A stretch of DNA of 45,721 bases from Clostridia bacterium (lineage in GTDB: Bacteria > Bacillota > Clostridia > TANB77 > CAG-508), in assembly GCA_017409455.1 (NCBI GenBank), contig JAFQSS010000034.1, positions 1-45,721 on the forward strand, read 5' to 3'. Shown here in pieces: positions 1 to 45,721 of the stretch (positions are counted from its first letter, which is position 1; each line of letters begins with the position of its first letter). The notes beneath the pieces were generated by a model. The model saw only the letters and a list, made by a program, of their open reading frames with translations, was not told where the DNA came from and searched no databases. The translations under genes were made by a program, and so were the position numbers.

Positions 1-82
1 ACCAATTATTATGATTGGTTTATTAACTGAGCAAATAATTACATAATTTTAGGTATTTTTTAGTTAAAACATTAAATTGTAT

Positions 83-123
83 TAAAAAAGCTGAGGCAGA
101 AAACTTTAGAAGTTTTCCACCCC
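83..123 (-). terminator. Rho-independent terminator downstream of rny
   Basis: On the minus strand a 14-bp stem (123-110 with 106-93), closed by a 3-nt loop and relying on several G-U pairs, is followed after three bases by a run of six T. It lies about 80 bases past the rny stop codon and is the first hairpin with a clear T-tract there, so it is the likely end of the rny transcript. Confidence 0.7.
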
Positions 124-201
124 AACTATTGACATAGAGTCTTTTTTTAGAGACTTACTCGGCTACTTTTTCAGCAGCCTCGCATAAGCTCGTCTTTTAA
201 A

Positions 202-1743
202 TTATTTTGCATAATCTACAACTCTAGTTTCTCTAATAATATTTACTTTTATTTGTCCTGGATAATCCATTTCATCTTCAATTCTCTTAGATACATCTCT
301 TGCAAGTAATGTCATTTTATCATCTGAAACCTTTTCTGGTTTTACAATGATTCTAACTTCACGACCTGCTTGTATTGCAAATGATTTTTCTACACCTTCA
401 AATGAATCTGCTATAGCTTCAAGATTTTCTAATCTCTTTATGTAAGCTTCTAGTGTTTCTCTTCTTGCACCTGGTCTTGATGCAGATATTGCATCAGCAG
501 CTTGTACTAATACAGCTTCTAAAGTTTGTGGTTCAACATCTCCATGATGTGCTTCAACTGCATTTATTACAAGTGGATTTTCTTTAAATTTCTTTAATAT
601 GTCTACTCCTATTTCAACATGTGTTCCTTCCATATCGTGGTCAAGTGCTTTTCCTATATCGTGTAATAATCCTGCTCTACGAACTAGTTTTGCATCTAAT
701 CCAAGTTCTTCTGCCATTATTCTTGCTAAATTTGAAACTTCTATTGAATGGTTTAATACATTTTGTCCATAACTTGTCCTGTATTTTAATTTACCTATTA
801 ATTTAATAAGTTCTGGATTTAAACCAATTACTCCTGTTTCTAGAGCTGCTCTTTCACCTTCAGATTTAATAGTTTCTAGCAATTCTTCTTTTGCTTTTTC
901 TACCATTTCTTCTATTTTTGCTGGATGTATTCTTCCATCATCAATTAATTTTTCAAGAGCTATTCTTGCAACTTCTCTTCTTAAGGGATCAAAACCTGAT
1001 AAGATTACTGCTTCAGGTGTATCATCTATTATTAGATCTATTCCTGTTAGTGTTTCTAATGCTTTAATATTTCTACCTTCTCTACCAATTATTCTTCCTT
1101 TTACATCATCTGATGGAAGTGGTACTATTGAGACTGTTGTTTCTGCAGAATGGTCTGCGGCACATTTTTGTATTGCATAACTTATTGTTTCTCTGGCTTT
1201 TTTAGTAGATTCTTCTTTTGCTTTTTGTTCTAGGTCTCTAATTAAATTAGCCTTTTCAGTTGTTATTTCTTCTTCAACCTTTTTTAATAATTGCACTTTT
1301 GCTTCTTCTTGATTTAAGTTAGCAATTTTTTGAAGGACTGTTAATTGTTCGGCTTTTAAACCTTCTACTTCTTGTTCTCTCTCTTGAAGTGCTTGTTCTT
1401 CACGTTCTAATTCTCTTTCCTTCCTTTCGAAATTATCTGCTCTTTTTTCTAAATTTTCTTCTTTTTGGATAATTCTACTTTCTTGTCTTTGAATTTCGCC
1501 TCTTCTTTCTTTAATCTCTTGATCTAACTCGTTTCTAGCTTTCATTACTTCTTCTTTGGCTTTAAAAATTTCTTCTTTTTTCAAATTTTCTGCTTCTATT
1601 TTTGCTAGTTCAACTAATCTTTTAGCTTCTTTTTCTGCTCCTTCAATTTTAGATTCAGCAACTTTCTTTCTTATTATCATACCAAGTACGATTCCTATTG
1701 CTAATGAGATTAAGATAGCGGCGATTGTGATTATAGTTTCCAT
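202..1743 (-). CDS. rny: Ribonuclease Y
   Basis: Membrane-anchored endoribonuclease that starts mRNA decay in Firmicutes. The 513-residue product has the full family layout: an N-terminal membrane helix (about residues 3-24), a long charged coiled coil (about 30-190), a KH RNA-binding domain with [15 protein letters not shown], and an HD phosphohydrolase domain with [10 protein letters not shown], the metal-binding His-Asp pair. The length is normal. I chose the ATG at 1743, not the one two codons upstream, because the GAGGTG ribosome site lies 7 bases before it; the upstream ATG nearly touches that site. It is transcribed alone, from the promoter at 1836-1864 to the terminator at 83-123. Confidence 0.96.
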
Positions 1744-1835
1744 AATCATACACCTCTTTCTTATTTTATTTTCAATGTTCGAATAAATATATCTTTTTCA
1801 CTTTTATTTTTATATATATTTTTTCAACCTATTAT

Positions 1836-1864
1836 ATTTTATAATTATTATTGTAAACTGTCAA
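1836..1864 (-). promoter_or_regulatory. Sigma-A-type promoter of rny
   Basis: On the minus strand TTGACA (1864-1859) is separated by 17 bases from TAAAAT (1841-1836). This predicts a leader of roughly 85 bases before the rny start. Seen directly; activity is inferred. Confidence 0.6.
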
Positions 1865-1899
1865 GTGGTTTAGATAATTTTTAAGTAAATAAATAGAAA

Positions 1900-1925
1900 A
1901 ACCGGGACAATATGTCCCGGTTTTT
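1900..1925 (-). terminator. Strong bidirectional terminator after the 134-aa gene
   Basis: A perfect 10-bp GC-rich stem (1900-1909 with 1913-1922), centred on CCGGGACA/TGTCCCGG with a 3-nt loop, has A-runs on one side and T-runs on the other. It ends the minus-strand gene at 1937 and would also stop plus-strand transcription running towards rny. Confidence 0.9.
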
Positions 1926-1936
1926 CTTTATGAGTG

Positions 1937-2341
1937 TTATTGACTCATTTCTGTTAAAAATTCTCGAATGATTTTAAATGCAGTTACTCTTATAGCATTA
2001 GGAACAATTCTTAACTCCTGAATACTTGCATCAAAAACCTGTCTCGCTATGTTGGTAGCCGCCTTATACTCTTCTTCTCCTTTAGCTACTCTCCACTTAT
2101 CAATAGCAATATTCAACAATATACTAATTCTATTGTTGGGCATCTTTTGCCTACAGCTTTGGGTTTCAATATACTTCGCTTCAAAATAAGCAATAGCATA
2201 TTTGTATACTTGCTTTTTTACGGATTGATGTTGAAACGCATCTAAACAGGTAGGATCATCGATTAAACAAGAAACAAGTTCTTCATTTGCCCGATTAAGT
2301 TTTTCCAGCTTAGATAAAATTTTATCTACCTTTCCACTCAT
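1937..2341 (-). CDS. Uncharacterised 134-aa helical protein
   Basis: I do not recognise this family. The product is soluble and predicted almost all-helical, with no signal peptide, membrane segment or metal-binding motif; three scattered cysteines (near residues 25, 32 and 63) show no pattern. It begins with a charged helix rich in Lys/Glu/Leu. The start has a good GGAGGT site 7 bases upstream. It is a single-gene unit with a near-consensus promoter (2374-2402) and a strong terminator (1900-1925), divergent from deoD. By eye its codons are richer in G and C than those of its neighbours, which may point to acquisition. Translation is well supported; function unknown. Confidence 0.75.
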   Translation of the reverse strand: MSGKVDKILSKLEKLNRANEELVSCLIDDPTCLDAFQHQSVKKQVYKYAIAYFEAKYIETQSCRQKMPNNRISILLNIAIDKWRVAKGEEEYKAATNIARQVFDASIQELRIVPNAIRVTAFKIIREFLTEMSQ

Positions 2342-2373
2342 TTGTATACCTCCAATTTTTTTGGGATGTTTCT

Positions 2374-2402
2374 ATTATAACATATATTCTCATAATATTC
2401 AA
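2374..2402 (-). promoter_or_regulatory. Promoter of the 134-aa gene
   Basis: Minus strand TTGAAT (2402-2397), 17-base spacer, TATAAT (2379-2374), with a TG one base before the -10 (extended -10). It sits back to back with the deoD promoter, so the two share a short divergent control region. Confidence 0.7.
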
Positions 2403-2429
2403 GCTTTGCTTCTATTTTGTTATCTTCTA

Positions 2430-2458
2430 TTGAATTTTCATTTCTTTATTGATATAAT
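2430..2458 (+). promoter_or_regulatory. Promoter of deoD
   Basis: Plus strand TTGAAT (2430-2435), 17-base spacer, TATAAT (2453-2458), with TG in the extended -10 position. The expected start is near 2465, giving a leader of about 25 bases before the AAGGAGG site. Confidence 0.75.
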
Positions 2459-2488
2459 CCAATTAATATTTATTAAGGAGGTATTTTT

Positions 2489-3211
2489 ATGTCTACACCA
2501 CATAATGAAGCTAAAATCGGTGAAATTGCAAAAACAGTTATTATGCCCGGAGATCCTCTTCGCGCAAAATATATTGCTGAAAACTTTTTAAATGATTATA
2601 AATTAGTTAATTCTGTAAGAGGTATGTATGCATATACAGGAACTTATAAAGGTAAAGAAATTACTGTTATGGCCCATGGAATGGGGATGCCAAGTATAGG
2701 AATCTATAGTTATGAATTATATAAAGTTTATGGAGTTGAAAATATTATACGTATTGGTTCTTGTGGCGCTTATTTACCTGAATTAAAATTGTTTGATATT
2801 GTTTTATCTGAAAAAGTATTTTCTGAAAGTAATTTTGCTTTAACTCTAAATAATGAAGATTGTCATATAGTTGAAGCTGATTATACATTAAATAATATTA
2901 TTAAAGAAACAGCAAATGAAACAAATATTAATATCCATATAGGAAACACTGTTTGTACAGATTGTTTTGATGTTTATATGACTGATGTTAATCAATTTCT
3001 AGCAAGAGTTCCAGAAGGATTTAATCCTGCTTCTGCTGAAATGGAAGCATTCGCTCTTTTCTATGTTGCTAAAATGTTAAATAAAAAAGCTTCTTGCTTA
3101 ATGAGTGTAGTTGATTCTAAATATATTAAAGATATTGCTACTCCAGAAGAACGCCAAACTGGTTTAAATAATATGATTAAATTAGCTTTAGATAGTAGCT
3201 TAAAAATGTAA
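2489..3211 (+). CDS. deoD: Purine-nucleoside phosphorylase, DeoD type
   Basis: Cleaves purine (deoxy)ribonucleosides with phosphate to free base and (deoxy)ribose-1-phosphate, the purine salvage step. The 240-residue length fits the hexameric DeoD class. Visible motifs are the N-terminal phosphate-binding MPGDPLRAKYIA, the family segment GMGMPSIGIYSYEL, RIGSCGAY, and the substrate-binding ASAEMEAFALFYVA followed by SVVDS. AAGGAGG lies 8 bases before the ATG. It is a plus-strand gene with its own promoter, and a long palindrome starts in its stop codon. In other Firmicutes purine phosphorylase genes are often near xerD/spoIIM; here those genes are 17 kb away. Confidence 0.95.
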   Translation: MSTPHNEAKIGEIAKTVIMPGDPLRAKYIAENFLNDYKLVNSVRGMYAYTGTYKGKEITVMAHGMGMPSIGIYSYELYKVYGVENIIRIGSCGAYLPELKLFDIVLSEKVFSESNFALTLNNEDCHIVEADYTLNNIIKETANETNINIHIGNTVCTDCFDVYMTDVNQFLARVPEGFNPASAEMEAFALFYVAKMLNKKASCLMSVVDSKYIKDIATPEERQTGLNNMIKLALDSSLKM

Positions 3212-3260
3212 AATTGGGGACGGTCCTTTCTTTCGCGAAAAAAAGGACCGTCCCCAATTT
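3211..3260. repeat. Nested palindrome, copy 1; convergent terminator
   Basis: A 50-base near-perfect palindrome: 19-bp arms 3211-3229 and 3242-3260, and a tip that is itself palindromic (TTTCGCGAAA). Each arm holds a smaller palindrome, GGAC-G-GTCC. It fills the gap between the convergent deoD and argS stop codons, so it probably terminates both. Related copies are at 8567-8618, 28170-28219 and 34315-34353. Confidence 0.85.
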
Positions 3261-3262
3261 AT

Positions 3263-4969
3263 CTACATTTTATCAGGCATTTCAATTCCAAGTAAACTTG
3301 CACCTAGTTTAAGAACTTTGCCAACAGCATAAGTTAAATAAACACGTGCATTTTGAATTCCTTTATCATCAACAATAATTTTATTTTCATTATAGAAATT
3401 GCTATATGCTTTAGCAACATCTATTAAATATCTTGATAATATTGAAGGTTCATTTTTATCTGTAACTTGAATTAAAATATCTTCAAAATTATATATTAAT
3501 TTTAATATTCTGTTTGAAGCATCATCTAATAAATAATTAGAATTTACTTTGTTAATATCAGGAATTCCTCCTGCTTTTTCAATTACACTTTTTGTACGTA
3601 CATAAGTATATTGAACATAAGGACCTGTTTCACCTTGGAAGTTTAGAATTGTATCCCAATCAAATATCTCATCTTTAACTCTACTGTTTGCTAAATCATT
3701 AAATATTACTGCTCCAATTCCAACTTTTTTAGCTACTTCTTCTTTATTTTCTAATTCAGGATTTTTTTCCTCAATTATATTTTTAGCTCTAGACATAGCT
3801 TCATTTAATAATTCTTCAAGCTTTATAACATTTCCTTCACGAGTTGACATCTTTCCTTCTTTTTGTAATACCATTCCAAATGGAACATGTTCTAATCCAT
3901 TTGTATATTTTTCGTCTAATCCTAAAAGTTTAGCTGTTTCAAATATTTGTTTAAAGTGTAGAACTTGCTCATATGACGTTACATATAATGCTTTGTCAAA
4001 ATTATATGTTCTAGCTCTATACATAATAGCAGCTAAGTCTCTCGTTGCATATGTTGATGAACTATTTGATTTTTCTATAATACATGGAGCCATTCCTTGA
4101 TTCTCTAAATCTATTATTCTTGCCCCTTCTGATTCTACTAGTCTACCACTCATTTCAAGTAATTCAACAATTTCAGGCATTTTATCAGCATAAAATGCTT
4201 CTCCGTTCCAAGAATCGAATTTGCTTCCTAGTAAATCATATACCTTTTGGAACTCTTTTAAACTTGCATCTTTAAATTTATTCCATAATTCAACACAATA
4301 TGAATCTCCGTCTTCTAGTTTTTTGAAATTATTTCTACATTCTTCTAATATAGATTCATCTTCTTTACAAGCTTGATTTATTCTTATATAAATTTTTGTT
4401 AATTCATCTATAGGATTTTCGTCTATATTGTATTCAGATCCCCATTTTTTATATCCTTCAATTAATTTTCCAAATTGAGTTCCATAATCTCCTAAATGAT
4501 TTACACCTGTCACATTATAACCTAGGTATTTATAAATTTTATATAATGCTGCTCCTATTACAGTTGAACGTAAATGCCCTATATGAAAAGGTTTTGCAAT
4601 ATTAGGTGCTGAATAATCTATAACTATATTTTTCTCTTTACCCATTTCAGATTTTCCATATTCTTCATTTTGAGCAATTTCTTGAAGCACTTGTTTTGCA
4701 AGTGCTTCCTTATTTACAAAAAAGTTTATATATCCACCAACAACTTCTATTTTTGTAATTTGATTTTCATCAATTTTTATTTTTGTTTTGATTTCTTCTG
4801 CTATCATTGGTGGTGCTTTTCTTAGAGTTTTTGCTAGCCTGAAACATGGAAAAGCATAATCTCCATTGTCTGCTCCTTTAGGATTCTCTATAGACATTTC
4901 AATTTCTTTAACATCTATTTCTAATGTTTTTGCTATTGCTTCTGCTATCATTTTTTTAAAATCTATCAT
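3263..4969 (-). CDS. argS: Arginyl-tRNA synthetase
   Basis: Charges tRNA-Arg with arginine in the cytoplasm. Class I features are in place in the 568-residue product: the Arg-specific N-terminal (Add-1) domain, the HIGH signature in FHIGHLRSTVIG near residue 130, the KMSKS-equivalent KMSTREGN near 375, and a C-terminal anticodon-binding helical domain ending GASLLGIEMPDKM. Length is normal. The start has an AAAGGAT site 6 bases upstream and sits 12 bases after the stop of the penicillin-binding protein gene, so the two are probably cotranscribed. The 3' end abuts the palindrome at 3211-3260. Confidence 0.97.
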   Translation of the reverse strand: MIDFKKMIAEAIAKTLEIDVKEIEMSIENPKGADNGDYAFPCFRLAKTLRKAPPMIAEEIKTKIKIDENQITKIEVVGGYINFFVNKEALAKQVLQEIAQNEEYGKSEMGKEKNIVIDYSAPNIAKPFHIGHLRSTVIGAALYKIYKYLGYNVTGVNHLGDYGTQFGKLIEGYKKWGSEYNIDENPIDELTKIYIRINQACKEDESILEECRNNFKKLEDGDSYCVELWNKFKDASLKEFQKVYDLLGSKFDSWNGEAFYADKMPEIVELLEMSGRLVESEGARIIDLENQGMAPCIIEKSNSSSTYATRDLAAIMYRARTYNFDKALYVTSYEQVLHFKQIFETAKLLGLDEKYTNGLEHVPFGMVLQKEGKMSTREGNVIKLEELLNEAMSRAKNIIEEKNPELENKEEVAKKVGIGAVIFNDLANSRVKDEIFDWDTILNFQGETGPYVQYTYVRTKSVIEKAGGIPDINKVNSNYLLDDASNRILKLIYNFEDILIQVTDKNEPSILSRYLIDVAKAYSNFYNENKIIVDDKGIQNARVYLTYAVGKVLKLGASLLGIEMPDKM

Positions 4970-4981
4970 TTTATATCCTTT

Positions 4982-7597
4982 CTAAGTTTGTGGATTTGTT
5001 GTTTGATTGTCTCCAGAACCTGTTGTGTCTCCAGTATTATCTCCACTTGGTGTACTTGGTTGTGTTGGTTCTTGTCCTTCTGTATCCCCTTCTGTGTCTT
5101 GCCATGGATCTTCTTCAGGATTTTGTACTGGTGGATTCTCAGGTTCTTCAGGTTCTTCTGTTGGCTCATCAGGTATTTCCGGTTCTACCGGTATAACAAC
5201 TTCTACTTTTTTGTGTACTGTACAATATCCAGTTGGCGCATCACTACCTAAAGTTGAAGGTTCTGTTGTATTCCATAAACCTAATCTTTCTTTTTCTATT
5301 ATATATTTTGCTTGTCTTGTTTCAAGATTTTCTGATGGACAAAATTCATTTGGTAATAATCCTGATACTGAACAAACGGTATATTGTTCATCATGTGCAT
5401 CACAAGTTTTTGGTAATTTACCTTTTATAAATACTTCTGAGTATGTATTTGTACATTTATCAGTAGCAAGTCTTCCACTTTCTGCACATACTTTTGCAGT
5501 TACGATATTTGCTGTTCTTTCAAATGTTGATCCAGGTAATCCTTTATGAATTGCCTTCATTACCCCTGCAAATATTTGTCCTGCTGGATTCCCACTAAAG
5601 TCAACATCTTCTGGGTCATCAAATCCAAACCACGCTGCTCCTGCATAATAATTTGTAAATCCACATAACCATCTATCAAAATCATCATTTGTTGTTCCTG
5701 TTTTAGCAGCAACATCTATTCCACTTATTTTACAATATGTAGCTGTTCCTTTAGGATGTTCAACAACTGATGTTAGTAAGTCTTTAACAATATATGCTGT
5801 ATCTTCTGAACATACTCTTTCTGTTTTTTGATTTGGCTCTAGTACAACCTTCCCATCTGAATCCTCTACTTTAGAGTAAAATGTTGGTTCTATATATGTT
5901 CCATCATTTGCAATTGAAGCATAAGCTGCTGCCATTTCTAATGGACTAACACCATATGTTAAACCTCCTATAGCAGTCGATAATCCTGCATCTTTTTTAT
6001 CATCTAATGTTGAAATTCCCATTTTCTTTAGATATTCCATACATTTTTCATTTCCTAATTCTGCCATTATTTTTACAAAAGGTATATTTTGAGAAGTTAA
6101 TGTTGAATATCTAACATTTCTAAACCCTAAATGTGAATCATTGTAGTTTTTTGGTTTATATTGATTTGGCTTTCCTTGATTGAATATGGTATTTTTATTA
6201 TCATATATTGTTGCCGCAGTTATTGTTCCTTCTTCAATTCCTGGAACCAAATTAGCTAATGGTTTAAATGAAGAACCTGTACTTCTTGTTGATTGTGTTG
6301 CTCTATTTTGCCCTCTTGAAGTTGTTTTTTCTCCAAGTTGTCCTACACATCCAACTACATATCCTGTTTTAGGGTCAATTACAACCATTGCAGCTTCTGC
6401 ATAAATTCGTTCAACATTCTTTTTTCCTCTTGTTTCATCTGATTCTACAAGATATTTTTTCTTTTGAACTTCTTCTTCCATTGCAGTTTGTATTGAATTT
6501 ACTTCTGTTGAATATATTACTAATCCACTACTATACAAATATGTTTCTGCAGCATTTTTAGAAATTTGTTTTTCTTCCATTATTTGCTCTATTAGTTGTG
6601 ATATTAATGCGTCTGTATGTGATGAATATACATTTCCTTTTGCTCCGTTTTCAAATTTAAAACCTGCTTCTACTTCAGCTACTGCTGCATCATATTCTTC
6701 TTGATTAATGTACTTAAGTTCTTTCATTTTTCCTAATACTGTTTTTGTTCTTTTGGCAGTTTTTTCAGTAACATCTTTTCCTGAATATGGACTATATGCA
6801 TTTGGTGAATGATTTATTCCTGCCAAAAATGCACATTCTGCTATACTTAAATCTTTTGCAGATTTGTTAAAATAATATTCCGATCCTATTTCAACTCCTC
6901 TATTTTCTTTTCCTCCAATAAATATCAGATTTAAATATAATTCAAGTATTTGGTCTTTTGACATTACTTCTTCTACTTGGTATGCTTTTACCCATTCTTT
7001 TAGTTTTCTTATAACTCCTTCAATTCCTTTAGAAGCTTTATCTTGTGTAACATTTTTTACTAATTGTTGAGTAATTGTACTTCCTCCACCAGCAGTTGAC
7101 TTTCCACCATTAGTTACAAATGAAAGTATTGCTCTACCTGTTCCTTTTAAATCTACTCCATGATGTGTTTCATACCTTTCATCTTCTATTGCAATATATG
7201 CTTTTGGAAGGTATGGAGACATATCCTCTAATGTAATTATTTTTCTGTTTTCATTTCCACTTAGTTCTGCTAAAATATTTCCTTCTGAATCTATTATAAC
7301 CGAATTTTCGTCTAAAACTAATTCTGTTATATCAATCGAGAAATCCTCTCCTAATAGTCCAGAAAACAATCCTATAACTATTCCTGCACCTATTACAAAT
7401 AATATTATAAATATTATTAAAAATATCTTAAGTGCCAATGCTAATTTAGGATGTTTATATTTAAATTTCATTTTAACATCTTTCTTTCTAATCAAAGAAT
7501 TTTGACTTGAATTTTCAACTTTTTTTCCGTGTTTTCTAGCTTTTGTTTTAGAATTTTTATTAGTAATTTTGTTAGTTCTTTTTTTCTTATCAGCCAT
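4982..7597 (-). CDS. Class A penicillin-binding protein (PBP1a type)
   Basis: Bifunctional peptidoglycan polymerase and crosslinker at the outer membrane face. The 871-residue product has a basic, Lys/Asn-rich cytoplasmic N-terminus, one membrane helix, a GT51 transglycosylase domain (catalytic Glu in AIEDERYETHHGVD, plus GGSTITQQLVKN), and a transpeptidase with SSFK (active Ser), SQN and KTGTT. After the catalytic core comes a Cys-containing region and a Pro/Glu/Thr/Gly-rich low-complexity tail of about 100 residues. I place the start at 7597, which has a GGGGGA site; the ATG at 7651 has none and its surrounding TATAAT looks more like a -10 box. It lies upstream of argS. Confidence 0.93.
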   Translation of the reverse strand: MADKKKRTNKITNKNSKTKARKHGKKVENSSQNSLIRKKDVKMKFKYKHPKLALALKIFLIIFIILFVIGAGIVIGLFSGLLGEDFSIDITELVLDENSVIIDSEGNILAELSGNENRKIITLEDMSPYLPKAYIAIEDERYETHHGVDLKGTGRAILSFVTNGGKSTAGGGSTITQQLVKNVTQDKASKGIEGVIRKLKEWVKAYQVEEVMSKDQILELYLNLIFIGGKENRGVEIGSEYYFNKSAKDLSIAECAFLAGINHSPNAYSPYSGKDVTEKTAKRTKTVLGKMKELKYINQEEYDAAVAEVEAGFKFENGAKGNVYSSHTDALISQLIEQIMEEKQISKNAAETYLYSSGLVIYSTEVNSIQTAMEEEVQKKKYLVESDETRGKKNVERIYAEAAMVVIDPKTGYVVGCVGQLGEKTTSRGQNRATQSTRSTGSSFKPLANLVPGIEEGTITAATIYDNKNTIFNQGKPNQYKPKNYNDSHLGFRNVRYSTLTSQNIPFVKIMAELGNEKCMEYLKKMGISTLDDKKDAGLSTAIGGLTYGVSPLEMAAAYASIANDGTYIEPTFYSKVEDSDGKVVLEPNQKTERVCSEDTAYIVKDLLTSVVEHPKGTATYCKISGIDVAAKTGTTNDDFDRWLCGFTNYYAGAAWFGFDDPEDVDFSGNPAGQIFAGVMKAIHKGLPGSTFERTANIVTAKVCAESGRLATDKCTNTYSEVFIKGKLPKTCDAHDEQYTVCSVSGLLPNEFCPSENLETRQAKYIIEKERLGLWNTTEPSTLGSDAPTGYCTVHKKVEVVIPVEPEIPDEPTEEPEEPENPPVQNPEEDPWQDTEGDTEGQEPTQPSTPSGDNTGDTTGSGDNQTTNPQT

Positions 7598-7683
7598 CTT
7601 TTTTCCCCCTATTCTACTTTGGTATAAAATGGTTTTTATCAATATTAACATTATAATACATTTTTACCAAAAAGAAAAGCATT

Positions 7684-8520
7684 TTAAGAAAATCTTTCTA
7701 TTTTTCCATTTAATCCATACAGTTCTTTTATAAACACTTTGTTTTTCCTGATTTTTTTGCAAACATTACTAAAAGTGTCTTTCATGTATAAGTGTGCTTC
7801 TAACAAATCTTTAGTTTTAAATTTCTTCATATTTTTTCTCCAAATAATTTCTTCTCGCCCCACTTCAATTTCATAATCATTTACATTTATGCCATTAAAA
7901 CGCTTTTCATTAATTTTCATGTCACCTTCTAAATTAACTATAACAGCATTTTCATTTATTCTGTATTTATTTAGTACTGTTTTATTAAAATCAACATTTA
8001 AAATTATTTGTGCCTTTAACAAACTCTTTTTTTGATTATTTGAAACAACAATCAATATACCCTCTTTATCATATATCTCTTTTTCTATTTTTCTTAATTT
8101 TTCAATATTATTTGTTACTGCTGTTAATTTTTTATATTGTTTTGCTAAACATTTAATTATTTCTATACTAAAATCTGTTATTTGATTTGCAGTTATAGCA
8201 ATTTCAGTTTCTTCTTTTTTTATATTTTTTTCTTGTACAATATAGTCTAGTATTTGAATTGACAAATGTTTTTCCAACCATCTTCCATCAAAAACATTTA
8301 TATTGCTTGCATTTAGGGCATTTATCAAATTTTGATTTTCTAACAATTCTTTGCTTAGCACTACATTTGCTACTTCATTTTTTAATAACTTATTAACAGA
8401 TTTTTTAATGTTTCTTTCTTTTTCTAAATTCAAGTATATTTTGCAATTATCTCCTTCTATTTTTATTTTTTGTATTGCCAATTTAGGCTTATCCATTTTT
8501 TCAATATACATAGTTTTCAT
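7684..8520 (-). CDS. Uncharacterised 278-aa protein
   Basis: Family not recognised. The product is cytoplasmic, Lys/Glu/Asn/Ile-rich, with no signal peptide or membrane helix. Alternating strand/helix text such as EIAITANQITDFSIEIIK, KLTAVTNNIEKLRKIE and GILIVVSNNQ looks like a Rossmann-type alpha/beta fold, but no clear GxGxxG is present, so nucleotide binding is only a guess. The ATG at 8520 has GAGGTG 6 bases upstream; a GTG three codons earlier lies inside that site and is unlikely. It stands between the GH18 gene and the PBP gene on the same strand, with a palindromic site (8535-8552) just upstream. Confidence 0.8.
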   Translation of the reverse strand: MKTMYIEKMDKPKLAIQKIKIEGDNCKIYLNLEKERNIKKSVNKLLKNEVANVVLSKELLENQNLINALNASNINVFDGRWLEKHLSIQILDYIVQEKNIKKEETEIAITANQITDFSIEIIKCLAKQYKKLTAVTNNIEKLRKIEKEIYDKEGILIVVSNNQKKSLLKAQIILNVDFNKTVLNKYRINENAVIVNLEGDMKINEKRFNGINVNDYEIEVGREEIIWRKNMKKFKTKDLLEAHLYMKDTFSNVCKKIRKNKVFIKELYGLNGKIERFS

Positions 8521-8534
8521 ACTAAACACCTCAG

Positions 8535-8552
8535 TTGATTGTATGCAATCAA
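8535..8552. promoter_or_regulatory. Operator-like palindrome before the 278-aa gene
   Basis: TTGATTG-TATG-CAATCAA, perfect 7-bp half-sites with a 4-base centre, lies 15 bases upstream of the start at 8520, between the palindrome at 8567-8618 and the ribosome site. It has no T-tract, so it looks more like a protein-binding site than a terminator. The regulator is unknown. Confidence 0.4.
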
Positions 8553-8566
8553 TTTAAGTTTATGCG

Positions 8567-8618
8567 TAAAAAGAGACTAGGTCTATTTTTACGTATAAAT
8601 AGACCTGGTCTCTTTTTA
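8567..8618. repeat. Nested palindrome, copy 2; terminator of the GH18 gene
   Basis: A 52-base palindrome. The arm segments 8573-8588 and 8597-8612 differ at one position (a possible G-U pair), outer A/T runs extend the stem, and the centre is TACGTA. Each arm has an inner palindrome (AGAC-TAG-GTCT and AGACC-T-GGTCT). It starts 5 bases after the GH18 stop and ends in TTTTT on the minus strand, so it can act as a rho-independent terminator. Confidence 0.8.
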
Positions 8619-8623
8619 CTTTT

Positions 8624-10306
8624 TTATTTTTGTAATTCTTCTCTAATTATAGTCCAGATATTAGATGTTTCCATATCTTTTCTCCAAGCTGATGTTCCAC
8701 CTAAATTATATTTTGTGACTAAAGAAACTTTTTCTTTAATTGACCTTCCATCTTCAATCCACATTTTTATTGTATTTTTTCCTGATTTGTATTCAATATA
8801 ATTTTGTTTTAATGTATCATCCCATTGTTTTTCAACATTATTAGGAATTTTAATATTCATCATGCTAACAACACCTCTGTCTTTTATAGTTCCGTCTGAA
8901 GCAATTATCCATTGTCTTGTATAAAAAGGTAGTCCTAAAATAATTTTTTCAGTATCTACTTCATCATATTCTATGATTTTTTTCAAACTTGTTTCTACCC
9001 AATTAAGACCTGCTGTTGTCCCCACTTTTGAGCCTGAGTTTCCATGTTGGTCATATGCCATAAATACTAAGTAATCTGCAACATCGCCTATTACATTTCT
9101 ATCATAACATTCAGACCAATTTTCACCACCATCTGGTGCAGTCACATCAACAGATAGTACTATTCCCATTTCTTGCATACGAGGCATTAGTTCGATTATA
9201 AATCTTGAAAATTTATCTTTATCAGCTTTATACATGTTTTCAAAATCTATATTTATTCCATCTATATCATATAATGCACATTTTTCAACTATACTTTGTA
9301 TTAATTCTTGTCTTTTTGTATAACTATTTAATATATTTGATGTTATTTTAATTCCTGCATCTGCATTTGAAATCATAGGCCATACTTTATATCCATTTGA
9401 ATGAGCCCAATTTATATATGCAATTCCTGCTGTCCCTATATTTTCTTTTAATGTTCCATCATTTTTATCTAAGTAAAAGAATGCTGGTGATACTACATTT
9501 ACACCTTCTACTGTTTGGCCAGTTCTATCTGGTGCTTTAACATATTCAGAAAAGTAATCCCAAAACATATTTACTTTTCCTGTAATTTGCTTTTGTTCTA
9601 TCTCTTCTTCTCTTATTGTTTTGATATTTTCAAGTTTATTTGTTTTTATATAACCTATTTTTCCATTTTCAGTTCTAACTTTAACCCATTTCTTACCTTC
9701 TGATATAGATTCACTGTCTATTACTATGACTGTTGAACCTTTTTTAATTTTTTCAACTGTTTTTGAAAAAACTTCATTATTATTTTTCACAGTAACATTT
9801 GATTTTACATTTGCTTTTACTTGTTTTCTATCTAAAGAGTCTAATGTTATGGTTTTAGATTCTTCTATGTTGGTTAATTCTACATTATATACTTCTAACA
9901 TCTCTGATATTGGTAAATAAACTGTTTCTCCATCTTTTATTGCACTTGCATTTGTTTTTCTGATAGACCCATTTAAGGTCATTTTATTTGCATCAAATCC
10001 TATACTAGCAATTTTATTATTATAGGTTGTTATTACTTCATTTGTTTCTTCCTCTGTATAGATATATTTATCAAAGAAATTTTCTATATCATCTAGAGAA
10101 ACATATATTACACCATCTTGTATTTTTATCTCATGTTTTAATCTTTCTGTCACATTTCTGCTGTTTATCACCAAATTTATTCCGTCAATTTCTTTTACTT
10201 TTATAAAGTTTTCTGCTTTAACTAGTATAAAGATTGCTACAAGCAATATAGCCAATACTATTGCTATTCTTTTTATTACATTTATATTTATTTTTCTCTG
10301 TTTCAT
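8624..10306 (-). CDS. Membrane-anchored GH18-family protein with SH3 domain
   Basis: A likely wall- or spore-associated N-acetylglucosaminidase of the YaaH/SleL-like branch of GH18. The 560-residue product has an N-terminal membrane anchor (about 10-30), a copper-amine-oxidase-N-like region (about 40-160), an SH3b domain (about 165-225), and a GH18 barrel from about 245 with DGINIDFE at 349-356, where Glu356 is the predicted proton donor. The barrel text (VDVTAPDGG, MAYDQHG, GLPFYTRQW) is well conserved. AAGGAG precedes the ATG. Its 3' end abuts palindrome copy 2; upstream lies the lexA terminator. The substrate (vegetative wall or cortex) cannot be decided from sequence. Confidence 0.9.
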   Translation of the reverse strand: MKQRKININVIKRIAIVLAILLVAIFILVKAENFIKVKEIDGINLVINSRNVTERLKHEIKIQDGVIYVSLDDIENFFDKYIYTEEETNEVITTYNNKIASIGFDANKMTLNGSIRKTNASAIKDGETVYLPISEMLEVYNVELTNIEESKTITLDSLDRKQVKANVKSNVTVKNNNEVFSKTVEKIKKGSTVIVIDSESISEGKKWVKVRTENGKIGYIKTNKLENIKTIREEEIEQKQITGKVNMFWDYFSEYVKAPDRTGQTVEGVNVVSPAFFYLDKNDGTLKENIGTAGIAYINWAHSNGYKVWPMISNADAGIKITSNILNSYTKRQELIQSIVEKCALYDIDGINIDFENMYKADKDKFSRFIIELMPRMQEMGIVLSVDVTAPDGGENWSECYDRNVIGDVADYLVFMAYDQHGNSGSKVGTTAGLNWVETSLKKIIEYDEVDTEKIILGLPFYTRQWIIASDGTIKDRGVVSMMNIKIPNNVEKQWDDTLKQNYIEYKSGKNTIKMWIEDGRSIKEKVSLVTKYNLGGTSAWRKDMETSNIWTIIREELQK

Positions 10307-10350
10307 TTGTTTTTTCTCCTTATTTTTCTTGATTTTATTATATTATACTA

Positions 10351-10382
10351 GCAAAAAAATAGCAAGATTTTTCTTGCTATTT
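10351..10382 (-). terminator. Terminator of lexA
   Basis: A perfect 11-bp stem (10357-10367 with 10372-10382) around a TTTT loop, followed on the minus strand by seven T (overlapping the stem end). It lies 17 bases after the lexA stop and separates lexA from the GH18 gene. Confidence 0.85.
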
Positions 10383-10399
10383 ATTTTTTTATTTTTTAA

Positions 10400-11050
10400 T
10401 TACATTTTTCTAAATACACCCGCAACTTTTCCAAGTATTTGACAATCTGGTACTATTATTGGATCCATTGTACTATTTTCTGGTTGTAAACGAATATAAC
10501 CTTTCTCTTTATAGAATGTTTTTACTGTTGCTTCTTCCCCTATTAATGCAACTACTATTTCCCCATTTCTTGCATCATTTTGTTTTTTTACAAGAATATA
10601 GTCTCCATCTAGAATTCCAGCTTCTATCATGCTTTCTCCTCTTACCGTTAGCATAAAGCTTTCACTATTTCCAACAAAGTCTATTGGAATTGGGAATGTG
10701 TCTGTAACATTTTCTACTGCTAATATTGGTTGTCCAGCTGTTATTTTACCTATAATAGGAACTTCTACCATTTCTTTTTGTGTGTAGAAATTTTTATTTG
10801 ATTTTGCTTTTATTGGATTTCCATCTGAACCTTTAATTACTTTTAGAGTTCTACCTTTTTTGTCTTCTTTTTTTATAAATCCTTGTTTTTCCAATTTTGC
10901 CAAATATGCATGAACCGTTGCTGTTGAGCTTAGTCCTATTGCTTTTCCAATTTCTCTTACTGATGGTGGATATCCTTTATCAAGTACTTGTTCTTCTATA
11001 AATTTTAATATTGCTCTTTCTTTTCTTGTGGTTTCAGCTCTTGTTCCCAT
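10400..11050 (-). CDS. lexA: LexA SOS repressor
   Basis: Represses DNA-damage genes and cleaves itself when RecA filaments form. The 216-residue protein has a winged-helix DNA-binding domain (about 1-72, recognition region [20 protein letters not shown]), a linker, and an S24 peptidase domain. The autocleavage bond is Ala105-Gly106 in ITAGQPI; Ser140 (RGESM) and Lys177 (TVKTFY) form the catalytic dyad. AGGAG lies upstream of the ATG with somewhat long spacing. It is monocistronic between two terminators. The upstream region has a consensus-like promoter with an imperfect LexA box over the -10, consistent with autorepression. Confidence 0.95.
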
Positions 11051-11072
11051 TTACATCACTTCTCCTTTTATA

Positions 11073-11106
11073 CGAACATATTATCATAAAAAAAAATAAA
11101 TGTCAA
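11073..11106 (-). promoter_or_regulatory. lexA promoter with an imperfect LexA box
   Basis: Minus strand TTGACA (11106-11101), 17-base spacer, TAATAT (11083-11078). The plus-strand text CGAACATATTATC (11073-11085) matches one half of the Gram-positive LexA consensus (CGAAC-N4-GTTYG) well and the other half poorly, and overlaps the -10. The -35 is part of the greA terminator arm. The promoter is well supported; the operator is inferred. Confidence 0.5.
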
Positions 11107-11126
11107 ACAAATTTTTGACATTTATT
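11086..11126 (-). terminator. Terminator of greA
   Basis: A perfect 12-bp stem (11095-11106 with 11115-11126), 8-nt loop, followed on the minus strand by a run of T longer than nine. It lies 5 bases after the greA stop codon. Confidence 0.85.
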
Positions 11127-11131
11127 AAAAT

Positions 11132-11608
11132 TTATTTTGTAATTTTTCTTATTTCATACTTAATGATTCCTGCAGGCGCATTTACTTCTATTGTTGCTCC
11201 TTTTTTAGCTCCTAATAGAGCCTTTCCTATTGGAGATTCATTTGATATTTTATTTTCTGCTAAATTTACTTCTGTTGAACCAACAATAGTATATTCTACT
11301 TCTTCATCAAATTCAATATCATATAATGTAACTGTATTTCCTATTTGAACTGTTTTTGTATCTATTTCTTTTTCATCAATTATTTTTGCATATCTTATTT
11401 TATTTTCTAATTCTGCTATTTTTGCTTCATTTTCGGCTTGTGCATTTTTAGCTTCATCATATTCTGAATTTTCTGATAAATCTCCAAATCCTAAAGCTAC
11501 TTTTATTCTTTCTGCAATTTCCATTCTTGTTACTGTTCTTAAATGCTCTAATTCCTTTTCTATTTTATCAAATCCTTCTTGTGTTAAAATTACTTCTTTT
11601 TCTTCCAT
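11132..11608 (-). CDS. greA: Transcription elongation factor GreA
   Basis: Rescues backtracked RNA polymerase by stimulating transcript cleavage through its secondary channel. The 158-residue length is exactly typical. The N-terminal coiled coil carries the acidic tip in [13 protein letters not shown], and the C-terminal FKBP-like domain ends with [15 protein letters not shown] start it at the ATG at 11608, which has AAGGAGG 9 bases upstream; the frame stays open further but those residues do not fit the family. It has its own consensus promoter and a leader with a small hairpin (11654-11668), and ends at a strong terminator. Confidence 0.96.
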
Positions 11609-11653
11609 AATAGCATTCCTCCTTGAATTATAGACGTGCATATAACATAAAGA

Positions 11654-11668
11654 GCGACTTTTGGTCGC
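11654..11668 (-). other. GC-rich hairpin in the greA leader
   Basis: GCGAC/GTCGC arms with a 5-nt loop, about 17 bases after the predicted start of transcription and followed on the minus strand by CTCTTT. It is much richer in GC than its surroundings. It could be an early pause or weak attenuation hairpin for greA; no ligand class fits. Confidence 0.45.
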
Positions 11669-11690
11669 CTTTACATTCAACATATTTAGT

Positions 11691-11719
11691 ATGATACTCT
11701 ATTTTTTTGATTTTGTCAA
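11691..11719 (-). promoter_or_regulatory. Promoter of greA
   Basis: Minus strand TTGACA (11719-11714), 17-base spacer, TATCAT (11696-11691). It starts right after the pgsA stop codon and separates greA from the upstream division operon. Confidence 0.7.
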
Positions 11720-11726
11720 GTATTTT

Positions 11727-12314
11727 TTAATCTTTTAACAAATCTTTCCCGTTTTTCATGTAATCTATACCTGAAAATATTGTAGCAATTACAGATATTA
11801 TTAACATTAATGTTGCTAGTACATTTATAGGAGACGCGAATTGTCCAAATTTAAATGAATCTAGGAAACAACAAATTATTGCAATCATTTGTGTTACTGT
11901 TTTTAATTTTCCCCATATAGATGCCGCTATTACTTTTCCACCTTTTTCTACTGCAATTAATCTATACCCTGATACTATGAATTCTCTAGCAAGTACTATA
12001 ATTGGAATCCATGATGGTATTTTTGTATATTCAACTAAAATCACAAGTGCAGAAATAACTAAAATTTTATCTGCAAGTGGATCTAAAAATTTTCCAAATG
12101 TTGTTACTTGATTTCTTGATCTTGCTATATGTCCATCTAATTTATCTGTAATTGAAGCTATAATAAATATTACATTCATAATCCAAAACGCTGTTGAAAT
12201 TCCTAAAAATGTTCCTGGAATTCCCCATATATTATCTATAATTGGTATAAGCATCATTACTGGTACTAATAATATTCTAAATATTGTTAATTTATTTGCT
12301 AAATTTAATTTCAT
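11727..12314 (-). CDS. pgsA: CDP-diacylglycerol-glycerol-3-phosphate 3-phosphatidyltransferase
   Basis: Makes phosphatidylglycerol-phosphate from CDP-diacylglycerol and glycerol-3-phosphate at the membrane, the committed step to phosphatidylglycerol. The 195-residue protein has several membrane helices and the CDP-alcohol phosphotransferase signature D-G-x2-A-R-x8-G-x3-D-x3-D, visible as DKLDGHIARSR then FGKFLDPLADK. AGGAG precedes the ATG and overlaps the end of ctpA, four bases away, so it is the last gene of the ftsE-to-pgsA unit. No clear hairpin ends the unit before the greA promoter. Confidence 0.94.
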   Translation of the reverse strand: MKLNLANKLTIFRILLVPVMMLIPIIDNIWGIPGTFLGISTAFWIMNVIFIIASITDKLDGHIARSRNQVTTFGKFLDPLADKILVISALVILVEYTKIPSWIPIIVLAREFIVSGYRLIAVEKGGKVIAASIWGKLKTVTQMIAIICCFLDSFKFGQFASPINVLATLMLIISVIATIFSGIDYMKNGKDLLKD

Positions 12315-12318
12315 CTTT

Positions 12319-13548
12319 CTAAACTCCTTTTAGTATTTCTATAGCTTTTTGCAATTGTGTGTCTTCACTTTCTTTTAGATTGTAATGGCTTTCAACACCA
12401 TTTGGCAATTCTACAACTATGTTTGGCTCTATTCCTACTCCATTTATTTTATTTCTATTTGGAGTATAATATTCTTGAACTGTTAATTTTAGCCCAGCAC
12501 CATTTCTAAGTGTTAATAATTGTTGAATAACTCCTTTTCCATATGTTTTAGTTCCAACAATTGTTGCTTCATTTAAATCTTTTAATGCTCCTGCTAATAT
12601 TTCTGAAGAACTTGCTGTATTTCCATTTACAAGAACAACTATTGGCATATCTATTAAAATATCTTTTTTAGCTTTTTCAATCACTTCATTTTTGTCTTTA
12701 TCAACTGTTACCAATAGTTCATTTCCTTTTGGTACTATTAAATCTGCTATTTCAAGTGTTTCATCAACTAATCCACCACCATTATTTCTTAAATCAATTA
12801 TTAATGATGTTATTCCTTGATTTTTTAATTCTTCAAATTTCATTTTAAAACTTTGTGCTGTTTCTTCATCAAAACTTGTAATTTCAATATATCCTATATT
12901 ATTTTCTAACTTTTTAGAAATTATTGGATTTATATCAACTTTTCTTCTTGTTATTTCAAAAGTTTTTATTTCTTGATTTCTTAATATTTCTAATTTTACA
13001 ACAGAGCCTTCTTTTCCTTTGATACTATTAGCAGCTGCATCAACATCATCTCCAGTATATTTCACTCCATCCACACTAATAATTGTATCTCCTGCCAGTA
13101 TTCCAGCTTCTTCTGCTGGACTACCAACTATTGGCATTAATACTTCTATTGTATTTTTTTCTGTATTAACAGCCATATATATCCCTATACCAACATAATT
13201 TCCCATTAAAGTTGTTTTATATTCTTCCATTTCATCTTTTGGTATATATTGAGTATATGGATCGCCTAAAGATGCAACATATGCTTGAATTGCCCATTCT
13301 TCTGCTTTTTCACTGTCAATATCATTTAAATAATTATTATCTAATATTGTTTTAATGTAATCAATTGTTTTTGAAACTCCATCACTATTTGATGATAAAT
13401 TTAGTAATGACGATATTTCAGTTTGTCCCAAATTAAATTTATTTGCAATATACATTGTTGTTATTATAAATGTTAGGAATACTGTTAAAATCACTAACAT
13501 TATAGTTTTATATATTCTTTGTCTTTTTAAATATTTTTCCTCTTCCAT
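12319..13548 (-). CDS. ctpA: C-terminal processing protease, S41 family
   Basis: Secreted, membrane-tethered serine protease that trims or degrades envelope proteins. The 409-residue protein has an N-terminal membrane helix (about 13-33), a PDZ domain (about 120-195, SPAEEAGILAGDTIISVDG) and the S41 catalytic core. By alignment with CtpB/Tsp spacing, Ser313 (in NGNTASSSEI) and Lys338 (in KTYGKG) form the Ser-Lys pair, 25 residues apart. An AAAGG site precedes the ATG. It follows two M23 hydrolase genes and ftsEX; a role in controlling those hydrolases is plausible by context but not shown. Confidence 0.94.
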   Translation of the reverse strand: MEEEKYLKRQRIYKTIMLVILTVFLTFIITTMYIANKFNLGQTEISSLLNLSSNSDGVSKTIDYIKTILDNNYLNDIDSEKAEEWAIQAYVASLGDPYTQYIPKDEMEEYKTTLMGNYVGIGIYMAVNTEKNTIEVLMPIVGSPAEEAGILAGDTIISVDGVKYTGDDVDAAANSIKGKEGSVVKLEILRNQEIKTFEITRRKVDINPIISKKLENNIGYIEITSFDEETAQSFKMKFEELKNQGITSLIIDLRNNGGGLVDETLEIADLIVPKGNELLVTVDKDKNEVIEKAKKDILIDMPIVVLVNGNTASSSEILAGALKDLNEATIVGTKTYGKGVIQQLLTLRNGAGLKLTVQEYYTPNRNKINGVGIEPNIVVELPNGVESHYNLKESEDTQLQKAIEILKGV

Positions 13549-13573
13549 TTTTTGCCTTTCTTTTAATTAAAAT

Positions 13574-14776
13574 TTACATATAATTGAATGGGTTTACTCT
13601 TGAGTCTTCTCCATATGCTTTTGCTTTAGATTTATAGTTGTATGGAGATTTTCTAACTTCAAAATGTAAATGTGGTCCTGATGAATTTCCTGTATTTCCA
13701 CTTAACATTATCTTTTGACCTTGTTTAACAGTTTGCCCCGGACTTACTGATATTGAACCTTTTGTACCATGTGCATAATATGATTGTAATCCATTTGCAT
13801 GTCTTATTACTACATATGTACCATAGCTTCCTGATAAATTAGCTGTTAACATTACAACTCCATCAGCTGCAGCATATACAGGTGTGCCTGAAGCAACTCC
13901 CCAGTCAATAGCACCATGGAATTTTCCACTAGAAGGATAATATCCATTTGCTGTTAATGTTCCTCCTGATATTGGTTTTATAAAATATCCTTTACCTGCT
14001 GGTTTTGAACTAGCTCCATTTTGTAATGCTTCTAATTGTTTTCTATACTTTTCTTCAGCTGCTTTTATTTCTCTTTCTATTTCTTTGTTTTCTTTTTCTA
14101 ATTCTTCAATTTCTTTTTGAATTGCTTTTTCTTCTTCTGTTAATTTATTAGCCTGACTTTGTTTTTCATTTTTTAATCCTTGTAATTCTGAGCTCTTTTT
14201 TTCAGATTGAGCTCGAGATTCATCTAATTTGGCTTTTTCAGATTCTAATTGTGCTTTTTCAGTTTCTATTTGTTCCTTTTTTTCTTTTGTTGAACGAATT
14301 AATTCTTTATCATATTCTATCAATTCTGATGCAGCATAGTATTTTGCTAAGAAATCTGTCATACTAGAAGAAGTTAGTAATACTTCTAAATATGAAGTTT
14401 CTCCACTTTCATACATCGCAATAAGTCTTTGATCAAGCAATTCCTCTTGTTCAGTATATTCTTTTTCCTTTTGTTGTATGTCTTTTTCTTTTGTTTCAAT
14501 TTGTTCTTTCAAAGTATTTATTTGACTCTCCAATTCTTCTATTTCATCTTCAGAATCAGATATTTCACTAATTAATTTTTCTACTTCTTTCATTGCTGCT
14601 GATTTTTGCTTTTCTAATTCTTTTTGTTTTTTCTCGTATTCTTTAATTTTACTATTATTTAATGTTTGTTCTTGTTCAAGTTTTTCTGTTTCTTTTAAAG
14701 CAAATACAAAAGAATTTTGCATAGATAATATTATTACCATAGTAATTCCAATAATTTTAGCTAATGTTTTTTTCAT
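13574..14776 (-). CDS. EnvC/PcsB-like M23 peptidase with coiled coil (first of a pair)
   Basis: Secreted peptidoglycan endopeptidase or hydrolase activator of the type controlled by FtsEX. The 400-residue product has a signal peptide (about 1-26), a Lys/Glu-rich coiled coil from about 28 to 250 interrupted by the family segment SYLEVLLTSSSMTDFLAKYY, and a C-terminal LytM/M23 domain. Zinc ligands look complete: HGAIDWG (His, Asp) and HLHFEVR (His-x-His). GGAGG lies 8 bases before the start. Its coiled-coil segment resembles the next gene upstream (EFLGVLLEAKSVTDFLGAYY), so the two are paralogues. Complete zinc ligands argue for an active enzyme. Confidence 0.93.
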   Translation of the reverse strand: MKKTLAKIIGITMVIILSMQNSFVFALKETEKLEQEQTLNNSKIKEYEKKQKELEKQKSAAMKEVEKLISEISDSEDEIEELESQINTLKEQIETKEKDIQQKEKEYTEQEELLDQRLIAMYESGETSYLEVLLTSSSMTDFLAKYYAASELIEYDKELIRSTKEKKEQIETEKAQLESEKAKLDESRAQSEKKSSELQGLKNEKQSQANKLTEEEKAIQKEIEELEKENKEIEREIKAAEEKYRKQLEALQNGASSKPAGKGYFIKPISGGTLTANGYYPSSGKFHGAIDWGVASGTPVYAAADGVVMLTANLSGSYGTYVVIRHANGLQSYYAHGTKGSISVSPGQTVKQGQKIMLSGNTGNSSGPHLHFEVRKSPYNYKSKAKAYGEDSRVNPFNYM

Positions 14777-14802
14777 CTATTTTTCCTCCATATCTTATAT
14801 TT

Positions 14803-15939
14803 CTACTGTTGTACTAAATAATCTACTGGATTTATCGTTTGTCCATCTATTCTTATTTCGAAGTGCGCATGTGGTCCTGTTGAATATCCTGTTGAGCCTA
14901 CTTTTAGCACTTCATCTCCTGCAGCAACTGTTTGACCTAATTGCACTACAATTTCACTTCCATGTGCATAAAGCGTTTGCACACCACCTCCATGGTCTAT
15001 AATTACCATGTTGCCGTAAGCTGCATTATATGTTGCCTTTGATACTATTCCATTTCCTGCTGCTACAAAACTAGCTCCAATTGGTGCACCTACATCCATT
15101 CCTGTGTGCAACTTATAAGCCCCTGTTATTGGATGTACTCTCATTCCATATTGCGAAGTTATTTGTGTATATCCTGGAATTGGCCATATCATTGCACCTC
15201 CAATATAATCTTCACTTATACTGTTTAATGCTAATAATTTTATTTCTGCCTCTATTGTAGCTACTTGCAAATTGTATTCATCTATTTCTGCTTGTAGTTT
15301 CTGTTCTTCTGCTGATAATTTACTTATGTAATATTCTCTCATTGTTTTAGTATTCTCTAATACCTGTGTCTTCTTTTGTTGTGTTTGTTTACTTTCTACT
15401 ATCTGTAGTTTCTTTTCTGCTAATATTTTTTTTGTTGTTTCTATTTCTTCTTTTTGTTTTCTTACAGTATCTAGTAATTCTTTATCATATTCTGCCAACT
15501 CTTTCATTGCATAATATGCACCTAAAAAATCTGTTACACTTTTAGCCTCTAATAATACTCCAAGAAATTCTAATTTTGGAGTTTCATACATTTGTATTAA
15601 TCTATTATTTAATGTTTCTTGTATATCATCATATTCTTTTTGGACATTTGATAATTTTTCTTCATTTTCTGTTATTTGTAATGTTAGTTCTTCTACCTGT
15701 ACATTTATTTCATCTAATTCTTGTTGTGACTGTTCAAGTTTACTATCTAATTCTTGCAATTGTTGCATATTACTTGATAACTCATCTTGAACAGCTTGTA
15801 ATCTGTTATTTGTCTCATTTAATTCCTGTGTAATTTCACTTGATTGTTCTTGTAGGCCTGTTATGTCTTTTGCATATGCGCAAATACATAGGCTACTTAA
15901 TATTATTACTATTAATGCTATAAAAATATATTTGCGCAT
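14803..15939 (-). CDS. EnvC/PcsB-like M23 peptidase with coiled coil (second of a pair)
   Basis: The 378-residue paralogue of the neighbouring hydrolase. It has a signal peptide (about 1-23), a Gln/Glu-rich coiled coil (about 25-245) containing EFLGVLLEAKSVTDFLGAYY, and an M23 domain with HTGMDVG and HAHFEIR, so the zinc ligands are present. The start has AAAGGAT upstream. It lies just downstream of ftsX. In B. subtilis and pneumococcus, FtsX binds the coiled coil of CwlO/PcsB and FtsE ATP hydrolysis switches it on; the gene order suggests the same coupling here, with two clients instead of one. Confidence 0.93.
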   Translation of the reverse strand: MRKYIFIALIVIILSSLCICAYAKDITGLQEQSSEITQELNETNNRLQAVQDELSSNMQQLQELDSKLEQSQQELDEINVQVEELTLQITENEEKLSNVQKEYDDIQETLNNRLIQMYETPKLEFLGVLLEAKSVTDFLGAYYAMKELAEYDKELLDTVRKQKEEIETTKKILAEKKLQIVESKQTQQKKTQVLENTKTMREYYISKLSAEEQKLQAEIDEYNLQVATIEAEIKLLALNSISEDYIGGAMIWPIPGYTQITSQYGMRVHPITGAYKLHTGMDVGAPIGASFVAAGNGIVSKATYNAAYGNMVIIDHGGGVQTLYAHGSEIVVQLGQTVAAGDEVLKVGSTGYSTGPHAHFEIRIDGQTINPVDYLVQQ

Positions 15940-15953
15940 ATTTTATATCCTTT

Positions 15954-16850
15954 CTAAACTTCTAAGTATTTTTTCATTGATATACTACTTCCTACTACAC
16001 CAATTCCTACACCTAATCCCAAATATACTGTTAATATTAATTTAAACATATCTTTGAATTCTAGTAGCTTCCAATGTGCTATTTCTAAAAATGATGTTTC
16101 TGCTATTTTATTAGCTATTAATGTATATGTTCCCCAGATTATCCCAACAGATAATAATCCTGCAAGCACACCAATTATTACACCTTCTACTAAAAAAGGC
16201 CATCTAATAAAACTATTTGTTGCACCCACATATTTCATTATTGAAATTTCTTTTCTTCTTGCATGTACTGTTAACTTTATTGTATTTGATATTATTGCTA
16301 TTGATATTATTACAAGTAATATTAATAATCCTCCAGTCACTATTCTAACTCCGTTAGCTAAACTTATTACTTGTGTTATTACTTTATTAGCAGATTCTAT
16401 TTTTTTAATATGCTCTAATTGTAAAATACTTTCTTGTACTTCATCATTTAATTCTAAGTCTGTTAATGTTACATCATATGATACAGAGAAAATACCTTCT
16501 CTACCCTCTAACAGTTCCGCTCCTGATTCTCCTAGCATTTCTTTCATATATTCATATGCTTTTTCTTTAGATATAAATTCAGCATTCCTTACTCCATCTA
16601 TCTCAAGTATCTGTTTTCCTATTTCTTCAATTTGTTCTTCTGTTGCTGTATCTGCAATAATTACTCTTATTTCTTGCGCATCTGCAACATTTTTTACAAA
16701 TGCATTTATATTTTCACCTATTACAAAAAACAATCCAAATATCAACATGGTCGCACACATTATCATTAATGATGATATTGTCGATTTTTTATTTTTAAAT
16801 AAATTACTTATTCCTTCTCCAATTAAATAGTTTATTACATTAAATCTCAC
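15954..16850 (-). CDS. ftsX: Cell-division ABC transporter permease FtsX
   Basis: Membrane partner of FtsE that transmits ATP hydrolysis to extracellular wall hydrolases. It has the four-helix FtsX layout: one helix after NLFKNKKSTISS, an extracellular domain (about 50-155) that would bind hydrolase coiled coils, then three helices with the conserved RRKEISIMKYVGATNSFIRWPF. The start is uncertain. A GTG at 16850 gives the family-typical MRFNVINYLIGEG and lies 7-8 bases after GGTGGG; ATGs at 16856 and 16874 are closer to or before that site. It overlaps ftsE by about 11 bases, implying coupled translation. Confidence 0.94.
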   Translation of the reverse strand: MRFNVINYLIGEGISNLFKNKKSTISSLMIMCATMLIFGLFFVIGENINAFVKNVADAQEIRVIIADTATEEQIEEIGKQILEIDGVRNAEFISKEKAYEYMKEMLGESGAELLEGREGIFSVSYDVTLTDLELNDEVQESILQLEHIKKIESANKVITQVISLANGVRIVTGGLLILLVIISIAIISNTIKLTVHARRKEISIMKYVGATNSFIRWPFLVEGVIIGVLAGLLSVGIIWGTYTLIANKIAETSFLEIAHWKLLEFKDMFKLILTVYLGLGVGIGVVGSSISMKKYLEV

Positions 16851-17526
16851 AATCATACCCACCTTTTTTATCATCTTTTACTATTACGCCTTTATTTATA
16901 TGTATTACTCTTTTTTTCATTTGGTCTACTATTTCTTTAGCATGTGTTGCTACTACTACAGTTGTTCCCCTCATATTTATCTCATTTAATAAATTCATTA
17001 TATCCCATGCTGTATCTGGGTCTAAGTTTCCTGTTGGTTCATCTGCTATTATCATTGATGGGTTATTAACTAGAGCTCTTGCTAATGCAACTCTTTGTTG
17101 TTCTCCACCTGACAATTCATTAGGATACATTTTAGCTTTTCCACTTAGTCCAACTAATGATAATACCATTGGGACTTGTCTGCGGATATGTTTTGGCGTT
17201 GCTTTTACTATATACATTGCAAATGCAACATTTTCATATACTGTTTTATCTGGCAATAACCTAAAATCTTGAAATACAATTCCCATACTTCTTCTTAGGT
17301 ATGGAACTCTATTTTGTTTTAAAAAGGTTGTATCTTTTCCATTAATTATTATATTTCCTGAAGATGGTTCTTCTTCTTTTAATATTAATTTTATTAAAGT
17401 TGATTTTCCACTACCTGATGAGCCAACCAAAAACGCAAATTCTCCTTTTTCTATCTTAAAACTTGCATTTTTTACCGCATCTGTTCCTGTTCCATATTTT
17501 TTACATACATTCTTAAATTCTATCAT
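16840..17526 (-). CDS. ftsE: Cell-division ATP-binding protein FtsE
   Basis: ABC ATPase that works with FtsX. The 228-residue protein has Walker A GSSGSGKST (35-43), Q-loop VFQDFRLL, signature LSGGEQQ (138-144) and Walker B MIIADEP (158-164), followed by an H-loop in VVVATHAKE. Length is normal. It is the first gene of the unit ftsE-ftsX-M23-M23-ctpA-pgsA, driven by the promoter at 17566-17594. An AAAGG-type site precedes the ATG. Confidence 0.96.
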   Translation of the reverse strand: MIEFKNVCKKYGTGTDAVKNASFKIEKGEFAFLVGSSGSGKSTLIKLILKEEEPSSGNIIINGKDTTFLKQNRVPYLRRSMGIVFQDFRLLPDKTVYENVAFAMYIVKATPKHIRRQVPMVLSLVGLSGKAKMYPNELSGGEQQRVALARALVNNPSMIIADEPTGNLDPDTAWDIMNLLNEINMRGTTVVVATHAKEIVDQMKKRVIHINKGVIVKDDKKGGYDCEI

Positions 17527-17565
17527 TTCATTTACCTTTTCCTTTAATTATTTTCATTCTCTTTT

Positions 17566-17594
17566 ATCATATCAATAATGAACTTTTTTTGCAA
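17566..17594 (-). promoter_or_regulatory. Promoter of the ftsEX operon
   Basis: Minus strand TTGCAA (17594-17589), 17-base spacer, TATGAT (17571-17566), about 40 bases upstream of ftsE. It lies directly after the terminator of the preceding glycosyltransferase pair. Confidence 0.65.
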
Positions 17595-17604
17595 TACTTC
17601 TATC

Positions 17605-17654
17605 TAAAAAAAATGATAGAAATAAGTTGTTTTTTCTCACTTTCTATCATTTTT
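17605..17654 (-). terminator. Terminator after the glycosyltransferase pair
   Basis: A perfect 14-bp stem (17609-17622 with 17641-17654) with an 18-nt loop, ending on the minus strand in a run of eight T that overlaps the stem. It lies 17 bases after the stop at 17672. Confidence 0.75.
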
Positions 17655-17671
17655 CTAGCTTTTTATACAAT

Positions 17672-18151
17672 TTAATTTTTTCCTATAAAATCTTCTACAA
17701 TTCTTAGTATATTGCCTGTGTTTTTTATGTATTTTTTTGGTTCGAAAGTAGATACTTTTTTTAAAGCTTCTTCTAATTCTTCTATACCTTTTACACCTAT
17801 TATATGCCCCATATCATTAAAAGATTTTATAATATCTAATTGATGATCATTAACATGTTCTTTATATTTTTTTAAACGAGGTACTGCAATAACTTTTTTT
17901 TCTTGTTCTATCGAAGATATAATTGACCCAACTCCACCATGTGTTATAACAAAATTTGCATCCTTTATTAATTTTTGAATTTCGTCTATAGGTAATTCCT
18001 CATATAATGTCATTTCTTTACTTGCAAATTTAGTATGTCCTTTTTGCACAACAACATCTTCCTTTATATTTCCATTATCTATATTTTTTTGTATTTCTTC
18101 TAATAGTCTATGAAAGCTATTATTTTGCGTTCCTAATAATACTAATATCAT
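17672..18151 (-). CDS. Alg13/PssE-like glycosyltransferase, catalytic subunit
   Basis: A GT28 C-terminal-type domain on its own (159 residues), the form used by Alg13/PssE/EpsF, which bind the UDP-sugar. The motif FVITHGGVGSI with the following acidic segment is the nucleotide-sugar-binding end of the fold, and MILVLLGTQNNSFHRLLEEI is the typical N-terminus. It needs the membrane partner encoded just upstream; the stop of that gene and this ATG share a base, implying tight coupling. The pair probably adds the second sugar to a lipid-linked saccharide, but no polysaccharide cluster surrounds it, so the product is unknown. Confidence 0.88.
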   Translation of the reverse strand: MILVLLGTQNNSFHRLLEEIQKNIDNGNIKEDVVVQKGHTKFASKEMTLYEELPIDEIQKLIKDANFVITHGGVGSIISSIEQEKKVIAVPRLKKYKEHVNDHQLDIIKSFNDMGHIIGVKGIEELEEALKKVSTFEPKKYIKNTGNILRIVEDFIGKN

Positions 18152-18627
18152 TAATATATTGCACCTCCATATACTGCTTTAGGATATAATTTAAGCATTT
18201 CTTCCCATTGTACAATAAACAAGTCTGCTATAGGATATATTAATTTTCCAGTTGCAGTTTTCCTGTTTCTATTTGCAAATGTTTCTATATATATTATTTT
18301 ACTTCCAAATATTTTTCCTAAATAGCACATTGGTCCAGCAGTATGTGTCCCTGTTGTTACTATATATTTAGGTCTTATTTTAAAATATAAATATACTGTC
18401 TTTATGCACAAATAAATAAACACAAATATGTATTTTAATATTTTCTTTCTAGTTCCATATGGTAAATATGAAATTTTGTCTCCATATTTTTCTACTAATC
18501 CTTTTGTAGTTGCATCTTTTTCTGTTATTATATGGTAATCATATTTTTCGAATAATGGGCTTAATTGTTGCAATTCACTTAAATGCCCTCCTGTACTTGA
18601 TATAAATAATACTTTTTTCTTTTTCAT
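18151..18627 (-). CDS. Alg14/PssD-like glycosyltransferase, membrane subunit
   Basis: Partner that anchors the Alg13-type subunit to the membrane and binds the lipid acceptor. The 158-residue protein begins KVLFISSTGGHLSELQQL, the Alg14 Rossmann start with a GGH motif, has a hydrophobic segment (about 55-75), and ends with the conserved stretch PIADLFIVQWEEMLKLYPKA then YGGAIY. I start it at 18627, which has GAGAGGATC upstream; the frame is open further but without a ribosome site. A consensus promoter lies at 18690-18719. Confidence 0.88.
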   Translation of the reverse strand: MKKKKVLFISSTGGHLSELQQLSPLFEKYDYHIITEKDATTKGLVEKYGDKISYLPYGTRKKILKYIFVFIYLCIKTVYLYFKIRPKYIVTTGTHTAGPMCYLGKIFGSKIIYIETFANRNRKTATGKLIYPIADLFIVQWEEMLKLYPKAVYGGAIY

Positions 18628-18652
18628 ATATTGATCCTCTCTTCTATTTTTT

Positions 18653-18692
18653 ACAAAAAAATAGAAACACAATTCTTGATTATGTTTCTATT
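18653..18692 (-). terminator. Hairpin with T-tract overlapping the Alg14-gene promoter
   Basis: A 10-bp stem (18660-18669 with 18683-18692), 13-nt loop, followed on the minus strand by seven T. It would end the transcript of the coiled-coil gene upstream. Its upstream arm also covers most of the -10 of the next promoter, so one sequence serves as both terminator and promoter. Confidence 0.6.
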
Positions 18693-18719
18693 ATACTTCT
18701 GTTTTTAATTTCTTGTCAA
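18690..18719 (-). promoter_or_regulatory. Promoter of the glycosyltransferase pair
   Basis: Minus strand TTGACA (18719-18714), 18-base spacer, TATAAT (18695-18690): both hexamers match the sigma-A consensus exactly. Confidence 0.7.
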
Positions 18720-18756
18720 GAAATTTGCATTTAGATTTAAATAACCATAAATATCT

Positions 18757-19164
18757 TTATGCATTTGCCATTTTTAATCGTTTTTGTATAGCAATTATTT
18801 TTTGCTTATTTTCTTGATACATATTTTCAACGGATGTTTCATATCCTTCAAATACTGTAAAGATTCCTTTATAGTTTTGCTCTATTTTTGTATTAATTTT
18901 ATCTAATGATTTTTGGTTGTTCTCCCATTTCTTTGCATTTTCTTTCCATAGTCTAGCATTTTCATCCCAACGTTTTTTATTTTCTTCCCAACGTTTTTCA
19001 TTTTCTTCCCAACGTTTTTCATTTTCTTCCCAACGTTTTTCATTTTCTTCCCAACGTTTTTCATTTTTGTCCCATCTTTCATTCATCTCTTGTTTGAAAT
19101 CTCTCAAATCAGTTCTTACGTCATTTATAGCTCTCAAAATTTGTGTGACTTGCTCATTGTTCAT
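18757..19164 (-). CDS. Coiled-coil protein built of heptad RWEENEK repeats
   Basis: Soluble 135-residue protein of unknown function. After an N-terminal segment (NNEQVTQILRAINDVRTDL) come tandem seven-residue units KRWEENE, identical for four units and then drifting (KRWDENA, RLWKENA, KKWENNQ), ending in a second helical part. The seven-residue period with Trp and charged residues suggests a long rod. At DNA level this is a 21-bp tandem repeat (18966-19070), so unit number may vary between strains. I start at 19164, where AGGAGG lies 7 bases upstream; the ATG two codons earlier nearly touches it. It is monocistronic, with a full-consensus promoter and a leader of about 100 bases. Confidence 0.85.
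   Translation of the reverse strand: MNNEQVTQILRAINDVRTDLRDFKQEMNERWDKNEKRWEENEKRWEENEKRWEENEKRWEENKKRWDENARLWKENAKKWENNQKSLDKINTKIEQNYKGIFTVFEGYETSVENMYQENKQKIIAIQKRLKMANA
18966..19070. repeat. 21-bp tandem repeat, five units
   Basis: Units start at 18966, 18987, 19008, 19029 and 19050, all beginning CCCAACGTTTTT. The three at 18987-19049 are identical and the outer two differ by a few bases; a sixth, degenerate unit follows. They encode the heptad repeat in frame. Confidence 0.92.
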
Positions 19165-19272
19165 AGGCATACCTCCTTATTTGATTATTTTATGGTTATA
19201 TTTTTTAGAATAAATTTTTTAAATTTGATACAAATTTCTAAATGAAAAAAACAAAAATTGATTTACAAAATG

Positions 19273-19301
19273 ATTATACTATTCTATTTTTTCAATGTCA
19301 A
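19273..19301 (-). promoter_or_regulatory. Full-consensus promoter of the coiled-coil gene
   Basis: Minus strand TTGACA (19301-19296), 17-base spacer, TATAAT (19278-19273). The start of translation is about 100 bases further on; the leader is A/T-rich with no obvious strong hairpin. Confidence 0.75.
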
Positions 19302-19334
19302 GAAAAATCGTTAGACAAATTTCGACATTTATAT

Positions 19335-19359
19335 ATAAAACCGGCTTAAATAGCCGGTT
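19335..19359 (-). terminator. Terminator of the femX-to-xerD operon
   Basis: A perfect 8-bp GC-rich stem AACCGGCT/AGCCGGTT (19339-19346 with 19352-19359), 5-nt loop, followed by TTTTATAT on the minus strand, 8 bases after the xerD stop. Confidence 0.85.
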
Positions 19360-19366
19360 CTCTTGA

Positions 19367-20248
19367 CTAAGCTCTTGGATGAGCTTTTCTATAAATATTT
19401 TTTAATGATTCATCTTGAAATTGCATATATATTTGGGTAGATAAAATATCTGAATGTCCAAGCATTGTTTGAATAGATTTTAAATCTGCTCCATTTTGTA
19501 ATAAATGTGTTGCAAATGAATGTCTTAAAACATGTGGTGTAATTTCTTTTTCTATATGAGCTTGTTCTTTATAATATTTTATAATTTTCCAAAATCCTTG
19601 TCTTGTTAAACGTTGTCCATTTACATTTACAAATAGCGCTTTTTCGTTTTCATCTTTTATCATTGTTCCTCTAGCATTTAAGATATATTCTTTTAATGCT
19701 TTTAATGACATATTCCCAACAGGAACTGTTCTTTCTTTTTTTCCACTTTTACATGTAACATATCCTGTTTCTAAATTTACATCAGATACATTTAAAGATA
19801 TAATTTCAGTTACTCTCATCCCTGTAGCATAAGCAAATTCTAGCATTGCTTTATCTCTAGTACCTTTTAAATCAACATTTTTAGGTTGTTCTAATAATAG
19901 AGCAACTTCATTAGATGTTAATACACTTGGTACTCTTTTTTCTATTTTAGGTGATTGAATTCCTTCTGTTGGATCTTTTTCAACATTTTTACTTTTTGTT
20001 TCATATTGATAAAATGATCTTATTGAAGCTAATCCTCTTGATATTGTTGATGGTTTTTTTCCTATTTCTTGCATATATTTGATATATTTTTTGATTTCTT
20101 CATCTGTAATTTCATTATAGTTTTCTCCGTTTTGTTGTATGTATTTTTCAAATTGCTTTAAGTCTCTCTTGTAAGATTGAAGCGTATTTGTAGATACCTT
20201 TTTCTCGTTCTCTAAAAATCCAAAAAATAAGTTTAATTGTTTTTCCAT
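19367..20248 (-). CDS. xerD: Site-specific tyrosine recombinase XerD
   Basis: Resolves chromosome dimers at dif together with a XerC/CodV-type partner not present here. The 293-residue protein has the SAM-like N-terminal core-binding domain (about 1-90) and the catalytic domain with all active residues: Arg145, Lys168 or Lys170, His239, Arg242, His265 and Tyr274 (QIYMQ). I start at 20248, with AGGTGGGG 6 bases upstream. A 116-base gap to spoIIM holds two copies of an AT-rich motif, TAAAATT(T)GATATAA, that could form a local promoter. xerD next to spoIIM is a known Firmicute arrangement. Confidence 0.94.
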   Translation of the reverse strand: MEKQLNLFFGFLENEKKVSTNTLQSYKRDLKQFEKYIQQNGENYNEITDEEIKKYIKYMQEIGKKPSTISRGLASIRSFYQYETKSKNVEKDPTEGIQSPKIEKRVPSVLTSNEVALLLEQPKNVDLKGTRDKAMLEFAYATGMRVTEIISLNVSDVNLETGYVTCKSGKKERTVPVGNMSLKALKEYILNARGTMIKDENEKALFVNVNGQRLTRQGFWKIIKYYKEQAHIEKEITPHVLRHSFATHLLQNGADLKSIQTMLGHSDILSTQIYMQFQDESLKNIYRKAHPRA

Positions 20249-20363
20249 TTCTTCCCCCACCTATGTTAATTTTTATATTGTCTTATATCAATTTTACATA
20301 ACTGATATACTCATTATGTTATATCAAATTTTACCTAAAAAGTAAATAGATTTTATGTAATTT

Positions 20364-20993
20364 TTAAAAATATTTTATTAAATTTACTATTAATCTATAT
20401 GAAATTTCAATCTTTAATATTGAAGATATTATTAATGCTACTAATATCATGGCTGATATTATAGAGTGTTTTATTATTGAAAGTTTGATGTTTTCTCTTC
20501 GCCTGTCTTTAATAATTGATTTATATAATTTTATACTACTTACTCCTAAAATCATTATTGCCGGTATAAATATTATGTTTTGTAATAATATTGTTATAGC
20601 AATAAATATTAGAGCTTTAACTCTTCCTAATACAAATACACATGATGCTACAGTATAACCTAAACAAAAACCTCTAAATAATATTAATCCAAATACTATT
20701 GGTATTCCAATTATGGTTGTTCCAGCAAACCATAACAGAAACACCAATATTATATTATTTTTTATGTCATTTTTTAATTCTTGAAAATAGTCACCATTTT
20801 CTAATGATTTAGTTTCATCTATATAAGTATTTATATATTGCTCTACTTGATTTTTATCATCTAATTGATTTATAAACATTACACCAAGAAATATTCCAGC
20901 TACAAATATTATAAGAATTATAAAATATGATTTTGCATTATTAAGTATATCTTCTTTTATAATCTTGAAAATTTCATTTTTCCTCTTTCGCAT
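20364..20993 (-). CDS. spoIIM: Stage II sporulation protein M
   Basis: Integral membrane protein of the DMP complex (SpoIID-SpoIIM-SpoIIP), which remodels septal peptidoglycan during engulfment of the forespore. The 209-residue product has about five membrane helices and the family features FLGVMFINQL near the first helix and IPIVFGLILFRGFCLGYTVA in the middle. The ATG at 20993 has AAGGAG 6 bases upstream. Its presence suggests the organism sporulates or descends from a sporulating lineage; spoIID and spoIIP are not in this window. It sits between the endonuclease Q-like gene and xerD in the same operon. Confidence 0.9.
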   Translation of the reverse strand: MRKRKNEIFKIIKEDILNNAKSYFIILIIFVAGIFLGVMFINQLDDKNQVEQYINTYIDETKSLENGDYFQELKNDIKNNIILVFLLWFAGTTIIGIPIVFGLILFRGFCLGYTVASCVFVLGRVKALIFIAITILLQNIIFIPAIMILGVSSIKLYKSIIKDRRRENIKLSIIKHSIISAMILVALIISSILKIEISYRLIVNLIKYF

Positions 20994-21050
20994 ATACAAC
21001 TCCTTAATAGTTTTATACATAATGTCTATGCAATAAAGAGTTTTTTAGAA

Positions 21051-22244
21051 CTAAGAAGCTGTTACTTTTCCGTAATTTCCTCCGCCTCCTGATTCAACTT
21101 TCATGTTTCCTTCACGCGCATTTACTATATTTCTAGCAACCTTTTCTCCAACAACTGCTTCAATATCATCTTGTGATAATTTATGTAAAATATTCATTTC
21201 TGTTTCAAATGTATCTAACAATTTTTCTATTGTTTTTCCACCAACACCTGGTATAAAGTTCAATGGAACTTGATATATGTATGGCGGTCTATTATCAGGA
21301 CTTTGAGTTGTTTCTTTATCTTTAATTAGTTCAATTCTATCAAAAACTCCAAAAGTCACTTTATCACTTCCACATTTGGGGCAAACTTCAACAGGCTCTC
21401 TTGTTTCTATTGTGCTATCACAATTATCACAATGTGTTCTATGATATTTACCTAATTTTGGATCTAAGCCGTAATTTGCTATTACTTTTCTACCATCTTC
21501 ATTTTTTAAAGCTTTTACAACTTCTTTAAAACTTATATCTTCTATTTGCATTTTATTGTATTCTCTTGCAATTTTAGGTAATGAATGTGCATCAGAATTT
21601 GTAACAAAAGTTTTCCCTTCCAATTCTGATATCATATCTGCCAAAAAAGTGTCTGAACTTAAACCAAGTTCAACAGCAAATATCTTTTCATATTTTTCTT
21701 TAAATATATCTTTTATTCTATCTACACAATTTCCATAATAACTTTTAAAAGGTGTAAATATATGTGCAGGTATTAAAATACCATTATATTTTTCTACTAT
21801 ATCAATTAATTCATAACCAGAAACATCTGATCTTTGAGTACTTAATGTTATATTTTTTATATGTGTACTCATTTCTTTCGAGAATCCTTTTATATCGTTT
21901 AAATGTGGAAAGAAACATATATTGTGTGCACTACCACATTTTCCGTTTCTGCTTACTTCTGAAGTCTCTACTTCACTTCCCAATAATATGCAAACTTTAT
22001 CTTTATAGATAATTCCACCATCTTCTAACTCATATGCATCTCCTGATTGTAAAAATTTTTCTATATCTTCTATTACATAAGGTGATGCACAATCTATGAT
22101 TCCTACTATACTTATTCCTTTTCTTTCTACACATTCTTTTGCTATATTAGCAAAATTTAAGCTTCTTGCTGCTGTTATTTTAATAGGTTTACCTGTTTCA
22201 CTTCTGCCTATATGAACATGCAAATCTGCAAAAACTTCGTACAT
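21051..22244 (-). CDS. Endonuclease Q-like PHP-domain protein
   Basis: Likely DNA repair endonuclease that nicks 5' to deaminated bases (uracil, hypoxanthine), by similarity to EndoQ of Thermococcales and Bacillus pumilus. The 397-residue protein begins with a PHP metal-binding domain (ADLHVHIGRS, later IIDCASP, GSEVE, PAHIF, TNSDAHS), has a four-cysteine zinc ribbon (CDNC ... CPKC near residue 270), and ends with a helix-hairpin-helix DNA-binding element (FIPGVGGKTIEKLL). All these parts are in the known enzyme. Activity is inferred. It overlaps no neighbour and sits 13 bases after the HD-like gene. Confidence 0.83.
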   Translation of the reverse strand: MYEVFADLHVHIGRSETGKPIKITAARSLNFANIAKECVERKGISIVGIIDCASPYVIEDIEKFLQSGDAYELEDGGIIYKDKVCILLGSEVETSEVSRNGKCGSAHNICFFPHLNDIKGFSKEMSTHIKNITLSTQRSDVSGYELIDIVEKYNGILIPAHIFTPFKSYYGNCVDRIKDIFKEKYEKIFAVELGLSSDTFLADMISELEGKTFVTNSDAHSLPKIAREYNKMQIEDISFKEVVKALKNEDGRKVIANYGLDPKLGKYHRTHCDNCDSTIETREPVEVCPKCGSDKVTFGVFDRIELIKDKETTQSPDNRPPYIYQVPLNFIPGVGGKTIEKLLDTFETEMNILHKLSQDDIEAVVGEKVARNIVNAREGNMKVESGGGGNYGKVTAS

Positions 22245-22257
22245 TTTTATCCTCCAT

Positions 22258-23016
22258 TTATTTAATATGTTTTAATATTTTTTCTTCGCTTTCTGCAGTA
22301 AATAACGCTCTAAATATTTCTTTTTTTGCGTCTAATTCCTTACCTTCCAATTCATTTAATTTTTCATCTACACTTGGTTCATAATCTATAGCAATTTTTT
22401 TAACAAATTCAGTAATTGTTTTACTTTCTCTTATTAATTTTTGTAGTCTTGCGAACGCAGTGGTATTAACTGCACCATGAATTTCAATTTTCTCCATAGC
22501 ATTAACAAAGTCTCTAAAAACTTCTAAATATCTATTGTATTCTGTTTTAAGATTTCTATGTTCTAGTAATACCATTGCTTCATCTGGATTAAATCCAACT
22601 CTTTCGGGTCTATCAATTAGCATTCCACCAAAATTATCTATTAATTCAAGTATGTCACTTTCTCCTTCTCTTGGTTTTATTCCACTATATCGATTTACAC
22701 CTTCGCAAATTCTACAAAATCTTTCATCAAATCCTAAGGTAGCTAAATGCTCTGCGCCATCTTTAGCATAAGTTTTTAATCTGCCTATTTTTTGTGCATC
22801 ATCAACTTTTTTACAATTGCATAAAAGGCATGCTGTTAACACTAAATTATTATCAACTTTTGCTTTTGTATATTTTAAGAACATTCTTGCTATTTCAGTT
22901 TTAAATACTATTGATTTATCAAAATTTATTCCTAATTTAGGAGCTAAAAAGTATATTATTTCTATTTTTGATATTAAATCATCTTCATTTAAAATATATT
23001 TAGCAAATTCTTCCAT
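22258..23016 (-). CDS. Uncharacterised 252-aa helical protein, possibly degenerate HD domain
   Basis: Not recognised with confidence. The protein is soluble and mostly helical. Its central part (LLCNCKKVDDAQKIGRLKTY, HLATLGFDERFCRICEGVNRY, DILELIDNFGGMLID) has the spacing of an HD/HD-GYP phosphohydrolase helix bundle, but the usual His-Asp pair is replaced by CNCKK, so an enzyme function is doubtful. The start at 23016 has GAGGGG upstream. It lies between ftsH and the endonuclease Q-like gene with gaps of about 20 and 13 bases, so it is expressed with them. Confidence 0.78.
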   Translation of the reverse strand: MEEFAKYILNEDDLISKIEIIYFLAPKLGINFDKSIVFKTEIARMFLKYTKAKVDNNLVLTACLLCNCKKVDDAQKIGRLKTYAKDGAEHLATLGFDERFCRICEGVNRYSGIKPREGESDILELIDNFGGMLIDRPERVGFNPDEAMVLLEHRNLKTEYNRYLEVFRDFVNAMEKIEIHGAVNTTAFARLQKLIRESKTITEFVKKIAIDYEPSVDEKLNELEGKELDAKKEIFRALFTAESEEKILKHIK

Positions 23017-23036
23017 TTTTATCCCCTCTTCCAAAT

Positions 23037-24839
23037 TTAGTTAAAAAATTTGTTAAAGTCTGCTTCATTTATTTTTTCTTTAGCTATTAATTCTGATGCA
23101 ATTGCATGAAGTGTTTCTACATTTTGTTTTAATATTTCTTGTGCATCTCTATATGCTATATCTATCAGCTTTTTAACTTCTTTTCCTATAGCATCTTGCA
23201 TATCATCTCCAAACATTTGATATTCAAGTTGACCTTCATTATCTTTTAAAGATATTGGGCCAATGATGTCACTCATTCCATATACTGTAACCATATCTTT
23301 TGCTATTTGAGTAGCAACTTCAATGTCATTACTTGCTCCTGTTGAAATATCATTTAATATCAGTTTTTCAGCAGCTCTACCACCTAATAATGCAATAAGC
23401 TTTTCTTCCATTTCCGTTTTTGATATATAGTACTTATCTTCATCAGATTTGTACATTGTATATCCTCCAGCCATTCCTCTTGGAATTATTGAAACTTCTT
23501 TTACTGCTGTTTGTGTTGGTAAAAATCTACTTACAATTGCATGTCCAGCTTCATGATATGCTGTTAATTTTTTATCTTTTTCTGATATCATTCTACTTGT
23601 TTTTTCTAAACCTACAGTTACTTTTTTTACTGCTTCATCTAAATCTGAATTTGTTATTCCTTCATGTTGTTTTCTTGTAGCAATTATTGCTGCTTCATTT
23701 AAAATATTTGCAAGTTCTGCACCTGTGAATCCTGCGGTATCTTCTGCAATGTCATGTAAAGATACATCTTCTGCTAGCTTTTTGTCTTTTGCATGTATTT
23801 TTAATATTTCTTCTCTTCCTCTTAAATCTGGAGCTGGTATAGTTACCTGTCTATCAAATCTACCTGGTCTTAAAAGTGCTTTATCTAACATTTCTGGTCT
23901 GTTTGTTGCAGCTAAAACTATTATTGTTTCTTCAGATGAAAATCCATCCATCTCTACTAACAATTGGTTTAATGTTTGATTATTTTCTGTTTCTGCACCA
24001 CTATTACTTGTTCTTCTTGAACCTATGGCATCTATTTCATCTATAAATACTATACATGGTGATAATCTTCTTGCTCTATCAAATAATTTTCTTACTCTTG
24101 ACGCTCCAAGACCAGCAAACATTTCTATAAATTCTGAACCACTCATTGATATAAATGGAACTCCTGCTTCTCCAGCAATTGCTTTTGCAATTAATGTTTT
24201 ACCTGTTCCAGGTTTTCCATATAATAAAACACCTTTTGGAATTTTTGCTCCCATGTCAGAAAATCTTTTAGGTTCTTTTAAGAAATCGACTAATTCTTTT
24301 AATTCTTCTTTTTCCTCATCTAGACCTGCTATGTCATCAAAAGTTATCTTTTCTTTTCTTTCTGTATCATCATATACTTCACCTTTATCTCCAAGACCTT
24401 GCATTTTAAATAACATTATTAATAATGCAAACATGATTACTGTTGGTAATATTGACATTATATATGATGGTAATTGTGATAAAAAGCTTTGTGGATTAGT
24501 TACAAGCTCTATATCACTTCCTTCTAGTTTCTTTGATTGTACTAAATCTGTAAATGCCATTACTTGTAAATCTTTCATTAAAGATGTTTTTTCTTCTTCA
24601 ACACCTTTTAATTTTACTTTTACACTTGTACTTCCTACAGTCATTTCTATTTTTTCTACATTGTTATTATTAATTTCATTAATCAATTCTGTATATGACA
24701 ATATATTTTCTTCTGAATTCTTCTCCTTTTGAGTAGTATATATAAAATATATTGCAGTAGCAGTTGCTAATAATATAGCCGCTATAATTATTACATTAAG
24801 TACAATCTTTAAAATTTTTTTCATTTTATCTTTGTCCAT
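23037..24839 (-). CDS. ftsH: ATP-dependent zinc metalloprotease FtsH
   Basis: Hexameric membrane AAA+ protease that degrades misassembled membrane proteins and regulators. The 600-residue protein has two membrane helices (about 9-31 and 126-144) flanking an extracellular domain, the AAA module with Walker A GKPGTGKT (208-215), Walker B CIVFIDEIDAIG and the SRH ATNRPEMLDKALLRPGRFDR, and the M41 protease domain with zinc motif HEAGH. Length is slightly short at the C-terminus but within range. GAGAGG precedes the ATG. It is part of the femX-to-xerD operon. Confidence 0.97.
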   Translation of the reverse strand: MDKDKMKKILKIVLNVIIIAAILLATATAIYFIYTTQKEKNSEENILSYTELINEINNNNVEKIEMTVGSTSVKVKLKGVEEEKTSLMKDLQVMAFTDLVQSKKLEGSDIELVTNPQSFLSQLPSYIMSILPTVIMFALLIMLFKMQGLGDKGEVYDDTERKEKITFDDIAGLDEEKEELKELVDFLKEPKRFSDMGAKIPKGVLLYGKPGTGKTLIAKAIAGEAGVPFISMSGSEFIEMFAGLGASRVRKLFDRARRLSPCIVFIDEIDAIGSRRTSNSGAETENNQTLNQLLVEMDGFSSEETIIVLAATNRPEMLDKALLRPGRFDRQVTIPAPDLRGREEILKIHAKDKKLAEDVSLHDIAEDTAGFTGAELANILNEAAIIATRKQHEGITNSDLDEAVKKVTVGLEKTSRMISEKDKKLTAYHEAGHAIVSRFLPTQTAVKEVSIIPRGMAGGYTMYKSDEDKYYISKTEMEEKLIALLGGRAAEKLILNDISTGASNDIEVATQIAKDMVTVYGMSDIIGPISLKDNEGQLEYQMFGDDMQDAIGKEVKKLIDIAYRDAQEILKQNVETLHAIASELIAKEKINEADFNKFFN

Positions 24840-24863
24840 TTTTAACTTCCTCTCTATGAATGT

Positions 24864-25889
24864 TTAAGTTTCAGAACCTTGTGGTTCTTCACCTTTATCA
24901 TCCTCTTCTTTTTTCTCTTCCTTATTTTCTTCTTTTTTCTCTTGTTCTTCTTTAATTTCTTCTCTTACTTTTAACTGCTCTTGTTTTATTTTTTCAACTT
25001 CTTGCATCTTTTTTATCAAATCATCTTTTAAAATAAAAATTGTTGCAGCCAAATATATATATGCAATTGTTATATAAGCAACTTGGAAATATGTTATTGT
25101 AAAATCTGTAAAATAATTCATAACTATATATAATATATTTAAAATCATTGACAATGTCAGAGAATATACTGCCATATTGTATATTGCTACAAAATTGATT
25201 CTAATTCTAGCTATTGTTGTTGTTATCCATCCAAGTATAGCTATTTCAAGCGAATCTAATAATGCTACGATTATATTTAATATTAATAAAGATATGAATA
25301 CTGTTATTCCATATGATGCATAAAAGTTTAACATCTTATTACTTTTTAAATATTGTACAAAATCTGTTTTATCAAATTTTTCTATATATTGTCCTGTATA
25401 GCTTGTTACAAAATCATTGTATGTAAATACTTGTCTTACCGATTCGTCATTTTCTGTTTTTATATTTAATATTATTTCATCTTTAAATAAAAACACTGTT
25501 GTTCCAACAGTCAAATTATTTTTCTCCATTTCATTTTTTTGTTCTTGCGTTTCTGTCAATGTATTTATTACAATTTTATCCACTATATCATATTGAACAT
25601 CTTCTATTACAATCGTATCTTTACTTTCCATTGATAAGTTTCCATCTAGACACGAAAATTCAGGAATCTCTTCATCAATATATTTTGCCAACTCATCCAC
25701 TAAGTTTTTCATTTGCAATAGTGAACCAATCATTATAAAAATTGAAACTATTGCTGTTAACTTTATCAAATATTTTATAGCTTTCCCCAATCCTTCTGTT
25801 GCCATTAATGGATATTTTTCAAATTGAGTAATTGAATACCATATTTTTTTGAAAAAATTTATTTTTACTACTTGTTCATTTTTATTCAT
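24864..25889 (-). CDS. DUF1189-family membrane protein
   Basis: Membrane protein of unknown role. The 341-residue product matches DUF1189 in layout: a start with FFKKIWYSITQFEKYPLMA, one membrane helix, an extracellular domain (about 65-190), then about four helices (NIIVALLDSLEIAILGWI and following). The C-terminal 45 residues are a charged Glu/Lys tail in the cytoplasm. Upstream spacing to alr is 12 bases and downstream to ftsH 24, so it is cotranscribed with them. The family is seen beside envelope genes, but no function is established. Confidence 0.82.
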   Translation of the reverse strand: MNKNEQVVKINFFKKIWYSITQFEKYPLMATEGLGKAIKYLIKLTAIVSIFIMIGSLLQMKNLVDELAKYIDEEIPEFSCLDGNLSMESKDTIVIEDVQYDIVDKIVINTLTETQEQKNEMEKNNLTVGTTVFLFKDEIILNIKTENDESVRQVFTYNDFVTSYTGQYIEKFDKTDFVQYLKSNKMLNFYASYGITVFISLLILNIIVALLDSLEIAILGWITTTIARIRINFVAIYNMAVYSLTLSMILNILYIVMNYFTDFTITYFQVAYITIAYIYLAATIFILKDDLIKKMQEVEKIKQEQLKVREEIKEEQEKKEENKEEKKEEDDKGEEPQGSET

Positions 25890-25900
25890 TCGATTTCCTC

Positions 25901-27007
25901 CTATAAGTAAGTTCTTGTGATATTACTATCTACCAACATAGGACTAACTTCAAATCTAACTTCATCATTTACTTTAACACTTTTTTCTGTCACATCTACA
26001 CTTACATGAAACATTCCCAATCTGCCAAGCACTTTGAATTTTTCTCCATTTATTGTTACGTTTATTTGTTGTTTCTTAAATGAATCTTTAATATCTCTTA
26101 TAATATATCTTAATTTGTCTATTGGTCTAAACATATCTCTATCTACTTTAACATTAAATCCATCTGCATAACCACATGGTACTATTGCAATTTTTGTTTC
26201 TTTTTTTGTTGTAAATGAATTTGAATATCCAATATTGTAACCAGCTGGTAATGTTTTTATATCAGCAACATTTGATTTTAGATATCCTACTTTTTTAAAT
26301 CCCCATTTGTTTGGAATCGATAACCTTCCTAGTAATACAGAACCTACTCTTACAGCATTTAAATGCATTTCTGGAAAACGTAAAAACGCTGATGAATTAC
26401 ATATATGTAACATGCTAGGTTCTATGTTATTGTCTTTCAAAGTTTGTACACATTCTAAAAATCTGTCATATTGTTGTCTAGACTCTTTTCCATCGCCAAA
26501 AAATGCAATAGAAAAATGTGAAAATACTCCTTCTATTTGTATGTTTTGCCATGAGTTTATTGCATTTATGATTTCTTGTGATTTATTATATATAAAACCA
26601 TATCTTCCAAAACCTGTATCTATTTTCAGATGAACTCTTACTTTTTGGTTTAATTCTTGAGCAACTTCATCTACAGTTTCTCCAGATTCTTTTGAACCAA
26701 TTGTTAATATTATATTATTTTCTATTAAAGTTTGAACATCTTCTTTTACTGCTGTTGATGACATCATTAGTATATCTTGCTTAATTCCATTTTCTCTTAA
26801 CTTAATAGCTTCTTCTACTGTTGCTACTGCAAAAAAATCTACTCCATTATCTGCTAAAAATTGTGCATATTCTACTAATCCCAATCCATACCCATTTCCT
26901 TTTATTACTGCTATTATTTTAGTTTCTGGGTTGTTTTTTTCTGCAATTTCTCTTACTATTTTTAAATTATCTCTTAATTTCTGAGTTTCTACAACTAATT
27001 CTTTCAT
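25901..27007 (-). CDS. alr: Alanine racemase family protein
   Basis: PLP enzyme predicted to interconvert L- and D-alanine for peptidoglycan. The 368-residue protein has the PLP lysine Lys36 in AVIKGNGYGLG, the PLP-contacting Arg in AVRVGSVLLGRL, and a tyrosine in NIGYSNSFTT at the place of the second catalytic base. The C-terminal beta domain departs from typical Alr: the usual VSMDQ-like segment reads VSVDVTEK. It could therefore be a racemase with another substrate, but the context (a FemX-like lipid II peptide transferase gene just upstream) favours a wall role. AAGGAG precedes the ATG. Confidence 0.85.
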   Translation of the reverse strand: MKELVVETQKLRDNLKIVREIAEKNNPETKIIAVIKGNGYGLGLVEYAQFLADNGVDFFAVATVEEAIKLRENGIKQDILMMSSTAVKEDVQTLIENNIILTIGSKESGETVDEVAQELNQKVRVHLKIDTGFGRYGFIYNKSQEIINAINSWQNIQIEGVFSHFSIAFFGDGKESRQQYDRFLECVQTLKDNNIEPSMLHICNSSAFLRFPEMHLNAVRVGSVLLGRLSIPNKWGFKKVGYLKSNVADIKTLPAGYNIGYSNSFTTKKETKIAIVPCGYADGFNVKVDRDMFRPIDKLRYIIRDIKDSFKKQQINVTINGEKFKVLGRLGMFHVSVDVTEKSVKVNDEVRFEVSPMLVDSNITRTYL

Positions 27008-27015
27008 AATACTCC

Positions 27016-28071
27016 TTACTTTTTAAATTTAGTTTTTAATCCTCTAAGATTTCTAAATGTTTTTTCAGAAAATTTATATAGTGAATAAGTTAATGGTTTG
27101 AATGGTATATAAATTTCTCCTATAAATTCTGTAAATGTTGCTCCAAATCCTTTTTTAAATCTATATAACCCATATTGTGGATGGTTTTCATCCACTACAC
27201 CAGACACTCCTCTAAAATCATATATATCATCATTTCTTGCAATCGCCATTTTTATCATTTCCCATTGCAATAAATAATTTGGCATTAAATTTCTATGTTC
27301 ATTGCTACTTGCTCCATATAAATACCATGTTTTGTTTCCATAGAAAATTGGAATTACTCCTGATATTGGCTTGTCCTCATGATATGCCATCAAAAGTTTC
27401 ATATGATTAGGGGCTAACTCATCATACATTTTTTCGAAATATGATAAAGGCCTTATAATAAATCCGTCTCTTGCTCCTGTTTCAACCATTATTTTGTGAA
27501 ATTCTTTTAAATCTTCTCTTGTACCTTCTTTAACTACAACACCTTTTTTAGTTGCTAAACGTACATTGTATCTTGTTTTAGAATGAAACCCTGCAAATAT
27601 TTCATCTTCATTTTTCCCTTTAATATCTAATCTAAATACATATCTTGGCTGAATTTCTTCTCTAAAGTTTTTGGCATCATCTTTTATTTTATATCCTAAG
27701 CTTGTAACTACTTTTCTAAATTCTTCGTCACTGCTTTCTATGTCTGGTTCTGCTTTATATACTATAGCTTTATATTTTTTTGCCAATTCTTTTATTCCAT
27801 CTGTTAACTGCTTCATGACTTCTATATCATGAATATCACATATTGGACCTCTTGAAGAATACATTATATTTCCAAAAATCGGTATTTTTCTTATTAATAC
27901 ATTAACTGCTCCTATTATTTTCCCATTTTCATCTTCAGCTAATACTGTTTCATTTTTCCAATTTGATTTAACTTTTGCCCATTCTGGTGATTGTTGAAAA
28001 TTACATCTTTCATGATTTTCTAAAAATTCTTTATATTCATTTTGACTTTTTTCATCTGTTACAAATCTCAT
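27016..28071 (-). CDS. FemX/FemAB-like peptidyltransferase
   Basis: Uses aminoacyl-tRNA to add residues to the lysine or meso-DAP side chain of lipid II or the wall peptide. The 351-residue protein has two GNAT-like halves; recognisable segments are NFQQSPEWAKVKSNW near the N-terminus, IMYSSRGPICDIHD, VVKEGTREDLKEFHKIM, and DFRGVSGVVDENHPQYGLYR then FKKGFGATFTEFIGE near the end. The lengthy coiled-coil insertion of staphylococcal FemA is absent, as in FemX. It starts the operon from the promoter at 28123-28151. The amino acid added cannot be read from sequence. Confidence 0.88.
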   Translation of the reverse strand: MRFVTDEKSQNEYKEFLENHERCNFQQSPEWAKVKSNWKNETVLAEDENGKIIGAVNVLIRKIPIFGNIMYSSRGPICDIHDIEVMKQLTDGIKELAKKYKAIVYKAEPDIESSDEEFRKVVTSLGYKIKDDAKNFREEIQPRYVFRLDIKGKNEDEIFAGFHSKTRYNVRLATKKGVVVKEGTREDLKEFHKIMVETGARDGFIIRPLSYFEKMYDELAPNHMKLLMAYHEDKPISGVIPIFYGNKTWYLYGASSNEHRNLMPNYLLQWEMIKMAIARNDDIYDFRGVSGVVDENHPQYGLYRFKKGFGATFTEFIGEIYIPFKPLTYSLYKFSEKTFRNLRGLKTKFKK

Positions 28072-28122
28072 TCGTTTTTACCCTCATTTCTTCATCTTTT
28101 TAATTATTCACTTTTTGCCTTA

Positions 28123-28151
28123 ATTTTACACTAAATATATTAATTTTACAA
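28123..28151 (-). promoter_or_regulatory. Promoter of the femX-to-xerD operon
   Basis: Minus strand TTGTAA (28151-28146), 17-base spacer, TAAAAT (28128-28123), about 52 bases before the FemX-like start and just after palindrome copy 3. Confidence 0.6.
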
Positions 28152-28169
28152 GACTTTTTTAAAAAAAGA

Positions 28170-28219
28170 AAAAAGGGACCAGGTCCCAATTTGCGCAAAA
28201 AGGGACCTGGTCCCTTTTT
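28170..28219. repeat. Nested palindrome, copy 3; terminator after DUF5665
   Basis: A 50-base palindrome with perfect 18-bp arms (28170-28187, 28202-28219) and tip TTTGCGCAAA. Each arm is itself a palindrome: GGGACC-A-GGTCCC and GGGACC-T-GGTCCC. It overlaps the DUF5665 stop codon and is followed on the minus strand by long T-runs, so it can terminate. It is the most regular of the four copies. Confidence 0.9.
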
Positions 28220-28493
28220 ATCTATTTAATCCTTCAACAATCTCAACAATATCAGTAATAAACCTACCTACCCATGGTAAGTTTAATCTTACAAGTCTTT
28301 GTAAAAAATATATAATTATAGCTGTAACAACTGTTACACCTATTCCAAATCCCATACCACGAAAAATTCCGGCAAGAAAATTTCTTTTTATAATCTCTTT
28401 TTTGCTACCTAACAAATCTATCAATTGTTCTATTCTCTTTTTCTCTAAAAATCTTAATAAACGTTCAATATTATCATTCAGAATTTTCTTCAT
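28218..28493 (-). CDS. DUF5665-like small membrane protein
   Basis: A 91-residue protein with a charged N-terminal helix (RLLRFLEKKRIEQLIDLL), a glycine-rich turn (AGIFRGMGFGIGV), one membrane helix (VVTAIIIYFLQRLV) and an amphipathic C-terminal helix. This matches the small DUF5665 family of Firmicutes, whose function is unknown. The ATG has GGGTGG 9 bases upstream, but that ribosome site is inside the terminator hairpin of the preceding UPF0182 gene. Its stop codon overlaps palindrome copy 3. Confidence 0.8.
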   Translation of the reverse strand: MKKILNDNIERLLRFLEKKRIEQLIDLLGSKKEIIKRNFLAGIFRGMGFGIGVTVVTAIIIYFLQRLVRLNLPWVGRFITDIVEIVEGLNR

Positions 28494-28496
28494 AAA

Positions 28497-28535
28497 AAAT
28501 AACCACCCTAACCCTTATAGTTAGAATGGTCATTT
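28497..28535 (-). terminator. UPF0182 terminator hairpin covering the DUF5665 ribosome site
   Basis: A 16-bp stem, complete if G-U pairs are allowed (minus strand 28535-28520 with 28512-28497), 7-nt loop, then a T/A run. It begins next to the UPF0182 stop. Its second arm carries GGGTGG, the only ribosome site for DUF5665, so folded RNA would both end transcription and hide that site. Confidence 0.65.
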
Positions 28536-28536
28536 T

Positions 28537-31272
28537 TTAATAATTTATTACATTTTGGAAAAGAGAATTTGTTTCATTTTCCTCCATCATCTTTTCTAAT
28601 AAATCAATTAAACTTTGTAAGTTTTTCATATCACTACCTATCATTTCCCAATCATTTCTGTCAGTAGATTCTGTAAGATTTTTATTTGCATTTATAATAG
28701 CTTCTATAAGTCCTTCAATGTCTTCAGTAGTATTAACTTCAATATTTACTGCAGATTGAGATAATAAATTAGTAATAGCCTCTCTTAATGTATCTCCTAT
28801 TGCAACTTTTGTACCTGATGCTACTATAACTTTTTGTAATGTTGTAGATGCATCTGGTTCATTTGTCATTGTTTGATAAATTGTTTCAATATATAAAACT
28901 GTATTGTTTATTGGGATTATTTTCATTTCTTTCGAAATTTTACTTCCTGCAACACTTAATGTTTCAAGTTCAGCTGAAATAGTTTCATCTTGTTCAATTT
29001 GATTATCTAGTTGACTTGGTCCTAAAATATTACTGTCTTTTGGGTATTTGTAAATCTTCAGTTTACATTCTGTTCCATTACATATTCCAACAAGATAAGA
29101 TGTTATATTAGATTTACCGTTCTGAGTATACATTTGAACTAATCCAAATTCTGATTTTTCACTTTCTGGTGTTTTTATCATTGCTCCATAAGGCTTTAAT
29201 GTGGCTTTTTTGTTTTTGGTTGTTGAAGTTCCATATGTTGCTAATGACCATATGTCGCTATTTCTATATAATATATCTTCTTTTACATTATGATATACTT
29301 TAAGCATTTTTGATTGAACTTCATACAAAAATTCCGGATATCTAAATTGTGATTTTATTGTTTCTGGAATTTCTTCACCAGTATAGTCTGAAAATATTGT
29401 TGGATAAAGTTTCAAATATGCCATAATTATTGGGTCATTTCTGTCTGTAATATAAAATGTCATTTCTCCACTATATGCATTTATTATTACTTTAACAGAA
29501 TTTCTAATATAATTTATATTTTGTTTCGAACCATCATATACAATGTCAGTATATGTTGAATATGGATATTGATTAGATACTGTATATCCGTCTAAGACCC
29601 AATATATTTGTCCTTCATCTATTACTGTATATGGATTTTCATCATATATTAAATTTGGTAATACAGTTTTTGCTCTCTCTATAATATTTCGATTTGTCAG
29701 GATTTTACTTTCATCTGTTACGTTTGTTGATATAGCTAGTTTTATATCACCATTTCGTATTGCTAATATTAATCTATCTAAAAATCCCACTTGTATCCCG
29801 GAATTCCCTGCATAATTGTATATATGTTCTACACCATCATTATCAGTATAATCATATTCAGTTTTATTTTTGGTATTTGTAACAGCTGTACTAGTTGTTT
29901 CTAATCCGTAATATATTCTAGGTTCTTTTATTTCATATATGTTATCCTCTCCAGTAATATCTTTTTGTATATATTTGACGTTACCTTCTTCTGTTACAGA
30001 TGTTGCAGATGCAACAATTTGTCCAATTCCATGTGTGTATTCATATGTTTTATTATCATATGATATTCCGGAATCTGCAATTTCTCTTGGAGAAACATAT
30101 ACTAATTGTTCTTTTCCATTAATTTCATATTTGGTAAGTGCTGCATTTCTATAATTATAATATCCCGCTTCTGTTTGCGTATCTTCTAAACTTTCAAGAA
30201 CTAAATCTTCATTTACTAGTGTTATATTATCTATAACATCAGAGTTCTTATCAATCTCTTTTTCGTCAATTGTTCCAGAATATTCTATATTCATTTCTTC
30301 GACTTTTATATTGAAAGCTTCTTGTGTAGATTTGATATTTTCTTTTATATATGTTCTTTCTGCATCAAATTCATTTGGATTTACGAAAATCAAATCATAT
30401 CCTACCATAATTAAAAATAAAGCAACTAAATATATTGGTACAGCCATAACTGTATAAAGTATCTTTTTATTTTGATTTTTTACAAAGTATCTTACTGACA
30501 TAATTGCTGCAATAATTATTACTATTGCAAGTCCTATATATCCCCACAATTGTATTGTTGACTCTACAGTTCCTGCACCTGTTAATTCAGTTCCATTACT
30601 TAATGTCAAAAATGTTCCTGTTACAATATTTTGTGTATTTAATACTGTTTGTGTCGCTATTGCAACAGCTAAAATAATTACATTTCTTAAAACTTTTTTT
30701 ATCAATTTACTTTCACGTAATAAAGTTCTATCTATAGCTTTAAAATATACATTAAATACAACTATATAATATAAAGCCATATATAAACTTAATCCAATGA
30801 TTAATTTTATAAAATAACTTATTAAAGTTTCTATTAATGGTCTAATAAACATATAATATGATATATCTAAATTAAAGATTATATCTGTTTCATAAAAAGA
30901 TGCATTACTTATAAATAATAGTACTTTTTCTAATAGATTATTAGATATTATTACACTTACAATTGCAGCTATTATTAATGTTATAGATTTATTAGGCAAT
31001 TTAGGTACTTCTTGCTTTTCATCTTCAAAAAATGGTTTTAATCCTTTTTTTATCCCTCTATTAGTAAAATATAATATTATACTTAGAAATATAAATGTTG
31101 TTCCCATTATTGAATATTTATATTTTATGTCTGTAAAAAACTTTTGTATATATTGTTCACCCAATTCAAAATATTCCAAATATTGTCCTCTTAGTGTTAT
31201 ATATGTTACTAACAAATATACTGCAATAAATGCTATTACAAGTATAGCTCTTGTTTTTTTACCAATCTTCAT
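28537..31272 (-). CDS. UPF0182 family membrane protein
   Basis: Large membrane protein of unknown function (COG1615/UPF0182). The 911-residue product has about seven N-terminal membrane helices (to about residue 300), then the diagnostic segment FVNPNEFDAERTYIKENIKS and a large extracellular domain with conserved text such as YVSPREI, QIYWVLDGYT and YIRNSVKVIINAYSGEMTFY. The C-terminal part has an acidic region followed by ELETLSVAGSKISKEM and a helical end. AAGGAG precedes the ATG. It directly follows ftsY (10 bases) in the unit starting upstream of glmM. Confidence 0.9.
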   Translation of the reverse strand: MKIGKKTRAILVIAFIAVYLLVTYITLRGQYLEYFELGEQYIQKFFTDIKYKYSIMGTTFIFLSIILYFTNRGIKKGLKPFFEDEKQEVPKLPNKSITLIIAAIVSVIISNNLLEKVLLFISNASFYETDIIFNLDISYYMFIRPLIETLISYFIKLIIGLSLYMALYYIVVFNVYFKAIDRTLLRESKLIKKVLRNVIILAVAIATQTVLNTQNIVTGTFLTLSNGTELTGAGTVESTIQLWGYIGLAIVIIIAAIMSVRYFVKNQNKKILYTVMAVPIYLVALFLIMVGYDLIFVNPNEFDAERTYIKENIKSTQEAFNIKVEEMNIEYSGTIDEKEIDKNSDVIDNITLVNEDLVLESLEDTQTEAGYYNYRNAALTKYEINGKEQLVYVSPREIADSGISYDNKTYEYTHGIGQIVASATSVTEEGNVKYIQKDITGEDNIYEIKEPRIYYGLETTSTAVTNTKNKTEYDYTDNDGVEHIYNYAGNSGIQVGFLDRLILAIRNGDIKLAISTNVTDESKILTNRNIIERAKTVLPNLIYDENPYTVIDEGQIYWVLDGYTVSNQYPYSTYTDIVYDGSKQNINYIRNSVKVIINAYSGEMTFYITDRNDPIIMAYLKLYPTIFSDYTGEEIPETIKSQFRYPEFLYEVQSKMLKVYHNVKEDILYRNSDIWSLATYGTSTTKNKKATLKPYGAMIKTPESEKSEFGLVQMYTQNGKSNITSYLVGICNGTECKLKIYKYPKDSNILGPSQLDNQIEQDETISAELETLSVAGSKISKEMKIIPINNTVLYIETIYQTMTNEPDASTTLQKVIVASGTKVAIGDTLREAITNLLSQSAVNIEVNTTEDIEGLIEAIINANKNLTESTDRNDWEMIGSDMKNLQSLIDLLEKMMEENETNSLFQNVINY

Positions 31273-31282
31273 TTTATTCTCC

Positions 31283-32188
31283 TTAAATTATAGCTTTAGC
31301 AAAATCTTTTGAATCGAATATTTCCATGTCATCAATTTGTTCACCAACACCAATAAATTTTACAGGTATTTGATTTTCTTCAACTATTCCTATAACAGCT
31401 CCACCCTTTGCTGTTCCATCTAATTTAGTTAATACTATTCCAGTTATATCTGCTTGTTCTTTAAATGCTTTTACCTGTGATATTGCATTTTGTCCAGTTC
31501 CTGCATCTATTACTAGCAACACTTCTTTCGAAGCATCAGGCATTTCTTTATTTATTACTTTTTGAATTTTGTTTAGCTCGTCCATCAAGTATTTTTTGTT
31601 ATGCAATCTTCCAGCAGTATCACAAATTAATATATCTGCTCCAATTTCTCTTGTTTTTGCAATTGCATCATACACTACTGATGCTGGATCAATTCCTTCT
31701 TCTCTTTTTACAATCTCAGCTCCTGCTCTTTTAGCCCATATTTCTAGTTGTTCTACTGCAGCAGCTCTAAATGTGTCAGCTGCTGCAACTACTACTTTTT
31801 TTCCATCTCGTGATAATCGTGCCGCCATTTTTCCTATTGAAGTGGTCTTTCCTACACCATTGACTCCTATTACTAATATTACTGATGGTTTTGTTTCAAG
31901 TTTTAATGAATTGTCTGATATTTCTAATATTTTTTCAATTTCTTCTCTCAAAGTTTGTTTTACTTGTTCTTCATCTTCTATTCTTTCTTTTTTCATTCTG
32001 TCTCTTAAATTTGATATTATCTTTGTTGATGTTTCTATTCCTATATCTGACATTATTAGTGCTTCTTCTAGCTCTTCAAGAAATTCTTCATCTACTTTTC
32101 TGAAATTACTAAATACGTCATTTATTTTCCCATTTATTGACTCTTTTGTTTTTGTTAATCCCTGTTTTAATTTATCAAAAAATCCCAT
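31283..32188 (-). CDS. ftsY: Signal recognition particle receptor FtsY
   Basis: GTPase that docks SRP-ribosome complexes at the membrane for co-translational insertion. The 301-residue protein is the short form, lacking the long acidic A domain, with N and G domains. GTPase motifs: G1 GVNGVGKT, DTFRAAAVEQLE, G3 DTAGRLHN, G4 TKLD followed by GTAKGGAV, and the closing GVGEQIDDMEIFD. GAAGGAT precedes the ATG. It is coupled to glmM upstream and UPF0182 downstream, with gaps of 17 and 10 bases. Confidence 0.96.
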   Translation of the reverse strand: MGFFDKLKQGLTKTKESINGKINDVFSNFRKVDEEFLEELEEALIMSDIGIETSTKIISNLRDRMKKERIEDEEQVKQTLREEIEKILEISDNSLKLETKPSVILVIGVNGVGKTTSIGKMAARLSRDGKKVVVAAADTFRAAAVEQLEIWAKRAGAEIVKREEGIDPASVVYDAIAKTREIGADILICDTAGRLHNKKYLMDELNKIQKVINKEMPDASKEVLLVIDAGTGQNAISQVKAFKEQADITGIVLTKLDGTAKGGAVIGIVEENQIPVKFIGVGEQIDDMEIFDSKDFAKAII

Positions 32189-32205
32189 TTGAATCCTTCT
32201 TCCTT

Positions 32206-33570
32206 TTATTTACAATGTTTTTCAATTAAATCACACAATTTCCTTGCTTCTGATTCGATAACTGATTTGTCTTGTCCTTCAATCATAACTCTAACAAGAG
32301 GTTCCGTACCTGAAGGTCTAATTAAAACTCTACCATTGCCTGAAAATTCATTTTGAAGTTTTTCAATTGCCTCTTTAATTTCTTCATTTTTTTCATAATC
32401 ATATTTTTTATCTGATGAAACTTTTGCATTTATTAAAACTTGTGGATATTTTTGCATCATGTTGCTTAACTCAGAAGCTTTTTTTCCACTTTCTAATATA
32501 GCTTGAATTAACATTAATGATGTTAATATTCCATCACCTGTAGGATTATAATCTAATAAAATTACGTGTCCAGATTGTTCTCCACCTAAATTATATCCAT
32601 TTTTTAGCATTTCTTCTAAAACATATCTGTCTCCTACTTTTGTTTGAAGAAGTTGAAAATCATTATTTTCTGCATATATATTTAATCCCAAATTGCTCAT
32701 AACAGTTGCAACAATAGTATCTTTAGATAAAAGACCTTTTCCCTTTAAATATTTTGATATAATTGATAACAATTTATCTCCATCTATTTCTTCTCCATTT
32801 TCATCAACTGCCAAACATCTATCTCCATCTCCATCATATGCAATTCCCAAAGTCATTTTATTCTCAACAACATATTGTTTTAAAATTTCTAAATGTGTTG
32901 AACCACATCCATCATTAATATTTATTCCATTTGGATTATTGTTTATAATTACATGATTTATTCCCAATGTATTAAATATTTTGTCAGCAACTTCATATGT
33001 AGCTCCATTAGCAGTGTCTATAACTACTTTAAAATCTGTTCTATTGAATTTTTCTATATTATCATCAAAGTTTTTTCTAAAGAAATATACATATTCATCT
33101 AATAAATCTGTCCTTATTTCTGACACTCCGATTCTTTCATTTACTGCTGATAATTCATCAAGTTTTCCTGAGTCCATTACTTCTTCTATTTCTTCTTCTA
33201 TATCATCAGGAATTTTAGTACCTTTATTACTAAAATATTTGATACCATTAAATTCAAATGTATTATGTGATGCAGATATTACAACACTTGCATCAGCTTG
33301 TAATTTTCTTGTTAAATATGCTACAGCTGGTGTTGGTATAACTCCTAACAATTTTACATTTGCTCCATAACTTAAAAATCCCGCTACCATTGCACTTTCT
33401 ATTAAAGTTCCTGATAATCTAGTATCTCTCCCTATTAATATTGTTGGAGCCTTATCTGTGTGTTTTGACAAAACATATGCACCTGCTTTTGCCACTCTAT
33501 ATACTAATTCAGGTGATAATTCTGTATTTGCGATTCTACGAATTCCATCTGTCCCAAAATATCTTCTCAT
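32206..33570 (-). CDS. glmM: Phosphoglucosamine mutase
   Basis: Converts glucosamine-6-phosphate to glucosamine-1-phosphate for UDP-GlcNAc and the wall. The family signature opens the protein (RRYFGTDGIRR), the phosphoserine is Ser101 in SASHN (99-103), the metal loop is DGDGDR (about 242-247), and the substrate loop GGEQSGH and phosphate-binding RPSGTEPLVRVM follow. The 454-residue length is normal. I start at 33570, with GAGGAA just upstream; a GTG four codons earlier would overlap that site. It lies between the unknown membrane protein gene and ftsY. Confidence 0.96.
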   Translation of the reverse strand: MRRYFGTDGIRRIANTELSPELVYRVAKAGAYVLSKHTDKAPTILIGRDTRLSGTLIESAMVAGFLSYGANVKLLGVIPTPAVAYLTRKLQADASVVISASHNTFEFNGIKYFSNKGTKIPDDIEEEIEEVMDSGKLDELSAVNERIGVSEIRTDLLDEYVYFFRKNFDDNIEKFNRTDFKVVIDTANGATYEVADKIFNTLGINHVIINNNPNGININDGCGSTHLEILKQYVVENKMTLGIAYDGDGDRCLAVDENGEEIDGDKLLSIISKYLKGKGLLSKDTIVATVMSNLGLNIYAENNDFQLLQTKVGDRYVLEEMLKNGYNLGGEQSGHVILLDYNPTGDGILTSLMLIQAILESGKKASELSNMMQKYPQVLINAKVSSDKKYDYEKNEEIKEAIEKLQNEFSGNGRVLIRPSGTEPLVRVMIEGQDKSVIESEARKLCDLIEKHCK

Positions 33571-33585
33571 ACATTTCCTCACTTT

Positions 33586-34290
33586 CTAGTCGATTACTTG
33601 ATTTACTAAATTATAATACTCTGTCATACGAAATAAATTAGTAAATTGTATTTTATCATTTTTTATTATCCAAGAATCTTCATTTTCTTCAAGAAATACT
33701 TTTATTTTTTCTAATTTATTAAGCTTTTCATATAACCTAGCTTTTTCATTTTTAACTTCTTCTTCCAAATCTTGATATTGTTTTTGCATAACTTCACTAA
33801 GCATTATTTCCTTATATACATTTATATAATAATCATTCCTTACTGAAACATCTATATTTTCAGTACTTTTTAATATTTCCTGTTCAGTAACAAGTTCTTC
33901 ACATTCTTTTATAAGATTTTGACTTTTTTCTTTATATTCTTTTATTATATTATCTATTTCATCCATTTTTTTATCTTGTACATTTTCTGTAGAAAATATT
34001 GAATTTGGATTTATTCCTAAAACCAATTCTTTCATTTCTACATGTATATTCTTAAGGTGTGATAGGTATTCTTTGATTGCTTTTTCAACTTCAGCATAAT
34101 CTTTTTCTGTTTTCACATTTAAATCAATTTTATCATCTATTAAGTTTGTTTGTAATATTTTATTTACTTCCTCTGTTAATAAACTTAATTGCAGTGTATT
34201 AAATTGACTATAAAAATATGATAATCCTATTAATGCAATAATTAATGCTATTAGTATTACTATCGCTATCTTAGTTTTTTTATTCTCCAT
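33586..34290 (-). CDS. Uncharacterised membrane-anchored coiled-coil protein
   Basis: A 234-residue protein with an N-terminal membrane helix (IAIVILIALIIALIGLSYFY, about residues 8-27) and a long, Glu/Lys-rich, mostly helical domain that would lie outside the membrane. No cysteines form a pattern, and no catalytic motif is visible. I do not recognise the family. The ATG at 34290 has AAAGGA upstream; the frame continues into palindrome copy 4 but that part is not coding. It is followed 15 bases later by glmM. With no promoter seen between it and glyQS, it may be expressed by readthrough. Confidence 0.8.
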   Translation of the reverse strand: MENKKTKIAIVILIALIIALIGLSYFYSQFNTLQLSLLTEEVNKILQTNLIDDKIDLNVKTEKDYAEVEKAIKEYLSHLKNIHVEMKELVLGINPNSIFSTENVQDKKMDEIDNIIKEYKEKSQNLIKECEELVTEQEILKSTENIDVSVRNDYYINVYKEIMLSEVMQKQYQDLEEEVKNEKARLYEKLNKLEKIKVFLEENEDSWIIKNDKIQFTNLFRMTEYYNLVNQVID

Positions 34291-34314
34291 TTTATTTTTT
34301 CCTTTCGTGAAATT

Positions 34315-34353
34315 GGGACCTGGTCCCTTTTTTCGCAAAAAGGGACCGGGTCT
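34315..34353. repeat. Nested palindrome, copy 4, after glyQS
   Basis: Left arm GGGACC-T-GGTCCC (34315-34327) plus T-run, 3-nt tip CGC, then A-run and a right arm AGGGACCGGGTCT that has diverged but still pairs using G-U. It lies 17 bases after the glyQS stop. No T-tract follows on the minus strand, so termination here may be weak and allow readthrough into the next gene. Confidence 0.75.
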
Positions 34354-34369
34354 GTTTTTATGCTTTTAC

Positions 34370-35752
34370 TTAAAATCGAATCTTTTCTCCTATCCATTTT
34401 TCTAATTCATCAATTTTTACTCTTACTTGTTCCATTGTGTCTCTATCTCTAATTGTTACTGTATTATCTTCTAATGTATCAAAATCTATTGTTACACAGA
34501 ATGGTGTTCCTATTTCATCTTGTCTTCTATAACGTTTTCCAATCGAACCTGATTCGTCATATTCACACATAAATTTCTTTGATAAATTTGAATATACTTC
34601 TTCTGCTTTTTCTGATATTTTTTTTGATAATGGAAGTATTGCCACTTTATATGGAGCCAATGCTGGATGTAAATGTAATACAGTTCTTGTATCTCCTTCT
34701 GCAATTTCTTCTTCATCATAACTATTACATAAAAACGCTAATGTCACTCTATCTGCACCTAGTGATGGTTCTATACAATATGGTATATATCTTTCATTTG
34801 TTTCTGGGTCTAAATATGTAAAATCTTCTTTTGAAACTTCCATATGAGATTTTAAGTCAAAGTCTGTTCTATCAGCAATTCCCCATAATTCTCCCCATCC
34901 AAATGGGAATAAAAATTCTATATCTGTTGTAGCATTACTGTAATGTGATAATTCTTCTGGAGAATGATCTCTTAATCTAATATTTTCTTCTTTCATTCCT
35001 AATCCCAATAGCCATTCTTTGCAGAAGTTTTTCCAATATTCATGCCATTCCAAGTCTGTTCCTGGTTTGCAGAAAAATTCTAATTCCATTTGTTCAAATT
35101 CTCTTATTCTAAATGTGAAGTTTCCTGGAGTTATCTCATTTCTAAAAGATTTTCCTACTTGAGCAATTCCCATTGGTAATTTTCTTCTTGTAGTTCTCAT
35201 TACATTTTTAAAGTTAACAAATATACCTTGAGCTGTTTCTGGTCTTAAATAAATTTCTGCTTTAGCATCTTCAGTTACACCTTGAAATGTTTTAAACATT
35301 AAGTTAAATTTACGGATATTTGTAAAATTGTTTTTTCCGCAGTCTGGACATGGAATTTTATTATGTTCTATAAATTTTACTAATTCTTCATCTGACATTC
35401 CATCAGCAATCATGTCATTTCCATTATTATGAGCCCATTCTTCTATTAATTTATCTGCTCTGTGTCTTGTTTTACATTCTTTACAATCTATTAATGGATC
35501 TGAAAATCCTCCAACATGACCTGATGCGACCCAAGTTTGTGGATTCATTAATATTGCTGCATCCAAACCTACATTATATTTACATTCTTGTACAAATTTT
35601 TTCATCCATAATTTTTTTACGTTGTTTTTTAACTCTACTCCTAAAGGACCATAATCCCATGTGTTTGCTAATCCTCCATAGATTTCTGAACCAGGATATA
35701 CATATCCTCTTGCCTTACATAAATTTACGATTGTTTCCATTGATTTTACCAT
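34370..35752 (-). CDS. glyQS: Glycyl-tRNA synthetase (single-chain, dimeric type)
   Basis: Class II enzyme charging tRNA-Gly. The 460-residue protein is the eukaryote/archaea-like homodimer type, not the GlyQ/GlyS tetramer. It begins [19 protein letters not shown] and [13 protein letters not shown], with two CxxC zinc-like pairs (CKEC, CPDC), motif 2 [20 protein letters not shown], and motif 3 in [14 protein letters not shown], then an anticodon-binding domain. GGGGGA lies 8 bases before the ATG. Expression is predicted to be controlled by the T-box leader at 35785-36008, which reads uncharged tRNA-Gly. Confidence 0.97.
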
Positions 35753-35784
35753 AATAAATTCCCCCTATTCTATTTTTTTCGCCA

Positions 35785-36008
35785 GAAAATCAAAATAACT
35801 CTCATCCCTAGCATAAATAAACTACGCTAGGGACGAAAGTTATATTCCGCGTTTCCACCCTAATTCTTAAAACTTTATATTTTAAGCACCTTAATTCTCA
35901 TTATTACTCCAAAGCTCCCCTTATGTTTCATATTGCTAACTTCCACCAACTGTTAGCTCTCTTAGAACAATCCACATAATTTTTCTTCTTCATCGTAATT
36001 ATTAAATT
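35785..36008 (-). promoter_or_regulatory. T-box riboswitch (Gly) leader of glyQS
   Basis: The leader has the T-box signature AGGGTGGAAACGCGGA on the minus strand (35861-35846). Its bulge UGGA pairs with the UCCA end of tRNA-Gly (discriminator U). Stem I closes with ATTAC/GTAAT (from 35999), followed inward by TTATG/CATAA; between them the 3' side of the internal loop holds GGGGAG, so the specifier is a Gly codon, GGG or GGA. The terminator at 35791-35843 follows the antiterminator sequence. This fills the 300-base gap between glyQS and the protease gene. Binding of uncharged tRNA-Gly would allow readthrough. Confidence 0.92.
35788..35843 (-). terminator. T-box terminator hairpin
   Basis: An 18-bp stem (35843-35826 with 35812-35795), GC-rich at its top (CCCTAGC/GCTAGGG), 13-nt loop, then TTTTGATTTT on the minus strand. 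It competes with the T-box antiterminator just upstream. Confidence 0.85.
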
Positions 36009-36014
36009 GCCTAT

Positions 36015-36043
36015 ATTATATTACTTTGTTTTAAAAATGTCAA
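36015..36043 (-). promoter_or_regulatory. Full-consensus promoter of the T-box/glyQS unit
   Basis: Minus strand TTGACA (36043-36038), 17-base spacer, TATAAT (36020-36015). It starts 10 bases after the stop of the protease gene, with no terminator between them. Confidence 0.8.
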
Positions 36044-36052
36044 TATTTTTTA

Positions 36053-38803
36053 TTATATATCAAGATATTTAAATCTGTTATATGCAAATACAGCAATTAC
36101 TATAACAGCAATTATCATTAATATAATTGCAATACTTAAACCTGCATTAGGTAAATCTCCTGAGGCTGTAGTATCATCTTCTTTGTTTTGGCTATTATTT
36201 ATTGTACCATTTATTTTATCTGATATATCTTCTTCTACTTTAAGGTCAATTTCAATAGCTTTTGTAACAATTTGGCTCTTACTGTTTCCATCTAATGTTG
36301 CAATTTCTTTAATATATAAATATAAGTTATCTGAATTCATTAGTTGAGATATATTAGGTAAAGTTCTTGAGTCTATATTTATTTTCAAAGAATATGTTCC
36401 ATCACTTTGTTTTGTCATATTATCTAATGTTATTTCTGTCCAATATTCATCTTTTATGTTACTTTCTCCTTGAGTTCCTGATATATACCAATAATATTTA
36501 TATTCTGATTCTTCATCTCCTTTATTAATTCCATTTATATTTAAAGTCATTGTATAATAACCATTTTCATTAACACCTGATATTTCCATATCTATTAACA
36601 TTGCTTTTGAGTTGTCAAAGTCTGATAATATTGGCTGTTTTTCTTCTGGTTGCTCGTCATCAGGTTCTTCTATTATTTCCTCTTGCACAACAATTGATTG
36701 TGTTGTCGTTTTTGTTATTTCTCCGTCTGTATAACTAATTGTTACTGTAGTTTGGCCAAGTTGTAAATTTGCACCATTTATAATAGTTATAGCATTTGTA
36801 ATGTCTCTTTCTTCCTGTCTTGCCGAATTACTATATATAGCTTTTACTACCATACCTGTGGCATCAAAATTGTCACCAACATAATATGTAACTGTGTCCG
36901 GTACTTGTGCTATTCGAATTTCTTGTAATTCAAGAGCTTCAGGTTCTGGATCTGGTTCTTCTGTTGGTTCATCTGGCTGTTGTATTTCAGATATATTGTT
37001 AGTAAATGCTTTTATTGTTACATTTCCGTCACATTCCTGTTCGGCTAAATCAGTAGTATCTACCCATGTAGTACCATCAGTTGAAACAAAACTTTCATTT
37101 TCATTAACAACAGCATTCGCAAAAGTAGTATCAGGGATAGGACGTTCTATAGAAACATACTTGTAGTATGAACTATTTGTTATTTCTACCACGACCGCAA
37201 ATGTATTCCCTGTCAATTCAATAGGTTCTGCAAATTCGATTGTATGATATCCGGGTTTTATATTAATTGTGTTATCTGAATTTCCTTTTGCTAAAGTTGC
37301 TTCTTCTAAATTTGCATCAAGAGAACTTCCATTTGGATTAACTTTTACTTTACATATATATTCTTGATCTGTATATAAACTTATTTTTGTTAATTCCTCA
37401 TCTTTTTGTATATCCCTTGAGAAAACATTTGCCATATACATAGGGGCATTTGTTCCAACAGATGCTTGAATAGCAGAAGAAGATCCTAAATGATCATGTT
37501 GATATATATTATCATAATCTACACCGTCTTTTGCATTTTCAATCCCCCACAAGTAATCATATACATTAACATCATCATAAGAAACATACATATAACCTTT
37601 ATTTCCTACTTCTAAAGTTATAGTATCACTTGCTGCACCAATAGACACTTTTGTTTCTCCATATTCTTCTTTAAGTAATTCTAATATAAATTCATTTGAT
37701 ATCTCTTCTGCTGAATTACATCCTTGTTGATTAAAATAACTCTTATTGGCTTCATATAATGATGTTTTAAATTTTGATAAAGATTCTGTCATATAATCTC
37801 CCCAAGAATTTTTTATTATCCAAGCCCCATAGCTATCAGGCACACAATTAGAGTTAAATTTGTTCACATAGTTTTCATCATCTGTAGGTTTGTTAAAGTT
37901 ATCGTCCCAACCTATTATTAAAATAGCGTGATTCATAGGAGCTGAATAACTATTATTACAATATATCGCTCCTGTTTCATTGTTATAATAATCTGACATA
38001 ATTTGAGCACCATGTATTCCAGCATATATTCCACCATAATTTGTAATATAGCTTTTCATTTGTGCAATTAATTCTGCATTTGTTGTTTGACTATCTGTTT
38101 CAAACAATGTAGTATCTAAAAGTGTTGTAACTATATCTTTTTTACTTTGTACTACACTTATGTCTATACTTCTTTCTGTATTTTCAAAAGGCATATCTTC
38201 ATCTAAAATAGCTCCATTTCCAGTTGACAAATATTGTTCTACCATAAAATAGTTTCCACCATCTGATACAGAACTATTAAATGCATATAAATTGTTTGTA
38301 CTATTTAACAAAGATTTATTTGCAGCAGAATATGCCATATGTCTTTCAGAAAAATCATATTCTATATCTTCATTAGTGCTTTTATAGTGTTTTAATGCTA
38401 AATGAGATTCTAAAGTTGCAGTTCCTGCAAATGCCCAGCACATATTAGTTTGTTCTTGATTTTTTATTTTAACACTTTTCGAAATATAATCTTTTAAATT
38501 ATAATATGTATTACTAGAAGATTTTAATAACTCAGCCACTTTTATTTTGTTATTAATTCCTTTTAAATATGTAGAATAACTAGTTTCATATTTTACATCA
38601 AATCTTCGTGGTTCAAGTCTATTATTTCTCTCATCTTCAGGCAATTCAAGCCATTCTTTATATTCTTCTGTGTATTCTTGTTTTGTGAATTTTTCTATAG
38701 GATTTTCACTTTTTGCAAATACTTGTGTTTGTATAAGAATTATGCCAAGTAATATTATAAAAAATAATACTTTCATAATTGATTTTTTTCTGTTGTTTCT
38801 CAT
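36053..38803 (-). CDS. Secreted papain-family (C1A) protease, surface-anchored
   Basis: The 916-residue protein has a signal peptide (about 1-30), a C1A protease domain with Cys122 (TNMCWAFAGTATLE), His in MNHAILIIGWDD (about 293) and Asn in IIKNSWGDYM (about 335), then a lectin-like beta domain, a Big_3-type Ig-like domain (TVTYYVGDNFDATGMVV), a further beta-rich domain, and a C-terminal LPNAG motif, membrane helix and basic end (RFKYLDI). LPNAG departs from LPxTG, so sortase attachment is possible but unproven; plain membrane anchoring is the alternative. AAAGGAGG precedes the ATG. It is monocistronic. Substrate unknown; roles in surface proteolysis are inferred. Confidence 0.9.
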   Translation of the reverse strand: MRNNRKKSIMKVLFFIILLGIILIQTQVFAKSENPIEKFTKQEYTEEYKEWLELPEDERNNRLEPRRFDVKYETSYSTYLKGINNKIKVAELLKSSSNTYYNLKDYISKSVKIKNQEQTNMCWAFAGTATLESHLALKHYKSTNEDIEYDFSERHMAYSAANKSLLNSTNNLYAFNSSVSDGGNYFMVEQYLSTGNGAILDEDMPFENTERSIDISVVQSKKDIVTTLLDTTLFETDSQTTNAELIAQMKSYITNYGGIYAGIHGAQIMSDYYNNETGAIYCNNSYSAPMNHAILIIGWDDNFNKPTDDENYVNKFNSNCVPDSYGAWIIKNSWGDYMTESLSKFKTSLYEANKSYFNQQGCNSAEEISNEFILELLKEEYGETKVSIGAASDTITLEVGNKGYMYVSYDDVNVYDYLWGIENAKDGVDYDNIYQHDHLGSSSAIQASVGTNAPMYMANVFSRDIQKDEELTKISLYTDQEYICKVKVNPNGSSLDANLEEATLAKGNSDNTINIKPGYHTIEFAEPIELTGNTFAVVVEITNSSYYKYVSIERPIPDTTFANAVVNENESFVSTDGTTWVDTTDLAEQECDGNVTIKAFTNNISEIQQPDEPTEEPDPEPEALELQEIRIAQVPDTVTYYVGDNFDATGMVVKAIYSNSARQEERDITNAITIINGANLQLGQTTVTISYTDGEITKTTTQSIVVQEEIIEEPDDEQPEEKQPILSDFDNSKAMLIDMEISGVNENGYYTMTLNINGINKGDEESEYKYYWYISGTQGESNIKDEYWTEITLDNMTKQSDGTYSLKINIDSRTLPNISQLMNSDNLYLYIKEIATLDGNSKSQIVTKAIEIDLKVEEDISDKINGTINNSQNKEDDTTASGDLPNAGLSIAIILMIIAVIVIAVFAYNRFKYLDI

Positions 38804-38834
38804 TTTTTACAATTTCCTCCTTTTATATACCTTT

Positions 38835-38863
38835 ATCTTACCATAGTTCTCTTCTCCATTCAA
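38835..38863 (-). promoter_or_regulatory. Promoter of the C1A protease gene
   Basis: Minus strand TTGAAT (38863-38858), 17-base spacer, TAAGAT (38840-38835). Upstream of it a 9-bp inverted repeat, TGTCAAAAT/ATTTTGACA (38870-38878 and 38906-38914), could be an operator. Confidence 0.5.
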
Positions 38864-38963
38864 CAATGTTGTCAAAATGTAAAGAACTTGTAATGTTTTT
38901 GTAATATTTTGACAATACTTGTTTTTTACAAAAAATTTATCTTATATTTTTTCTTTAAAACTA

Positions 38964-38992
38964 TTGTCAAATCCAAAATCTTGTGTTAATAT
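38964..38992 (+). promoter_or_regulatory. Promoter of tRNA-Trp
   Basis: Plus strand TTGTCA (38964-38969), 17-base spacer, TAATAT (38987-38992). A second possible -10, TATAGT preceded by TG, lies at 38995-39000. The tRNA begins at 39011, so either gives a short leader. Confidence 0.5.
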
Positions 38993-39010
38993 GTTATAGT
39001 AATTTGATTT

Positions 39011-39085
39011 AGGGGTATAGTGTCAATGGTAGCACATCGGTCTCCAAAACCGCCTGTGTGGGTTCGAATCCTACTACCCCTGCCA
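39011..39085 (+). tRNA. tRNA-Trp (anticodon CCA)
   Basis: A complete cloverleaf: acceptor AGGGGTA with TACCCCT, D arm around GTGTCAATGGTAGCAC, anticodon stem CGGT/ACCG with loop CTCCAAA (anticodon CCA at the centre), and T arm with GGTTCGAATCC. The discriminator is G, as for bacterial tRNA-Trp, and CCA is encoded. It is a single tRNA, followed by a terminator and an M23 peptidase gene. Confidence 0.97.
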
Positions 39086-39087
39086 AT

Positions 39088-39124
39088 AAAAGAGTTTAGG
39101 AAATATACTAGACTCTTTTTTTAT
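39088..39124 (+). terminator. Terminator after tRNA-Trp
   Basis: A 12-bp stem AAAAGAG.../...CTCTTTT (39088-39099 with 39108-39119; one G-U pair), 8-nt loop, then a T-run. It lies between the tRNA and the M23 gene, whose own promoter I cannot see. Confidence 0.8.
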
Positions 39125-39136
39125 TTTTCAGTAGAG

Positions 39137-39721
39137 GTGATTTTTATTAATAAACTTATTTCACAGATAATAATTCTTTCAATTTTAATATGTATTTTAT
39201 TTATTCCTACAATATCGGCTAATCCTACGCTACCTGAAATCGAAGAAAGCGAAATATTCTTTTATGGTAATTCAAATTTTGCATGGCCGGTCCCTGGGTA
39301 TACTCGAATTTCATCGTACTTTGGCAAAAGAACAGCTCCAACAACAGGAGCATCCACATATCATAAAGGTATTGATATACCTGCCCCTGAAGGCACAGCC
39401 TTAATTGCATGTTATGATGGAGAAATTACTTTTACAGGATTTCTTGGTGGCGGTGGATATACTATTACTCTTACAACTACTAATAATATAAAAATCTCAT
39501 ATTGCCACGTTTCTCCTAATTACATTGTATCTGTAGGTGACCAAATTTCACAAGGACAACTTATTGGAACAGTTGGTCCCAAGTATGTTTATGGAGTTTC
39601 AGGAAATATCTATAAAGATGCTGAAGGTCGTCCTACCAATGGAGCCACAACAGGTTGCCACTTACATATAGGATTTAGATTAAGTGATGAATATGTGAAT
39701 CCTTTAGATTATTTACAATAG
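39137..39721 (+). CDS. Secreted M23 peptidase, possible AUU start
   Basis: Secreted LytM-type peptidoglycan endopeptidase of about 190 residues with a signal peptide (NKLISQIIILSILICILFIP) and a single M23 domain: HKGIDIP (His, Asp) and HLHIGF (His-x-His), so zinc ligands are complete. It lacks the coiled coil of the ftsEX-linked pair. The start is unusual. No ATG lies in frame after the tRNA; the GAGGTG ribosome site is at 39134-39139 and the codon 6 bases after it is ATT (39146). A GTG at 39137 lies inside that ribosome site. I give 39137 as the outer limit and favour AUU at 39146. It is expressed past the tRNA terminator or from an unseen promoter. Confidence 0.8.
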   Translation: MIFINKLISQIIILSILICILFIPTISANPTLPEIEESEIFFYGNSNFAWPVPGYTRISSYFGKRTAPTTGASTYHKGIDIPAPEGTALIACYDGEITFTGFLGGGGYTITLTTTNNIKISYCHVSPNYIVSVGDQISQGQLIGTVGPKYVYGVSGNIYKDAEGRPTNGATTGCHLHIGFRLSDEYVNPLDYLQ

Positions 39722-39740
39722 TTTGATTTTGTGGTATTAT
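39712..39740 (+). promoter_or_regulatory. Promoter of rqcH
   Basis: Plus strand TTTACA (39712-39717), 17-base spacer, TATTAT (39735-39740), overlapping the end of the M23 gene and about 26 bases before the rqcH ATG. Confidence 0.55.
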
Positions 39741-39765
39741 ATTAGTGTTTAAAGGAGATGATTTA

Positions 39766-41457
39766 ATGGCATTTGACGGAATCGTAACAAGTGTTATTGT
39801 AAAAGAATTAAATACCCTTATTGGTAGTAAAATAGATAAAATATATGAGCCTGATAAAAATACTGTTATCTTAGGTTTATATTGCCAAGGAAAAAATTAT
39901 GGATTAAATATTTGTATAGATGCACACAATTGTAGAATCAATTTGACAACTCATTCTCGAATTAATCCTCTTGTTGCACCTAATTTTTGTATGCTTTTAA
40001 GAAAACATTTAATTGGTGGAAGAATTTCTAATATTTCTATGACAGGCTTAGAAAGACTTGTAAAAATTGAAATTGAAACTATAAATGAGTTTAACGAAAT
40101 AGAAATAAAAACTTTAATAATTGAGCTTATGGGAAAACATAGTAATATAATTTTAACAAATCCAAATGGCAAAATTATAGATGCAATGCGACATATAGAT
40201 TCAACAAGTTCATATAGAGAAATATTACCATCTCGATTATATACTTTTCCCAACTCAGATAAGCATGATTTTACAACTATAAAAGATTTTGAAAATTTTT
40301 ACTCTAAGCTTTCTATTACTAGCTTAGATGAATTATCAAAAGTAATATCAAACACTTTTACAGGATTTAGTTTATCATTTGTAAACTCAGCTATCACAAA
40401 ATGTGAAATAACTAGTATTTCTAAACATGATTTAGAAAAGTTATATAATTATTTTTATGAAATTATAAATAGTAAAGACTATTTAGATTTTGAACCAGTT
40501 TATAAAAACAATAAAATTTCTGATTATGTTTTGGTTAAAAGCAAAAACAATGAACCTTATCAATTAAATACTTTTATAGATGATTTTTATTTTGAACGTG
40601 AAACAGTTGAAGCATTTACAAATTATAGAAATACTATTTTAAGAATGATTCTAGAAGTTTTAGACAAATATAACAAAAGATTAGCTAGTATAAATACAAA
40701 ACTAAAAGAATGTGATGAAATGGACAAATATAAACTATATGGAGAACTTATAACAGCTAATCTATATCGATTATCAAATACTCATTCTTCTAGTATAGAA
40801 TTAGAAAATTATTATAATAACAATGAGTTAATATCTATACCATTAGATACTAAATACTCACCAAGTGTAAATGCAAAAAGATATTTTAAGAAATATTCAA
40901 AATTAAAAAATGCATTCCTGATTGTTTCTGAACAAAAAATAGAAACAGAAAAAGAAATTGATTATATTGGGAGTATTGTATATGAATTAGAAAACAGTTC
41001 TACTTTAGAAGATATTCAAGATATTTTTGAAGAAATAAGCGAAAATGTAATTTTTAAAGAAAAACTAAAAAAGAAAGACAAGAAGAATAAAGTCTCTAAG
41101 AAGAAAAAACAGCAAGCTTTCTCTCCTATCGAATATGAAATTGATGGCTTTAAACTTTATGTTGGAAGAAACAATAAAGAAAATGATTGGCTTACTCTTT
41201 CATTTGCTAACAAAAATGATATATGGTTCCATACGAAAGATGTTCATGGAAGTCATGTTATTTTAAAAGTTGATAGACCTATTAATGATGATATTTTAGT
41301 TAAATGTGCTGAAATTGCAGCAAAACATAGTAAAGCAAAAAATTCTTCTAATGTTCCTGTTGATTATTGCCTTGTTCAATTTGTGAAAAAACCTCATGCC
41401 TCAAAACCTGGTATGGTTATTTTCACAAATAATAAAACTTTAAATGTAAATCCATAA
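39766..41457 (+). CDS. rqcH: RqcH/Rqc2 homologue (NFACT family, FbpA)
   Basis: Binds stalled 50S subunits carrying peptidyl-tRNA and adds C-terminal alanine tails that mark the chain for decay. The 563-residue protein begins MAFDGIVTSVIVKELN and has NFACT-N, a helix-hairpin-helix region, a long coiled coil (about 290-420), a basic Lys-rich patch (KLKKKDKKNKVSKKKKQ) and the NFACT-R end with NDIWFHTKDVHGSHVI. The segment GLERLVKIE may hold Glu-Arg where B. subtilis RqcH has the functional Asp-Arg pair; I am not certain of the alignment. AAAGGAG precedes the ATG. It ends before the palindrome at 41466-41532. Confidence 0.93.
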   Translation: MAFDGIVTSVIVKELNTLIGSKIDKIYEPDKNTVILGLYCQGKNYGLNICIDAHNCRINLTTHSRINPLVAPNFCMLLRKHLIGGRISNISMTGLERLVKIEIETINEFNEIEIKTLIIELMGKHSNIILTNPNGKIIDAMRHIDSTSSYREILPSRLYTFPNSDKHDFTTIKDFENFYSKLSITSLDELSKVISNTFTGFSLSFVNSAITKCEITSISKHDLEKLYNYFYEIINSKDYLDFEPVYKNNKISDYVLVKSKNNEPYQLNTFIDDFYFERETVEAFTNYRNTILRMILEVLDKYNKRLASINTKLKECDEMDKYKLYGELITANLYRLSNTHSSSIELENYYNNNELISIPLDTKYSPSVNAKRYFKKYSKLKNAFLIVSEQKIETEKEIDYIGSIVYELENSSTLEDIQDIFEEISENVIFKEKLKKKDKKNKVSKKKKQQAFSPIEYEIDGFKLYVGRNNKENDWLTLSFANKNDIWFHTKDVHGSHVILKVDRPINDDILVKCAEIAAKHSKAKNSSNVPVDYCLVQFVKKPHASKPGMVIFTNNKTLNVNP

Positions 41458-41465
41458 AAAGAAAT

Positions 41466-41532
41466 TACCACAGGGACGGAGTTAATGGTAAAAATTCGAT
41501 TAAATTTTTACCATTAACTCCGTCCCGTGGTA
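41466..41532. repeat. Long imperfect palindrome; convergent terminator of rqcH and the 149-aa gene
   Basis: Perfect 24-bp inner arms (41473-41496 with 41503-41526), 6-nt loop, one bulged base, then a further 6 bp (TACCAC/GTGGTA). It shares GGGACGG with copy 1 at 3211 but lacks the inner palindrome, so it is a relative or a separate family. It lies between two convergent genes. Confidence 0.85.
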
Positions 41533-41550
41533 AGCCCAAATTTATTTCTC

Positions 41551-42000
41551 TTATAAAACAAAAAACTTAATTAAAACTACTAATACACTTAATGTAGATA
41601 ATGCATTATCCATAAAACCTTCTGTTGACTCCCCTATTTCTTCTACTACAGTAATTTCATAAGATTTTACTTCTGCTATTTTAAAATATGTTTCAATTTC
41701 CTTATTTTCTTTAACATTTCCTATTTCTAAGTATTGCGTTCCAAGGTTTACCCCTGTTGATGAATATAAATCTATCTTTAGAAATTTTCCACTTAGTTGC
41801 GCATCATTAACATTTATTTTTAATCTACCATTTACAGTTGTAGCTTGCATCTGTATTATTTCCACTCCTACTGGTGTTTCCCCTCTTTGTTTTATATCTT
41901 TATATGTAGAATTTATTCCAAAATATATTAAAATATCTGATAAAATCCAAAATAATATTATCCATATTGCATATTTTGCAAATAATTTCATTCTATCCAT
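41551..42000 (-). CDS. Uncharacterised 149-aa membrane protein
   Basis: Not recognised. It has an N-terminal membrane helix (YAIWIILFWILSDILIYFGI), a short extracellular beta-rich domain (about 40-125, with KINVNDAQLSGKFLKIDLYS), and a second hydrophobic segment at the C-terminus (STLSVLVVLIKFFVL). The ATG at 42000 has AAAGGAT 7 bases upstream, and a near-consensus promoter lies 51 bases upstream. It converges on rqcH. No motif suggests an enzyme. Confidence 0.75.
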   Translation of the reverse strand: MDRMKLFAKYAIWIILFWILSDILIYFGINSTYKDIKQRGETPVGVEIIQMQATTVNGRLKINVNDAQLSGKFLKIDLYSSTGVNLGTQYLEIGNVKENKEIETYFKIAEVKSYEITVVEEIGESTEGFMDNALSTLSVLVVLIKFFVL

Positions 42001-42050
42001 AATTAACATCCTTTCTTTAGGCATATACCGCCTTTTCCATTTTCTACTAT

Positions 42051-42079
42051 ATTATACTATATTTTTCCTTTATTTGCAA
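42051..42079 (-). promoter_or_regulatory. Promoter of the 149-aa membrane protein gene
   Basis: Minus strand TTGCAA (42079-42074), 17-base spacer, TATAAT (42056-42051). The next gene upstream is a decayed one, so this is the first active promoter after that region. Confidence 0.65.
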
Positions 42080-42093
42080 TAGTTAGAATGCTA

Positions 42094-42523
42094 TTAAAAA
42101 CTCGTCCAATAATAATATAACTTATCTGTATCGATATCATAAATTCCAACCTCATATCCGGTCGCTTCTTCATCTGTAAAATTATTTTTCTTTTCTTCAT
42201 CACTTGTTCTACAAATTTTTTTATAGTAATAATATCCATTTTCAATAGAATAATTTTCTCTATCTATTTTTATGGTTTCCTTTTCCTTGATTTCATAAAA
42301 GTTGCTCATTATATATTCATAAAATTTATTTTTATTCCACATTCTATTTCACAATCTTCAATTTCCAACCCTAGGTTTTTATAATCTTCATGTATCTCTA
42401 TGGAAGCGAAAACTTTGTTATTTTAATATACACATAATTTGTAATCAATATAGTGGCTAATATTAATATAATAAATATAATTGTTTTTTTATTACTCCAT
42501 ATTCGCTTGAAACAACTCCAAAA
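42094..42523 (-). pseudogene. Decayed small membrane-protein gene in three frames
   Basis: Read on the minus strand, three neighbouring frames join into one plausible protein. From 42523 to 42398 comes a membrane helix (TIIFIILILATILITNYVYI) that has no start codon and ends in a stop. From about 42426 to 42309 a second frame gives ASIEIHEDYKNLGLEIEDCE. From 42342 to 42094 a third gives NKFYEYIMSNFYEIKEKE and an acidic C-terminus ending YDIDTDKLYYYWTSF. Frameshifts near A-runs would explain the breaks. None of the pieces has a convincing ribosome site. The last, 82-codon piece could be translated alone, but I think it is a remnant. Family unknown. Confidence 0.55.
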
Positions 42524-42780
42524 TTATTTAATATAGTCGAAAATATACTCATTGGCAATGATTTATTTGAGGTTACATATTCCTTTAAATTTTTAAAATC
42601 TGTGAAATCATATGTATCAGTTATTTCCATATTTATATTCCATCCCTCAATTTCATCTTTTTCTATATCTACATTTATCGGAGCCCCATGTATTGTTTTT
42701 TCATCATCTATAATTAAATCAACTGGTTCTTTTCCAATAGGCACTAATGAATTAAGTAATAATCTAGCTGATAGTTTCAT
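42463..42780 (-). CDS. Uncharacterised 105-aa protein, possibly a fragment
   Basis: Begins MKLSARLLLNSLVPIGKEPV, followed by an acidic beta-rich part and SNKSLPMSIFSTILNNFG, then runs out in a low-complexity end. There is no clear ribosome site before the ATG at 42780. Its 3' end lies over the start of the decayed membrane gene, and a seven-A run near 42485 could shift its end into the membrane-helix frame. Upstream it overlaps by 17 bases a start-less open frame (42764-43009). It may be the C-terminal half of a longer gene. Function unknown. Confidence 0.4.
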   Translation of the reverse strand: MKLSARLLLNSLVPIGKEPVDLIIDDEKTIHGAPINVDIEKDEIEGWNINMEITDTYDFTDFKNLKEYVTSNKSLPMSIFSTILNNFGVVSSEYGVIKKQLYLLY

Positions 42781-43009
42781 ACTTTTCATCTAATTTTTCT
42801 AGATTTATATTTTTAAGTTTTTTTATTAATTCTTCAAATTTTTGTACATCATTGTATAGTTCATATACATCATTTAATTTGAAAGGTACTTTCTCAACGA
42901 TATTTTTTGAAAAAGCTGAAATTCCCTTTATATCTTGGCTATTTTTTTCTTTTAAATCATCAAAAGAGTCAAAGCTAATTTTATCTAAATATTTTAATGC
43001 TATTATTAT
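42764..43009 (-). pseudogene. Start-less 81-codon fragment upstream of the 105-aa gene
   Basis: An open minus-strand frame runs from a TGA (43012-43010) to a TAG (42766-42764) with no ATG, GTG or TTG start. Its product would be helical and charged, with segments such as ALKYLDKISFDSFDDLKEKN and NINLEKLDEKYETIS. It begins only about 8 bases after the ATPase stop codon. It looks like a 5'-truncated gene, perhaps once joined to the 105-aa piece downstream. Family unknown. Confidence 0.5.
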
Positions 43010-43017
43010 TCAAATTT

Positions 43018-44220
43018 TTAAAATTCATCATTCATCAAAAACTCAAATATATTAATGTGTTTTATTCCGTTTTTTGAATAATCTTCTTCATCTAATGAAA
43101 TAACATATTTTGAATATGCATCATTAATTGCATCATATGCTCCAAATTCTCTTTCTCTTGTTTCTTCAGAAGATAATGTGTAACAAACTTGGATATATTT
43201 TAAATCTTTGTTTTTTGTTGCCACAAAGTCTACTTCGCCTTTTTTAGTCTTGCCAATATATACTTCGTAGCCTTTAGCAAGCAAATCATTATAAACAATA
43301 TTTTCTAATGAATTTGAATAATTAAGCTCTTTATTATTAGTTTTAATCTTTTTTACGCCTAAATCAGAAGCATAATATTTATTTAAAGTTTTTAATACGC
43401 TTTTACCATGAATGTCATATCTGTAAACTTTGTTCATTATAAATGTTGAACATAATGCTTCTAGATAATTATATAAAGTATCATTGGCTATTTCATGATG
43501 TTCTGTTTTCAAATAATTTAATACGTTATTAGCTGAAAATTCTTTCCCCTCTGTTTCTAGAACATATTGTAATATTTTATTAAATGATGTTACATCTTTT
43601 ATATTTAATCTTTCAACTACATCTTTTAAAAGTATTGAATCATAAACATCAGAAATATAATTTAATTTTGCGCTTTCATTATTAAATGAAAATCTTTGTG
43701 GAAGACTTCCCCATTGAAATATGTCTAATAACAATTTTTTGTAATCTTCCTTCTTGGTATTTGTAAACTCTACTACCTCTTTAAATGATAGTGGTAAAAC
43801 TCTAAAACTTACATATCTACCAGATAAATCTGTAGATAATTCTAAAAATGTCATTTTACTATTAGAACCTGTTATAAATATACTAAACTGATCTGTAATT
43901 CTTAAAGAGTTTATACCTTTTTCAAATTCTTCCACTTTTTGTATTTCGTCCAAAAAGACATAGTATTTGTTTTTAGTTTTCACAAGACTTTTTATATAGT
44001 CATTTAGATCTTTTGCATTTTTTATAAAGCTGTAATCCAATGATTCAAAATTTATATAAATTATTTGTTCTTCATTAACTCCATCTTGTTTTATTTCATC
44101 CATTATTTGAGTTAATATAACTGATTTTCCACTTCTTCTTAGTCCATATATTATTTTAATTAATGATGTTTCATTATAAAAATCTCTTATTTTAGTTAAA
44201 TATTTTTCTCTAATTAACAT
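43018..44220 (-). CDS. AAA ATPase with DUF4143 (AAA_14 family)
   Basis: A 400-residue P-loop ATPase of a family widespread in gut bacteria and archaea whose role is not settled. The AAA_14 domain has Walker A GLRRSGKS (26-33), Walker B YYVFLDEIQKV (about 103-113), sensor FITGSNS and the arginine-containing LSGRYVSFRVLPLSF. The C-terminal DUF4143 region contains a restriction-nuclease-like segment, GEVDFVATKNKDLKYIQVCY, with the D...E/Q-x-K spacing of a PD-(D/E)xK fold. I start at 44220, with GAGGTGG 6 bases upstream; the longer frame lacks a site. Its control region has a near-consensus promoter and two direct repeats. Downstream lie decayed genes. Confidence 0.88.
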   Translation of the reverse strand: MLIREKYLTKIRDFYNETSLIKIIYGLRRSGKSVILTQIMDEIKQDGVNEEQIIYINFESLDYSFIKNAKDLNDYIKSLVKTKNKYYVFLDEIQKVEEFEKGINSLRITDQFSIFITGSNSKMTFLELSTDLSGRYVSFRVLPLSFKEVVEFTNTKKEDYKKLLLDIFQWGSLPQRFSFNNESAKLNYISDVYDSILLKDVVERLNIKDVTSFNKILQYVLETEGKEFSANNVLNYLKTEHHEIANDTLYNYLEALCSTFIMNKVYRYDIHGKSVLKTLNKYYASDLGVKKIKTNNKELNYSNSLENIVYNDLLAKGYEVYIGKTKKGEVDFVATKNKDLKYIQVCYTLSSEETREREFGAYDAINDAYSKYVISLDEEDYSKNGIKHINIFEFLMNDEF

Positions 44221-44239
44221 ATTTTTCCACCTCAATATT

Positions 44240-44268
44240 ATTATACCATAAAAGTTTCTGGTTGTAAA
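44240..44268 (-). promoter_or_regulatory. Promoter of the ATPase gene
   Basis: Minus strand TTTACA (44268-44263), 17-base spacer, TATAAT (44245-44240), about 20 bases before the ATG at 44220. The -35 meets the first of the two direct repeats. Confidence 0.7.
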
Positions 44269-44336
44269 GTTATTTCGATACACTGGAATAACTTTTTGGT
44301 ATTTAAACTTATTTTGATACAACAGAATAACTTTTA
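44266..44336. repeat. Two 32-bp direct repeats, operator-like
   Basis: Copies at 44266-44297 and 44305-44336 match at 26 of 32 positions and start 39 bases apart. Each contains a split inverted repeat: GTTATT-N12-AATAAC in the first, CTTATT-N12-AATAAC in the second, around a core GATAC. They lie in the divergent gap between the ATPase and peroxiredoxin genes, touching the -35 of the ATPase promoter. Confidence 0.8.
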
Positions 44337-44365
44337 TGCACATAATTTTATTTTACTTATATAAT
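44337..44365 (+). promoter_or_regulatory. Possible promoter of the peroxiredoxin gene
   Basis: Plus strand TATAAT (44360-44365) is an exact -10, but the best -35 at 17 bases is a weak TGCACA (44337-44342), right after the second direct repeat. A protein bound there could affect this promoter too. Confidence 0.4.
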
Positions 44366-44385
44366 AAATTGAAAGGAGTTTTTCT

Positions 44386-45081
44386 ATGGATTATGAATTA
44401 ATGATGAATGGTACTGTAAAAATTGGTCAACCTGCCCCTGATTTTACAGCAGAAACTACATATGGCCCTGTCTCTCTTGATGATTATAAGGGAAAATGGC
44501 TAGTTTTATTCTCTCATCCTGGAGACTTTACCCCCGTATGCACTACTGAAATGATTGCATTTGCAAAAGTAAATTCTTATTTTGAAAAATTAAATACTTG
44601 TTTACTTGGATTAAGTATTGATAGCAATTCATCACATTTAGCTTGGATGCACGACATTTATTGTATGACAGGAATTGTTTTGCCTTTTCCTATAATAGCT
44701 GATAGAAATGGCACTATCGCTAGAAAATATGGTATGATTTCTAATGATATTAGTAATACCGAAACTGTTAGAAATGTATTTATTATTGATGATAAAGGAA
44801 TTGTTAGAGTTATTTTAGTTTATCCGTTAAATGTGGGGAGATTTATACCCGAAATATTAAGAATTATTGAAGCTTTACAGATGTCAGATTGTACACATGC
44901 TTCTATTCCAGTTAATTGGATACCTGGTCAACCTGTAATTCAGCCTCCTCCTCGTACTTATCCGCTTCTTCAAGAAAGATTAAATTCTATTGAAGAACAT
45001 AATAATGGTATGAACTGGTATTTGGCTTTTCAGGGGTCTAAACAAGAATGTTTAATAGAGACAAAAGGAGACGATAATTAA
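44386..45081 (+). CDS. 1-Cys (Prx6-type) peroxiredoxin
   Basis: Reduces peroxides through a peroxidatic cysteine. The 231-residue protein has the AhpC/TSA domain with GQPAPDFTA, the active site PGDFTPVCTTE (Cys52), a conserved Arg in ETVRNVFIIDDKG, and the Prx6 C-terminal extension (about 165-225) with WIPGQPVIQPPP. The usual C-terminal resolving cysteine pair of 2-Cys types is not evident, though extra cysteines occur elsewhere (YCMTG, SDCTH). GAAAGGAG precedes the ATG. The stop codon lies inside the loop of its own terminator hairpin. Confidence 0.94.
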   Translation: MDYELMMNGTVKIGQPAPDFTAETTYGPVSLDDYKGKWLVLFSHPGDFTPVCTTEMIAFAKVNSYFEKLNTCLLGLSIDSNSSHLAWMHDIYCMTGIVLPFPIIADRNGTIARKYGMISNDISNTETVRNVFIIDDKGIVRVILVYPLNVGRFIPEILRIIEALQMSDCTHASIPVNWIPGQPVIQPPPRTYPLLQERLNSIEEHNNGMNWYLAFQGSKQECLIETKGDDN

Positions 45082-45097
45082 ATATCGTCTCCTTTTT
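45063..45097 (+). terminator. Terminator of the peroxiredoxin gene
   Basis: A perfect 13-bp stem (45063-45075 with 45084-45096), 8-nt loop, then a T-run that overlaps the second arm. Its first arm encodes the last residues of the protein. Confidence 0.9.
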
Positions 45098-45098
45098 G

Positions 45099-45221
45099 CT
45101 AATCAAATATACCTCTACATTTCCCAAAATAATAGTAGGAATCTCTTTCTGGAACAAGACTTTGTGGTATTGTTGGGTTACCTAATACACGCGGATATAC
45201 ATGGTCTATTGTGATTTTTAG
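45099..45221 (-). pseudogene. Fragment of an unidentified gene (C-terminal end)
   Basis: A 40-codon minus-strand frame after a TGA stop, with no start codon, encodes a confident-looking protein end: IDHVYPRVLGNPTIPQSLVP then ERDSYYYFGKCRGIFD and a TAG. It overlaps the peroxiredoxin terminator and the end of the 121-aa gene. It looks like the surviving 3' end of a gene deleted from this site. Family not recognised. Confidence 0.45.
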
Positions 45222-45583
45222 TCAATAATTTTTCTAAATATATTTTTCAACCATCTTAATATTTTATTCTCTTTTTTTATAATAGCAAGTGCTGTTGTCT
45301 GTTTCACTTCAACTCGTTCTTCTACTTTTTCTGATTGATTTACTTTATTTTCTTTTAGTAAGTTTGAAAAATATTTTTCATTTATTATTTGAATAAATGC
45401 TTTCGTTTCATCTTTAAGTTCTTGTTTACTTAAATCTTTAGTGACATCAAGGTTCACTTTATAAAACATTGACCTATTATCTTTAAAAAACTGTATAGTT
45501 GATTCCGGTATTCTATTCCTATCACTAGGATTCATATGTTCTAGGATGTAATACATTTCACTACAAGCGTTTTCAAATTCCAT
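45218..45583 (-). CDS. Small conserved-looking protein of 121 aa, start uncertain
   Basis: Begins MEFENACSEMYYILEHMNPS and continues IPESTIQFFKDNRSMFYKVN, with a helical charged middle and a basic, amphipathic C-terminus (ILRWLKNIFRKIID). The pattern resembles small Clostridia proteins seen near mobile or toxin loci, but I cannot name a family. There is no good ribosome site at this ATG. A strong site (GGAAGGAG) lies about 50 bases upstream, before a six-codon frame, MVYLSY-stop, in another frame; a single-base shift would join the two. Either a leader peptide or a frameshifted start is possible. Confidence 0.55.
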   Translation of the reverse strand: MEFENACSEMYYILEHMNPSDRNRIPESTIQFFKDNRSMFYKVNLDVTKDLSKQELKDETKAFIQIINEKYFSNLLKENKVNQSEKVEERVEVKQTTALAIIKKENKILRWLKNIFRKIID

Positions 45584-45659
45584 TTTTTCTTGTATGATAT
45601 ATTTAATAACTTAAATACACCATACACTCCTTCCTTCATTTATTTTTATATTATTATTT

Positions 45660-45688
45660 AGTATAATCTAAATGTGGTAACTGTGGAC
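45660..45688 (-). promoter_or_regulatory. Possible promoter of the 121-aa gene
   Basis: Minus strand TCCACA (45688-45683), 17-base spacer, TATACT (45665-45660). The -35 is weak. A TATAAT on the plus strand nearby could serve a gene beyond the window. Confidence 0.35.
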
Positions 45689-45721
45689 TTTTGATTTTTC
45701 TTATAGCTTTGACTATTTAAA

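Follow-up and report, generated by a model that had tools for sequence, protein, structure and literature searches.

Nested palindromes at gene 3' ends in a Clostridia genome: two dispersed repeat families probably mobilised by RAYT-type transposases

The window analysed here, the whole stretch of 45,721 nucleotides from a Clostridia bacterium (TANB77; CAG-508), carries four nested palindromes at the ends of genes, which are copies, some of them decayed, of two dispersed repeat families, named A and B. These palindromes very probably belong to the short non-autonomous repeats known as REP/REPIN elements and are moved in trans by the genome's own Y1 HuH transposases of the RAYT/TIRYT lineage. 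Both families are scattered over the genome and are largely specific to this species, one B copy fills a gap that holds no such repeat in any comparable relative, B repeats flank a RAYT gene on both sides, and across the genus the terminal inverted repeats (TIRs) of RAYT genes co-vary with the transposases. That the enzymes act on the repeats, that family A also has a RAYT of its own, and that A copies terminate transcription would complete this picture.

The four palindromes described in the first-pass annotation were found in place, both by direct reading and by an inverted-repeat search, with their nested plan as described and their ends slightly shifted. The features concerned are the following.

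3211..3260, no strand: family B element, two inverted half-sites of GGGGACGGTCC-N5-TTCGCG, 0 mismatches on both strands
3216..3237, plus strand: B half-site
3234..3255, minus strand: B half-site
2489..3211, plus strand: ORF of 240 aa that terminates at the B element
8566..8619, no strand: A-type element, diverged, with the stop of the ORF at 8624-10306(-) about 5 nt away
8624..10306, minus strand: ORF of 560 aa that ends beside the 8566 element, used in the comparison of neighbouring genes
28170..28219, no strand: family A element with two arms, an inverted pair of self-complementary units with a period of 27 nt, overlapping the stop of the ORF at 28218-28493(-)
28175..28187, no strand: A arm GGGACCAGGTCCC, exact
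28202..28214, no strand: A arm GGGACCTGGTCCC, exact
28218..28493, minus strand: ORF of 91 aa, with its stop codon overlapping the A element
34310..34359, no strand: family A element with an exact arm (34315-34327) and a decayed arm (34342-34354)
34370..35752, minus strand: ORF of 460 aa that ends beside the 34310 element, which we take to encode a glycyl-tRNA synthetase

According to the inverted-repeat search, the arms are 25 nt long with 96% complementarity at 3211-3260, 27 nt with 93% at 8566-8619, and 25 nt with 92% at 28170-28219. The tips of these three copies (CGCG, ACGT and GCGC, respectively) are self-complementary, as had been claimed. The fourth repeat, at 34317-34352, has arms of 16 nt (94%) and a tip without self-complementarity, and is part of a fuller element at about 34310-34359. 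In all four copies the arms are odd palindromes in their own right, GGGACC-N-GGTCCC or variants of it: this sequence is exact at 28175, 28202 and 34315 and has two mismatches at 34342; the 3211 copy contains GGAC-G-GTCC, and the imperfect palindrome GAGAC(C/T)-A-GGTCTA stands at 8567. Also borne out is the presence of a stop codon at or near every copy. The B element sits between the 3' ends of the convergent ORFs 2489-3211(+) and 3263-4969(-), the first of which ends at 3211, and the stop codon 28218-28220 overlaps the 28170 element; the distance is about 5 nt for the 8566 element (from 8624) and about 10-16 nt for the 34315 element (from 34370). With up to two mismatches allowed, GGGACC-N-GGTCCC matches the window at four places, whereas 100 dinucleotide shuffles gave 0.02 matches on average. 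The window also holds eight inverted repeats with 20-nt arms and up to three mismatches, other palindromes included, against a single one in ten Markov shuffles taken together. At gathering scores, the only Rfam match in the window was to tRNA. A further perfect inverted repeat of 24 nt lies at 41473-41526, about 16 nt past the stop of the ORF at 39745-41457(+), with an end of the type GGGACGGAG; this 16-nt end had no match in the 425 loci that were fetched.

The first-pass annotation left it to a genome-wide search whether these are only a few copies, and the answer is that they far exceed a few. In the assembly (1.33 Mb, 34 contigs, 91.9% complete), family A, defined by GGGACC-N-GGTCCC and mostly accompanied by A5/T5 flanks and GCG[TC] spacers, has 66 arm-like places with at most one mismatch, against 2 for the reversed control, and includes the window copies at 28170 and 34310. 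For family B, defined by the half-site of the window copy at 3211, the counts with at most two mismatches are 35 half-sites in forward and 26 in reverse orientation, and none for the control. The decayed copy at 8566 is placed in A by resemblance, as its plan appears to be that of variant arms found elsewhere in the genome, one of them AAAAAGAGACCGGGTCTC next to C8:25299. A total of 62 elements were opened, 46 of A and 16 of B, the 8566 copy being too diverged for the search patterns and therefore outside this set. Among the A elements, 37 have one arm (at most one mismatch), 23 of which passed a filter against a decayed neighbouring arm, and nine have two or more arms with a period of 27 nt; among the B elements, 12 of 16 have two half-sites, and inverted pairs are spaced 18 nt apart. 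Units of both families consist of a hairpin around a GGGAC-type core, whose self-complementary span is 13 bases in A and nine in B, and a spacer of a short A+T stretch plus GCG/CGC. The nested plan thus arises from the pairing of such units in inverted order.

This composition changes the meaning of the variation between the four copies. The claim that the arm sequence varies while the symmetry is kept does not hold as worded, given that the copies belong to two families and include decayed ones. The selection for structure drawn from it finds no backing from covariation within the families: paired columns showed none beyond column composition in 70 A arms (chosen at no more than two mismatches, which limits the power of this test), nor in 23 single A, nine multiple-arm A and nine B dimer elements, and only one of 48 offsets reached p 0.03. 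Compensatory change as a sign of selection for structure was dropped for this reason.

The genome encodes three Y1_Tnp proteins above the Pfam cut-off (L001 on contig C6, L002 on C14 and L003 on C27), so that the RAYT/IS200-like transposase that had been suggested is indeed present, and one of the three genes is flanked by the family of the window copy at 3211. This gene, L003, is bordered by B repeats upstream and downstream, which share an exact inverted match of 24 nt. L001 is flanked by an inverted pair of its own, of 36 nt, which had no further copy with up to four mismatches in the fetched stretches of this genome. The flanks of L002 share an inverted match of only 9 nt; a different, degenerate repeat array flanks this gene, and a decayed A-like nested palindrome starts at its stop codon. 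The arrays on either side of L002 (C14:29328-32660) are of the degenerate GTGAACACGTCCCC and TGCTAGCA types; C14:4458 and C4:15098 hold a few further copies. No RAYT flanked by family A was found in this genome, the degenerate palindrome at the L002 stop being the nearest case, and in eight relatives the 23 exact A copies have none in the surrounding 1.5 kb or so. L002 may, as a guess, be the RAYT of family A, since it groups with L003 as its sister when the 93 distinct RAYTs are placed in a tree (support values left aside) and A and B share their layout.

The three proteins are 252-260 aa long from the chosen start and carry a C-terminal extension, which is present in all 13 RAYTs that were aligned. 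The HuH and catalytic tyrosine columns (H60, H62, Y119) are invariant in this alignment. A profile of the 13 proteins found E. coli TnpAREP (4er8, E 9.6e-6) as its sole relative in the PDB; L003 alone found no chain up to E 1. All 13 match the NCBI model of REP-associated transposases, NF047646, the three proteins of this genome at 57-67 bits, under the curated cut-off of 80 bits. Pfam helix-turn-helix matches in the extensions are weak (HTH_23 in two of the 13, HTH_Crp_2 in one at 2.5e-4) and absent in the three own proteins. In alignment A1, one RAYT protein weakly matches NadA models.

The link between transposase and repeat extends to the whole genus. Around Y1 matches, 108 loci were opened (59 from the own-genome search and a list of 71 rows, plus 49 from a longer list). 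In 96 of these, an ORF of 180 aa or more passed a HuH/Y motif filter, and 93 of the 96 are distinct; the 12 loci that were dropped (L019-L026, L045-L047, L067) hold short, broken or other-type Y1 genes. Since a strict palindrome scan of the flanks yielded little, a search for inverted matches was used instead. Among the 93 distinct RAYTs, 75 have flanks (up to 350 nt each) that share an exact inverted match of 14 nt or more, against 4-15 of 93 with cross-paired flanks and 0-4 with Markov shuffles, and 60 of the 75 flank repeats contain GGG[AT]C or its complement. The similarity of these TIRs falls with RAYT distance (n=75, Spearman rho -0.34, with none of 999 permutations as low), a correlation to which closely related loci contribute. 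In G056 and G058, which have other families with the A core, there is in each case a RAYT whose TIR holds the GGGACCAGG core; they are the only two of the eight relatives with the exact A core to show that core in a RAYT TIR. The RAYT TIR of G217 has GGGACAATTGGG, or part of it, in common with the dispersed repeats, as to some extent do those of G104 and G214, and in G061, G085 and G216 the opened RAYTs show no A-core match in the TIR. Some RAYTs (L039, L040, L061) have TIRs with a different core, TTCCGGGTTT, that recurs between species. In many species the RAYT gene is located directly upstream of another gene (L028-L031, L237-L262 and others), presumably radA judging by how its product starts, which suggests a fixed, inherited location.

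Both families are largely confined to this species. Nine of the 210 genomes in the genus, among them this one, have the exact A core, with 46 copies here, 10 in G058, and 3, 3, 2, 2, 1, 1 and 1 in the remaining genomes; the reversed control had one match each in three of the 210. The 23 copies in the relatives are mostly nested palindromes too, but with different outer arms, such as GGGTCCATT-core-AATGGACCC in G058 and the GGGACAATT-core-AATTGTCCC types in G104, G214 and G217. One insertion site is apparently shared by two species (L191 in G104, L213 in G214), and there the palindrome has T at its centre in one species and A in the second, as though the element had been inverted. The B pattern is present in 14 of the 210 genomes, again including this one, with at most 14 matches elsewhere (G077), and all matches outside this genome have one or two mismatches and mostly a different outer stem.

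The orthologous gaps that could be compared in relatives speak against copies present at the same sites in all of them, which the first-pass annotation had named as the mark of ordinary terminators. For the gaps of the window, 21 relatives with the locus were compared per gap, and both neighbours face each other across the gap only in one locus (L115, G006, gap 8566), where the gap of 192 nt contains other hairpins and no A-type element. In L096 and L102 both genes of the 3211 gap are present and arranged otherwise, and among the 24 of 80 named loci that were checked, none had both neighbours of a window gap. The conserved operon gap between gatC and gatA (genes named by eye) was substituted, where a B copy at C3:3101 lies in a gap of 74 nt. 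The gatA comparison matched 192 of the 210 genomes, and the best 30 of the 192 loci comprised this genome and 29 relatives, one of which was excluded as it lies at a contig edge. In all 28 comparable relatives the gap is free of any GGGGAC-, GGACSGTCC- or GGGACC-type repeat, and nine of them have gaps of no more than 40 nt, which points to one lineage-specific insertion of B at this site. A different repeat, of the type GGAACC/GACCCC, and an extra ORF-like stretch are found in the gatC-gatA gap of one genome (L403, G128). The evidence from empty sites thus consists of one B site in 28 relatives and one decayed A-type site, that at 8567, in its sole comparable relative.

The position of the elements relative to genes was described in a sample of 51 patches of this genome (174 kb, window included, with simple ORF calls), which were picked around matches and RAYTs and are therefore not random. 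The 62 elements comprise 43 in tandem, 11 in convergent, 4 in divergent and 4 in unresolved contexts; for comparison, the gene pairs of the window are 34 tandem, 3 convergent and 3 divergent. Among the 55 elements with a flanking stop codon, 41 lie 0-40 nt after it, five overlap a called ORF and nine lie further away, the median distance being 7 nt. The A core is within 5 nt of the stop in 16 of the 40 cases with a resolved stop, meaning that the A-rich arm of the element touches or overlaps the stop codon, and A copies often supply that codon themselves (TAAAAAGGGACC...). In tandem contexts the stop, rather than the next start, is the nearer of the two for 24 of 30 A elements (p 0.0014) and for four of five B elements (p 0.375). 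Many B copies directly precede a Shine-Dalgarno sequence; a target preference of B for such sites was considered and set aside, since short operon gaps would explain this position too. A TTAACA-type sequence before the Shine-Dalgarno sequence was found at 13 of 29 sites beside an element and at 6 of 273 elsewhere, counts in which overlapping matches are included repeatedly.

Folding both as RNA and as DNA gives a single long hairpin for each element, with z-scores of -4.9 to -11. For the 28170 copy, the long hairpin is preferred over two small ones in RNA (-35.3 vs -18.8 kcal/mol) and in DNA (-21.8 vs -12.5 kcal/mol), and the four-way junction that had been proposed as an alternative was rejected on this basis. 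The first arm of this copy alone (RNA, -11.2) could nevertheless form first while it is being transcribed. The RNA hairpin of the composite A unit reaches -18 kcal/mol, and the sequence of family A has the GC-rich hairpin followed by a U-tract, which is lacking in the B elements examined. A terminator scan restricted to 26000-45721 gave 10 sites, against a shuffle mean of 3.8, including A copies at 28197-28219, 28187-28175, 34315-34327 and 34316-34353. Thus, A copies resemble bidirectional intrinsic terminators and B copies do not; having a GC-rich hairpin with A and T tracts, the A copies probably act as bidirectional terminators as well. The suggestion that the palindromes are terminators spread by a Y1 (RAYT) transposase, like REP sequences, is supported in its main idea. 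Dispersal, the presence of RAYTs and species specificity speak for it, while the GTAG mark of REPs is absent, family B has no U-tract, and terminator activity and transposition are both predictions.

The resemblance to terminators raises the question of whether these could be ordinary, immobile intrinsic terminators whose hairpins became alike by convergence. The GC-rich stem of the A units with its A5/T5 flanks and stable hairpin, the terminator-scan hits on A copies and the crowding at stop codons would all be accounted for in this way. Convergence is nonetheless very improbable, because it would have to produce dozens of near-identical copies in one species, with the exact A core in only eight of the 209 other genomes, and it leaves aside the B elements, which lack a U-tract and stand on both sides of a Y1 transposase gene. 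Ordinary terminators would also be expected at the same sites in relatives, whereas the B copy between gatC and gatA is found in 0 of 28 and the decayed 8567 copy in 0 of 1.

If the repeats are mobile, a different enzyme might still move them, such as a DDE transposase that works on MITE-like ends, and the RAYTs would lie among them by chance. The action of RAYTs on the repeats is deduced from their likeness to known systems, and this genome has yielded no RAYT flanked by A, which leaves some room for such an enzyme; it is a very unlikely one given the B repeats on both sides of L003 and the inverted flank repeats in 75 of 93 RAYTs, which co-vary with RAYT distance. It has been reported that REPs bind IHF, DNA polymerase I and gyrase (PMC6006769, as far as the available part of that survey goes), and the nested symmetry, the self-complementary tips and the near-perfect arms could suggest that the elements are kept as DNA structures, either cruciforms or four-way junctions, to which a host protein binds. 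Single-strand folding of the 28170 copy, which favours one long hairpin over two small ones, and the lack of covariation within families argue against this, and species specificity would go unexplained, making it the least credible of these explanations.

Mobilisation of the repeats by RAYT/TIRYT-lineage transposases also agrees with what is known of other bacteria. In the portion of the 2013 paper by Di Nocera et al. available to us, TIRYTs and TIRtrons are described as RAYT-like genes flanked by TIRs, which are also dispersed as singles, dimers and groups, the dimers in some species, and are in some cases self-complementary; some TIRs carry a GGGGWSAS motif, and the GTAG ends of REPs frequently provide a TAG stop codon (PMC3733652). 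A term search of that paper found no mention of Clostridi- or Firmicutes. The present case is alike in having Y1 genes with inverted repeats on both sides (36 nt in L001, 24 nt in L003, and 75 of 93 RAYTs overall) and TIR repeats that are also dispersed as dimers (12 of 16 B elements with two half-sites). It differs in its core, GGGAC(C/G), which does not always fit GGGGWSAS (GGGGACAG occurs in L001 and one L003 copy, the main B unit is GGGGACGG, and A has GGGACC), in the abundance of two related families in a single 1.3 Mb genome, and in the A5/T5 tracts of the A units. As the marks of this kind of system are found in part, the case would work like TIRYTs and their TIRs.

With canonical REPs and REPINs, the families share palindromic intergenic units, often in inverted pairs, located near 3' ends and sometimes lending a stop codon, together with a Y1 HuH gene beside them, and B with L003 has the arrangement of a RAYT flanked by its dispersed family. 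They do not have the GTAG/GTRG foot, however, the A units are fully self-complementary, and the own RAYTs differ in their length of 252-260 aa with a C-terminal extension. Read by eye in the 62 aligned elements, the common feet of the hairpins are CGTAAAAAGGG in A, and GTGAA, GTTAA or GCGAA before AATTGGGG in B; judged by these sequences, A and B are not canonical GTAG REPs. Non-autonomous derivatives of IS200/IS605 have hairpin-bearing ends that are processed by a Y1 transposase. In contrast to these, the elements described here are only 50-60 nt long and consist of one or two hairpin units without internal sequence.

The available part of a 2018 survey of TnpAY1 proteins (PMC6006769) assigns 20 of 26 described TIRYTs to subclass 2.1, regards this subclass as probably equivalent to TIRYTs, and reports no REP-like sequences near its genes. 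Going by appearance, the own RAYTs may belong to subclass 2.1, as they have the long Y1 protein, the C-terminal extension and the NHxH and Y...NP motifs given for it there. Contrary to that description, a RAYT of such appearance has a dispersed repeat family here. Co-evolution of two TnpAREP groups with their REPs has been described as well (PMC8266576, available in part). No earlier report of such repeats in Clostridia was found in the literature searched, which is no proof of absence, and searches with the letters of the repeats gave eight matches that are all unrelated by title.

By analogy with E. coli TnpAREP and IS200/IS605, the transposase would recognise the folded unit in single-stranded DNA, and its tyrosine would cut and rejoin the unit, so that a copy is inserted elsewhere. 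Copies would persist where they are least damaging, namely in the few bases that separate a stop codon from the signals of the next gene. There, A copies probably double as bidirectional intrinsic terminators, and B copies inside operons, such as that between gatC and gatA, would probably have at most a role in mRNA processing or stability.

The general type of repeat is already known from other bacteria, and these families are a new and well-populated addition to it. Long RAYTs that look like TIRYTs, for which the available part of the 2018 survey reported no REPs (PMC6006769), are here linked to abundant dispersed repeats in Clostridia. With many pairs of RAYT and repeat among its 210 genomes, the genus allows the co-evolution of transposase and hairpin to be tested at scale. 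If A copies terminate transcription, bursts of them would be a source of new transcript ends. A more far-reaching and rather doubtful idea is that, in a RAYT lineage of uncultured Clostridia, the hairpin recognised by the transposase has become a mobile stop-and-terminate cassette. Each A copy could then bring along a stop codon, a U-tract and a hairpin that terminates in both directions, with insertion or retention focused on the last bases of genes. Were this so, species-specific bursts would rewrite operon boundaries, and the sequences of transposase and cassette would change together.
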